From positions 7,314,992 through 7,378,991 of the forward strand of contig JAJEKV010000058.1 of the NCBI GenBank assembly GCA_021234155.1: DNA of 64,000 nt, read 5' to 3'. The notes below the pieces were generated by a model. That model was not told where the DNA came from. It did no database searches and saw only the letters and a list, made by a program, of their open reading frames with translations. This document shows positions 1 to 64,000 of this stretch, piece after piece (the first letter of the stretch is position 1; every line of letters starts with the position of its first letter). The position numbers were made by a program, and so were the translations under genes. This stretch comes from Isoetes taiwanensis (taxonomy: Eukaryota; Streptophyta; Lycopodiopsida; Isoetales; Isoetaceae).

Positions 1-1854
1 CACATGGGAAATCTGAGCTTAAACTTTCAAGGCTGATGATGCTGAATATTGGCAGTAGCATCCTGCATGACAGAAGTGAGATATAAGATAATCATGAACA
101 GATTGCAAGTTCCCAAGTTGTTAGCAGACACAACAGGAACCTCAGGAAACACAATCAAGCATAGCATATTCACTGCCCTGTGTCAGCTTCTCAAGGGTCA
201 GTTAGACACATAGATACAGTGCAAGAATTTCAACATTTCAATATATTTGTCTATTGAAGTGTAAGGTCATACCCCTAATATTGCGCAATGCTGGAAACTG
301 CATAAGGATAGGTGGTGGTCTTGCCGGCAAAGAAAAAAAAACTTAAGCAGATGATTACTCTTCTGAAAGATGGCAACCTCAGGATAAACAGCTTGGCCTG
401 CAAATAGTTTATAAAGCCACTGTCTTCATCTCCAAATGAAGAAATGAACGGAAAATATAATTGTTTGTAAAACCCCTGAAATTATCATGGAAGCTCAGGT
501 ATATTCTTAGCATGACGTGAATAGGAGAGGATATGAGTCTTTTTTCAAGGCCAGATGAAAGATAGCTGAAGCAGTAGCTAATATCATATTGATGCTGCAT
601 ATCCCCTTGCTTATGGATTGTCATTGAACTAATGAAAGAGATTTCCAGGAATAATTCAAATAGAACAAAAATATGACCAAGGTTGAATGGAAATTTTCTT
701 TCAGTTCTAATTGTAAAGAACTGTGACTTTATTTTGCCTAGAAACATTAGAGACATTTTGCAAACAATGAGGAGCCAAAGTGCAGAAGGGGACTGCTCAA
801 GTTTTAAGATAACAGAAAAATTACAAGATGGACATATACCAGGCCGTAAAGCTCAGATGGTTCTACATCCTAGATTGAATTTTATTGTTCGAAGGATTCT
901 TGGTTTTTATGGCTCCAGCCCACGGCTGTGTTTCATCATATTGTCATTCTGAAAAGCAGCAAAACCATGCTTCCTAATAAACAAGATAATGGAACTAACT
1001 AGCCATAGACTCTTGTCAAGAGAGAAGTACCTGTTCCAGTTAAATAAATCTTGTATGACACCACAGTATTTCTGGATCTTTCTAACTTAAAAGATTAATT
1101 GAAGACTGGTTGTAGTAACATCCTGAGCAAGAAAGATAACAGCAAGAAATCCTCCTGCTCACTAGGAGATGGCTAGAAATAATAGAGAGAGGAGCAAGAA
1201 TAATACTGCTGCATAAAAGCGTCCCCAGGAACTAACCAGGATTTAAAAACAAAAACACAACAGTTTATAAGAAACACGCTAGTTAAAAACAGAAACACAA
1301 CAGTTTATAAAGAGTACGCTGAATTGTAATTAGTCTTATAGCATGGCTAGAAATATTTTTATGTGTGAATTTCAGATACATAAAAAGCAAAGAAAAAGCC
1401 ACATCATAAAGGGCAAGCTGAATTGCATTAGCATCCTGATACCTTGCCCTTATAGCATGGTTCAGATATCCTTTCTCTAGTTACAAAAAGATTTGCTACA
1501 AAATGTAAACCAACAAGCAATATTCCTTAGGACCAAATTCTAACAAATTGAAACAAAGACCAAACATAACACTGATGACGAGGAAATATATACCCTAAGC
1601 ACTTGAATCTTAACAATTATGAAACTCTGCAAAGTTTGGCATGCTCATTTCTAAGTTCCAGTTACACAAAAGCTCTTACATATACAAATTTAAAACTAAT
1701 GAAATGATGGATGAACCTGCAAATAATGGAGAGAATTGGTGAATACTAATGGAAAGCCATATGCCTACAGAAATTTACCGTTTGAAGCTCCATTCTGTAA
1801 ATACTCCATTCTCTAAAGAAGCAAAAGACGACTTATAATTCCACAATGATAAGA
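1..1854. other. Intergenic or intronic DNA, no gene recognised
   Basis: AT-rich sequence. The short open frames on both strands have no recognisable domain and no convincing splice structure. Around 1240-1320 a short AC-rich phrase (aaaacaaaaacacaacagtttataa) occurs twice in diverged form. It could be the 3' flank of the small minus-strand gene that follows. Confidence 0.5.
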
Positions 1855-2193
1855 TTAATGCTGTGACTCCCAAGGTAGGTACGGATTCTTATCAAGTCCT
1901 TCTAAAACAAGAAGCCGATCCAAGAGAGCAGATTTTTCCTTCTCTAGATCCCTAATTTCGGCATCAATACCCTCCAGTTCTTCTGCTAGGATAAAGCTCT
2001 CTTGTTCCAGCAAGCGATGCTTTGTCTTCAAAGCTTTGTAAGAAACACGCAAATCTTGTTTTTTGTTGCTGGAATTGCCCTTCGATGCCGAATTTGCGCC
2101 TGCGCTCTTTCGCTTATAGACTATGTCGGTTCGAATTCTGGGCTTGTTGGGCACTTTTACAACATCTCTGCTCGAGCTTGTCATACTAGACAT
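1855..2193 (-). CDS. Small basic/coiled-coil protein, 112 aa, unknown function
   Basis: I do not recognise the family. The ORF starts with a true ATG (complement of 2191-2193) and runs 112 codons to a stop at 1855. The N-terminal half (about residues 10-50) is basic and Ser/Asn-rich, like a disordered or nucleic-acid-binding tail. Residues about 52-100 form a heptad-like stretch rich in Leu, Glu and Lys (from KTKHRLLEQES through LEKEKSALLDRLLVLEGL), which predicts a single amphipathic coiled coil. The composition is plausible for a real plant protein and unlike the random frames around it. No intron is needed. It could also be one exon of a longer gene, since nothing upstream was resolved. 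It is not a bZIP: there is no basic-region signature directly before the leucine heptads. Confidence 0.5.
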   Translation of the reverse strand: MSSMTSSSRDVVKVPNKPRIRTDIVYKRKSAGANSASKGNSSNKKQDLRVSYKALKTKHRLLEQESFILAEELEGIDAEIRDLEKEKSALLDRLLVLEGLDKNPYLPWESQH

Positions 2194-3690
2194 ACGAACC
2201 CTAAAATTCTACGAAATGCAATGGCCAACGCTATCCGTTAACCGGTTCGAAAAGGATCTTTCAATGGTTTTTTACAGCTTTAAAAAAGGTATGAATATTT
2301 TGGAAAGTTTTAATTTATAGGGTGCAATGGTTTGTTTCTTCCAGGCAAGCACATTGGGCATTTGAAAGAGAGTTGTTCCTAGAGATGGTTGCATGCAACA
2401 ACTTGGAGATAGATAGAAGCCACCTGATGACTCGGAACACAATGGTTTTGGCAGTAATTTGTATCGATATGCATCATATTTCTTTTTCTCAGCTTAAGGT
2501 TACGATGGTAGGGCTTGCTGCTTGTGCTTTGATGTTGAGAAATTCGGTTTGGATTCAAAAGTTCAGGGGATATGTGAGAGCCAAGAATCAATTGCATATG
2601 AAATCAGGACGAAGCATTTATACTTTTGTTTAGTAGTTGCAGGTTTGTAATTTCTAGCTTAGTTCCTGAATTTCTATATTTTGAGGTGTGCTTGTGAAGA
2701 TATTACATTCATGCACCGATGTTCAACTCTTTGGGCAGTGTGTCTTTTATAGTTGCAGTAGCCAATGACTATGAGCAGCTGTGTTTTTACGTGTATTTGC
2801 ATACATAACACTTTGAATGGTTGATATCCTTGTATGTATTTGACAATATCCAATGGGTAAAAAAAGAGATTTTTTTTTTTTTTTGGGGGAGGGGGGCGGG
2901 GCAAAAGGAAGCACTTACACATGTCTCTCACAGACCGAACATTGCATGTTTTTGCTTTTGTAGTTACTATGACCAAGATATTGCCACATTCCTAGATTCG
3001 AGTACAATCAAAATAATTTGACGTAAAAATAGAGTAATTCGATGTAAAAATAGGATAAAGCAATTTAATTGCGTCCGCCATCACGCCATGTGTCACTCTT
3101 TTTTTCTTTGTAGGAATGTTAGAAAAAATTAAAGTCATGGATTGTGTTTTTTTTCCTTCAGTTGGAATCTTGAGCTTGATATTCTAAGGCATTTTATCTA
3201 ATGTTCTAGGGCATTTTACACCATTGAATCATTGTTTCCCTGAGTTTCACGTTGCAATAAACACCCTGGGACTTAAATTTTGGGGTGTCCATGGCATCGG
3301 CATTGCTTTGACCCTGGGATTTATGCCTTGGGGTGCTAACAGACCCCAACATACAATCTGGGTCGTAGGAACGACGAAGCCGACGACTGTGGTAGTCCAG
3401 GGGTGTTCCTTGTGCAGCTTATTTTTATAAATTTGCATGCATTGCATTGGTAAACATACACATTTCAAGAATGTGATTGTACATGACAAAGCAGACCACT
3501 AGAGAGCCTAATCCATCCAAGACGGAAATCAACCCCTTTATTCTGCTCGATAGATAAATCACTCTAGTTCAACTCCATAATTAAGATTGTTCAGACTGCT
3601 TCCTTTCTGATTCTTTCTCGATCGAGTTCCGTCAGACCACGACCTTTCTGATTCTTTAATCGCCAGTTCCTCGAGGATTTTAGATCTTAG
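2194..3690. other. Intergenic DNA, no gene recognised
   Basis: No supported gene. The stretch contains a poly-T run followed by a G-rich run (about 2869-2900). Short frames on both strands show no domain. Confidence 0.5.
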
Positions 3691-3734
3691 CCGTTAGATT
3701 GAGATTGTTTATTAACCATAACCTGCTGGATAAA

Positions 3735-3840
3735 AGGCTTCTGACTGGTTATCACAATAAACAGGTCGCTAACTGGTTATCGGGCTGTTCATCTGGTTAT
3801 CACTCTTTCTCTGGTTATCACTCTTTCTCTAGTTATCCGG
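3735..3840. repeat. Short tandem repeat built on ctggttatc
   Basis: The 9-mer ctggttatc recurs five to six times, partly inside an 18-bp unit ending in actctttct (two near-identical copies at about 3800-3835). The array is small, and the same phrase in diverged form lies just upstream (about 3720-3750). Confidence 0.7.
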
Positions 3841-3915
3841 CAACATTCCATGTCTTTCTGTCTTCCTGTCCTTCTTGTTGGGGTCTCAAAAATCCTCTTG
3901 GAACAGTCAATTGAA

Positions 3916-4023
3916 GGGGTTCATCTCCCCTTCTCAGGCATTACGGACAAGTAAAATGGGCCCTCCCCTCCAGGCTCGCCCATTTACCAGCCATAATGTC
4001 CTTACAGGGGAGGTGAATCCCTT
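3916..4023. repeat. Imperfect inverted repeat (foldback, MITE-like)
   Basis: The left arm (3916-3960, beginning ggggttcatctcccc) and the right arm (about 3979-4023, ending ggggaggtgaatccc) are reverse complements with a few mismatches. They are separated by fewer than 20 bases and would fold into one long hairpin. No flanking target duplication was found, so transposon origin is inference. Confidence 0.55.
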
Positions 4024-4264
4024 CTTCTCGATCTTGTTCCCTCTGTTTGCAACTACTTCAGTATATATGCATAGGTGGTTTTAGGGTTTACAGGGTTAAA
4101 GTATTTCTGTTATTCTTTAATTCCTTGTGGGTCTGCCTTTCTGCTTGTTTCCGCTTGTCAACAATTCTTTAGTGTTGTACCATCCTTGCCCCATTTGCTA
4201 TTGGATACTGACTTGTACTTCGTAAGTTTCTTCGCCATATTTTGGTGTAATTAATTTGTCCATG

Positions 4265-4985
4265 ATAGTGAGTTTTTTTCACGAGCGATGGTAGGCCTTA
4301 GCAATTCTATCTTGAGCATCCTGGAGAACAGCAGCAATCCAAGCCCTTAAAAATACATAATCTTCTGTGTTTCCAGAAAGACCACATCAACCATCCTGAC
4401 GCTAAGTGAAAGGCTTGGCTTCGCAGCCTATTCCAAGTATCCGGACAAATAGCCAAGAGCACTTGGTTGTGAATGTCACATGAAAAAAGAGAAAGCAGCT
4501 AAGACCAAACCGACTAGAGATGATCAAACAAAAAGAAACAGTGCTCAATTGCTTGCACAGTGGGCGGAATGTTGACACTCAATGATCAAATCTATGGACA
4601 AGTGCACTGACACAAGGGCATCTATGAAGAATCTGCCACCAAAGCACAACCACTTTACCTAGAATGAAGTAGTTTATCCCAAGCCCAAGTCCACATACGT
4701 CTCCAACTAGGAGGCCGGAGTTGAAGGAACCACTTAGTGGATGGCGGAAGGATATCATCATTGATAAGCAGCCTATACATTGAGTTCACAAGCCTATGCT
4801 CATGAACACTGTAGTGAGAAATTCACATGCACCCTTCAATAGGCTCTGGAGCAACAAATGGGAGAGTACCGCAACCCTGTGCCAAATAGGCCTGTCCCAG
4901 CGAGTCAACAAGAATTTGGTTTGAAAGACCTCCCAGGTCACTAACTGGCCAGAGTCATACCATGCCGCAATTGTCAAGAAGGCGT
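4265..4985 (-). mobile_element. Degenerate LINE fragment (zf-RVT region)
   Basis: Minus-strand translation in mixed frames resembles the region after the reverse transcriptase of plant L1-type LINEs. It includes an AWYDSGQLVTWEVFQTKF stretch, a WALDR-type segment, a zinc-binding zf-RVT-like segment (IEHCFFLFDHL) and the downstream W-x-W-S-F-W-K-H-R-R block. The same order is present in better shape at 6183-7340 and on the plus strand at 32980-33760, so these are three fragments of one LINE family. Several stops and frame changes make it a relic. At its upstream end it abuts a gypsy fragment. Confidence 0.6.
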
Positions 4986-5590
4986 GGCTGGCAGTTGGAC
5001 TATTGTTCGTATCATATAGGATTAACTTTTTCATACCTGATGATTCGGGGCATACATAGTTTGTCCTTGAAGTATATTAAGTAGCCTTCCTTCTTATGAT
5101 GTTTGAAGGTTTTCCTTTCTTTGTCTGTTCTTGCTTTCTTGCAGAGTCTTGTCCATGCTTCTTCAAAATCTTTATCTGCTGGCAAGGCTCTATCATTTTC
5201 TTCCCGAACTCACTAGCAAGCTTTAACACTGCGTTGCAAGGAACTTGTGTTGTCAATTGACGACGAGACAAAGTACTTACCATATTAAACTTACCCATTT
5301 TGTATGTTATCTCAAGATTGTTCTCTTCTAGGAATTCCATCTACCTTCGTTGCCTCAAGTTGAGGCGTGGTTGGTTGAATACATATTGGAAACATTGATG
5401 ATCAATATCCAATTGAAATATTCTTTCTAGCAAATGGTGTCTCCATATTTTTTAAATCTTAACTACCACTGGGAGCTTTTGAGCATGAGTGGGGTAGCAT
5501 GTTTCGACGACGTTCATCTTTCGAGAGTTGTATGCAACTATTGTCTCCTCTTGCATGAGAACTGCGTTGATTGTATCCGTTTCAAGATCT
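4986..5590 (-). mobile_element. Degenerate Ty3/gypsy RNase H to integrase fragment
   Basis: Minus-strand frames match, in order, the RNase H and integrase-start region of the intact-looking polyprotein at 11275-13608: an equivalent of ...AYDSKKMN...RYPTHDQEL (about 5470-5580), LNLRQRR-MEFLEE (about 5335-5350), and the integrase zinc-finger start (KLILYDTNNSPTASHA, about 5034). Stops interrupt it. It is a second, much older member of the chromovirus lineage that fills the 7.8-21.4 kb region. Confidence 0.7.
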
Positions 5591-6182
5591 GGGAGAGTAA
5601 GGACTGATACCATCGTCAAGGCTTACTTGGCTTGAAGCCATAGCATCCTCATCTTGATAGCCGCCATAGCCTGCTGTGGAACTCTCGTACCAAATAGGAT
5701 GAAACCCTCGTGCTGAATAGGAAGCCACCCTAACCTGTTGTGTGTGTTGGATCTCACCCTGATTTGGACCCAAAAATGACGTGGCATCATCCTTCCCATT
5801 GGATTGATCAAATCCTCACCATCCAAAGTAGGGCAGGATTATATCCAGCATTTGCATTATAGTTTTAAATATAAAGTGGCATATGAACATGTTATTGAAG
5901 AGGTAAACGGACATTGCTTAGGATGCATTCATCTTGTATTTATTAAGTGGGGTGGTAATGTTTCCGTTGAATTTAGCAAGAAAGTAATACTAGTATACAG
6001 GTAAGACATAATAAAACATAGTAGATGTCATAATTTAGATCATATATTTTCATCTATGAATCTAGTGGTTGATTGTACTTCAGATGCCCATATTTCCAAA
6101 TCTCTGGTAGAAATACTAGAACTCATAAAGTTTGAGAGTCTTGAATGGTGTTAATAATAAGCTTACAATTTATTGTGAATGC
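5591..6182. other. No gene recognised
   Basis: Two overlapping minus-strand open frames (5582-5826) have no recognisable domain. They could be eroded polyprotein continuing from the gypsy fragment, but I see no motif to support that. The rest is AT-rich spacer. Confidence 0.4.
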
Positions 6183-7340
6183 TTTTTTTTTTTTTTTTTT
6201 GAGGGATAAAGAATTGACTTTATTTACTTTAAAGGAATGGTACAAAGCCACATGGCAGGGGTGTATCCAACTGCAAATCTGAGATGGAGATAGCTACATG
6301 GCTCCTTCTTGCACTATTCCCTTGTTCGTCCTAGTGTAATCTTAGGTAGGTGCCCCAAATTTCAACCTTTACTTCTTCTTCACTCTCGAAGACTAGCCTG
6401 AATTTTTTCAGCCTTTCATGTACTATATGTAGAAGCTGATATGGTGATATGTCTGCTTGATTCTCATCAAAGACCACGGCATTTCTCCTTTTCCATATTG
6501 ACCAGATTGTCCAGGCCCTAGCTATATGAAAGGCCACCTTCTTCATGGTGCACCATTCTAGGGGGAGGATACCCAACAACAGTTCCTTGGTACCTAGCGG
6601 GTATTCAAAGCTATCCAGACTCCATGCCCATACTACTTGCAGCTTCTCACACTCCACCAGACAATGTTCTATGGATTCTGCTCGCCTCGCACAAGGGACA
6701 TGGGGCTGACGTTGTTGTCCCATTTTCGCGACTAGTTGATTGACCCTTGGGACCCCCGTGTATCACTTGCCAGAGGAAAACATTTATCCGTGGGGGAAGA
6801 TATTTCTGCCACGCATCTCTCCATATGTTTATAAGGTTTTCCTCCGTGACTACTATATCCCATTTGGTAGGTATTGGAAGTAAACCCTGAGTCCTCAGGC
6901 TTCTGTAACTTGATTTCACAAACTTATTTGGCAAAATCGCGGGGTGCAAAACCCATGGATTTTGATCTCCTGTAGTTATAGTGTTTGGGAGTACTGTGGC
7001 CACACATTCCCATATTATTCTGTCTGCGTCCTTTAAGGCAAAGCGTACCTGAAATTCTGCCCAACTGGCTAACTGTACTCCCTTGTACCATTGAGCACAA
7101 GAATCTATTCCACAATTTTTCCACCTTTTTACGATCCTTGCATCAGCCACCATACCTAAGGGGCCTTGTTTATTGTGCAGTACCACTGGTACCCACCATG
7201 GAGGGGAAGTCTCTGCTTCGAATTTTTTGACGTCAAGCGTAAATAGCTTTTTTATGATTTGCCACGCCGAAATTAATCCCTTTCTACTCTTTATGGACTT
7301 TGCTTCTTCGAGGGCATGCTTTTGACAGTAGCACATTATA
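6183..7340 (-). mobile_element. 5'-truncated LINE with poly(A) tail
   Basis: An 18-nt poly-T run at 6183-6200 is the poly(A) tail of a minus-strand element. Upstream on that strand, two overlapping frames (6331-6723 and 6647-7336) encode the C-terminal part of an L1-type LINE ORF2. It includes a zf-RVT-type segment (KYLPPRINVFLWQVIHGG, then C-P-L-C and H-C zinc ligands split across a frameshift near 6690) and a trailing WTIWSIWKRRNAVVF block. The reverse transcriptase itself is absent, consistent with 5' truncation during target-primed reverse transcription. No target-site duplication could be identified by eye. It is the best preserved of three fragments of this family in the window. Confidence 0.75.
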
Positions 7341-7773
7341 TGGATGCCTACGCCCTATGGGCAAAATGTAAGATTTGGTGGTGTCATCATCAAATATGAA
7401 ACAACCAAACTCCACAACACTATAACGCACATGGCATTATATATGCTCACCTAACAAAATGCACAATAGTTTTGGGGCAATCATCTAGGTGTCACCACTT
7501 TGTCTGTATGGAAGTCAGAGTTTTTGTACATAAGTCTTATTCCAATTTCTTTTGTTTCAAATTTGTATCTAACTTGCACAACTATATAGAGAGATTCAAG
7601 TAAACACGTTTCAACATATAAAAGGCATGAAACTTAATGAAGGGATTGAATCAAGTCATTTACAAGTACAACAAATTGTGCAAAAAACAATTGCAAGAGT
7701 ATTTCATGTGTAACAATAGATGATGTTGTTTTCATTAAATGGTTTAACAAGTTGATATAATTCTTATTAGTTC
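7341..7773. other. Pre-insertion host sequence, no gene
   Basis: AT-rich. The last ~75 bases (from about 7700) are nearly identical to 22992-23070, which preserves the uninterrupted version of the solo-LTR insertion site. Confidence 0.6.
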
Positions 7774-7778
7774 TCCTA
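7774..7778. repeat. Target-site duplication TCCTA (left copy)
   Basis: Five bases immediately before the TG of the solo LTR, repeated immediately after its terminal CA at 22540-22544. Confidence 0.8.
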
Positions 7779-8282
7779 TGTGACGTTCCAGGGAAATATA
7801 CGCCATAAATACGTATATTTCCAGGTCCGTCATTATACAAGTCTATCTTCATAGCCTTGTATACCATAGATTGTGGCACTAGGGGGCATGACTAAGTTAT
7901 TCATATAACTTAGCCAACCTTAGGTTAAGACCATTTTCCACGTGGCCTTAACCTATTGGGCATCTGCCACACGGACTTACCCTATTGGAGCCACGTGGCA
8001 TAACATGTGAACCCTAACCTATAAAGGCCTAAACCCTAACCCTAGGCCTCTTTTCTGGCTCCAGCAGTCTGGGAACCTTATTCGCGCTCGAAACTCCATT
8101 TCGAGAACCGTTTGTTGTGGCATAGCCTAGCACAACAGCCCCCAGAGCGTGAGCGCATCAGCAGGAGTGGGAGCTACCTCGAACACTTCGAATACCATGG
8201 AGACGCCAGGATTGGGAGGGAGTGCTTCTGGAGCAGGTATGTAGAGTAGTGCTCGTGGTAGATCATCTGGAAGTTAGCACTC
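7779..8282 (+). mobile_element. Solo LTR, left part (split by nested chromovirus)
   Basis: Begins TGTGACGTTCC directly after the TCCTA duplication. It continues at 21428 on the far side of the nested element, giving a solo LTR of about 1,616 bp. The first 11 bases differ at one position from the chromovirus LTR start (TGTAACGTTCC on the minus strand), and internal stretches also match, so it belongs to a related family in the opposite orientation. A TATA-like cctataaaggcc lies near 8020. No internal coding region of the outer element remains, as expected from LTR-LTR recombination. Confidence 0.75.
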
Positions 8283-9908
8283 TGTGATGCTCCCCCAATA
8301 TAATATATCGACCCGGCCATATACACGGGGACTTTCCCCCCTTCCCCCGCCCGTGACAATCCATCTTGCCATGGGCAGGGCCCTCCGTCTGACCCGGGCC
8401 ATCTACGTAGAGATGCTCCAGTGAAGGACACGGAGGTGTCATTCGGCCACGCCCCGATGGCGCCCTACGCCGTGGAAGCATGAATACAAGGGTTAGCCCA
8501 CAAAGATAAATCATATATAAATAACCACCACGAAGGGTGGCGATCCATCCAAATACCAACGGCGGAGAATATGCATCTAAACTAGGAAAACACCCCAAAC
8601 CTCGGGTTTTACCCGGCTCGGACTCTAGTGAGGATCGACACGAATTTGGGCCTCAAGAGATCAGCCAGACCGAAGTCTTGGCATGGCGTTATCGGCATAG
8701 AACATCGGCTAGGGTTGTCCCTCCATCCGCCCCTCCACATTGCACACTTTGCGGATGGGTCGATTCACGCTATATGGCGCTATAGCCTTGGGAGAGACGC
8801 AAACTCTAACGAGATATCACCCGTTTGAGTCTACTCCGGGGTTCATGACGCCTGGTCCAATGAGGCGGGTGAGGAAAGCGTCCCCTTCCGGGATCACAAA
8901 GTGGTTCCATGGGTGAGCTAGAGAATACGTGCCGCATCAGCGACCCCCGCATCCGTACCCAACTTAGTCACCCTAATTCTACTCAAAGTGCAAGATGCTC
9001 CATACGGATCACACCTCTACATCCAGGGAGTGTCAGACCCATACCCGGCCCTCTACGTGACCGGCTATCAGGCCTAGCCCACTGTAGGAGTCTCAGGAGC
9101 CTTTTATGTTCGTGCAAGACCCCACCCCCACTTCACCACTGTGTCCTTTATCTGGTGCTAAGCCAGACCATAGCATCTACGACCCGGTGGTCTCTTGTAC
9201 ACAGGCCGCATCTAATGGGGATATTACAGGGCTCTATCTAGGAGCATACTACCATATATGAGCTCAGAGGTCTCTACCCCCCTTTAAACCCCTGTTTTAT
9301 GGAAGCTACCCAAATACTTCATAGATACATCAATCATCCTTAACAAAGTACCATTCATAATTGAATTGTAATCCTACTTACCACAGAAGGGTTAATTCCC
9401 ACAAAGGCAACCAAAGAAAGAGAGTACTACAAAGACTATCTTACAAAACACAAGCTAAACTACTACTAACCCGTGTTTTTTGGAAACCGATTATCGTGAG
9501 GGGCTTCCGTAGTGCCGCAACCGGGGTGGCAAAGGTGTCGACCTAATGATTGTTCGATGATTTGGTGAAGTCGACCTTGAGTTCTTGGGTGCTCAAATTG
9601 CTCCTTGGGCCGGTAGAGTCGATTAAGGTTGATATGGGGGTGGTGATCCACCTAATTGAATCCAATTAGCATTTACCATGCTGGCCAATCGAGTTTGGCC
9701 AGGTGGTGCCTTCTCAAACCATAATTAGCTTAATTATTATTAATTTCCTTAATCATAGGTTATTATCCCTAATGTTTTAATTAACATAGCTAATTAAATC
9801 CCTTTTAGGTCAACCCCCTAGGTTACCATACCACATGGTGGCATATCTATACTGGGTGACGTGTCAATGTATTTATACATGTACCGTATAAATACTTGGA
9901 ACGTTACA
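8283..9908 (-). repeat. Chromovirus 3' LTR
   Basis: 1,626 bp, matching 19814-21422 over its full length. On the element strand it starts TGTAACGTTCC (at 9908) and ends ATCACA (at 8283). Differences from the other LTR concentrate at CGG/CAG-type sites and in one- to three-base indels, heaviest at about 8430-8900 and 9410-9620. The ~330 bp on the 5' side of the LTR (9640-9900) are almost identical between copies. Confidence 0.95.
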
Positions 9909-9921
9909 TTCTCCCCTCCTT
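9909..9921 (-). other. Polypurine tract of the chromovirus
   Basis: On the element strand AAGGAGGGGAGAA abuts the TG of the 3' LTR directly. This is the standard position and composition of the plus-strand primer. Confidence 0.85.
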
Positions 9922-10512
9922 AGAAGTAATGCTGTCCTCAGCATTGGGGTTAGGTACATTTATGGGATATGACATTATGAAGGAAGGTAATCCCTTATTT
10001 CCAAAGGTAATATATATAATGAAAACTTTAAAGTTGAAAACGGTTTAAGCACCGAGGTGCATTTCACATGATCATCATAGTCAAATAGTTCAAGGACCGA
10101 AGTCCAACATCAAAGTTAGAGTAACAACAAAATAAGACGTGTAGACAAAAGAAAACTGCAGAGTTCGGGCCATCAGCAACCCTCTAACATGGGCAGGTGT
10201 CGTACTGCTTACTGGCCTGCACATGTCAGTATATCAGTATATATAATTAGATTGTGGTTGAAGGGACCACCCCCTTAAATTAAATAAAAGAAAAGTCTAT
10301 CTACCGGGGAACCTATCATGTCTATGGTTTGCAATTCATTGCAGCATAAGGAATGGTCAAGTTCCCATTATAGCTGAGATGAACGCGACCTATTACTATA
10401 TGCTCTCCAAGCAAGTCGTGGTCAGGTCAACATTGACAGTACACCACGTCCTAGAGAACACAAGGTGATCCCATCATCGGCAACTATTATTATTTACGAT
10501 GCATCTACCCCT
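9922..10512 (-). other. Chromovirus 3' untranslated region
   Basis: About 590 bp between the stop after the chromodomain (10513) and the polypurine tract. No conserved open frame was seen. Confidence 0.6.
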
Positions 10513-11274
10513 CTAAAGGCTACTCTTGGCAATCAAGCTCCCAAGCTTACCGCCGGCTACGGGTTTGATAGCATCGTTGATGGTGTGTCCTTGAGATTCC
10601 CGCATGAAGTCCGGATAATGCTTGTCAAGGTCTATCTTCATCACCCAAGTAGCATCCTCAACTGGTAAGTGCTTCCACTTAACCAAATATTGCAACATTT
10701 GAGTCCTTCTGGTTTGTTTATAAGCTCGATCAAGAAGAGCTTCAGGTACTATTTCCAGCTGCTCCTCTGTCATTTCGAGGAGAGTTGGAATGTCCAAAAC
10801 TTCCTCTGGATCAGGGGTGTGTTGTTTCAGAAGACTCACAAAGACCTTGTGGATCTTCAAGCGGGGCGGCAAATCCAAGCGATATGCCTGCTCTCCAACA
10901 CGCTCAATAATTTTGAACGGTCCAGCCCATCTGGGTGCCAACTTCTTGCAATTGCCAATCTTAAGCTTGGCTTGCTTTACCTTAATTTTAAGCCAAACGG
11001 ATTCACCCACCTGGAAAGCGCGTGGGGTTCTGTGCTTATCGGCTACACTCTTCTGACGACTGCATGCAGCTAATAAGTAGCCACGAACTTCTTCGACCAG
11101 AGCTTGCATCTCCAAGAGGAGTTACTGTGAAACCTCCACTTTAGAAACGGGGTTATGCCATGTGTCTGGAGTAAGACATTGATAACCATAATTTATCATG
11201 AAGGGAGACATTCTGGAAGACTCCTGTTTCATGCTGTTATAGGCGAACTCGACTAGATAAATGTAGTCTGCCCA
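10513..11274 (-). pseudogene. Integrase C-terminus with chromodomain
   Basis: Continues the pol frame past a TAA at 11275-11277; a second in-frame TAA follows near 11125, just before the 200-codon open stretch that ends at 10513. That stretch carries the integrase C-terminal fold (KVKQAKLKIGNCKKLAPRWA, GPFKIIERVGEQAYRLDLP, then IHKVFVSLLKQH). It ends in a chromodomain of about 45 residues with the aromatic/acidic pattern YLVKWKHLPVEDATW followed by DLDKHYPDF. In chromoviruses this domain directs integration to particular chromatin. The two stops should truncate integrase and remove the chromodomain unless read through. Confidence 0.88.
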
Positions 11275-13645
11275 TTATGATTGCTTACTCCATACATAAC
11301 TTCGCAGCATATCCTCTATAATGCGATTGGTACGTTCTGTCTGACCATCTGTTTGAGGATGATAGGCCGTACTAATAGCAAGCTTGGTTTGGATGGTGGC
11401 AAAGAAATCCTTCAAGAATGCACTTACAAATTTGGGATCCCTGTCGGATATAATAACTCGTGGCATTCCGTGCAATCTGAAGATCTCCTTGGCAAATAGC
11501 AGAGCAGTATCAAAGGTTGTATCTGTGGTACGACATGGCAAGAAATGAGCCATTTTTGACAATTTGTCGACCACTACCATTAAGGCATCATATCCACGGA
11601 GAGTTCGTGGAAGGCCCACAATGAAATCCATGGTTATTACTTCCCATTTGGCGTTGGGCACATCCAGGGGTTGCAACTCGCCCGGAATCCTTAACTGCTC
11701 AGCTTTGGTTTGCTGACACACCTGACACTGCTTAATGTACCTGGCAATGTCCTTTTTCATAGAAGGCCAGAAATAGCTGGAGCGAATCTTAAAGTAGGTT
11801 TTCATAAACCTCGCATGTCCAGCTATAGGGCTGTTGTGTGTGTCGTGGAGGATTAGCTTATGCACTCCCGAAGTCTCAGGTACACACAACTTATCCTTGT
11901 GATATAATAAGTTGCCCTCTTTCTTATACGCACGAAAGGCTTCGCGTTCCTTATCGGTGCGAGCTTCCTTAGCCAAACTATCCCAAACATCACGGAACTC
12001 CGGATCCGTGGCCAAGGTCTGCTCTATCTGTTTCCCAAACTCATTGGTGAGTGTAGAAATGGCATTACAATGGGTTCGGGTCACCAAGGGATGGCGTGAC
12101 AATGCATCCGCAACCACATTGTGCTTGCCAGGCTTGTACATAATCTCGAAGTCATACTCCTCCAAGAATTCCATCCATCTCCGCTGACGGAGGTTGAGAT
12201 TCGGCTGGGTGGATAAATAACGGAGACTTTGATGATCCGTGTCCAACTGGAATCTCCTGTCGAGAAGGTAATGTCTCCATATCCACAGGGCTCGGACAAC
12301 GGCTAACAATTCTTGATCATGGGTAGGGTATCGCTGCTCCATCTCGTTCATTTTCTTTGAATCATAGGCAATAACCCTCCCCTCCTGTATTAGGACTCCA
12401 CCGGTGGCAATCTTACTGGCATCCGTTGCCATTAGTTTATCCTTCTCAGGATCAGGCAATGTGAGAACTGGTGCTGACGTTAAGGCATCCTTAAGCTGCT
12501 GGAAACTTTCCTGAACCTCTGCCTTCCAGTGCTCCATCCAATCTTTCACCTTCTCATGCTTTGTAAGGTTTGTAAGAGGTGCTGCAATCTTTGAAAAATC
12601 CTTTACAAATTTCCGATAATATCCTGCTAATCCCAAGAAACTTCGGACCTCGAAAACATTTCCTGGAATAGGCCATTCCCTTACGGCCTCTATCTTTACT
12701 GGATCTGTAGCAATTCCCTCTGCCGAAATGATATGGCCTAAATAATCGACCCTCGGAGTGGCAAACTTGCACTTCGAGAACTTGGCATAGAGCTGATGAC
12801 GCCTTAGCTTTTGTAGGGCCAATCTAAGATGATTCTCATGTTCCTCTAGGGTTTTACTATAGATGAAAATGTCGTCAAAGAAAATAACAACAAAATCATC
12901 CAAGTATTGTCGGAAAACATCATTCATCAATCGCATGAAAGTTGCAGGGGCATTAGTTAATCCAAAAGGCATGACGGTAAACACATAGTGCCCATATCTA
13001 GTGCGAAAAGCAGATTTATGGATATCCTCCTCTTTAATCCTTATCTCATGGTACCCGGAGCGTAGATCAATCATTGAGAAGTATTTGGCCCCTTGCAACT
13101 GGTCCATTAGATCATCCGCTCTAGGCAAGGCATAGCGATTCTTGATGGTATGCTTGTTGAGTTGCCGATAATCAATACACATCCTCAACGAGCCGTCCTT
13201 TTTCTTAACAAAAAGAATAGGAGCGCCAAAAGGCGAAACACTAGGTCGAATAAAACCTAGGTTTAGTAACTCCTGAAGTTGCTTCTTAAGTTCTGCCAAT
13301 TCTGGAGGACTCATACGGTACGGGGCCTTGCTGGTAGGCTTGGTACCTGGATCTAAAGCTATTTCACATTCCACCCCTCTAAAAGGAGGAAGCTTCTGGA
13401 TTTCATCTGGAAAAAGATCACCAAATTCTCGGAGAAGGTGAGCAATCCCCTCTGGCAGGGTATCGACTACTTGCTTCTGTTTACCATCTGACTCAATGGA
13501 GGCAAGCCTAATGACGCAGAGGAGCTTTTCCTTGCGTATAGCTTTATCTAACTGCCGGATGGACATAGACTGCATGATAGGGTTGAATGGTTCACCTTTT
13601 ATAGTCACGCGGGCTCCATTAGCTGCGTTGAAGGTAACTTCCGTT
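11275..13645 (-). CDS. pol: Chromovirus reverse transcriptase, RNase H and integrase core
   Basis: A long uninterrupted frame (about 777 codons, 13608 to 11275) that begins a few codons after the protease, from which it is separated by a one-base deletion near 13645. Reverse transcriptase: [43 protein letters not shown], and the catalytic box as FFDD. RNase [13 protein letters not shown] and the DHQSL region. Integrase: zinc finger H-x-H...CQVCQQTK, then a DDE core visible as [15 protein letters not shown] and [13 protein letters not shown]. The frame is closed by TAA at 11275, apparently from CAA by one transition. Conservation across nearly 2.3 kb implies recent insertion. Confidence 0.93.
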
Positions 13646-14144
13646 TCTCATGATCTATGTTGGCTTTTGCAGATGCCAAGAATTCCATACCAACAATGAG
13701 ATCGTATTTGCCAATGTCCATCAACTCGGCACCCAAAGCAACTGGTGCACCTGGCAACTGCATCTTAAGATTGATGCGGCGGCCATGAGTATGTCTGACC
13801 CTACCACTGGCTAGAGTGACAGGCCTCGGTCGGGACCTTAATGTTTCAAGCTGTAAGACTTGAGCCATTCTAGGAGAAGCAAAATTATGTGTACTTCCCG
13901 TATCCATAAGAATTACAAAAGGCTTACTGTCTACTTGACCTATAGTGGAAATGACAGCAGGCTGACTTTCAGCATTGCCGGTTTCTATAGCTGCAAGGAT
14001 ATGAGACGCACCGTGAATGTACTCGGGAGCCTCCTCCTCGAGAGGTAGAGTCGACTCAAAATCGTCCCAATCGAGGTCGGCCATGGCCAGCTGAGATCTC
14101 TGCGTGACATAAGGACAATTGTGCATAAAGTGCCCGGGCCGCAT
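13605..14144 (-). CDS. Chromovirus zinc knuckle and aspartic protease
   Basis: This 180-codon frame begins inside the gag zinc knuckle ([12 protein letters not shown], the C-x2-C-x4-H-x4-C pattern) and carries an aspartic protease with the catalytic [10 protein letters not shown] and the later GMEFLA flap/helix region. It is then frameshifted: restoring one base near 13645 would make it continuous with the reverse transcriptase frame. Gag-knuckle, protease and RT are thus one polyprotein, as in other chromoviruses. Confidence 0.88.
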
Positions 14145-15284
14145 ACACCTGTAGCATGCCTTATCTCGGCGGAGCTGTTCTCGGACCTCTTTAGGAATAG
14201 ACTGTAAGAGGTTCCGAACTTCCTTACCGACATTGTTACGTTTATCGGCCCGTCTTTGAAAGGTGACTTTCTTTTTCTGGCGGCCATAAGAGTGCTTCTT
14301 GAGAGGGCCCGGACTTGGCGGCCGGGGTTTGTAAGGTGTGGGCCCGTGGCTGCAGTAAGGAGGCGGGGCCTTGGATCTTGGTTCTTTGGTATGTCCTCCT
14401 CGAGGCTCAATGCTTTAGCCTCAGCCTTCTCAACTGATTTCGGGTCTATGGCCTTAACCATCCGTTTGATTGATGGGGCCAACCCTTCAATATAACCCTC
14501 CACTGCTCTCTTTTCATTCATACCTAGTACATATAGCCTCAGGCGCATAAATTCATCAGTGTAGGCCTGAACTGACATACCCTTCTGCTCTAACCTATAG
14601 AAGGTCTGAATTTGTTGGCATTTGTGCGCACGAGGCACATAATGCGACTTAAAAGCTTTTGCAAACTTTTTAAACTTGCACCTGCTTCTGTCCAGATGCT
14701 TGGCTCTTGCATAGCCCTCCACCAAATATGGGCAGCTTCTGTAAGATTGGTGGTGGCAACCTTTCCTGTATCCTTTTCTGTCATGCCATAGGATTTCCCA
14801 AACTCCTTCATTTCGTCCAACCAGGACTCTGCATTCAAACCGCCTCTAGACTTCCTATCAAACTAGGCCAGTTTCCTATTTTTCCATATACTAGTTATGG
14901 CTGTATCAACCGTCTTGCGGTACTCCTTATCCCACAAGCCCCATGGTCACGGTGATCACAGGCGACTCAGGGGACACGGAAGTGGCTGATTGTGATGAGG
15001 TGGTACTTGTCCTAGAGGAACTCGGCGGCGTTTAGAATGAGGTCCCTCGTGCGAGTACGAGGGTGGTTTGGTGGAAATGGCTGCTGTGTAGGTGGACTTG
15101 GCGGTGGCGGAGGTAACTCCGGTCCGTCTTCTTGTATATGCTGGGGTGGATTGGCATGCAACACATACGCTTGCAACTCGCCTAATTGCCTCTTCATTAG
15201 CATAAGTTCCTGTTCAGGTGTTAGTCTACTGGCATTTGAGGGCGTCTGCCAAGCGGCGTTGCGGGCACCGTCTATATCCAGCAT
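14100..15284 (-). pseudogene. gag: Chromovirus gag (frameshifted)
   Basis: Starts at an ATG at 15284 (MLDIDGARN...). A Gln/Pro-rich N-terminal region follows (residues about 45-75, polyproline), then the retrotransposon gag capsid core (WLDEMKEFGKSYGM, AAHIWWRAM, then FKSHYVPRAHKCQQIQTFY, RLEQKGMSVQAYTDEFMRLR) and the zinc knuckle at 14140-14105. At least three small frame changes break it (near 15010, 14720 and 14330). The capsid residues themselves are well kept, so the lesions are young or are sequence errors. Confidence 0.85.
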
Positions 15285-15545
15285 ACAAAAGGTGTAAGCC
15301 GACTTATGGTGACATAAGGTCTCACAACAATGCTATTTTGGATCAGTTAGAGAAAGAATACAAGAAAAAGTACAATGGCAAAAATCCTTATTACAGGTGG
15401 AAACAGTCATTCTATTATAGTTCAGTACATTGATAGTAACACAAGTTGATACAAAGATTAAGTACAAGGACAAACATTATACATTGGAGATTTAAAGTTC
15501 AACTCACCTATAACCTCATAAAATACAAAACAAAAGAGACTGAGC

Positions 15546-16003
15546 CTAGGGGTTCGCAAATGGGTACAGGATTGAATAGCGAACACTTTCACGTACGGCC
15601 CTAACGAGCTTGTATCGTGCCCAGGCCTGAACTATTACAGCTTGGTAATCTAGCGTTGGGCTAATAATAAGGAGATTGAAAAGCCTCCTTAATGCGTAGA
15701 AGATTTGCCACAGGTGGTCATTGGCGTCCTCGAAAGCTTCGTGCCTGGACATGTCCCAATAGTCCCATGTGCGGCGAAGAGTTTGCTTTAGGTCCTCATA
15801 GGCTCGTTCCCTGAGAATGTTAACTATCTCCATCCCTTTGGCTGGATCATAGGGCTCCCCTGGTGGCGCGGGTTCCATCTTGTAACCTTCGTCCCATTCC
15901 GGGTACTCCCCATACCTTTGACCATAGTCCTGGTCAGGCGGCCCTGGATCATCCCTCCTTATCAGATCGGTGATTCTCTCTTCATATTCTTCAAGTGTCT
16001 CTT
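15546..16003 (-). CDS. Element ORF3, unknown, after a splice acceptor
   Basis: Not recognised. An open frame of about 152-162 codons ends at 15546. The frame is open upstream to 16034, but on the element strand an excellent 3' splice site (TTTCTATTGTCTTACAG) ends at 16004. The likely exon therefore starts at 16003, with ETLEEYEERITDL as the first clear residues. The protein is acidic at its N terminus (Glu/Asp/Tyr-rich) and helical and more hydrophobic in its second half. It lies 260 bp before gag inside the LTR-bounded element. It could be an accessory protein made from a spliced RNA, or an N-terminal exon joined to gag. Confidence 0.5.
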
Positions 16004-16226
16004 CTGTAAGACAATAGAAATGAATATAGAACATTGAACCATTTCATTATACTCTAAATTCCAATAGATAGAAGAACGCATCATGGAGGAGACAATTTCA
16101 ATTGTATTCATGGAGACCATAGTCACAATTGACAAAAGGATGGTATATCATAACTATAGAATGGCTAGAAATTGCCAAACCAAAATTATATATGTATATG
16201 CAATACAATATGCGTGATACAATTAA

Positions 16227-17627
16227 TTAAGAGCTAGGTCCTCCCTCTTCATTTGTAGACCGAGGAGGTGGTGGCGGCGGTCGGTGTCGTAGCAAAGTCA
16301 CCCCTGGGTCTACTGTGGCAGCCGCAATGGAAACAACCTCTGGCGGATAGGCAACAACCAATGGGGCTGCCGTAAGGAGCTTCATGCTCATCCAGGGTGC
16401 AATATCTTGCCCCAAGGCTGTCAGGGCAAGATCCCGTCGTACGAGTACGTAGGTGAACGTACGATAGGGAAGCTTTTTGTGCCCGGCCAATGTGGAGAGG
16501 GCACGGAGGGTCCACCATGATGCTTCAGCCTCCAGCCCTAAATCTCGGGCTATAAAAAGAACTTGCCCCTGTCGAAAAGCTGAAAGGAAGAAACGAGTAA
16601 GGTGGTTTCCCAATACTTTCCCTTGCGGGGTCTCTGACGTGGCCACCTCCTTATCTAAGTCCATAGGGACTTCTTCCTCCTTAAGTTCCTGCTGCTCTTC
16701 CTTCAAATGAGCAGGATTATGGTATAGATCCTCTCCCTCCTCATCCGAGTCGGAGGGAACCTCGACCATATTAATGTTGGGAACATGAGGTCCCATAGTT
16801 GTAAAGGCATCCGGTGAGGGTTGAGAGGCCGGTTCCTGCATCACCAGTTCCCGTAGCCGTAGCAAAGTCTCAGCCGGCTCTATGGTCTCCTGGCGGAACT
16901 GGAGTAGCTGCTACACCTCCGGGGGAAGCTCAATGGGAGCGAAGTCGATGAAATCATCCATGCAATACTCCGCTAACTCATAAAGCACATGGTCCTTACG
17001 CCGGCGCTTAAATCCGGCCACCATGTGATAAGTCCAGATGATATCATCCAAGAGAAGATATTCTTGCCCTTAGTGATAAATAACTGGAAGGGCATCTAGC
17101 CCTGACAAGCGTGCAGCTTGTTCCCGGCGTGGTGGCATCTCCTCTGCTAATTGCTTCCAACGGGCGAAGTCGCCCATGCCTATATGCTCATCATCTCCCT
17201 CCTCAGGAGATTCACGGAGTTTGCCTTTCTCTACAGGCAAAGTTTCATCCTCAACGTATTGATCCATGAGGATGGCTAGGGCGAAGGCAACCTCAAGATA
17301 TTGTCGCCCCTGATGCTGCACAACAGGCAGGTGTTTGCCCCATCTGAGCTTTCCTTTAAGCACATTATACGCATGGGTATCACCCCCTAACATATCCCGG
17401 GCTACCTCCCGCTCTAAATACAATTGGGGAGGATCCCCAAGGGTGACACACAAAGGAAGCATCTCCTCCATGTAGAAGTCTAAGAACCCAGCATAATCTG
17501 GGTGCCGCTGCATATTAGTGATGAGGTCTAGGCGCTGGCATAGCAAGGGCCGCAACAGATCAAAGGGCACTTGCGGATCCCAATGCTCTCCATCTTGATA
17601 CCATGCGAGAAGGTCGGTGGCTGCCAT
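16227..17627 (-). pseudogene. Element ORF2, about 466 codons with two in-frame stops
   Basis: Not recognised. A single reading frame runs from the ATG at 17627 to a stop at 16227, interrupted only by TAA at about 17070 and TAG at about 16914. The 50 codons between the two stops and both flanks keep the same frame and composition. The predicted product is acidic, with an Asp/Glu-rich low-complexity middle (SDSDEEGED) and a proline-rich C terminus. A polypyrimidine tract with TTCTAG lies directly upstream, so the mRNA start is probably a splice acceptor at 17632-17633, four bases before the ATG. The position between PBS and gag, with sense orientation, fits an accessory ORF of the retrotransposon. 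It may be a capsid-like or captured host protein; I cannot tell. Confidence 0.55.
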
Positions 17628-17633
17628 GGCGCT

Positions 17634-17828
17634 AGAAGGGAGGAGGAAGCAAGAAAAACAGATAAAACATTTGAAATGAACTTTGGAAATCCTTTTTAAC
17701 CCCTTTTTATTATGCTGATGTCAGCAATTTCGTATTTATCACAAAATAAAAGGTTCTTAATACAAAACAAAAAGTTTTTATTAAATCTCAGAAAAATATA
17801 TTTACAATACGGAAACTCAGCAGAATAT
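17634..17828 (-). other. AT-rich non-coding spacer ending in a splice acceptor
   Basis: Strongly AT-rich compared with the GC-rich ORFs on both sides. On the element strand it has AATAAA-type hexamers (about 17775 and 17705) and ends in a 20-base pyrimidine tract plus TTCTAG immediately before ORF2. It may be 3' untranslated sequence taken along with the histone message, an intron of the element, or both. Confidence 0.45.
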
Positions 17829-18233
17829 GCTAAGGACGCTCCTCAATGAATCCTGCGGGCGAGGGCTAAATCCTTAGGCATGATAGTGACCCTCTTTGCG
17901 TGGATCGCGCAAAGATTTGTGTCACCAAAAAGTGCCACTAAATAAGCCTCATGACCTCTTGGAGTGCCAAAATGGCAAAAGTGCAGGCGGAGATCGGTCT
18001 TGAACTCACGGGCAATCTCGGGACCAACCTCTGGAAGGGGGGAGCTTAGTATCGGAAGTTGGGTTGACTTACGAAACTTACGGATCTCCGTAAGGCAATG
18101 ATGATGTGTCGGTACGGTGGGGCTTCCCTGTGGAAGGCGGGGTTTGGAGGCGGCCCCCTTGATCGAGACCTGATCTTGGCCCCAACAGCTGGTGGGGCGC
18201 ATCCACCCAATCACGCCTCGGTGGGGCTCGCAT
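17829..18233 (-). pseudogene. Histone H3-derived sequence captured by the chromovirus
   Basis: An open frame (18214 to 17843) ends with an unmistakable histone H3 C terminus: [34 protein letters not shown]. Upstream in the same frame are [10 protein letters not shown] and [11 protein letters not shown], the H3 alpha-N and alpha-1 regions. Loop 1/alpha-2 (ALQE) is in a neighbouring frame for about 12 codons, restored by a compensating indel. DNA similarity continues 5' through a KPHR-like and a KAARKSAP-like tail in shifted frames to an ATG at 18233, and 3' past a premature TGA to the ancestral C terminus at 17829. Total length is about 405 nt, against 411 for a 136-residue H3. No intron is present, consistent with capture from mRNA. 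It looks like canonical H3 rather than CENH3. Sense orientation, between ORF1 and ORF2. Confidence 0.85.
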
Positions 18234-18339
18234 TCTTGCCAAAAGCGCCGGCGGTCTTTAGTTTTTCCTTGTATTATTTGCGGATTTACGGGCCCGCGGC
18301 CTTCCTCGGTGCTTAGCGGTCGTGTGCTTTCGGTGGGGA

Positions 18340-19080
18340 TTAGGCCCTTCCCACTCCCGTGCCCCTTCCCTTGCGGGCTCGGCGGAATCTGCAGAGCCTT
18401 CTCCTCCTTCTCCGTTCGATCCTCTCACGCTCTTCCGGAACTCCGGGCTCTCCTAAGATCTTCTTCAACTTTGGCGAAATGTTGTCTTTGCGCTTCTGGC
18501 CGAAGAAGTTGACATAATGCCGTCCGGGTCTACGGGCCATGTCAATGCGGATTGTTATTAAATAATCAATGCTGATATCAGGGATCTGCCCCCATATGAA
18601 GCTGCGGGAGTCTTCATCCCATCGGTATGGGGGAATCTCAATCGCCCTACCATCTATGACGGCGACTCCATCCCCGAGGTACCGGTACTCCCTGCCCCGA
18701 GCCGCCATATCGGCTCGTTCTATTTCTTGGCGGTCATCCTCTCTGGCCAAGTTTCGGATGCGATCGGCCTCCCCTCTTATGTCCTCCTCCTCTGTATGTC
18801 CTTCACATTCGGGAGGGTAGAACTTAATCAGCATCATGACCAAGTCAGGTTGCTCGGCCATGGTGTAAGGGAGCTGACGGAGGTTCAGCCGGATCAAGAA
18901 TGGCTCCGAGAAGTGGTAGATGGGATAGGGGATCCTATCATTGTTCTCAAACCTGTTTACTAGCTCGTCTAGAAGTATGTCAATCAAAGCAGGGTCGGTA
19001 GCCATATTCCGAGCGATCAAAGCATAGATCTGGGCGATAGTAAGGTTAGTGGGGTCCGGAGCACTCTTGGTGTTGGCCAT
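18340..19080 (-). CDS. Element ORF1, 246 aa, unknown
   Basis: Not recognised. It starts at an ATG in good context (complement GCCATGGCC, 19080) about 720 bp after the PBS, so it is the first ORF of the element RNA. The N-terminal half is helical ([20 protein letters not shown]) and the middle is strongly charged (Glu/Arg-rich, residues about 95-130). A short aromatic-containing region follows ([17 protein letters not shown]). The C terminus is extremely basic ([18 protein letters not shown]), typical of nucleic-acid binding. It ends about 105 bp before the histone-like ATG. Since small indels are common here, ORF1 and the histone part could once have been one fusion protein; that is speculation. 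Confidence 0.55.
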
Positions 19081-19799
19081 GGCTTATGGCACTAAGGTCT
19101 GGAAGAACAGGCAATGGGGCGCTTGTAGCTAGGGAAGCGGGAGTGAAGGCGCTAGGGTTAGCGAGGAACAAGGGCGAAAAAACAGAGTCAGATCTGGCGG
19201 CGATGGCGGGCGTCGGTTCCGGCGGGCGAAGGCGCTTGAAGGCAAGGCGGAATAAAAAAAACTTCAACGGCCAGTTAACATAAAATAATTATACGGCAGA
19301 AATACACGGAAACATACGGTCGGGCGCCGACGGCATTATACGCGCTCCCACCGCGACTGGGGGTCGACTAAAAGCAAGCGGCGCCCGGGTTGACTTTCGG
19401 GCCCGCATTGACCAGCGGCCTGAAAGGTCGGTCGGTAAATTTGCATTTACGGGTCTCCCACCTCAAAGGCGACAAAAATCAAGCGGCGCCCGAGTTGACT
19501 TTCGGGCCTTCCCTTGACCATTTTTCCGCCAGCGACGACCGTCCTAGGGTATTTGGGGTACGCCCGATCCAATGGAACCACTTCTTCCTTCATTTAAACT
19601 ACCTACAAAAATTTATAATTCTTCCAAACCTGGGCCTCCAGTCACCCTAACTTCTTTAAACCTACAATTTCTTACTTTAACCTAACACAAAACCAAACAT
19701 CAAAGAGGACTAACAACACACTAACTTGGCCTCTTCCTAACTACCGAACTAACGAGTTAGTATTTGGTCAGTGCTATGATTTCGAGCAACCGAAATCAC
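19081..19799 (-). other. Chromovirus 5' leader
   Basis: About 720 bp between PBS and the ORF1 start. It contains two similar phrases (about 19376-19405 and 19478-19510, both reading caagcggcgcccg-gttgactttcgggcc), an internal direct repeat in the GC-rich leader that could be an RNA structural or packaging element. No conserved coding frame seen. Confidence 0.45.
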
Positions 19800-19812
19800 G
19801 GCTCTGATACCA
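19800..19812 (-). other. Primer binding site, initiator tRNA-Met type
   Basis: On the element strand TGGTATCAGAGCC lies one base after the CA end of the 5' LTR. It is the classical complement of the 3' end of plant initiator tRNA-Met and fixes the element orientation. Confidence 0.93.
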
Positions 19813-19813
19813 C

Positions 19814-21422
19814 TGTGACGCTCCTTATATATATACGACCCCCGGCCGTATACATACGGGGACTTTCCCCCCCGTGACAATCCATATTGCCATGGGCAGG
19901 GCCCTCCGTCTGACCCGGGCCATCTACGTAGAGATGCTCGAGTGAAGGACACGGAGGTGTCATTCGGCCCACGCCTTCGATGGGCGCCTACGTTGCAGAA
20001 GCATGAATACAAGGGTTAGCCCACAGCATAAATCATATATAAATAACCACCACGAAGGGTGGCGCATCCATCCAAATACCAACGGCAGAGAATATGCATC
20101 TAAACTAGGAAAACACCCCAAACCTCAGGTTTTACCCCGGCTCAGACTCTAGTGAGGATCGATTGACGGCTGGGCCTCAAGAGATCAGCAGACCGAGTCT
20201 TGGCATGGCGTTGGCTGGCATAGAACATTGGCTAGGGTTGTCCACTCCATCCGCCCCTCCTGTGCACACTTTGCAGATGGGTCGATTCACGCTATGGCTT
20301 CGCTATAGCCTTCCGGAGACGCAAACTCTAACAGATATCACCCGTTTGAGTCTACTCCAGGGTTCATGACGCCCCGGTCCGATGAGGCAGGTCAGGGAAG
20401 CGTCCCCTTCCAGGATCACAGTGGTTCCATGGGTGAGCTAGAGAATACGTGCGCATCGCTGACCCCGCATCCGTACCCAACTTACTCACCCTAATTCTAC
20501 TCAAAGTGCAAGATGCTCCATACGGATCACACCTCTACACCCAGGGAGTGTCGGACCCATACCCGCCCTCACGTGACCCGGCCATCAGGCCTAGCCCTTT
20601 GTAGGGAGTCTCGGGGAGCCTTTTATGTTCGTGCAAGACCCCACCCCCACTTCACCACTGTGTCCTTTATCTGGTGCTAAGCCAGACCATAGCATCTACG
20701 ACCCGGTGGTCTCTTGTACACAGGCCGCATCTAATGGGGATATTACAGGGCTCTATCTAGGAGCATACTACCATATATGAGCTCAGAGGTCTCTACCCCC
20801 CTTAAACCCCCTGTTTTATGGAAGCTACCCAAATACTTCATAGATACATCAATCATCCTTAACAAAGTGCCATTCATAATTGAATTGTAATCCTACTTAC
20901 CACAGAAGGGTTAATTCCCACAAAGGCAACCAGCAAAGAGAGTACTACAGTACTATCTTACAAAACACAAGCTAAACTACTACTAACCCGTGTTTCGGCT
21001 GGAACCGTTATCGTGAGGGGCTTCCATAGTGCTGCAACTGGGGTGGCAGCGTCAGCTAATGATTGTTCAGTGATTTGGTGAAGTCAGCAACAGTTCTTGG
21101 GCGCTCAACTGCTCCTTGGGCGCTCAGCCGTGCCGATTAAGGTTGATATGGGGGTGGTGATCCACCTAATTGGATCCAATTAGCATTTACCATGCTGGCC
21201 AATCGAGTTTGGCCAGGTGGTGCCTTCTCAAACCATAATTAGCTTAATTATTATTAATTTCCTTAATCATAGGTTATTATCCCTAATGTTTTAATTAACA
21301 TAGCTAATTAAATCCCTTTTAGGTCAACCCCCTAGGTTACCATACCCCATGGTGGCGTATCTATACTGGGTGACGCGTCAATGTATTTATACATGTACCG
21401 TATAAATACTTGGAACGTTACA
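19814..21422 (-). repeat. Chromovirus 5' LTR
   Basis: 1,609 bp. On the element strand it starts TGTAACGTTCC at 21422 and ends CGTCACA at 19814. It contains the element promoter, but I could not assign a TATA box with confidence; a tataaata string near 21400 lies too close to the LTR start to be convincing. Confidence 0.95.
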
Positions 21423-21427
21423 CACTC

Positions 21428-22539
21428 CAGATGGGTTAGTATTTCGTAGCTAGAGTAGAGCCATCCTAGAACCCTTATTCAACATCTTGAACCCTAATCA
21501 AGGAACCCTAACTGTAAGTTAGATATGTATGATTAGGTTAAGATGTTCTTATTATGATTATCATGATATGATGTTATGTGATGTTGGCTGGGGGTAGAGA
21601 CCTAGAGCCATATGTAGTAGGCTCCTAGTTTAGATCCCTTAGTTCCTATTAGATGCGGCCTGTGCATAGGAACCTACCGGGCTATGGAGGCTATGATGTG
21701 ACTCAGCACTACACAATGGGGCTAGAGGCAATACGAAGGGAGGATCCCTGCCGAGCGGGGGCTACGGGGGATCCCATAGTGGGCTAGGCTTATGGTCGGT
21801 CACTTCGGGTGGGCCGAGCATGGGTCCGACACCTCTTGGGGCAATGGTGTCGCCCTACCTCTCAAGAGTTGCAAGTGTCGGCTTGGCTCTTGTTTTGGGG
21901 GGTTCAGTCGGGTACGAATCGTGTGTCGCCACGATTCTCTAGCCGCCCGTGGAACCTCTAGACCCCGGGAAAGGGAGATGCAAGCCTTCCTGCCTCGACG
22001 GGCCAGGGAGATGCAACCTGGAGTAGTCCCGATGGGTGGTGCCATGGGATTGTGTACCCGGAAGGCTAGAGTCACGCCAGAGCTTGATCTAGCCCATCTG
22101 CAAAGTATGCACAGGAGGGGCGGATGGAGTGGTCAATGCTAGCCATTGTCTATAGCCAGCTTCGCCATTGTTATGACTCAGTCTGCTCTATTTTGAGGCC
22201 TATCCAGTCAGTCTACCTCCTTATGAGTCGGAGCCACGGGTAGGAGCTCTCATGTTTTATGGCATATGATTATGTTCTTTCCAGCTATGGATATGTGGAT
22301 GAGCTACCCTTCGAGGTAGTATGATGTATTGTTATTGCTAGTTCTGACGATGTTTATGCTTCCGCTGTGATAGGAGCCCATAGGGGAAGGGCGCGCAAGA
22401 CACCTTCGTGTCCCCTTCCCGCACTATGGTGGTCCCAGAGTGCGGGATAGACGGAGGGCCCGTGCGGTCGGAGGACCGGATGGGGGATTTCCTACGGAGT
22501 GTACGGCTGGGAGCCATATATTTAGTAGGGAGCGTCACA
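21428..22539 (+). mobile_element. Solo LTR, right part
   Basis: Continuation of the LTR begun at 7779. It ends GGAGCGTCACA at 22539, followed at once by the TCCTA target duplication. It shares its last 11 bases with the chromovirus LTR, and an internal ggggtagagacct...ttagatgcggcctgtg region matches the reverse complement of the chromovirus LTR, showing common ancestry. Confidence 0.75.
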
Positions 22540-22544
22540 TCCTA
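22540..22544. repeat. Target-site duplication TCCTA (right copy)
   Basis: Matches 7774-7778. In the paralogous uninterrupted copy (23066-23080) the sequence reads straight through this point. Confidence 0.8.
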
Positions 22545-22991
22545 CTTAGAACTATTATTGCCACAAAAACCGCTATAATAACAAAGTGCAAAAGCACTAT
22601 GGATTGCCCCAATGCAGGGACATGGTTTCCAGTGGCAGATCTTTTATTGTCCAAATGCCAGACAAATCTTTATTTTACTCTGTATTTCTTGGCAATTATT
22701 CTACTCCATTTTGTTCTGTCCCAATCACCGGACCTGTTAGATGTAGAGAAAAATTGGTCAAATCTGCAAAAAAGCACGAAAAAAAATTGCAGGTTCTTGT
22801 GTAGGAGCTTGAACTGTAAAACTGGGAGATTGAGCTATAAATTCGTGTTAATCTCTGTATTATTGGCAGTAAGCTAGTAAGCTGTAAACTTTTGTTGCTA
22901 CAGAATTGTCATGCCCCTTTCCATTTCGCATTGTAGGGACATGGCATGTGGCAGCACATAATGAAGCCTCCGTTAAAAATCGCGACCCCAT

Positions 22992-23143
22992 TTCCATGTT
23001 GTGGAACAATAGACGACATTGTTTTCATTAAATGGTTTAACAAGTTGGTATAATTATTTTACAGTTAGTTCTCCTATTTAGAACTTCCATTGCTACAAAA
23101 ACAGCTATAATAACAAAGTGCAAAAGCACTATGGATTGCCCCA
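22992..23143. repeat. Paralogous empty site of the solo-LTR insertion
   Basis: This stretch reads through as the join of 7700-7778 and 22540-22620: the same ttgttttcattaaatgg phrase, then gttctccta, then cttagaac-like sequence, then a shared run ending tggattgccccaatgc. It is an older local duplicate of the target that lacks the insertion. Confidence 0.75.
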
Positions 23144-23149
23144 ATGCCA

Positions 23150-26100
23150 TGGGCAATAGTGTATGTTTAGCACGACAAGGTGCCAAAACATGGACAAGTT
23201 TATGTTCCATGTGTTCATGCTCCTAGGTAGGTTATATAATTTAGAACGAACAAATAAGGCATTATAATATTAGCTCGTCAACATATGTTAGCTGAAATCG
23301 TTCTAGGAGACGATAAGAAAATACAAAAGCCAATGAATGTTGTGGTACATAAAGAACCATAATGTGGAAAGGAAAAAAATTGGAACAACAAGAAGGCACA
23401 CCAGAAGACTTTGGCAAGCTCTTGTTTGTTTAGAGTCAAGATTTGCTAGAAAAAGTTAAAGAGATGCTAATATGGTCATTGTTGTCTTCAAATTAAATGA
23501 TTGAGGAGCTGATAAGAGTATGGATCAAGTACTAGTTGAGAAACACATAAATTATTAAAGAGGTCACGGCTCACCACACACTTCACTAAGATGAACATTT
23601 CCTATGGTGATCTATACTTGTTGCATCTTATAAAAATGTGCAAATGTGCCTTGTAAGTTAATTTTTAGCTTGTAATATGCCATCATGTGTTGTCGCTTTG
23701 GTCTATGAATATATAAAGAAAATGATTATTCACATTGAACATTATTGTTCTTGTTGTCACAAAAAGTTTTATAGTATATTGCATTTGCATATCATGGCAC
23801 ATCTCTTTATTCTAATAATAAAACCACAATTTTGTTTATTAAGAAGATTCTATACTATAACAAACAACCATACATGACCGACAAAGTTCAATATCATAGA
23901 TCTTTGAAATAGATCCAAGAACCAAAGCAAAATTGGAAATTTCCACACCTCTAAAGCAACCTGAAATATAGATGATTACTAAGGGTCCAATTTTAATAAA
24001 AGAGTTTGTATCAATGTTATATGCTGTCAAGAGTCAAAGTTTTATCACCTTCATTAAAATCCCACCTTTTTGAGTTTTTGAGGAAAATCATTGAAATAAA
24101 AAATTGAATAGTGAAGAAACATATACGTCAGTAATTAATCATCCAAAGCATTATGAGTGCACGAGAAAAGCGAATAGCAAAAGCTTCAAAGCTCCAATGT
24201 TAATAGCTTCAATGCTCCGAAAAATGACACGATAGGGTAGACCTTCACCCGGAACCAATCTAAGTTCACATTAAAATAGCAGCTTCAAAGCAGCAATATT
24301 AATAGATCCAAACTGCTAGAAAATAACACGATGTGATAAAACTTGAGCACACGACAAAGAGAAAATAGAAAACCCAATTAGAGTCATTGGACTTTCGACC
24401 ATCATCGGTAAAGATAATGAATACGTTAGAAGTCCAAAAAGTATTGCAAAATAAGGCATCTACCTAGCCCGAAAGCACATCGGCACATTAGAGGGGGAAA
24501 AGAAAAAATCACCAATCATCCGTGACCAAGCATTGCAGGGAGGAACATCCGTCTAGCCAGGAAAGATGTAGCTTATAACCTAGCTTTCACCTCCATTTTA
24601 ACTCTACCACTATAGCTTTTAACTTTAACTTTGGCAAGCTTAGTCGTTTAAATCTGCTTCCTCCATCTAAGACCATTGACAAGTGCATGTCTAACCTTCC
24701 ATTTGGATGGCACTTAAGACCATTGCCAAGTGCATGTCTAACCCTCCATTTGGATGGCACATCACTAGGGAAATTGTCATAAAATGACCTAAAAACTATT
24801 AGTTGCATTGAACCAAATACACATATTTCCCATGCACTCGAGATGAATATACACAACAATAAAACTTTAATGTAGCGTTTACTCGGTGATAGATTCATCA
24901 CAAATCTAAGCACTCTGCTTGAACACTATGTGGTACCATTTGAATTTTAAGGAGGCAACTTATTTATAACCATACATCCTTCTACTAGAACAACACTTTG
25001 ATGTATCAACATCTTGTTTCTTTGGGGAAAGGGGAAAAATAGTCTGGCTATTATTAGAAGAAAGTGGCATCCTTATAGTTATGTTTGGCAATTTATTTCA
25101 TGTTGTTAAGAAATCCCTCTTGATAAAGTTAGCCACAAATTTTTCCTACACCCCTAACCATTTGGCTAGCAAATAATTTTTTCCATGCATCCGAATTGAA
25201 TCATAGCTGCTTCAATAATTGTTTCATTATTACTAAACGGTTATTATTCTTCGTGGAAATTGCTCCAAGAAACTAGGATCATTATTGTAAAACAAATTAA
25301 ATAAAATGAAGGGAACCCAGGCCCTACGACCACCAAAGATTTACACAATTCTATAAGGTAGGCGGGTGAGATCCAAGAAACTAGGAGCATCATTATTAGA
25401 ATTAAACAATGAGTGGTACCCAAACAATGGGATTACCAAGATTTGGTGTCAAATCTACAGAAACAAAGCAGATTATAGGAGCCTATTAGGAAATCGTTGG
25501 CGTTAATTTCTATAGCAAATAGAAGGTTTAGCGTTTGACTACAAAAAATTTGGCTAGCGCCATAGAATCGACTATCAGTATCAACAAATTCTGTTAGCGC
25601 CATAAAATCGGCTGACAGTATCGGCGCCCACCAGTTGTCAATGTCAATTACAATGGTCACGTCCATTACTTGTGTCAACTGCTATCAGTTGTCAATATCA
25701 TAAATAATAACTAATTATTTCAATTGGGATTACAAGATTTGGTCAAAGCCCGCAACGAAATTTGGTCAAAATCCACAACCAAATCCAATGGACCAAACTC
25801 TACAGTGGTAGTTGGCACCAAGATAATATTTTTACGTCATGCACTAATTAAGGTGGAGTTGATTGATTAATTAAGGTGGAAAGTACAGGACGTGGTAAAC
25901 TAGGTATGAGCACAAATTCAAACCATTTATCAAAATATCTTCAATTAAAAGCTTGTAAGTTCACATACACATGAATAAACTTGCTGTTAGATGGAAATGA
26001 ACTTCAATTTGAAAGATATATACAAAAGGTGAAGCCTATGTTACAACCATTACAGTATCGTGTTAGCCAACGATGGTAATATGATTGATTATGAAGTAAA

Positions 26101-26184
26101 AGGCCATTTAAGGTTCTTAAACTGTTAGGCCATTTCCACTATATGATACTTTAGCAAGCCATTGCCAAGTAGATAAAGTTGAAT
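23150..26184. other. AT-rich intergenic DNA, no gene recognised
   Basis: No coding region supported on either strand. It contains diverged tandem duplications: a pair of gcttcaaag...aacacgat blocks around 24185-24325, the 47-bp duplication at 24668-24761, and a pair of tagcgccata-aaatcg blocks at about 25555-25625. The last ~200 bp are the 3' flank of the SPX gene. Confidence 0.5.
24668..24761. repeat. 47-bp tandem duplication
   Basis: Two adjacent copies of a unit running from taagaccattg to ggatggca differ at only a few positions, so the duplication is recent. Confidence 0.8.
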
Positions 26185-27788
26185 CTAATCCTGAACTGGA
26201 ACAGCTGCATCTGCTCCTTCAGCAACATCTGGGATGATGCGAGGCGGAAGTGAAAGAGCACCATATGTAGAACTGCCTTTAGACAAGTCTTGAATGGTAC
26301 GAAGTGCTGCAAGAATACTTCTGTGGATGCTATCTAAATTCTCCTTGGGGTCATCTTCAGCAACCGCTATCTCGCTATTTCCAGATGTAGATGGAAATAT
26401 GCTCCTGAGATTCTGTTCACATTCTCGGACAAGTTTAGATAGAAGCTCTGTGGTGAAAAACGGTTGATGGAGAACACTCTCTATAAAATTCAAACGCAAT
26501 GACGATCCCATGCGTTTATCATGCTTCTTCAATATCTTGACCAAACCTGTAAAGGATGGGAGAGTTATGAAAAATCTGGACTAATATGCATAGGTAACTG
26601 TTCGGTTATTACCAGTATAATTCAAGGAGCTATAGTTTTCCAACAAAACCATTTCCCCGTATAAAGTGACAACTGCCTTCCATATATTTATCAACTCCTG
26701 ACCACTGTTCTCATCATTAGCATTCCGCCGCTCTTTTATCTTCTCTGTTCTATCCTTCAGCTCCTGCAAATAATACCAAGAACTATTACATAAACGACTT
26801 AGCGGAAACTTTCACAACAATATAATGCATGTAAAGCATCTGTGCCAAATATGCTACAGACAATAGTAACATGAAGTGCTGTGCTGCAGTTGTTCTTTCA
26901 TCATGTAAATGCCAAACATTGCATGTGAAACATCAACTTGCTGATCATTTTGTTGAGAAGACAATCTAAATTGATCAGATCAAGAATGTCCTGATTTAAC
27001 AAAAGTAAACACAACATTGTTCAATATGAGTACCACCAATGAGCATGTATTTGAAACTGTTATAGCCAAATAAAATCCGTGAAAATAAGACGGACATATC
27101 AGCGCCGTCTCATATTAGGATGAAGAAAATAGAGTACATCCAAGCATATGCATCCAAACATAAGAGTGAGGATTGTTACCTGTAGTCTAATCACATACTC
27201 CTCTTCTTTTTCCATGAAGAAATCATTGAACTTCTCGAGCTCCACATCTAACAGCTGAGTAAACTCAAACTCTCCTACTTTTCCTTCTATGTCCACATAT
27301 ATTCTTCTTCGTGGCAGATCACCATCCTCTGCTATGCTTTCAGAACTCCTGCATGTTGTTTTGTTCTCAGCATTTTCTACCTTGCTTTCTGTAACCTTGC
27401 ATGTTGTTTCCTGATCCCTTGTTTCTAACTCTTCCTTATGAAGTACCTGGTCTTTAAAAACACCCTCTAATAACTCCTCATCTCCAGCAAATTTTTCCCA
27501 CAAGCCTTGCAAATCTCCAGCCACTTTTGGTTTTGCATCTTCTGTGATGGCTTCTGGTTTGCCACTTTTCTTCCTAAGTTCTTCAACTGCCACATCCACA
27601 GCAGAGGAGACTTCTTCTTCAGAGCTTGCCCTGGAGGGACTGGTGCCTCCAAAAGCTGCTGCTACAAAACAGTCTGGTGCAGAAATGAGTTTCAACCTCT
27701 TCTTCAGACGCTTATAACTCAAAAACTTATCTTTCCAATCCGGCATCATCTCATCAATTTGACTTTGCAAGCGCTTTCCAAATTTCAT
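26185..27788 (-). CDS. SPX domain protein, SPX4-like (three exons)
   Basis: SPX domains bind inositol pyrophosphates and report phosphate status. Stand-alone plant SPX proteins hold back PHR transcription factors when phosphate is ample. Exons: 27788-27180, 26763-26613 and 26546-26185, with GT-AG introns in phase, giving about 373 aa. The start at 27788 gives the canonical MKFGKRL. SPX parts: residues 1-35 (DWKDKFLSYKRLKKRLK), the second helix pair (LEKFNDFFMEKEEEYVIRLQ, about 184-203) and the C-terminal part (NYSSLNYTGLVKILKKHDKR, then HQPFFTTELLSKLVRECE). The lysine-rich ligand motif KILKKHDKR is intact. The tail (SIHRSILAALRTIQDLSKGS) matches the SPX4 type. Unusual is a linker of about 140 acidic/polar residues (about 36-178) between the first two SPX helical parts. 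No membrane segments follow, so it is not PHO1 or SPX-MFS. Confidence 0.93.
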
Positions 27789-30540
27789 CTTGCTCAAGAT
27801 TCAATCTTCAAGAGCAAAAAACAAACCAATCCACAAGCAAAAGAAAACACCCTCTTTAAAGATCCAAAAGCAAACAAAAGGAATAATTCCAGATTCCCAC
27901 AAAGCCGCTAACAAAGCCGAAACAAAAGCTCAACAATTACCCGAATCACCAAAGGGACAATTTCGCAGGGCATGTACAAGTGCGCAAGGCAATGCAGGCA
28001 AGATTCCAAGAAGCAAGGGCCATAGCCGACTTTTGGGTCCAAAGCAAAAACATACAACGGAAATAATACAGAGACCAGGAAAGGCGAGAAGCATCAGGAA
28101 ATACCTCTAAAGCATATCCTTGAAGTGGGGACAGACAGAGCATATACTGCCGGATCTGGGTTACAAAAAATATGGATATGCTCTTTTCGGATATACCCAT
28201 CTTCATCAAATTCAAAGCCCGCTACAATAGATCGGTTCTTCCGGCTTATACGTGTTCGTCCTAATCTCAGTGGCCAGGATGCATTTTAATGCCTCTGGCC
28301 CATCGTATTCGCAAAAGTCTTTTGTTGTTTATTTCCAGGTTCTTGGAGTATTCCAAGCATATTCTTAATTCTGATGGTATTTGAATTTGTAAAATTCTCT
28401 TATCGGATATCCCTCTGTCTCTCTGCCTGAGCCATTATAATATTTGTATTTATTATTATTCTGTAGTTCCACATCATGTTTAGGGTTTGTATTGGATTAG
28501 GTAAGCAACTGGAAGAAACCAGAGATACATGGGCAATCCCTAGTGCTTTGCACCTTGTCTTTTGTGTTTCCTTAACGGGACCATGTTGAACTTATGTTGG
28601 CAACTTGGCAACAACTTACCATTTCCCCTAGTGCTACTCTCCGTATTGCTAAAACAATACACTTATAGAGGGTGGCCATAAACTGCACACTTAAGGAAAC
28701 AGAGGCTCTCAATTTTTGTTACAGCTATCAAAATGGCAGAAAGTTAGCATCATTTGGCGGCTTGTGTTCTAAGCTATACCTTGATTTTGAAGAAATCCAA
28801 CTTGTGTACAAGTTTATGGATGCTCAAAATAGGGCAGGTTGTTTGTCCAAAGACAACGCATCCATTGCGCTTCCTTCGTACACCTTGTGCTCATAGTTCA
28901 AATTGTACCATGTAAGGAATAGGGATAGGCGACAGAAGAATAGGGATGGGCGAACGGGGCTAAAAAAGTAGACGGTAGAAGGAATTTGAATGGGTTGAAG
29001 AAGGATTTTTGGGTGTAGGAAGGGCACCCTTCCCTAATATGCATCAATACTTAATCATGAGACATGCCATTATACGCAATGAATGTTACAGAAGCTCAAT
29101 GCCCCTCTGCTCAGACCATTGCACATGCTAAAAAAGAACTTGGCAATCACTTATTAAGGCCAGAAAAAGACGTGCTCTTACTTTAATTCCTCACTAGCCC
29201 TTCCTATTTTGGACACTTAAAAGGAAAGCAAAGTAGACCACATATATATTCAAAAGTAAAAGCAAGTCAATCAATTATAAAAAATGTTGAGGAGTGAGTA
29301 ATAAAGGTCAGGTAGGGACCTTGCCCTTTATATATGCTCTTGGAATGTTCTACATGCCAATGATAAGGGATTTGTTTATCATTTATTGAGTTCGTGTCTA
29401 ATAATAATCTTAGTGTCGGTTATTATCCACTAGTTTTGCAAACTCGAATCGTATGTTATGATGAGGTTGTGAAAAAGATGTCCAAACTAACATTCGGCCT
29501 ATCCATGAAACTTAAAATTCAAGTTTAGTCTTTCTTTGCAATCAACGTAAGAAAATAATACGTCTCATCTACACAAAAAGGAGTGGACCATGTAAGTTAA
29601 TACTACTTAATAGTATTTAAATATCTATAAACCAATTGCTCTTAGAGCTATATTCCTCAAAATATTAGTACTTGGACATATAAATATTAGATGTATATAA
29701 AAAGGACAAGCACTTATTTAGCCGAAGATTATTTTGTACTATCTTGGATGGCAAGGCCCTGTTAATGAAGCTGCAATTGGACCTACGTTCTGCTTTGTGC
29801 TAAATTTACAGCCGGCATTGATTTCATTGTTATTACCCCATGATCTACATGGTTTATGGGACCCTATAAGAAAATGGAGGGACGCCATTACAAGGGCCCT
29901 TCGTGAAAACTAAAAGTCACTTAATGTTAATCATATTCATGAGATAGGTTGCAATCACTAAGTAACGCGTTGCTTTGCATGTATGTTCATGCACCACTAC
30001 TAATATGATGCAATAGAACAAGACAATGGTAACTATCTCTACATGCCTTGCCCAAATATCAAGCATTTTCTAATATGATATGCACATCCTCCAAAGTGCA
30101 TAGTCGATCATGATGTGCATACTCAACTATCATGGGACTCCCATATCCCATCATTGAGATGCTCATGAACATATGTTGACACTTCCCAACTACATCTAGG
30201 AAGAAAGAGAGATTTCCAAGGTAATGGCATCCCAAAGTTTTTGTCTTGAAGCAAGATTTACATCTGGGCATAGGCATGCTTGGATGTATGGCATAATTTG
30301 ATGACACCTATAAGACCAACCCATCGAGACCTAAGACAGTGATAGAGGAGCTCACACAATCATAATATTCGCACATAATACATATAATAAATGCGCATCA
30401 ATACTTGGACATCAGAATGTGCAAAACCATGTATATCCGCTAGAAAAATTATAAATAGCATTAAGAAACATCTAAACCAACCTACGTCAATCAGTTAATC
30501 CAAAGGTATTTAAATCTTGAGTTTACAAATGAGATGTGCT
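27789..30540. other. SPX 5' flank and intergenic DNA
   Basis: The first few hundred bases (A- and CA-rich on the plus strand, T/GT-rich on the gene strand) probably hold the SPX 5' untranslated region and promoter. No P1BS (GNATATNC) site was established by systematic search. Beyond about 28.3 kb I see no gene, only AT-rich spacer. Confidence 0.4.
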
Positions 30541-32310
30541 TTGTTAGAAGCAACAATTCTAATTTTGACAGGAGAAAGGCGATTCTAACATCCATTTGTT
30601 GGATTTCAAAGTCTTATTGGGCTGCCAGAGCAAGGATGAGTCTAGTAGAAGTGATTTTAGTAATACAAAAAGGTCTCATGGTAGCCAATCCCAGGCTATT
30701 GGCAATAGCTTTTAGCCAAGCCTTGCTCTAAAGTGGACTATGGAATTATCTTCATGTGTTTTGAGCTACACCCAATGATAACTTATTGGTTTTCTTCTTG
30801 AGGATGTTCAGTGTGATCCCAACTCTTAGTGGCTTTTATGGAGGCCATTTCTTATATATAGCTTGTAGCCATTCTTGGGCATGAGGACCAAGAGTAGATT
30901 GAACAGCTGGTTCAGATGGAAAATAAGTATGGTCGTACATTTCTTCAAAAGTACGAGACCACCAATAAGGAAAGAGACTTTGTAATGTAGATTTGCTGAC
31001 GAGGGCTTCAGCAAAATTTGAAGAAAGTACACTATTGGTATGGCAAAATTTGATCAATAGATTTAGAAATATGCATGAATTGTCTTAGAATGGAAGATGG
31101 ATTTCGGACAAGGAAAAGGAGGGAAGGAAGGCAGAGAAAGTGGTGGAGGAAGGTGTGAAGGAGGAAGACAATCGTATATGAGTTGAAGCTAAGAAAGACA
31201 AAGGCACATCTAATTCCAAACAAACCACAAAGTCCTCCAATTTTTGTAAAACGCATGTATTTGCATGATGCTGAAATAAGTCAGTTGTCGTCCTTCTAAA
31301 TTTATCGAAGGTGACACTGCAATTCTGAATGAGGCATTCTTTGGTAGAGTCTGCTCTTGCCTTGACGTTGCACAAGATTAAGCACAAATGCTTTATAATC
31401 TCCTTCCACTCTTTTTCAAGCATTTCTTCCAGTGCTTATGTTCCTAAATGCTTCACAGTAGTAGCTTGGCTTGCCACGTAGAAAATATTTTTTGAAATTT
31501 AATGTATGTCCTTGTGGTGTTAATCAATTGAGGTCCTTTGTTGTTGACATGTCGAGGAGATTTGGAGCAAAAATCTGAGCAGATGTATACATAGGATGGA
31601 CATCCAAGATATTGAGGTGGCTCACATCAGGTTTGAAACCATTTCAAGCTTCCTTAGATAGCTTGCCAATGACATCAATAGTGGGAGCATAATTTTGAAG
31701 GTAGATGGAAGACATAAGGGCTTCTCTTCATAATTAATCTACAAGTCCAACAAAATGAGCCATGCTCTGAGTAAATCTTTTCAAGGTTCTGATCTTGCGT
31801 TCAGCTACATCATTCTGATGGCGCTCATATGGCAAATAGAGTTGAATGTTTCTCCATCATATTGCAAGAAGTCAATGGAAGCTGCAGACATGTACTGTGG
31901 ATAGAAGCCATTATCACAGTGGATAGAAGCCAAGTGCAAATTGATATGTCCTTCAACTACTTTCTTCCAAATCTCAAAAAAGTGAAAAACTTCAGACTTG
32001 CACTGCATCAGGTATAAAGTGGTCTTTCAAGTGAAATCATATCTAGCGTCATAAAGTAGATTTCTCCTCTAAGAGAATGAAAGTGTGCTAAGCCATTGAT
32101 ACCAGAATGAGCCAAACCAACTTTCTGGTAGCACGAGTCCCTGTTTCTACATCAAAGGAGATGACGTTGTTTAGTCAGTATGCAGCTGCCTCTGATCTGC
32201 TGGGTAAAAGCAAATTGAATTTACTGGTGCACATTGTAAACATGTATAACTGATTTAGCCATCTCTGATATGCCCAAACAATTTATGCCAAAAATGAAGC
32301 ATGTTATCAA
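30540..32310 (-). mobile_element. Degenerate Ty1/copia remnant (integrase and RT)
   Basis: Minus-strand frames, heavily interrupted, keep copia landmarks in the right order. Integrase: IHCDNG at about 31920 and ERKIRTLKRFTQSMAHF at about 31760. A pre-RT segment, AQEWLQAIYKKWPP, is at about 30840-30880. The start of reverse transcriptase, ALAAQ-DFEIQQMDVRIAFL, is at about 30570-30650. Frames between these points (for example 31085-31423) have no recognisable domain and may be eroded polyprotein. No LTRs were identified. Confidence 0.65.
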
Positions 32311-32979
32311 TTTATCCTGCTAAAACAGCGATATACTATAGTAAAATGTGTAAAGCTAGATATATTATTTCCACTAATTCTTTGGTTTATCCAGACCTAC
32401 CAGCCAGTTTCCACATTCTTTATCATGTGTAAAACTTCTGTTGGCTATCGTATGAGTCGTTATTGCTTTCATTTTAAAGATACGTTTTTGTCACTTATGT
32501 GCATTCTATTCTATTTACAAATTAGAAGTTGGGCTGATCTTTTTGTCTGGTGTGTATTTTGGTGACATGCCACGTAGCATTCTTCTACATCGCAAATGGA
32601 AGTTGGCCCATCGATTCTGCTTACCAGTTAAGAATAGAGTAAGAACAGATAAAAACAAAAGTATAGAATCGGTTTAATAGGTAAGTACTAAGCTCTTCGA
32701 ACTCATCTGCTTTTGCCATCACTTCTTCCTCTGATTTTACAGGGCTTTGCATTTGCCATCATTTCTTCCTCGTTTTTGCAGGGTTTAGCTCTATTTTTGC
32801 TGTGTTTTTATAGCCATGGATAATGCTCTAGAGTACCCAATATTAATTTGCATTTCTTTCTATTTTTGCTCTTTTTTTGCAAATCAGTTTAGTGCAATGA
32901 GACAGAGCTCTTTCTCGACTGGTCAAGTACTAGGGAAGGTGTTGTGATTAAGGTGGGTTGGTCGCATTGCAGGTGTTGT
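32311..32979. other. No gene recognised
   Basis: AT- and T-rich spacer with two similar phrases (tttgccatca-ttcttcctc at about 32710 and 32755), a minor tandem duplication. No coding signal. Confidence 0.4.
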
Positions 32980-33760
32980 CTCTATTCAAGCATGGTATGA
33001 AGCCAGTTGCCTATTGTCTTGGCCTGAATTTCAGGCAAAGTTCCTGCTCTCCCGTTGGGATGTGTCTGTATAGAAGGTGGTCACAGAAAATTATTTGCCT
33101 CTTATGGTGCAGGTTGGTGTTACCAAAAGGATGTCTTGAGACTGTCATGAAAATATTCACAAAGGCAAGCACTTTGTCAAATCAGTATATTGCCTTCTCT
33201 TAGCATCACAACTCTTCCCGTATGGGTGGCGCCTACAGGCTCTACAACCCATTCTATGTCATACATGGCGATGGCTTTGAGATAAGTTGCTCCGCTCTAG
33301 TTTCTGTACTTTGGTGGCAGATTATCCACAGGTGTTTGCATGTGATGCCTTCACATCGTTATGATCCTCGCATATCTGCAACATACCCGCTTTGCCTTTC
33401 AGACGTTGAGACTCTTGAGCACTGTCTTTTTTATTGTCCAGAGGTTCAGCCGGCATGGTCCTGGCTATAAGGTTTGTTTGATAGTGCACTGGACTGTCGG
33501 TGCATCCTCTTAACATCCTATCCCAAAGCATGACCTCCAGCTAAACATAGGCATTCCATCTTGGTTCTGATTGGCTTATGTGGTCGATATGAGAACGTCG
33601 CAGATGCCACATTTTTCAGGGCATTTATTCATCTGCACATGGTGTTATTACGGTGGCCCAGAAAAAGATACTGACGGCTTACGAGTGTTTTCCCCTTGAG
33701 TCAGAAATGATTGAACGTACTTAGATTCAGATCCATGTTGTCATTACATGCCCTGTGTCA
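32980..33760 (+). mobile_element. Degenerate LINE fragment (zf-RVT region)
   Basis: In mixed plus-strand frames: AWYEASCLLSWPEFQAKFLL (about 32990-33060), then LWWQIIHRCL and YPLCLSDVETLEHCLFYCPE (33310-33450, the zinc-binding zf-RVT pattern C...H-C...C), then an eroded trailing segment to about 33760. It is the same LINE family as at 4265-4985 and 6183-7340, in the opposite orientation. No poly(A) tail or target duplication seen. Confidence 0.65.
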
Positions 33761-34400
33761 AAATGTTCTCATGATTATGAAAAGCTAGTATGCAAAGGCA
33801 TACAAAGATCCCAAATTGAATTGACTTGAATTGAACATTAACATCCATGAGGACTAACAAGTTTATTAGACCCAATTAGCCTCCATGGTAGAAAAGTCGT
33901 CCATCCATCGCCAGGTGTTCACCTGAAACCTGGCATTTAGATCAATCTCAATGGATTCTACTTGATTAGAACCTCCAGGTTGCTTAAGGCAATCAATCTT
34001 TGTGCAAAATTTGCAAAATGTCATCAATTACATTAGGATCCCTAAATCAAAATAAGGTAGTTACACTCAGATCTAAATATCTCAAGCTGTGCTGATCTTT
34101 TTTAAATGATTTTTAGAGAAGCAATTGGAGAAAGGTTGTGGTGAGATGTGGGAAGAAAATTGGCTCAATGCACTTCCTTGAGACAAAACAAGGTCTGCAT
34201 ACTCAAATCATGATATCTCGAGTTTACTCAACATTTTTGGATTACTTTTGAAATGTCTATCAGAGAAAATTTGTAAGAACATGTGGAAAAAAAACTTGGC
34301 CTGATTTGGATTGGAACTGGGGTGATGGAGAAAAATGAGTTCAAAGTGAATCAAAAATTCTGTCAGTGAATTGTCATAGAAAAAATATATAATGTTATTT
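33761..34400. other. No gene recognised
   Basis: AT-rich spacer without coding features or obvious repeats. Confidence 0.4.
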
Positions 34401-34429
34401 TATTCTATGCTTGAAATGTTGTTTTCAAG

Positions 34430-34690
34430 AATATGCCACCTAGGCTCCAACAAGCCACCCTGGCTCAAACATGCCATGTAGGCTCCAACATGCCACCTAG
34501 GCTCAAACATGCCACCCAAGGTGGCTCAAACATGCCATATGGGCTCTAACATGCCACATGGGCTCCAACATGCCAAGGTGGCTCAAACATGCCAAGGTGG
34601 CTCAAATATGACACGTGGGCTCCAATATGCCAAGATGGCTTAAACACGCCACCTAGGCTCCAACATGCCAAGGTGGCTCCAACATTTCAA
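34430..34690. repeat. Minisatellite with gctccaacatgcca/ggctcaaacatgcca units
   Basis: About eight to ten imperfect units of 17-36 bp alternate between ggctccaacatgcca and ggctcaaacatgcca. A diverged copy of the array and of its left flank occurs at 38728-38885. Confidence 0.8.
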
Positions 34691-34820
34691 TTCAATTTTG
34701 GTGAGAGGCTCGTCTGGAGGGGGAAAACCGATAGATAGGCAGTTCTTTCATCACAGCAGTGTACACACATTTAAAAATATCTAAAGGGCTAGACGACCAC
34801 ACCAATTTGGTCTGACTACC

Positions 34821-34980
34821 CACTAATAATAATAAAGGGGACCTGCCATAGGAACAACCCAAGCCCCTTTAAGATGGCGTAAAATAAGAAAGGCAAAAAG
34901 GAGGCAACGTACGAAAGTTTATCACTGGGATGAAAAACCCCGCCCTTTCGGGTTTTCGAGGAAAACCCTAATGATAAACC
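34821..34980 (-). repeat. SINE-like or foldback repeat unit, copy A
   Basis: On the minus strand a core of GGGTTTTCCTCGAAAACCC followed by a GGCGGGGTTTTTC segment matches 45041-45110 and the reverse complement of 58462-58530. In this copy the minus-strand sequence runs on to a short (TTA)n tail at about 34826-34838, the type of ending seen in retroposed elements. Confidence 0.4.
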
Positions 34981-35359
34981 TTCGTCCGATGGCTCCAAAG
35001 GAAAAGCCCGGGCCATCAAAGTGGAGATCATTGATGAAAAAGTCGAGGAAGCACAAGATGGAGGTCGCAAATAAGACGATTCCTCTCGAACCCAACACGA
35101 GAGCCATAAGAAAGAAACCAATGGCCATGATCACCTGAAAAACTTAAGGTAAAAGAAAACGAACAAAATGCATTAGACATTAGAATAGAATAGGAGGGAA
35201 GTAACTCAAAAAATCTGGGTTCCCCACAATTTGATGAGATGGCCTGAAAAAAAAAACCAACGTAAAAAGAAGCACGTAACTCAAAAATATAAGCCATCAC
35301 GCTGGCTCGGCGAAACCCCCCATGGAGGCTGGTCCATAACAAATCACAATCCTTCAATA

Positions 35360-35590
35360 ATGGAAGGGGTTGGTCACGCGAGCCACACGATATAACATCA
35401 TACAGCAAAACCACATAACCTTTCAAACACAGAGGGGCTATACACACGTGCCACACGAGAAATGACAAATACTTCAAGAATAAAAAAGGGCTGGTCACGC
35501 GACATAACATCATATCTTAAAACAACATAACCGCTCAAATACAGAGGGGCTGGTCACGCGAGCCACGCGATATAGAATCACAAATCAAAA
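35360..35590. repeat. Tandem repeat with ggggctggtcacgcgagccac motif
   Basis: The phrase ggctggtcacgcgagccac(a/g)cgata occurs at about 35367 and 35548, with shorter versions at about 35430 and 35489. Each is followed by a similar ataacatcat/acaacataaccgctcaaa block. The units are irregular, roughly 60-120 bp. Confidence 0.65.
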
Positions 35591-35632
35591 TGAAAAAACA
35601 TGAATGTAAATAACTTCAGGTGGGAAGGGAGG

Positions 35633-35740
35633 GAACTGAGACCAAAAAACTGCTATGAGAAGACGCCGATAATGGAGAAAGAGCCCTACAACGTATTCTC
35701 TCCCCAAAATGGCAATCCGACGGTGTCGAATCGCATGATC
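35633..35740. repeat. ~110-bp direct repeat, left copy
   Basis: Nearly identical to 37202-37316 from actgagaccaaaaaa to gtgtcgaatcgcatg, but lacking the tatatagcctcgt segment present in the right copy. Directly after it (about 35737-35782) a 23-bp unit, gatcaaaagagaacttccatttc, is tandemly duplicated. Confidence 0.75.
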
Positions 35741-36275
35741 AAAAGAGAACTTCCATTTCGATCAAAAGAGAACTTCCATTTCGAAGTCCATGATCAATAT
35801 TGGAACACAAGAAAGAGGGCTTATGATAATAGACAAGGTGGAGATATATTGGGAGAAAAAAAAATTGAGCAGAAATGCAAGCAAGACTAAGTTGGACGTG
35901 TTAAAAGGAAATAAAAAACTTAACAAGCAGTCAAATAACACAGACGAGAGACAAAATCCTGAATGCACTTATAACAAAAACACCAACACTCAACAAAAAC
36001 AATATGTTTGGAAAGTCTCATTGCTAGAGAACAATCAGGCATAAAAATGGTATGATAGAGGAATTGAGGGGCATAAGCAACAAGGGCAAAAACAATTTTC
36101 AAATGTGCTATCACGGATATTGACCAAAAGATAAAAGATATCAAGGTGTGACAAAAGACAAGACGGGAGTGAAAAGGAGACAATATACGATGACAAAATA
36201 ATGGAAAGCCTAACCATAATTTAAAAGCCGCACACCCAAGAAGGGAATATACGTTATTAAATGGGAAAAACAAAA

Positions 36276-36350
36276 TATGCCAACGCGAGGATTCGAACTC
36301 TTAACCACAAGTTTAAAAGCCCCACATCCTAGCCAGTAGGCCAACATCCA
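36276..36350 (-). repeat. tRNA-like SINE head (A and B boxes)
   Basis: On the minus strand TGGCTAGGATGTGG (A-box-like, 36325-36338) is followed 25 bp later by GAGTTCGAATCC (B-box-like, around 36300). This is RNA polymerase III promoter architecture. The piece does not fold into a convincing tRNA (acceptor arms do not pair), so it is better read as a tRNA-derived SINE remnant than a tRNA gene. Confidence 0.4.
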
Positions 36351-37201
36351 CAAAGTAAATTAATAAAGTTCTCTATTGAAACTACTATTAGTGTTGCAGA
36401 ATGCAGAAACTACAGACCATAACCTGCACAAGCGAAAATAGAAAGGGAAGGACGCCGTTAGACACTACGGCATGCCGTTTGATGATGGCAGAGGGATCAG
36501 AGGTGAACAAATATGGCTTGAAGAAGGAGCCACCAGTCCAGAAAGTAGAAGGCAAAGGGCAAACCTATAGTCATAAGACAACAGAAAAACAGACGGATCA
36601 AGCCAAGTGACATGAAGAAGAGTAGACCCACAGATATGTAAAAGCTATAGGAAACAAAGGAGATTTGAAGGGATGATTTGACCAAACGATCTGATAGGGA
36701 AAATTCGGATTGGGATCAGATTTACAGTAATACAAAAGAACATAGTAGCTGCAAATCCACAGCAAACCATGCCCTATTGATGCTATCGAAAATATATGAA
36801 AAGTCTATGCTTAGGCAAAAAAAGAATCGTTGTAGATCAAGAAGCAATCGATGCTTGGCACAATTGACAGAAAATCGATGCATCATAAGAGGAAGCCATC
36901 CATGCTTGCTATGCTCTGCTATGCTAGGCCAAAACCGATATACATCCGTGCTAAACGACATGAAAATCGAAAATGCACAAATCCAAATCAAAGAAAAACC
37001 AGTACAAGGTAATTGACACTGTAGAAAAAAGAATATGAAGATCACAAAACCGTTGCCGAAAGCCAAATATCAACAATTCAAAATTTATCTATCTGCCAGA
37101 TAAGAATAAGCGCTACCGCTAGCACCATGAAGAGACATAGCAGCAAGAAGAGACAAGAACGTTGATGAAGATAGTGAATTGACAAGACAAAACTAAGACG
37201 A

Positions 37202-37316
37202 ACTGAGACCAAAAAATTGTTGTGAGAAGACGCCGATAATGGAGAAAGAGCCCTACAACGTATATATAGCCTCGTCTCTCCCCAAAATGGCGATCCGACG
37301 GTGTCGAATCGCATGC
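37202..37316. repeat. ~115-bp direct repeat, right copy (TATA-bearing)
   Basis: Right partner of 35633-35740. On the minus strand it contains GGCTATATATACG, a good TATA box, within GC-rich flanks, suggesting promoter sequence of a mobile element. The two copies are about 1.57 kb apart in the same orientation. Confidence 0.7.
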
Positions 37317-37329
37317 AATATTAATGGCC

Positions 37330-38727
37330 TAAAAATGCCATTTCTAATGAAATATTTATTAATGGTCTTCTGTGAAAGGACAGGGTTGACAGTAAACCTT
37401 ACAAAAACCAAAATAGTCATCTTCGGTTACAGGAACAGACACAGACCTTTCAGGTATATGGGGACAGAACTAGAGGAATCAACAGAGTACAGGTACCTGG
37501 GGTATGACTGACGCACATAGCACAGGGAAGTGGGCAAAAGGCGCAGATGCGAGATTTCAATCATCCATTGGGAGTTATTTCAATATGAAAAACTTCTGCA
37601 ATAAAAGCAGAATAATCGACTGGGAGATCAAGTGTTACTTGTTCAGTGCAGTGGTCGCGACAACGCAATTATATGGGGCTGAAGCTTGGGGATCGGGCTT
37701 AACAGACAAGAAGTGGGAAAAACAGGAAGGGATCCTCAGACAGTGGCATAAACAGGAATTTAAGGTGCGAACAAACACACCACTAACAGCCATGATATAC
37801 GAGACAGGGCAAAAACCAATGGAGGTGAGAGCTTACTATCAGATACCTAATGAAGGACAATACAGGAGGGAACTCAGGGAAACTGTCAAGCATCGTAATC
37901 AGCGAGTCAGCAAAGTCACACATACTTACAGGCAGTGGATGGTTTAAGGATGTGGCGATGTGGACCAGAGAAATGGGAATGAATCTGAGTGATCTGGTAA
38001 ATGAGGGGAAATGGAATGAGGACTGGGCAGACAAGGCAACACGATCATGGCTGCAAAAGCACACAGGACCCAAGACACTCTGGCTTATGACAGTCTTCAA
38101 TCCAGAACAGCAGATAGGACAACATATGTACCGAGACAACCTGCTAGGAAAGGCCAGAAGGGACACTCTGGCGAGATTTAGGATGGGGAGTCACGATCTA
38201 AGAATTGAAAAGGACAGATGGCAGAAAATAGAAGATGACCGGATATGTAGAATCTGTGACACTGGGAAAGTGGAGGATGAGAACCACCTGCTCAATGAAT
38301 GTCCAGTATACGGAGACATCAGAAACAAATACAGAAACATAAGGTGGGGACAGCCAATGCACACCCTGATGACAAGGGTAGAAACAATGAGAGATTTGGC
38401 AGATGAAATCCAGGAGATGATGACCAAACATCGGGAAATACACAAAGAAAAAGGGATTTTAATTTGAACTGCCCAAGAGGCGGGTCATAAACGCCCACAA
38501 AATGCTCAGCTAAAAGCTGATTGATAACGACACACCACTGCACGGCCATGAAGCCGATTCAAAGCGGGGTGCCGGTACTAATAGAAACCAAGTAAGCCTT
38601 CAGAAAAGGCTACAATAAACCAGCGTGATGTGCTACTAGCGCCTGTTAGGGAGCTTGCCCATGCTACACAAGTCCAGGGGCCTTAGGGCACAAGGGACAA
38701 TAATTTCTATTCTATTCTATTCTATAT
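37330..38727 (+). mobile_element. 5'-truncated LINE with (TTCTA)n tail
   Basis: Three overlapping frames (37239-37511, 37504-37947, 37850-38467) join into the C-terminal part of a LINE reverse transcriptase ORF: GLTVNLTKTKIVIFG and YRYLGYD (RT palm end/thumb, about 37380-37510), LYGAEAW (about 37665), and a C-terminal zinc finger CRICDTGKVEDENHLLNECP (38249-38305, C-x2-C...H-x4-C). Small frameshifts lie near 37510 and 37900. A ~230-bp 3' untranslated region ends in (TTCTA)n at about 38705-38727. The microsatellite tail instead of poly(A), and the residues, show it is a different LINE lineage from the poly(A) family at 6183-7340. Confidence 0.75.
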
Positions 38728-38885
38728 ATTATTGTTTTATGGTTCAAATGTTGTGCCCTTAGAATTGACCATGCCACCTAGTTGGTTCCAACATGTCAAG
38801 ATGGCTCAAACATGCCATGTGGGCTCCAACATGCCAAGATGGCTCAAACACGCCATCTAGGCTCCAACATGCCAAGGCGACTCCA
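38728..38885. repeat. Second minisatellite copy
   Basis: A diverged copy of 34385-34690, including the flank (atattattgttttatggttcaaatgttg) and a few gctccaacatgcca units. Confidence 0.7.
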
Positions 38886-39877
38886 ATTCAAATATTAATG
38901 GCCTAAAACGCAAATCCCCTCACAAACACAACCATGCGGCCGGAAAAAAATATCTTTGTATGATTTTCTTACAGGTACAAGGACACCGGGATGCCCATAT
39001 TGTCCTAGAGGCATGTCAGTCATCATAGCCGGAGATCTTTATCAACTGAAATCAATGTTCACAAGTGGAATTTCTGCGACCCAGACACTGACGAGACTGA
39101 ACGGCTAGGCACTGTGCAGTTCTTAGACTTGTATCATCATGGAAGTCAAAACTTCGGGTACTTCAAGCTCACTGAGATCCTCAGATAAGGAGACGGCTCC
39201 CCTTTGCACTCGGCCTATCCCACATGAGAAAATCAGAGCAAATGCTAGGCAACCTGCATCTCATTAACGCCACCTGCATCTAGCCAGCACCCAATGACCC
39301 ACGCCTCCCACACATCTTCCACAAGCTCAAAGGCAAGGACAAGTATAACACTATTGCAAATTAAACGGGAGTGTTGCATCACCAAGATTTCCTTTAGAAA
39401 AACACCATGCTTTAAAAAATCGATCCTTATTTAAAGAAGTTGGGAATTTCAAAAGGATCAGATTATTTTATCCTGTATTTTGGGTTCTTTTGAAGTGATG
39501 ATCTTGCATTTGTAAAGAAGAGCACTTGAAAATGGCAAAATATCTACTTTAATATACAATCTTTGTAACTAGGAATTTGAAGACATGTAGAAAGAATACT
39601 AATTATTTCATTAAATTTTTTTAGTACATCAAATTTGGCAATAATTTATAGTCATTAATAAATAATCTAGCAGAAGACAAGTCAGAGGTCCAAATGATAG
39701 TCGTCCTCATTTTGTTTGCTTGTCTCAGATTGGTCCTCCTCTGCAGTTTGCTAGAGCTAGCTACTTCTTTAAGCTCTGCAAAAGTAGCTTCATCTTCCAG
39801 AGAGCTTGTAAACGTAGGCTATATCTCTGAAGATGTCATCTTCGCAAAATCAGATGAAGATTTGGCGTCTAACTCTT
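38886..39877. other. No gene recognised
   Basis: Starts with atattaatggcctaaaa (about 38893), a 17-bp match to 37317-37333, so the LINE and part of the minisatellite lie between two copies of this phrase. Otherwise AT-rich. The plus-strand frame at 39694-39879 is the antisense of the methyltransferase remnant's 3' flank and is not supported. Confidence 0.4.
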
Positions 39878-40587
39878 AATTCTCATCTGGTAGACTTTGT
39901 AAGGCAGATAATCTCATCTTGATAAAGTTTACAACCTCCTTGTCAATGTCAATGGCAACACAATTGCGGCCCTTTTTAAGTGCACATGCTATTGTTGTAC
40001 CAGAGCTAGAGAAAGCGTCAAGCACCTAATCTTCTGGACGTGAGAACATATCAAGAAGATGGTTAATCAGCTTCTATGGATTCTGGTAATGATTGACTAT
40101 CCTACCTTGTGCACTAGGGTCTTGCAGCATCTGTAACACCGCTGGAAACTCTAAGACATTCGAAAAAATTTGGCAGGCTGCCGTGTTGAAATGCTTCATA
40201 GTGCGCTTTTCGTCGAAACTCCAGTAAGCGACATGGAGATATTCCACCTTGCTCAGCAGCCTTGTCCTCCACCATGGTAATTAATATTTGTTTTGTACCT
40301 GCAGGAAAAAAAGTACACAGAATATGGATCCAATGAGGTCTCTAGATTCAAATTCAAAGTATTTCATAATAGAAAATAAGAAGAAGCAGATTAACATGCA
40401 AACAATTACAACGATGAATCGAAACTTGAACGGAAGAAAGAAACAATTGTATTCGAGAATAAGAACCTTACCAGACCATATTTTCATAACCAACTTGTAC
40501 AGGGGAGCCGAAGTGGTTCTTAAAGTAAATTCCACGAGTTTTGCTTGCATGCGTGAGTGAAACACAACAAGCCGCCAATCCAATGTC
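39878..40587 (-). pseudogene. N4/N6-type DNA methyltransferase remnant (two exons)
   Basis: Exon A (40587-40472) sits between a consensus acceptor (ATATGGCAG) and donor (TCTG/GTAAGG). Exon B starts at 40298 after TTTTTTTCCTGCAG. The splice keeps the frame: ...GSPVQVGYENMVW then YKTNINYHGGGQG. After one frameshift near 40250, exon B runs to a stop at 39878 through NHYQNP, KLINHLLDMFSRPED and VLDAFSSSGTT-ACALKKGRNC. The D-x-F-x-x-S-G-T-T box is the AdoMet-binding motif I (usually DPFxGSGTT) of the N6_N4_Mtase family. A C-terminal motif I fits the permuted beta class. Two in-frame TAG codons plus the frameshift make it non-functional as read. The upstream exons with the catalytic (S/D)PP(Y/W) box were not found. 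Confidence 0.6.
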
Positions 40588-41820
40588 CTGCCATATGAAA
40601 CAAAATTTAGAAAACAAGAACTAACGTAGCGAAGGAATGACAGCGCGAATGGATAGGCTGCAATTCATTGCTGGCGTACAACATTTTTTTTGGAACATGC
40701 AAAAAGCTAATCTCTGATTTTTAGCTAGATTTTAATGGGTTGATTAGGCAGGTCGTATACGTCTGGCACGTGTCAGAAAATATGGCATTCGAAATATCAC
40801 CCGAAAAATTTAATGTTCATGGCTGAGTTTTGCTTTCTCTTATAAAATTAAAAAGTTAAATGAAGTCTAACCTAAATAAAAAATGAGATGGAAAAGGATG
40901 AATCTCCACACGAATGCCTTATGGCTTACTCAGTTTGGGGTCGAGGTACCTAATGAGCACGGAGAGGATTGTCAACGCAATTGCGCCTGCACCACCTACT
41001 TTGATGAGAAAAGATATATACTATGCACTGCAAAAGACAGATTCAACCCCGGAAAGGCCCACCTATGCAAATGCCCGTACTGCTTGTTCATTGTAGCTAA
41101 CAAGGGAATGGGAAGGAAGGATCACTCTCGAAGGGAGCCGAAGAAAAGAAGATTTTCGGATGAATAAACACCTCCTGATCATCATGTGAATCTTGAAATT
41201 AGATACTTTGTTATCTTGAGCTATCAGGAGCTCTCTATGTTCTATTTTTTATTTTGGTAGTTGGTTCTAATCAGGGTTCTTAACCTACCCTATCCTAAAG
41301 GTTAAAGGTTTTTTCTCAAAAAAGCTCGAAAAGCTTTACATGTAACTTTTTACGATGCGGATTTTAATATATCGTAGCCTTCAATTAAAAAAAGGAAGTC
41401 TAACCTAAATAAAAAAATGCTAATCATCAATTCTGCATGTTCTAGGGTATCAAAAAATTTACCTCATTAAAAAATAAAAGTTTCCATAATGATTGAAAAA
41501 ATTAAGCTGTATATGGATTTTGTGCATTTCTCACCTCAAATTACATTTTTTTAATATGTTTACTTGGTTTATAGTTTTCATAAATTATTGCTAAGATTGA
41601 CCTATTTATTAATATTTTAATTTCTTGGAATTAAAACTCTAAAACTTACAGCACCTTTTTACCCGAAAGGCTCTTTTGTGGTGCGACGTAAAAATATACT
41701 TCCTTCCTTCCTTCCTTCCTTAAGGTTATTGACATATTTTAGCTTTTGTTTTTAATTAAAGAAAAAGCAATTTGGTCTAATACTAATAACTAAATATATA
41801 TCACCTTTATATTCCAAGTG
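40588..41820. other. No gene firmly recognised
   Basis: A plus-strand 94-codon frame (40883-41167) has a Cys-containing segment (C-A-C...C-K-C-P-Y-C) and a basic C-terminal end, but I know no family for it. A cttcc microsatellite lies at 41699-41721. The rest is AT-rich. Confidence 0.35.
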
Positions 41821-41942
41821 AATTAGCATGGGAAAGTTGGTGATGTTGGCAATGCCAATGATCCCAAGGTAGGGCATGTACTGTGGAAATTGTAAAATTG
41901 ATTCTAGATACTTACCTGTATATATTTATATGATTCAGATCA

Positions 41943-44840
41943 ACTAACCTGGGAAAGTAGATGATGCTGGAAATGCTGGTGATCCTAAGAAAGTTGAAAA
42001 AAAGTCAATTGTTCTCTACAATAGGGTGAATTGGAAAAACAAGAAGGTAGAGGTCCTATACCAATGCAATAAGGAGCTAGTGGGGGAAAGGAATTATTGT
42101 TCTAGCTGATCCTATTCAAGCTGTGAATGACGAAAGGCTCAGGGAAGATAGAATAGGGGTGGCAAAAACAAGTTAGTGGACCATTGGAAGGAGAAAAGAA
42201 CATGTGATAAGCAATGTATTGCTTGTACAAGAACATTGGAGGTTCTAACTTTGGTGGCATTGCCTATATATTGCACTGAATTTATAGACAACTATCTCTT
42301 CTCAAATTCGGAAGTTGTTGCGGACAATCAAGATGTCGATGCAACTCCTTTGGCATACAGGAGCATAGGGCCAAACAAGAAGGCAAACTCGGTCACACAT
42401 TATCCTACCAAAAGGTGCAAGGCAGATGGTGATTGCTCACGTGAGTCTATGATGAAGGTTAGAGGAATGGACAAAGTGTTTTGGAGGAAACAAATGCACT
42501 TCTTTGTGAGCTTAAAGTGTATTCTACTTTGCAACCAAGCTTCAGTAGGCTTTAAGCATGTCACTATAGATACTTCAAATAGCTTTGTAAGTGTAACTTG
42601 TGTGATAAATTGAAGGAGACTTTGGATAAGACAAAGCAATCAAGTCTAAGGGCTACTAGTAAACGTGTGCCCGGCGTTGACGGGCTAATGTTGTGGCTTG
42701 TATTCTTACTTGGCATTTAATGTCTAGTTGTGCAACTTCCAATAACACTACAAGTTGATGCTTGCAAGAATGGATATGGTTCATCACTTGCATATTTATA
42801 ATGACTCCAACATGATTCTATATATAAGTGTATTTCAAGGAAGTAAAAATCTCCTTCCAAAACAACAATGAGTCCCCCAAATAATCTGCACATGACATCA
42901 TGTCACAAAGTGCTCTATCAACAATCATAAAATCACCTGTTAAAATCTGTAAGCAATTTGAGTTACATAATATAAAGGTTTCTCCATTACCTCTATCTTA
43001 CCTCTATCTCTATTGAGATATCACTCTAGGTATACTTCATGCTCATCAAAATGCCATTATCCAAAATGTCCCTAAGACAGTTGTCGAGAAAAGGTCACCC
43101 TCTCTTTGTACTAAAAAAAAAAGTGTTTTGGAGGATGTAAACGCACTTCTTTGTGAGCTTAAAGTGTATTCTACTTTGGAACCAAGTTTCAGTAGGCTTT
43201 AAGCATGTCACTATAGATACTTCAAATAGCTTTGTAAGTGTAACTTGTGTGATAAATTGAAGGAGACTTTGGATAAGACAAAGCAATCAAGTCTAAGAGC
43301 TATAATAAAGGAGCAAATGAAGGATCATATAGCTGACCAACATTCATGTAGATCCACTTATTAGATGTGGAGGATATTGTGTGCATTAGAACCAGAAAAC
43401 TATCTTTGCATTATACATGATAAGATGGACCAGCAGAAGACATGTCTTCCAAAATATAGTTATGTACCAAAAATGTGTGGATGAGCTTACCCTCTGCAAC
43501 TATCCATGACAGGGACAATTTTGCAAGGGCAGGCTCCAGCTTACTGTGGCCATTTTAGTCTAGAGTTGTGGAGTGATGGTCTAGACTTTCATATTGGTAA
43601 TGTGATGAGATGTTTGAAAAACTTTGAGAATGGTTATATTGGAGACCTCCTCAAGCCAGGAGCAATTCAGCCATTGTTTGGTGCTTTGTTGGATGGGCAT
43701 CCTAATAATGTTGAGAAGGTCAATAACGCAAGGTTTAGAAGAACACATGATAGTGAACATGTTGAAGCTTCAGGTTCACGTCCTAAACCTCGAGAGTTAC
43801 TTTGAAGATTTTTCTTGCAGTTTGATCACTGTGCTAATCAAAATAAGAATAGATGGATTTTTCATTTTCATGATACTTGATAGTTGTGGGTACCCTTGAG
43901 AGAGTCAACTTGGGTTTCTTAATGCCTGGACATATGCATGACGATGTGGACGCATTGTTTGAGAAATATAGTCACGTATTGAAACAATAGAATGTGACAA
44001 ATCTACCGAGGTTAATAAAACTTTTTGCTCAATGCACTTCTCCACCTCCTACAGGGTTGCTCACATAAGAAGTGTTTGATTGAGAAGGCCTTTCTAGTGA
44101 ATTATGCATTACATCTTGAGGTCATTCTACACCTCTACAATTCACATTCTATGTCGAGGAAGGGATTCCAAAATTCCAATGGAAGACGAGACCTTCACAT
44201 GATTGTTGGAGACCTCTTGGAGGATAGGAAATTTGGAAAAGAGATGAGAATGAACCCAAGTTACCAAAGATACCCAGGGGTCAACCAAAAGCCCTAAAGC
44301 CTTACTCTGAAGTGGAGCATTTGAAGAGGACAAGGAAGGGTATCAATGATTATGTTATGCATTGGAATAGTAGACCTGATGACACAAATAGTGTATTGAT
44401 AGATTATTGGAGAAACGTGCATCAGTTGCTGCAGGAAGTGGATATGTCTTGTGATGAACTTAAAGGTGGTTAGCTACCTAAAGATAGGTGGAAGAGCTTG
44501 GTTAAAGCAAATGTTGTTGATGATGATATTACTCCCCTACTTATAAACATTATGTTGGTCCAAGGAAAGATAGACCTAAATATCTTGGCATACAAAGTTA
44601 TGACCCAAACAGATTTAACTTGTTATCAAATTCGTCCTTGTAAAACCAGAGGATATGGAGACCTTTCTTGTGTTGATGGGATACACCATCTCAGATATTT
44701 GGACAGAAGCTGGTGACCGTAATTTGAATAAAGTGGAGTGGTGGTGTCACGTACACCAGTTGGCCAATGTGCAGGAAAAAGAAAGATATACAGATGGTTG
44801 GACAAAGAAGTGGAGAAGGATCTGCATAAGTAAATCCTTC
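41943..44840 (+). pseudogene. Transposase-like family gene, copy A (degenerate)
   Basis: In mixed frames it encodes the same protein as copy B (49175-52000). N-terminal KSIVLYNRVNWKNKKVEVLY lies at about 42003, then a middle part ending VRGMDKVFW (42480). An internal deletion then joins this to FKHVTIDTSNSF. Next come IIHDKMDQQKT-like (43405-43440), YCGHFSLELWSDGLDFHIG (43540-43600), FLQFDHCANQNKNR (about 43810) and GFLMPGHMHDDVDALF (about 43910-43970). A C-terminal WTKKWRR segment ends near 44830. The D-x-C...NQNKN and GHxHxDxDALF boxes are those of an uncharacterised transposase-like family (from memory, Pfam DUF7869). Stops, frameshifts, the deletion and a 180-bp duplication disable it. 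Confidence 0.6.
42474..43302. repeat. 180-bp direct duplication inside copy A
   Basis: 42474-42655 and 43121-43302 are about 95% identical (from gtgttttggagga to caagtctaag). The intervening ~465 bp has no similarity to copy B and ends in a short poly-A run (43112-43122). The duplication postdates the internal deletion, since both copies carry the same deletion join. Confidence 0.8.
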
Positions 44841-45040
44841 TAAGCTTTTCAAGGTTACAAGTGCAACAAAAAGAAATATTCTTCATGTCTGTTCTTGCAT
44901 AAAGCATTAAATTTCTTTTGGAATCGTGTTCGTTTGGTCCACCAATGTTCAACTAGATGGTACATGACTTGGCATTATACATACTTGAGGTTCTAGATAA
45001 ACATCAGCAATTACTGAGCCCTCAGTAGTCATTATCTCCG

Positions 45041-45212
45041 CTTGTCTAGTATCATCATTACTGCAAAGGTTTTTCCCTTGAAAACCTTTCGAGGCAGGGG
45101 TTTTTTAATCCTAGTAGTAATGATTGTACTAGCCCATTGTATGGGTCCCATGACCTATTGGTCTCCGTGGACGTTAAAAAAACTATTCTATTCTATTCTA
45201 TTCTATTCTTAT
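45041..45212 (+). repeat. SINE-like or foldback unit, copy B, with (TTCTA)n tail
   Basis: Core GGTTTTTCCCTTGAAAACC plus a GGGGTTTTTTAATCCTAG segment, matching the units at 34821-34980 and 58462-58530. It ends with (TTCTA)n at about 45184-45209, the same pentamer tail as the LINE at 37330-38727. Confidence 0.5.
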
Positions 45213-46531
45213 GCTGCTAGTTTTGGAACTGCATGGCTGAGATACCGTGGTAGTTAATTAGGAATAACGATAACTTTTATCCGACCGTAGGGGAGCTTTA
45301 TCAGTGCACTTAGGATTGACAGAATCGACAATCTGTTTAGTAGATCTGCCATTTGAGGCATTATGAAGAGAAAGAGGGCATCTACAGAGTCATCCAAATG
45401 GGCTGACCCATATACGAACATCAATTTGGATCTCTGACAGAAAAATTTTGGAGGCTTTGGTGAACTACAGGATTGATATAAATGAAGCCCAAAACTGGGC
45501 CTTGGCATCTGCATTGATCAATTTAAGTGCGAGGGCACCTTGTTTTGGGTTTTTCAAATAGAGAGTAGGATGGGTGTAGCGAGTAGGATAGGATGGAAAA
45601 AAATGATAAGGTTCTAGTAAGATATGGTTGATACATAATAAAAACATCATCTAGTGTATTAAAAGAATGAGGTATTGCATCTGCATGAGCAAAAGAAAGC
45701 GTTTGGCTCTACTTGTAACATATAGTATAGTAAGCAACACTCAACATTGTGATTTTCCAAAATCTACTAGAGCCTTTACTGTAAATTTCCAAAACCTAAT
45801 ATGACAAATCTACCCACCAAGATACCTAGACCGTGACATATGTTATGACAATATCTATTCCATCAAGATAATGCGCTTTTCGACCCTTTCAAGAATAAAC
45901 AGTTCAAACCTACTCTTTAATCTTCAATTTAGTTTAAATACATGTTAACATCAAACATTGATGATCAAAATAAGACCGAAGGCAAGACCTAGACAATATC
46001 TAAAATAAGACCGAAGGCAAGACCTAGACAATATCTATTAGAGCACAAGATAATGCATTTTTCAACCCTTTCAATAAGTAAACAGTTAAGCCTACTCCTT
46101 GATCTTCAATTCGTTCCCTCAAACATAAAATAAGATTGAAGGCTAAGGAACTTCTCAAGGAAGACCACATTCTCTATGCTGAGTTTACCTACGTTTAAAC
46201 TTTAAAGGCTTGTGCTTGAGAACCAAACTTATTACTAGCTTAAGTAGACAGAGAATTATAGCAATTTATTCATCGACCTAAATACGTCTCTGAATTACCT
46301 ACATTAAAGGGAATTTTGATAATCTTGTGCTTAACTCCCCTGCATAAAAACGTAAATATATCCTAGAACTTACTGCTGGGAATTAACCTAAGCAACTTGT
46401 CCAGCTACTGCAAACTTGTAAGTATTTAACTAGCTGTACAAAATTTCAGCTACTTCAATTGCTGTCACGAAGCTAAGCCAATGGTTACCATAAAAAGAAA
46501 TGTGAAACTAATGATCAATACCATGTTGAGC
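45213..46531. other. Intergenic DNA with local duplications, 3' flank of plastid L5
   Basis: No gene recognised. A 38-bp unit (aaaataagaccgaaggcaag...) is tandemly duplicated at about 45966-46041. It lies within a larger diverged duplication of about 90 bp (45845-45935 against 46025-46115). The last part is the L5 3' untranslated region. Confidence 0.5.
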
Positions 46532-47906
46532 TCACTTTTTCTTTTTGACAACCCTTTTGATAGGTTTATATGCGCCAGCCTTGCTTTTCCTCCTCACTGT
46601 CTGCGTGACCCCTTCTTTAAATAATAAACCCATTAATGTCAAGAGCTTCTGCCCTTCCTTATCTGTTTTTGCTGTTGTTATGATAGAGACATCCATTCCT
46701 CTTTCTTTGTCCATGTTTTCAAACTTAATTTCTGGAAATACACTAAGTTCTGGAAAGCCAAGTGTATAATTCCCTTTTCCATCAAAGGAATAAGGGTTCA
46801 CCCCCTGAAAATCACGAGTTCTTGGTAGAGCAAGATTGGCCAACCTGTCCAGAAAAGAGTACATGACCTATAAAGGATAAAAAACGCAATATAAGTATTC
46901 ATTAGTTTTACATGCATCCAACAAACAGAAAATAAGGAGTCACATGTACTAAACCATGTACCTCTCCCCTTAATGTAACTGCAACACCAACAGGAACACC
47001 TTCCCGTAGCTTGAAGCCTGCAATAGCTTTCTTTGAACGTGTAACTACAGGCCTTTGACCTGTAACAAGTGAAATGTCTTTTTGTACTGATTCAAGCACT
47101 TTAGCATTCTGAGCAGCTTCACCAGACCCACAATTGACTACAATCTTCTCCACTTTGGGAACCTGAGGCAAGCAGAGCAGGCTAAGTCAAACAGCAATGC
47201 CTTCAATAATCACTCCACTAATCAGTTTGAAAGAACATGTGATGCTGAAAACAACTCTATTCCATAACTGGAATGTTTCCTGCATGAGTATTCTGTGTAG
47301 TAGCAGATATTCATCGAGGGAATAAAACCCTATTTACTATCCTCAGAACTACAATAATCGCATTTTCCAAATTCGAAGTTCTACATCCATACAAGTTTCC
47401 TCCCTCTGTGATTTGTATTCGGGAGCTGAAATCCAGATTATGAAATAGATACTCATAGGACATGCAAATACTCAAAATTGTCTCTCTAGGATTCCACTAA
47501 GTCTGCATCATGAAAACGTTTTTTTTGAAATTCATGATATGCGAATAGGAAGAACTATATTCATAAGACTAACATGTAAGCCAGAAATGCATGTATGCTT
47601 GGCATCCTCAATTCTCTCTTAAACACCAGATTTAGTTTGGTGGCTCACCTGGAATATGTTGGTATATTTAAACTCTTCTTTCATAGCCGGAACAACCTTG
47701 TCAAAGTAAAGGGCCTTGAGGCGGGGCGATGCCTTCTCAGAAGAAGTCTGAATGTCGAGGGCACTGGCCGCTACTGGCCCCAAGGCTTTGCGCGATCTGG
47801 TGAAGGAAAGTGGAGTTATTTGCAATGGTGAGGCGAAGAAAGAGTGATCCCATTGACACGAACTGGAACTGGGCAGCCGAGAAATCGAGGACAGCGCCAT
47901 AGCCAT
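46532..47906 (-). CDS. RPL5: Plastid ribosomal protein L5 (uL5c), nuclear gene
   Basis: Encodes the chloroplast 50S protein that binds 5S rRNA in the central protuberance. Three exons with consensus GT-AG introns: 47906-47649, 47162-46962 and 46867-46532, phase 0 at both joins, giving 264 aa, close to the ~260 aa usual for plant plastid L5. Residues 1 to about 48 are Ser/Ala/Arg-rich and poor in acids, a plastid transit peptide. The ATG at 47906 gives [11 protein letters not shown]. The mature L5 core follows: [69 protein letters not shown], then [19 protein letters not shown], the [16 protein letters not shown] loop and a C-terminal basic tail. All core motifs are intact. It lies between two inverted transposase-like pseudogenes. 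A mitochondrial L5 is less likely given the transit peptide and close fit to the plastid form. Confidence 0.95.
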
Positions 47907-48123
47907 AGCCAGCAAGATAGGAAAGCTGGGCCTGCAATTTAAACGATTGCCACTTACTTGGACCTGTAGATCCTAGCCACGTCAGCTATTGAGTGTAGCC
48001 TATCGAAAAGGAAAGTCCTCCACTTTGCTAGGTGCAATTTACATGTAAATTATGATATTTTACGTAAAATGTTAGTTGTAAGATCCTCTAGTCAATGTAA
48101 TTGCACCCCAACTATGCGTTACG

Positions 48124-48402
48124 CTTGGTTTGGGTGCATATTCACACGGGGGTGACTCCGGGCAACAAGAGCTGTTGGATAGGCATATTCACCCCTTATT
48201 CCTTAATGTACACCGTACGTAAAGTTCCTCGTTTGTGGGGTATGCAAGTACAAAATTTGCTATACCGTATAACAAGATTTGCAAAATACTATAAGATTTC
48301 AAGCAGAATACTATATGGTGTTGATTTTGTACATGCAAAATACAATTATGAGGGCTCTCGTGCCCTACGTCGCCTCCGTGTGAATATGCACCCAAACCAA
48401 AG
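48124..48402. mobile_element. MITE, about 280 bp, with ~25-bp terminal inverted repeats
   Basis: The left end CTTGGTTTGGGTGCATATTC (48124 on, continuing acacgg) is the reverse complement of 48376-48402 with one extra base. The interior is non-coding and AT-rich with weaker inner symmetry. No clear target-site duplication was found, so the superfamily cannot be named. It lies about 220 bp upstream of the plastid L5 start. Confidence 0.7.
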
Positions 48403-48444
48403 GGGGTTTAAGGGGGATTTTAATTTAAATGTGTTGGACCCAAT

Positions 48445-48583
48445 GGCTGTGTTAATTAATGTCAATGGTAGTTATGTGTTGGTTGTTAATGTCAATGGTT
48501 GTTATGTGTTGGTTGTTATGTGTTGGGGGATTTAATTTTTATATGTTGGATGTTAATGGCTTGTGTTGCAAAAAAAAAAAAAA
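48445..48583. repeat. ~30-bp tandem repeat followed by poly-A run
   Basis: Units of about 30 bp (aatgtcaatggtagttatgtgttggttgtt) occur two to three times with a partial copy, then a 14-nt A run at about 48570-48583. A perfect ggccccttcggggcc palindrome follows. The A run suggests a retroposed tail on the plus strand. Confidence 0.65.
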
Positions 48584-48589
48584 ATTGGC

Positions 48590-49174
48590 CCCTTCGGGGC
48601 CTTATTTGAGGCTTTCATCACCTGTAGCTTTTGAATTTCATCACAATAAAACAAATAGAACATAAGTAAAAGTTACCATAAAGATAGAGCGGATTGATCC
48701 CATTATTCTGAAAGTCACAAAGTTTGCAACACCCATACACAAACATTTTTCAACTGGAATTTAACAGCAGCCTTTGCCTCCATGGATTCTTGTGGTGAGA
48801 AACCAAAGTGGGAAACTTTTCTGCTTGTTAGCACAAGGATGTAGAAGCCTTGGAATTTGCTTAGTAACTGCCTGAAAATCTAAAAATGCATGGTAATTTT
48901 TTGCAACCGTCATTCGGAATGAGCCATAAAACAATATCCAATAGCGCAATCCTGTATTAATCAGATGGTAGGATAACCATCATTCAATTAAATTGGGTTT
49001 ATGTCTTAATTTTGGGACAAATTTCATATTGCATGTTTTTAGTAGCATATTCAAATTCACACATTTCACCTCAAAATTATGAAAACGTAATATCATGTTA
49101 TTTACAAAATAGTCAATATTTCACAATATAGCACCATATCATAAAAACGTGATAACAAAAATTTACATAGTTAT
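48590..49174. other. No gene recognised
   Basis: AT-rich spacer. The minus-strand frame at 48761-48949 has no recognisable domain. Confidence 0.4.
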
Positions 49175-52000
49175 TCAACTTTCTTCAAGCACCCCCAATG
49201 ATATCATAGCCTTCTTCCTGACATCCTGAGGTATTGTAATTCTCGCATTTCTAGCTGGAATAGTGTTTGGAGTCCATGAGTACAAAACACTTTCATAGTC
49301 TAGCCAAAGATCAGGATCACTCGGATTTCTCCTCCATCTCTTTGTCCAACAATCTGGGTACATTTCTTTATCCGATACGTTGGTCAACGATGCTTGGACA
49401 CCACCATTCCACCCAGACATGGTTGAAGTTAATATTACCTTCTTCTTTGCAAATATCGGAGATAGTGAACCCCAACCACCTTTGGATATGTATCTAAATC
49501 TGATGGCTTTACTACCACAAATTGGTGGCATTCCAAGTCGATTGGAAGGTTCATAAGCATCCATGCCTAGAAACTTTGGCCTATTGTTCTTAGGACCAAC
49601 ATAGTGTTTGTCGAAGGAGGAGGAGCATATTGCTTGCGAATGCTACTTTACAGTGTCATCAAAATCCTCAAGACTGCTAAGGTCTTCCACCTAGTCTTAG
49701 GCAACCACCCTTCTTTCAATTCATCCGAGGATATGTTCTATCTCCCCCAACGGGTTAATCACCTTCTTCCAAGTAAGCCACCAAGGCACGGTTGGTGTCA
49801 TCTCGGATTGGTTTGCCAATGCTTTATATAGTCTTGGATTCCTTCCTTAGTCAATCCCAATTGCTTCACTTCTTGAGTGGGTTTTAAAGCTTTTGGTTGA
49901 CCTAGAGGTATCATAGGCTTGCCATTCTCATCTCTACGCCATATTTCCCCCCCTCCTCTCCACTCATCCTTCGAAGGTCTCATCTTCCATTGGAAGATTG
50001 GAATCCCATCTCTCACCCAAAAGTGAATCTGCAGAGGCACGGAATGACCTTCAAGATCCAATGTATAACCATCCACAAAGCTCTTCCAATCGGGCACTTC
50101 TTCTATGAGAGAAGCTATAGGGTTTGGAGTAGTGCATTCATGCAAGATTTCCATTAGCCTAGGAAAGTTGGTCAGCTTGTTCTTTTCAAGATTATACAAC
50201 TATATTTGCCAAATAATGCATCCACATCCTCATGGGTATGCCCGGCATAAGAAACCCTAAATTAACTCTTTCAAATATCCCCACAAATTAAGTAGGATAG
50301 GAAAGAAAACATCCACTGTTCTTATTTTGGCCAACACAATTATCAAGTTGCAAGAGAAACCTTTTGGGTAGATCTTGAGGTTTAGCACGTGAAGTTGAAG
50401 CTCCAACATGTTCATTAGACCCATGCTTCCTAAACCTTGCCTTGCTGAACTTTTCAATATTGTTAGGGTTTCCATCTAACAATGCTCTATGTAGTGCCCG
50501 GCTAGTCAGAAGGTCCCGGAGGTGACCATTGTATCCATTTTCATAGTTTCTCAAACACCTCATGATACTCCCAATATGAAAATCACGGACCATCACTCCA
50601 CAACTCCAAACTAAAATGGCCATAGTAGGTTTGATTCGCCCATGCAAGATTGCCCCAGTCATTGAGAGATCGTAAAGGGTATGATCTTCCACATGACTTT
50701 GGTATGTACTTGAATTGTGGAAGACAAGTCTTTTGCTGGTCCATCTTGTCATGTATAATACATAAATAGTTATTGGGTTCCAATGCAGATAAAGTCCTCC
50801 ACATCCAATAACATGATCTACATGATAGTTGGTCAGTCATATGGTCCTTCATATGCTCCCTTATCCTAGCCCTTTGACTAGGTTGCACAGTCTTATCAAG
50901 AGTCTCCTTCAACTTAGCACATAAATTGCACTTTGCAAAGTTGTTTGAAGTTGCTATGGTGACATGATTGAAATGCTTCTTCCATAACCTACTAAAGCTA
51001 GGTTGGGATATTGGAAGAATTCCCAATTCTCGAAGTAGGGAATTCACTTCTTCCAAAATACTCTTTTGAGTACAATGTGATGGCAACCTTTTCTCAACAA
51101 CTGCTCTTCCCTTTTCATCCCTTCTGCTTTTGTGTGGCATAGACTCTGCATTGAAATCAATATATTTTTCAAATATCTCCCTGGCAGCCAGGGTCCTAGC
51201 TGTTGGTCTCAACAAACCATTATTTCCATGTAAAGCAATCCTGTTCCCCTCTGCCTGTTTTTTTTGCCAATTATGCCATGAAGAAGTTGGAATTGCATGG
51301 ATACTCTGCCATGCTTTTGCACATATCCATTTGCCTAGCAAAGGGTATCTTTTTCTGTTTGGGTTTCTTTCATCTTGAAGTGCATGCTCGAAGATTGTGT
51401 ACATGTAGGTCCTCCTCTCATCAACAGTGTACTCTTGAAAAGTGGCTCTTGCTTCCACCAATTGTTCTATTGTGAAGAATTGCATACAATCACTCCAACA
51501 ACAATCTGAGCCCCTAACCTTCACCATTGTCTCACGTTTGGTGTCACTAATCAACTTGGCTCTTTTGCTAGGATAATGTCGGCAACCGATACTTCTCCCC
51601 TTTTGCCTAGGTTTAGAGTTCAACCGCCAATGGATCAATATCAAGACAATCATTGTCCCCAACAACCTCGGGGCTCGAAAAATATAATCCTCCACAAATT
51701 GAACACTACTTATAGGCCATGCCATGATGCAAGGAACCTCCAATTGCTTGACACAACCAAAACATTCCTTGTCACCCAAACCTTTACCTTTCGGTTGTCT
51801 TCCAACATCGAAATTGCAATACCAATATTGTCTTCCCTAGCCTTTCATCATTACTTGGCTTTGACCAGGGATCGCTAGCACAATGACTCCTTGGCCTACT
51901 ATTTCCTTGTTGCACTTGTGCATGATTCTCACCTTCTTGTTCCTCCATTGCACCCTACTATAGAGGACTAATTGTTTTCTTCAACATTCTTGCTAGGAGT
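49175..52000 (-). pseudogene. Transposase-like family gene, copy B (less degraded)
   Basis: A 398-codon frame (51779-50583) carries the N-terminal and central parts: KETMVKVRGSDCCWSDCMQF, YPLLGKWICAKAWQSIH, SFSRLWKKHFNHVTIATSNN, a C-N-L-C pair (FAKCNLCAKLKETLDKT) and LCIIHDKMDQQKTCLPQ. Small frameshifts follow near 50600-50700. The next frame (50752-50288) continues to LPKRFLLQLDNCVGQNKN. After another one-base loss comes GHTHEDVDALFGKYS (about 50200-50240). The C-terminal parts are 50199-49798 and 49564-49175 (ending with WTKRWRRNPSDPD). Two acidic boxes, LDN...GQNKN and GHTHEDxDALF, look like catalytic-core motifs of a DDE/RNase-H-like fold; that is inference. Four to six frame lesions make it a pseudogene. 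It is antiparallel to copy A. Confidence 0.65.
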
Positions 52001-52424
52001 TGGTTTTTCATTGATATTGCTCTTTTCACCATCTTGAGTTGGAGGGGCACCATTGACCTAGGCAAATTGCACCCTTTTTAGTCAATGAGTAAGAAAAATT
52101 ATTACACCATAAGATAAAAAAGTACGCACATTTATGGAATATGTAGAGGTAAATCAAATTTTGTTAAAAGCAAGAAATTCCTTGGAAATAGGTTTAATAT
52201 AATAATAACAATGGGCGAAACGAAATCATTTAAAACAAGAATTTTCATGGCAACAACAAAAGGAAATGACATTTATATAAATATATCCAAATTTTAATTA
52301 TCGAAAAATTTGGATATATGATTCTGAAAAGACATATAACTAATATGAGAATTTATTATCCATAATAATATACCTAGACTAGATAATATAGTCAAGGGGA
52401 ATTTAAATGCGCTGGCGTGTTATT

Positions 52425-52510
52425 TGAGGCAATAAATTATTCACGCTTAAGAGCTAATTAACCCTATATAAATCCGGGTTCACGCTCTCAAGACCTCCAT
52501 TACGTCCCAA
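52425..52510 (+). promoter_or_regulatory. TATA-bearing promoter-like repeat, left copy
   Basis: The pattern ttattcacgcttaa...cctatataaatcc...ttcacgctctcaa is shared with 53625-53700. The shared TATA box with conserved flanks suggests LTR- or transposon-derived promoters. No transcript unit was established. Confidence 0.4.
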
Positions 52511-53520
52511 TTTTTTTTACGCCTCAGCCATGAAGCGTTCTCACCTCATTTCGACCTTCATGAAGAACCCGAGGTCTCCTCAAAGAGACGTCGGGTTGAA
52601 GAACTCAATTCCCCATTGATTTTCTTTCCCAATTCTCCTCGATTAGATTGAGGATGATTCGATTCGTTATGGAAGAGGAGGGAGTTGAGCTCCTCTCGAT
52701 TCCTCCGATTCAAGAGGAGGAAGAGGAGGAGTTGGAGGAAGAGGAGGAGATGTCCTCCCAAGAGCACATGACCGCTCTGTGAGGTTGGCTTGACCAAAAG
52801 CGAGAATGAAATCGAGGAGGAGGAGGAGGAGGAGGGGGAGGAGGAGGGGAGGGAGGGGGTCGACAGTCGCCCGGTTTTGGAGTGGTTAAGAGATGAACCA
52901 GGTTTGCATATGTGATTTCTTTTTGTTTTTCTTTTCTTTTCTAACACCTTTCTTTCTTCTTTGTTGCAGCGTGGAAGAAGAGTGATGCGAGATCCCGGCG
53001 CCCATTTTTGTTTCCATTCTTGCGGGAAGTTTTGGACCGCCTCAGGGCATTTTTTTCTGTAAATTGTGTGAAAAGCCGAAAAATGCTTCCAAGCCTTAGG
53101 GCATCTGTACATACAAGCTGTTTTTAATGAAATCAAAGCAGTTTTTCTTCATAAACTTTGTCTTCAAGCAGTTTTCTTCAAACAAGCTTTTTTACAGTAC
53201 ATAAATTTTTTGGATAAAATCAAATGTATTCTCAATTATTTTGGCTCCAAGCTTGTTTTCTCTAAAATTTTTGTCTCTCTAGAATTTTGTATCGCCAAAT
53301 TTTGTCTCAACAAAGTCTAGGGAACACTATAAATCAACCACATGAGAAATCTCGATTCGTCCACGGTAACCATAGGAAATTTTCCTATCGACCTAAAAAC
53401 AATTCCCCAACCTTACAAGTCATTTTTTTAGCCTTCATAATTTTGCCTTTAAAATCATTTTTAATGTAGCCTATATAAAATTTCTAAATTCTATTTTTGA
53501 ATGCAATAAATGGAATAAAA
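52511..53520. other. Low-complexity GA-rich region, no gene
   Basis: Plus strand rich in gaggag repeats (52650-52860), then a pyrimidine tract with a splice-acceptor-like ttgttgcag (about 52968). The minus-strand frame (53136-52558) is a Ser/Leu low-complexity artefact of the GA repeat. Confidence 0.5.
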
Positions 53521-53619
53521 TGTCGTGAGAATTTATTGCATGAAATGCAATATTCTCCATATATACCATATACATGTCATGTCCGGCGGGAAGACCAGTC
53601 GCATGGTGATGTTAATTCA

Positions 53620-53705
53620 AGCAATCAATTATTCACGCTTAACTTTTTTTTCTAATTGTGCCTATATAAATCCATTTTACGCTCTCAAAGTTCCTACATT
53701 TTCTT
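53620..53705 (+). promoter_or_regulatory. TATA-bearing promoter-like repeat, right copy
   Basis: Matches 52425-52510: attattcacgcttaa, then cctatataaatcc, then tacgctctcaaa. Separated from the left copy by about 1.2 kb in the same orientation. Confidence 0.4.
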
Positions 53706-55986
53706 CCTTCCTTCATACGACGGTTGCGGCTAACCTGCGTGTTTGGATCCGCCGAATCCCAAATCTTGGTGAGCAGATTTATATTCATCAATGTTAGATG
53801 TTTGGTTTGGCAATTCCTAACTTACTAAAAGACTCCGCCTTTTGTTTCAGAGCATCCAGAGCGAGAGGAAATCGAGGAGACTGGAATTAAAACCAAAAGC
53901 AGAGGACTAAGGTGCGAATCGAAAAGCCTCGAATTAAAACCACAAGCATAGTCCTCAGTTCTTGAATCCTTCCCACCTCAAGAACTCAAGGTTAGTTTTC
54001 ATTTTAGTTTTAAGTTGCATCTCAATGGGGGTTTAATCCAAGAAGACAAGCTTTTGCATTTGCTCCGGTGAGGAAGCGGATGATGTTTATGAAACCCGAA
54101 TAGTTTTTATAAACTTCATCGCTTCTTTATTCAGTAAATTCTTGAGTTTCTCTTCACGAATTAATCATGCTATTGCATGCAAGTTTCTATTATGAATAAG
54201 TGTAGTAGAAAGCATTAGAAAAAATCTGAAAGATAATATTTGAAACACGCTAAAGCGTGTTTAGGGTAACCTTAGCCTTCAACATGAATACTGCGCTCGG
54301 CGTGCATTGTGAGGAGGGAGAAAAAAAAAAAACCGTCTGGATAGATAAGTAAATAGATAAAGGCGAGGCAATTATTTACCGCGGCCGCTGAATGCACTTG
54401 AGCGTGTATAGTTTTTTCCTATATAGCGGTTTACTGGCGTGCAAACAGTGTATCCCTACTTTCAACTTTACGCTAAACACGCTGTGTCTCTTAATTTCTA
54501 AGTTTATAAATAAAAGAAATATAACCGCCCGGTGAATCGCGATACTCGCTCACTTCCTATTGATAGATGTCGGGTTACATTAATCACCCGGTTGGTGACG
54601 AAGATGGATTGGAATTACATTTGGGCCAGCAATCCTGCGGCCCAGACTCGGTTCGGCTCAATCTCGGTCGGTTGAAGCAGCGGTAGAGCACCGGTTCGGG
54701 CTGGAGCACCGATCTTGCAACCCCGGAGTACTTGGATCAAGTAATGATGATGGCGGGTAGAGGGCAATGATAGATCGGGGCTGGGGCCCTTCAATCGCCG
54801 CGGGCTCGCCCTCTTATCTAATCGCCGAGAATGCGGTACATGCATTGATCGAGAGTGAATCTCGCATCCCGTCGGCTCGAGATTCAAAATGAGGAGCTAG
54901 CGTTTCTTAGTGGTTAGCCTCTATGCCCGGATGCCCCAACACGAACCACTACCACGTGAGTATCACGATGCAATGGAGATGGCTCAACCAATGGAACCAC
55001 TCACAGGGCGCTATAATGATGCATTGGAGGTTCAACCAATGGAGCAGGAGGTGGAAGGCGGAGGAGGAGAGGAGGTGGAGGTGGGAGCAAAGGGGGTGGT
55101 GGAGCTAGAGCACGGTGTTTTTGCCGGGGTTTTACGAAGAATTCACTATGCCCTGCAATGGAAATGGGAGATCGATAGCCCGCCTACCGATTGACGGGCT
55201 TGAAACCGATAGGTCCAGGGATTTTATGCGGTTTATCGGTTTATCGGATTATATACAATTGTAATCTTTTTCCAATGAATACAACAAATTTTGTCTACTT
55301 CTATATTTCTACAATGTAATACATGTTACATACCTTTTAAGCGGTTTCTTGGCCATGCAACAAATGTTCCAACACTTTCTCCAACCGTATCCCCACCTGG
55401 GTGTCTATGAGGTAAAGCTTCATCCATAGCAGCGTGATTAATGTAGAATTTCGGACATACTTATCCCCGAAAGGAATTCCATGGCGGTTCACGATCGGAT
55501 CGATGGAGTCGATCTTGCATAATCCTACTTTCCTTTTCTCGATTTGTAGTTAACATGAAACATTCATCTTCGACACTGCGAGAAAATTGCTATTCGAGAC
55601 ACCTACTATTGGAAATTAATGTTCAAGCTATTGGAATGAGATGAGTACGAGAATGCTTGTGAGCCATTCTTGAGAAGCTGATTTGAGTCTCAAGCCTGAT
55701 TTGAGAAGGCTGAGGCTATGGAAACTTTCGCGATCGGAAAAATTCGAATTAGAAGAAAGATTAGGTTAACTACGTTTAGGCGGGATAAACCCCATGGATT
55801 TTAAAACTTAATGAAAGAAATTAAATGACGGGTCTTCGTCATTATTATTTGTATGTGTCAAGAATATTTCAAAGCGATTTTGTGTTTTCTTGAAATTCAA
55901 ATTTCTCTATTTTCGTCTAGGGTAGAAAAGCTATTTCTTCGAAAGCTCTGAAAGGGCCAAGATCGGCGACCACCTCTCGTTACTAA
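53706..55986. other. No gene firmly recognised
   Basis: A plus-strand frame at 54910-55194 is Glu/Gly/Met-rich and overlaps a ggagg repeat. The minus-strand frame at 54615-54887 has no domain. A short acacgctaaagcgtgt palindrome lies at about 54246-54261. This looks like eroded repeat DNA. Confidence 0.35.
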
Positions 55987-56652
55987 ATGACTCGTGAGAT
56001 GTCTTCTAAAGCGAATCGAGGTCGAGGCGGACGGGGCAGAGGAAGCGGTGGAAGAGGAATCTCTAAACCTGCTCTTCTCAAGTTTCAGGAGGACGTTGAT
56101 CAATATACAGAATACCAGAACCCTATTCAAGGTATTTAATTTGCCCTGAGAATACACCGTAGTGGAGAGTATTATGCTTGCATGAATTTGAGATATTTCC
56201 TTGCCTTGTGATAATATGCTTTTGCATGAGTTTGAGTTATTATGCTTTGCATGAATTTTAAGTATTAACATCGGTTAATCGCTCGATTGTCCGATTCTGT
56301 AGAACATAATTTTGCTCTCGTTATATATATAGAATATAGCGGTGTTAGACAGTTGGAGATAGCAATGTTCAATGAGGTTAAATAGTGTGAAATATGGATT
56401 CATGAAGGGTATGTAGCTTAAAATGTGGATGCAAAATAATTTAGTTTCAAATTAACGATAGCATGGTCAATAATAGGAGATACCAACACGCCAAGCGTGA
56501 TTTGTACTAATTTAGGTTTTAAATGCACGCCAAGCGTGATCTCTTTGTACGAAAAGTACTCTAAAAAGTGCTCATCTTCATTTGCAGTGCTCAAGAGGAA
56601 GAAAACCCCTACTAATTCGGGTTCTAATCCGCCAAGAAAGCAAGGGCGGTGA
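55987..56652 (+). CDS. Candidate two-exon gene with RGG-rich N terminus
   Basis: Exon 1 (55987-56131) opens with ATG and reads an Arg/Gly-rich segment (NRGRGGRGRGSGGRG), then KPALLKFQEDVDQYTEYQNP, and ends at a donor CAAG/GTATTT. Exon 2 starts after cttcatttgcag at 56588, keeps the frame (VLKRKKTPTNSGSNPPRKQG) and reaches TGA at 56650. Just beyond the stop, a neighbouring frame continues with protein-like composition (EEMDEGAEW, DLAKTNGKLDLTLSSRKRKA) to about 56930, so the true product may be longer and broken by an indel. RGG segments bind RNA. I do not recognise the family, and it may be an ORF of a repeat. Confidence 0.3.
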
Positions 56653-57612
56653 CCCGGATGCAAGTACCATATGATCTCAACTGTAGATGATGAAGGGCCG
56701 ATTCTATAGCAACCACCACGCACTCGCCGCGAAAGAGGAAATGGACGAGGGTGCCGAGTGGTAGCACGTTGACCTTGCCAAGACAAATGGCAAGCTCGAT
56801 TTAACTCTCTCTTCGAGGAAAAGGAAGGCAACAAGATGGCCAAACAAGGATCCTAATCTCTTGTGAGGGGAAGAGGATGACACCCACCAAATTGCTCTTG
56901 GAGATTACACGTAGCGTAAGAAAGATGCGCTTTCGGACTTACTCCTTTGTAAGAATGCGCATACAAGGACACGTTCATGAAGACGGTGTGAACGGTGAGA
57001 CATGTTTTAAGTATGGTTGGCCAACCAATGCAGCGATTACGCCAATATCTATTTGCCAAGGGTTAAGTATGCGTAGAGGCATGTTCACTAAACCGACACT
57101 GTCACTATTGCACAGTTAGGGAATTAGTCGACTTGAGTTTTAAAAAGGGTCTCTAGATCTAGGGAAGAATGTTCAACCCGGCAGCTTGTCGGCGTATGGA
57201 GGCTTCGCTCAACTAACCCCTGCCCACTCTACGATGCATGAGTGTAAAACAATCGGTAATAACCGCCAAAGAAGGTAATATACTTCATTCACAACAAGAG
57301 AATTCATAATGGATATACAACTTGCCACATGCTAAACTCCAAATTGACAATGCTTGTTAAGAGGAATTGCAACTCGTAAAACCATCACCAATGAGCATCA
57401 TATTTCATTTTGTCTTTATAACATTGATAACATTGAATCTTCAAAAATAATAGCAATATAACAAGGCATGATTCAAAGGAAATCAGCAATAAGACAATGA
57501 TAAAGCAACTGGTCCATATGATTCTTCATAATAGTAAGGAACAATGCCCTTCAAATACATCCATTTCATCTCTAACTTAATGAAATTCCAGAAAAACAAC
57601 AATTTAAAATAC
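56653..57612. other. No gene firmly recognised
   Basis: The first ~280 bases may be the frameshifted continuation of the RGG-rich candidate. A phrase cacgccaagcgtgat occurs at about 56489 and 56525. The rest is AT-rich spacer. Confidence 0.35.
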
Positions 57613-57970
57613 CTACTTGATCAATGCAAATTGTGTTGTCCTCTAAATCGAAATTTGCTGCTGAACACATGCTTCCACTTGTTATTGAAGACAAGGACGA
57701 ATTTATAGTGCTCCATACTCGGGATTTATGGTCTGCTAATGATGACCCACAGGCTGAATTTGCATAGAATGTGCTGCCCAATTGGAATTAGGTCTGATAT
57801 ACATGTAAAATCTGCCATAAGAATGCTTCACATTGCTGTAATTTTTTGCCATAAGCTGATAGATCCAAATGAACTTACTTCCTTGCTTCTGGTGCTCTCC
57901 TTCCATGCCCCCGATGTCTTCCTTTCATGTAATCGCAGCCCTTGTTCCAAAACGACCTGCCCGCTCCCAT
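57613..57970 (-). CDS. Candidate 5' exons of an unrecognised gene
   Basis: On the minus strand an ATG at 57970 opens MGAGRSFWNKGCDYMKGRH, a basic, His/Arg/Gly-rich start. Exon 1 ends at 57879 with a near-perfect donor (GGAA/GTAAGT). Exon 2 (57773-57613) follows CCAATTGGGCAG, keeps the frame for 53 Ser-rich codons (ANSACGSSLADHKSRVWSTI...) and ends at a donor-like CAAGTAG/GTATTT. No third exon was found downstream before other repeat DNA. The splice sites are good but the evidence is structural only. Confidence 0.3.
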
Positions 57971-58856
57971 CTCCTTAACTCTTACGTTAGGTTTTTTTTT
58001 CCTCCTTTCATCCACATCAGCTCCTAGTCATCAATTTTCTTCAAATACATTTAATTTCCTTTCATATTCCATGACTTGTATCCCTTAGATAGACGGTATG
58101 CGACCTTGATTGTAATCGCCCGCGACTTCTCCCCTTGTTTGTATTTGTTTCCCATTATTCATGTCTGTCCGTCTTTTTGTAACATCATCCAATCCTTGGT
58201 GTAATGCCTTCCTCATCTTCATCTTCACACCTCATTAGTCTTTGCTTAGAACACTCTTTTTGTGATCTTTCAATTTAATCCCTATTTGTTTGCTTCATAA
58301 ACATGTCATATCTTCCCAAATCATCTGATCTAATTCCACACCCTTAGTTTGTGAATTGAATACATGATCTTTGTTTTCCTCAACTTTGTGCCATGGTATC
58401 TCGTCACACATTTTGTATCAAACATATCTCACTAATATAACTCGAAATGCATAGTAATGGTATTATAGCTAGGACTAAAAACTCGCTTCACGAGGGGTTT
58501 TCGAGGAAAACCTCCACCATAATACCGCCACTAATACATTCCAAGACCTTCAAATGCAACTACACTCGATTTTTGTGATCTTACGCTTCTTCATACCTGG
58601 CCCCTTGCATAATCCCATATCTCGCCATAGGTGTCCCTTTGAGTCTTGATCCTATTCGTTGCCGCCGCTTCTTATCGTGGTCTTCATACTTCAAACATAA
58701 TAGCCGCATACGGTTGCCTCTCGCTTTATCGGTCTTCTCACAAAAATACCAATTTCCCTAAAAACATATAAATTATCTCAGAATATGTAAGAAAATGGTT
58801 AGAATCTTCAAAAAATACAATACTCCATCATTCCGTGATACCAAATCCCCACTACA
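57971..58856 (-). other. Repeat DNA, possible 3' LTR of the downstream gypsy element
   Basis: On the minus strand a purine-rich AGGAGGGAGGATAA (about 58857-58871) is followed by TGTAGTGGGGATTT starting at 58856, the usual PPT-then-TG junction of an LTR. The far LTR end and a second LTR are not in view. A foldback repeat related to 34821 and 45041 lies at 58462-58530. Confidence 0.35.
58462..58530 (-). repeat. SINE-like or foldback unit, copy C
   Basis: On the minus strand GGAGGTTTTCCTCGAAAACC is followed by CCCTCGTGAAGCGAGTTTTT and AGTCCTAGC. It shares the core with copies at 34821-34980 and 45041-45212. Confidence 0.5.
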
Positions 58857-58869
58857 TTATCCTCCCTCC

Positions 58870-60060
58870 TATTGTTCTTTTTCCCCAAGAACACTATGCA
58901 TCAGGCCGGGTGTATTCTTGCTTGTACATAAGATAGGTCGATCTTCCTCTTGCTGCAAATATAGCTTTAAACGTGCTCCATTAACTCTCCAGAGAGGCAA
59001 ATCTTGCCCTTGCAAACTGTCAAGGTTACAGAGCCATTCATGAAGACTTCTCTCACAATATATGGGCCTATCCATCGCGATCCCGAAGCTTTCCGGCCGC
59101 CTGTTTACTATCATACATTAAAACCGTGGTCGCCAATAGTAAACTCCTTTTTTCACATGTCTATCGCACTACGCCTTTCTTTGTTGCCGCAACACCTCAC
59201 GTGCTTTTGAATGCATGTAGGCGAAGTCTCATCTAACTTTTCAAGCTCTTGTAAGTTTGATTTAATGCCGCCATCCCAATCCAACTTGTTTTGAACAGCC
59301 TACCCTCAATGAGGGAATCTCTAATTCAATTGAACTATCGCTCTCCTGACCATAAACAAGTTGAAACGGAGTAGCTCTAGTTGTCACCTTGTAGGCAATC
59401 CGCAGATTTCCATAACGCATCAAGAAGACGCTTATCCCAATCACTCCTACTTGCATTGCAAATCTTTGCTATAATATTACATAAGGTTCTGTTTCGGCCT
59501 TCCTCCTGCCCATTTGCCCGTGGATGATATGGCGGGGTCTTTCGATGCTTCACATTATATAACTCTAAGGCTGCTATGACTTGATTAAGGAAGTGTTTAC
59601 CTCTGCCGCCACCAATTCAATAGGACAACCGAATCGAATGATAATATTTTCATATAAGAATGATGCAACAAAGCAGCAAAGATTATCCTCTCTAAGAGCT
59701 TTCGCTTCCACCCACTTTGTAACATAGTCGGGGCTAACAAGAATGTACCTGTTCCGGTCCCGCTTTAGTGTGGATTAATAGGTCCCATAAAGTCAATGCC
59801 CCACTTTTCAAATGGCAACACAGAACAATAGGATGCAAGAACATCGATCCCTTCTTGTGGGTCTTCCAAGACGCTGGCAAGGATCACATTTTTGACATAA
59901 TCAAGAACATCCTTATGCATGGAATGCCACCAATAACCCGCTTGTAAAATCTTCTCAGACCGTTGTATTTGTTGCAAAGTGGCCTTCTTTGGGCCATGAC
60001 ATGCAATTATAATTTTTTCCACCTCATGTGGTAAGACACACCGCCTAAGAATATCATCTC
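58870..60060 (-). pseudogene. Integrase region of the 59-64 kb gypsy element
   Basis: Zinc-finger region ACHGPKKATLQQIQRSEKIL and GYWWHSMHKDVLDYVK (60022-59880), then the core KWGIDFMGPI (59780). Further on, AYKVTTRATPFQLVYGQE (59400-59345), a characteristic GPYIVREVF segment (about 59075) and a C-terminal VNGARLKLYLQQEE (about 58970-58930). Broken by several short indels; the exact catalytic D-D-E set cannot be read in one frame. Confidence 0.75.
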
Positions 60061-60099
60061 ACCAATGCGATAAAGGGTTCCGTAATTAAAGTGTAGGGA

Positions 60100-61480
60100 C
60101 GGGATTGAATAATCAATCTTCTTCGCTCCGATAAGTCAAATGCTCGTGCAATTTTCCCTGATAAATATTCAGCCGATATTAAAGAGCCACTCCGGACTGA
60201 TTCCACATGGAAAAGGTTTGCATCCGGTAGATCATCTTCAACACCGTAACCTTCTTGAGATGCTATTACCCCAGACAAGTGGTCCGGCCAGAACATGTGA
60301 CTTTCCCCGCTTAATAACAATTTTAAACCGAAATTCCTCGCAACAAAAGGAGCCAACGAAGTTATCCTTCCCGCATTTACATGGTTTAAGGATCAAGTAC
60401 TTGAGCTTGGTGGTCCACATAAAATACAAATTCCTTGCCCAAGAGATAATGTCGGAACTTCGAATTGAATAGATCATACCCGTGCCTTCACGCCCGAGTG
60501 CAATAATTTCTTTCGGCACTAGAGAGTTGCCTATCGGGCATAATATATGGATGATCCCATCCGCTATCATCCTGGTTGTGCTAGAATACTTCCAATGGCA
60601 TAATTTGATGCATCAATATGCACATGAAAAACTTTATCCCAAAGATGGCATTTTCAAAATAGGAGCGTAAACTAGTGCTTGTTTTAAAGCCTCAAATGCA
60701 TCTTGACATTCACTACTCCATGTGAATTCAGCCCCTTTCTTCAATAAATTGGTCAATGGCAAAGCCTTATCAAGATAATGGCTTAATGAACCTTCTATGG
60801 TAACCCACGCGGACCGGAGAAAAGCCTCGCAATTTTTGATCGCCATGGGAGGCCTTAAACTGATATGATCTTGACTTTTCCAGTGGTCTACCGCCAGCCC
60901 ATCTTGAGAGACACCTGCCTAGAAGAATACCATGTGTGACAGCAAAGAAAAGAACATTTAAATGGGTTGAGAGAGATACCATATTCCCCGTGATCGAAGG
61001 AAACAAGCTCTTAATTTCTTCAAGTGGTCATTGTAAGAGCTAAAACACCAAGTCATCCAAAAAATCTCGATGAAATCTCGCAAATAATCCTTTGAATGCT
61101 GCTATCATAATATCGAAAGGTTGCCGAGCATTGCATAAACCGAAAAGGCATGACTTTATATCGAAAACAGCCCCATTCGGTGACAAAGGCAGTTTTTTTG
61201 TTCTATCTTCCGGGTGCGATTTGAACTTGATTATAACCGCTATAGCCATCGAGAAAAGAATAACACTCGGACCGCTTAATCGCGATCCAATACAGAGTCC
61301 GTGAACGCAAAGGGAATCCATCTTTAATAAAGGACATGATTAAGTTTATGAAAAATCCACGATACCGAATTTTCAGATTCTTTTAGGAACAACAACTATA
61401 GGAGATAGCCATTCACCGGTTTCAATTGGTTCAATAAACTCCGTGATCTAAAAGATTATCAATTTCCTCCTTTACAAAGA
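60100..61480 (-). pseudogene. Reverse transcriptase and RNase H of the 59-64 kb gypsy element
   Basis: Read through frame changes: YSFLDGYSGYNQVQI, a P-E-D-R-T-K-K-T-A-F segment (61250-61190), MPFGLCNA with the following A-T-F (about 61150), FLDDLVF standing for the catalytic DD box (about 61050), then the RT connection/RNase H start GAEFTWSSECQDAFEALKQA (60740-60680). The order is correct for Ty3/gypsy. Confidence 0.75.
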
Positions 61481-62986
61481 CGAGAATAACTAGGATTCAT
61501 TCTATAAGGACGCTATTACGTGAATAGCCGCCTCTTACCAATGGAATACGATGAACACAAAGTTGAGGATTAATGCCAACCATTTCCGCGGTAACTCCAT
61601 GCAAAGATATCTCTAACTCTTCAAAAGAAGTTGATATCGCCTCGCTTCCTCAATATTAAGGTCTCCACCGAAGTTTGATAATCCTAGGTTCCGCCGTTCC
61701 TAAATTCAGATCTTGCAATGCTGGAGGCTCGATAAACTTCTTTTATAAGGTTGCCTGGTTTCTGTGCAACAGGACCTCCCTCGGCCAATTCCGCCACTTC
61801 ATAATTAGTGAAATGCTCCGGATACCGCCTCGCCTTCCTCTTCAATTGGTTCTAATGGAAACCATATTACAACTTATTGTATCATTTAGCCATTCTTGAA
61901 GATCAACACTTGATGTGTCGGGCCTTGATAAGGTGGAGCTCGCAACTTCATATAATCCTCCCTTTCCACATATATCGCAAAGAAAGATCAATATCCTCGC
62001 CTAAGACTCAGGTCTTCACTTGAATCATCGAACTTGTATCACTATCGCTATCCTCGTTGTTTTTGTGGGCATCAATGTATTAGGATGAAAGTGAACTTGC
62101 ACTGAACCACATTGTTGCCATCTCCAATTTGGTGTGAGTCCAAGAGACCAATCATGCTTTAGCAGATGCTTGCAATAACCAAGGACGCCCAAGCAAGATC
62201 GGATAGGTGAAATTTCCATGGGCCATAATGCAAGATTACATAATCAACATAGAATACAATACAAAGAATAAGAGTTTGCACACTGTGAATCATCCCCAAG
62301 GGCTTCACTGCCGCTGATCCGCCATTCTTACCATGAAATACACAGGGCAATTCCTTTAAAGCTCCAATTTCTTCATGACATCCTCCTCGCATAATGTTGA
62401 CACCGAACCTCCATCTATAGTGCACTCAATTAATCAATTGGCCATTTATCTCCACGCCAATACATGGTGAACTCATATCGGCAATGACAGCCAAGCCAAT
62501 TCACAACGACCTCCTTTGTGACCCTTGAGAGCCGATGTAAGAGCCTTCCTACACGGTGCAACTTGTAATAATTGGCCAAAAGTCAAAGTGGGATGTTGAT
62601 TCTCTAAATCCTTCAAAAATATCATACGCTTGCACTTGATTCCATCTTCAAAACCCTTTTATACTCTATGCTTTTCTTTTGTGTGGATTCCTTCAATACA
62701 TGAGGGGCTTAATTCAAAGATCAATAATATTCTTTACATTCCCTGTGAGCAGTGGATGTCTTGTTGGTCAAATATAAAAGCTTGGTCTTCTACATCATCT
62801 TCAGGTCCTGAAAACAATCGCGGGCAATCCTGAACATCGTTCTTGAAAATTACGCCTCGAATATGGCTGATAGCAGCAGCAGCCTCTTTGTTCTCGCCTC
62901 TTTGATACTTGATGTCTTGTCTCCACCGTGATATGTCGGTATGGTTGAATTCCTTGGTATATCCACAAAGATTGCCCTTTAATCCA
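61481..62986 (-). pseudogene. Protease/linker region of the 59-64 kb gypsy element
   Basis: Expected place of the aspartic protease between gag and RT. Frames are too broken to read a D-S/T-G box with confidence. The phrases PYPILLGRPWLLQAS-like (about 62215-62160) and FHPNTLMP (about 62080) suggest polyprotein coding. Confidence 0.4.
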
Positions 62987-64000
62987 CTACATGTGCTCCT
63001 TAAATTTGATATTCTTCTTGACCTCCAATTTGAAAGTGACAATTCTCCCGAGAGTGCAACCCTTGTGTTTGGCATATGCCACAAATAGGCTGAAATTCCA
63101 TGCACTTCCTTGGGTTAGGACAATGGGGAGAAATATGGCCCATCTCACCAAGATCGATAACATTGTGGAATACGCCCGGCCACGCCTCTCTCGGCCGGTT
63201 GTTGCACTTGGGCTGCTGCAAAAACAGTATAGAAGCTCCATACATAGGTTGCACTTGATAGGTTGATTGAGTCCGTTGCATAGGGCTGCACTCTATTCTT
63301 CAAATAGAAACAATCTTCGGGCCTTTATGATTCCGTCCTCACAATTTTGACAAGAGACTATAGCTTGGAGACCACCGGAGTTGCACATTCGGATGGGAGA
63401 TGGCCATATCCTTTACACTTTACACACCGGGTGATGTTAGTGCGCCCGCTTTGGGCCGAGGGGAAGCAGCCCATACCGAACCCAATTCAATTGCAGATCA
63501 GCCATTTGTTTTGTCAATGCCTCAACTAAATCCTCTTTCACCTTGACAAGCTCACTCTTAGATACGCTGTGATTCCTTACCTAAGCTTCCACCCAATTGC
63601 TTTTACTATAATCCATTACCCGTGAATCAATGTGTTTGTCGCAGAAAACCGAACGGCATAGGGGGAAAAAGAAGGAGGCTCCATAGGACTTGATGCCATA
63701 CCCACTGTGATGGAAACATTGCCGCACTCCCTCCAAGAACCGATGGCATCACTACTCCAGTTGGTAATAACGAGCCATGTTGAGCTTAGCTTGCTCCCAA
63801 ACCGAAGCAATCTTTATGGCATCCTCTAATTTAGAAGGAGTTTGCCCTTTGTATAAAACCAATATCGTGGAAGTCCGCCAGAAATACCCCACCGGGTCTT
63901 CATCGATGGTTTGGGATCTTTCTTTGCCACCAACCTTCAAATCTGATAATATAACCCCGGCAAACTCGCTAGGCAAAGAACTTGATATATGACAATTCAT
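62987..64000 (-). pseudogene. gag region of the 59-64 kb gypsy element
   Basis: From the window edge: a capsid-like segment (DEDPVGYFWRTSTILVLYKG, about 63920-63850), then CCHC zinc knuckles at 63180-63010. One is degenerate (GEMGHISPHCPNP) and one readable (CGICQTQGLHSRENC, C-x2-C-x5-H-x4-C). The N terminus of gag and the 5' LTR lie outside the window. Confidence 0.65.

Follow-up and report, generated by a model that had tools for sequence, protein, structure and literature searches.

The closest described precedent for the locus reported here is a hAT DNA transposon of the fungal wheat pathogen Pyrenophora tritici-repentis that contains an H3-like (H3L) ORF, for which the accessible part of the report gives 26 near-identical, recently expanded copies, possibly drifted according to its authors (PMC3538342). 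Histones are also encoded by viruses: in the excerpts available, bracovirus H4 is incorporated into nucleosomes of the host and exerts its effect through its N-terminal tail (PMC9145170, PMC5423620). The text of the viral-histone review (PMC9145170), as far as accessible, mentions neither retrotransposons nor retroelements nor retroviruses, and that of a paper on extra ORFs of LTR elements (PMC7264820) does not mention histones. Likewise, the available parts of two papers on plant chromoviruses describe no histone gene and give no known partners for group II chromodomains (PMC6317226, PMC3350952). More generally, our search of the open-access literature found no retroelement-encoded histone.

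The window (the whole 64,000-nt stretch of Isoetes taiwanensis DNA that was analysed) contains on its minus strand a Ty3/gypsy chromovirus, complete in outline, that encloses an H3-derived stretch. Its layout is 5' LTR - PBS - ORF1::H3 - ORF2 - ORF3 - gag-pol with chromodomain - 3' LTR (Table 1). The LTRs end in TG...CA and are flanked by a short TSD; the order gag, PR, RT, RNase H, integrase is that of chromoviruses, with gag broken in the window and intact in copy L014 (Ty3_capsid and Retrotrans_gag in Pfam); and the chromodomain that terminates the integrase passes the Pfam cut-off. The pol region of the window copy extends past its main frame into broken frames. With LTRs and an RT in place of TIRs and a hAT transposase, the element does not belong with the hAT transposons. 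Since the H3 stretch and the element both lie on the minus strand, the H3 is in sense with its carrier. The original prediction of a sense H3 inside a TSD-bounded chromovirus is thus borne out by the LTRs, the 5-bp TSD, the PBS-like motif, the pol domains and the chromodomain.

Table 1. Features of the chromovirus and, in the last five rows, side observations elsewhere in the window
Feature	Position	Strand	Basis or remark
TSD CACTC, left	8278–8282	.	5-bp duplication
3' LTR	8283–9908	-	direct repeat and boundaries; K2P 0.041 vs 5' LTR
PPT-like purine-rich tract adjoining the 3' LTR	9909–9921	-	by sequence
Chromodomain, integrase C-terminus	10603–10749	-	Pfam Chromo E 1.9e-8; position derived from the reading frame
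pol: reverse transcriptase, RNase H, integrase	11275–13647	-	790-aa stop-to-stop frame; Pfam RVT_1 3.7e-37, RT_RNaseH, Integrase_H2C2
gag and protease	13605–15332	-	frame broken in the window copy; zf-CCHC, RVP_2 (Pfam)
ORF3, 165 aa	15546–16043	-	nothing in Pfam at threshold
ORF2	16227–17720	-	split in the window copy; nothing in Pfam above cut-off
C-terminal domain of ORF1: H3 core plus some of the tail	17831–18233	-	frame broken in the window copy
N-terminal domain of ORF1 with the long helix (frame of 247 aa)	18340–19083	-	orphan domain; runs on into H3 in other copies
PBS-like TGGTATCAGAGC	19801–19812	-	next after the 5' LTR; presumably a match to Met tRNA
5' LTR	19814–21422	-	direct repeat and boundaries
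TSD CACTC, right	21423–21427	.	5-bp duplication
47-bp tandem duplication	24668–24760		95% match
SPX-domain gene exon	27099–27800	-	Pfam SPX E 9.9e-16
Two tandem arrays with a common 19-nt unit	34433–34685, 38783–38876		38-nt and 57-nt higher periods; about 4 kb apart
ORFs whose end resembles the zinc-binding terminus of LINE reverse transcriptases	37474–38467	+	by eye
Two ORFs similar close to their starts, possibly a single mobile gene present twice	42152–42613, 50583–51836	opposite strands	by eye

The H3 sequence, originally regarded as a unit of 405 nt, is actually the end of a fusion gene, ORF1::H3, that spans about 17831–19080 in the window and whose product in other copies, of about 420 aa or more, comprises an orphan N-terminal domain (N-domain), a long helix, a basic tail and an H3 core. 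The minus-strand ORF 17843–18424 matches the Pfam Histone family (E 2.3e-14) and solved H3 chains (best E 7.8e-24), and the histone-fold core is recognised by Pfam Histone in copies L014 (E 6.9e-41) and L042 (E 4.4e-42). In the four copies compared, the core is 84–87% identical to host canonical H3. The near-canonical part is this core only, from about residue 37: the H3 N-terminal tail with its K4, K9 and K27 contexts is not recovered in the alignment, where a basic tail of 65 residues, hardly similar to H3, takes the place of the canonical residues 1–36. A good part of the copies retain an ARKS-like motif similar to the surroundings of H3K9, and the tail of L042 starts with RRTKRTPNKSG, which by eye is like H3 RTKQTARKSTGG. 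Thus, the description of a nearly full-length H3 with near-perfect C-terminal helices holds for the core and fails for the tail, which is not H3's own.

The long variable basic tail could point to a captured CENH3 that targets the element to centromeres, since centromeric chromoviruses exist and the changes T107A and Y54F occur in some plant CENH3s. A host CENH3 did not turn up among the 150 H3 matches listed, which are mostly taken up by element copies. Yet the same four cores are only 55–68% identical to two CENH3 sequences used for comparison, loop 1 has the canonical H3 length and not the longer loop that accompanies the diverged core of CENH3, and the listed copies are spread along whole contigs; we therefore hold this reading to be very unlikely.

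In the window, as in many other copies, the frame is broken. Compared to L014, the window ORF1 shows 25 length differences of 1–2 bases, none of them in the first half of the gene; compared to four copies, it has 9–11 indels per 250 bp at 18000–18500 and mostly 0–1 in neighbouring coding bins. The cluster of 1–2-nt indels spans 17750–18500, with smaller peaks elsewhere, e.g. 14250–14500. It looks like unpolished long-read (nanopore) sequence and may be an assembly error, true decay of the window copy being the less likely reading. Unpolished sequence around the H3 stretch would also suit a chimeric assembly join, a reading to which we give next to no weight: the H3 stretch recurs at 39 other places in the genome, and the fetched copies, truncated ones aside, are colinear with ORF1, ORF2, ORF3 and gag. 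With dozens of independent loci carrying the H3, an artefactual join is excluded, even if the window's own frame breaks may still stem from the assembly.

All 40 scored places found with the H3 DNA query match, namely the window itself and 39 others at 81–86% identity, out of 1230 first-look candidates (such first-look counts being loose), and these matches are far beyond chance. With canonical H3 protein as the query, the best 150 of 9031 first-look candidates consist of 15 host genes (97–99%) and 135 others (72–87%). A control with H4 gave 69 first-look candidates, 43 matches and 16 full-length genes; because these numbers are small compared to those for H3, the expansion is particular to H3 as against H4. 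The N-domain is found at a minimum of about 295 loci. A query with the RT retrieved 149 places, all at least 91% identical to the window RT, at least 54 of which have an ORF1 or H3 match 3.5–9.5 kb upstream; no sister family devoid of the H3 cassette was identified among them, the RT-chosen places being linked only to the ORF1 and H3 matches listed.

Many copies share the fusion. An ATG-started frame runs from the N-domain to the end of H3 without a stop in 8 of 20 ten-kb copies picked by DNA similarity (401–443 aa stop to stop), and the same uninterrupted frame is present in 16 of 17 copies taken from the H3 matches mainly because of their long frames (431–451 aa). Among the 135 non-host H3 matches listed, 46 belong to frames of 400 aa or longer, and 127 are devoid of stops in the matched part. 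When copies were chosen by their N-domain instead (9 from the list of family A and 11 from that of family B, the two families compared below), 18 of 20 contained H3 within the 1.5 kb fetched, and in 11 an open frame covered the pattern of the H3 core; copies lacking H3, which would have spoken against a maintained gene, were limited to L050 and L052, in which no H3 was found within the stretch fetched. Elsewhere in the genome the order is likewise ORF1::H3, ORF2, ORF3, then gag-pol, and the 19 other ten-kb copies are colinear with L014 from the leader to gag, save the truncated or interrupted L010, L013 and L023. ORF2 is a single 466-aa frame from its ATG in L009 and L025, and ORF3 has 165–166 aa in most copies.

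Histone is the sole Pfam domain of ORF1, and neither ORF2 nor ORF3 has one above the cut-off. In the protein database, the best 120 of 5316 matches to the fusion are all histones by name and Pfam, cover 22–63% of the query and in many cases look like multi-H3 gene models; region 1–300 of the fusion has no homologue at E <= 1e-3 among 4178 candidates; and the best 120 of 7992 matches to the tail plus H3, at most 84% identical, are histone gene models among which we recognised no element-like relative. Note that ORF2 of L025 (3003–4400, minus strand) displays by eye a repeated strand-turn-strand-helix pattern, its structure model being of very low confidence.

To assess selection, we used the 27 open copies among 57 element copies fetched, the others having broken or short frames: 8 of L009–L028, 16 of L032–L048 and 3 of L049–L068 (L001 is the window, and L002–L008 are the same places as L009–L015). 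Within family A (253 pairs), H3 has a median dN/dS of 0.029, compared to 0.10 in the N-domain and 0.22 in the tail. In the 92 pairs that join an A copy to a B copy, H3 is 86% identical and the N-domain 32%, with the H3 synonymous sites saturated in all 92 pairs. Variable H3 sites number 18, 14 and 77 at the three codon positions (100 codons). Because most of the 27 copies had been picked for open frames, the H3 analysis was repeated on N-domain-chosen copies, giving a dN/dS of 0.027 in family A (5 copies, 10 pairs, range 0.011–0.193), 0.031 in family B (5 copies, 10 pairs, range 0.023–0.407) and 0.042 between A and B, where 2 of 25 pairs were unsaturated. The N-domain, the tail and ORF2 have diverged while H3 was kept.

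These results agree with the original prediction of a maintained cassette, with many copies, H3 at the same position, one frame shared with the upstream domain and a dN/dS near 0.03. The check proposed for it, a genome-wide search for copies sharing the H3 position with a dN/dS below 1, found them among the N-domain-chosen copies (18 of 20, dN/dS 0.027–0.031). By contrast, a chance transduction that left a functionless passenger, also entertained at the outset, would be in keeping with the broken window copy and with the transduction of genes by LTR retrotransposons, as reported in the accessible part of PMC7264820, but it is refuted as the main explanation, and made extremely improbable in any form, by a position and frame common to the families, the dN/dS of about 0.03 and the saturated synonymous sites.

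All 27 copies, whichever their family, depart from host H3 at residues 105 (26 G, 1 D), 107 (A) and 124 (L), and nearly all copies, again in both families, do so at residues 86, 89 and 102; every one of the 27 has L at residue 90, while at residue 87 family A has F and family B has H, the latter being the state of the host H3.3-like gene L029. Since the two families share differences from host H3, one capture before the A/B split is the simplest reading. In the tree, the element H3 copies stand apart from host H3 and CENH3 with an ultrafast bootstrap of only 87 (family A versus the rest 93, family B 96). The low dN/dS, together with 86% identity despite saturated synonymous sites, points to a probable single and ancient capture of the H3 and to strong selection on it since. 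To judge by these sequence comparisons, it is almost certain that an H3.3-like canonical H3 was captured behind the orphan N-domain and then came under strong purifying selection.

Family B, read through in one element alone (L042 with L069), has its parts in the same order as family A. The B and A proteins share 49% identity in ORF2 (pS 0.83), 83% in ORF3, 78–93% across the gag pieces, 90% in RT-RNase H and 96% in integrase; dS is 0.50–0.75 for gag and pol, while the synonymous sites of ORF1 and ORF2 have reached saturation (L042 and L069 versus L014, L025 and the window). Of the 149 RT-chosen places, at least 30 have the A N-domain and at least 9 the B N-domain 5–8 kb upstream; the RTs of 9 B-linked places are 92–93% identical to the window RT. 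The divergence of ORF1 and ORF2 far exceeds that of gag-pol, so there appear to be two anciently separate 5' cassettes in front of nearly the same gag-pol. This suggests that the 5' cassette is older than its gag-pol backbone, recombination (module exchange) being the simplest reading.

What might such a protein do? Among the residues invariant in all 27 copies are R49, R63, K64, R69, R83, C110, H113, R116, T118 and D123, which we take to be nucleosome DNA-contact and H3–H3' positions and which therefore fit a protein still pairing with H4. AlphaFold models the H3 part with low confidence (pLDDT about 40), so the argument for H4 pairing is one from sequence; we nevertheless find it rather probable that the H3 domain pairs with H4 or enters chromatin. 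The N-domain is predicted to have a mixed alpha/beta fold, after which comes a long helix (residues 185–231). Comparison of its predicted structure gave no clear fold match and, no homologue having been found either, it would be a tether without a known partner.

We propose that ORF1::H3 serves the element as an H3 variant of its own: the histone fold would pair with host H4, probably via host chaperones, and the protein would be built into nucleosomes or H3–H4 complexes, with the N-domain and the helix pointing outward and holding the capsid or the integration complex on chromatin or, alternatively, altering the chromatin of new copies. The invariant residues and the predicted N-domain and helix lead us to favour this chromatin-tethering H3 variant, with interference with silencing as its main rival. 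Taken as a whole, the captured H3 acting as a variant that serves as a chromatin tether has about an even chance of being right; that tethering is the purpose of ORF1::H3 is a more tentative proposition. It is quite improbable, though conceivable, that ORF1::H3 and host H4 form an element-made variant nucleosome whose N-domain or tail is recognised by the element's own integration complex, perhaps by the integrase chromodomain. If this chromatin-address reading were true, the fast-diverging ORF1–ORF2 cassette would be an exchangeable specificity module, recombined between near-identical gag-pol backbones.

The main rival holds that an H3 domain devoid of the normal tail competes for H4 and H3 chaperones or replaces H3 on element DNA, thereby blocking repressive tail marks. 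It would explain why the core is kept while tail residues 1–36 are swapped for another basic tail, and thousands of first-look candidates confront the host; however, it presumes a putative targeting to element DNA, and a pure loss of the tail would not need the ARKS-like motif to persist. On balance, we consider it unlikely, though a serious contender. The conservation of the presumed DNA-contact residues could also be accounted for if the ORF1 protein and host H4, in a nucleocapsid-like manner, compacted the cDNA or RNA of the element, either in its particle or in the pre-integration complex. Giant-virus histones do form nucleosome-like particles, according to the available part of PMC9145170, but gag already has a zinc knuckle and packaging would not require a protein to retain 86% identity with H3 at the H3–H3' interface, which leaves packaging rather improbable.

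Histones are among the host's most constrained proteins and are the substrate of transposon silencing, and here a selfish element appears to make its own chromosome-packaging piece. A retroelement with a long-kept H3 offers a test, repeated by nature, of which H3 regions are important once the tail is replaced, and the element gives a direct route to asking how a transposon engages chromatin. On the practical side, H3 gene counts in such genomes could be inflated. The Isoetes taiwanensis repeat library was, according to the accessible part of its description, purged of repeats with BLASTx matches to plant proteins (PMC8566536), a step that could have dropped the H3 element from the library.

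Compared to known systems, the element belongs to the same class as the plant chromoviruses, i.e. Ty3/gypsy with an integrase chromodomain, and the first aromatic cage position seems by eye to be absent from the window chromodomain, as in the group II chromodomains described in the available parts of PMC6317226 and PMC3350952. The LTR elements covered by the accessible text of PMC7264820 also carry extra conserved sense ORFs besides gag-pol, some of them upstream of gag; those ORFs are mostly env-like or of unknown origin, whereas the source gene is known in the Isoetes element. Viral histones, such as bracovirus H4 and the giant-virus doublets and fusions, are likewise parasite-encoded and in some cases fused to unknown sequence (excerpts of PMC9145170 and PMC5423620), but they belong to DNA viruses, while here an LTR retroelement carries H3 alone. 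The likeness is closest with the hAT H3L, as presented in the accessible part of PMC3538342: in both cases a transposable element amplifies an H3-like gene that has a non-canonical tail and is neither fully H3 nor CenH3. There, however, the carrier is a DNA transposon and H3L a separate ORF for which deep selection has not been shown, whereas in Isoetes the H3 of an LTR element is fused to an orphan domain and kept, with a dN/dS of about 0.03, in two deeply diverged families.
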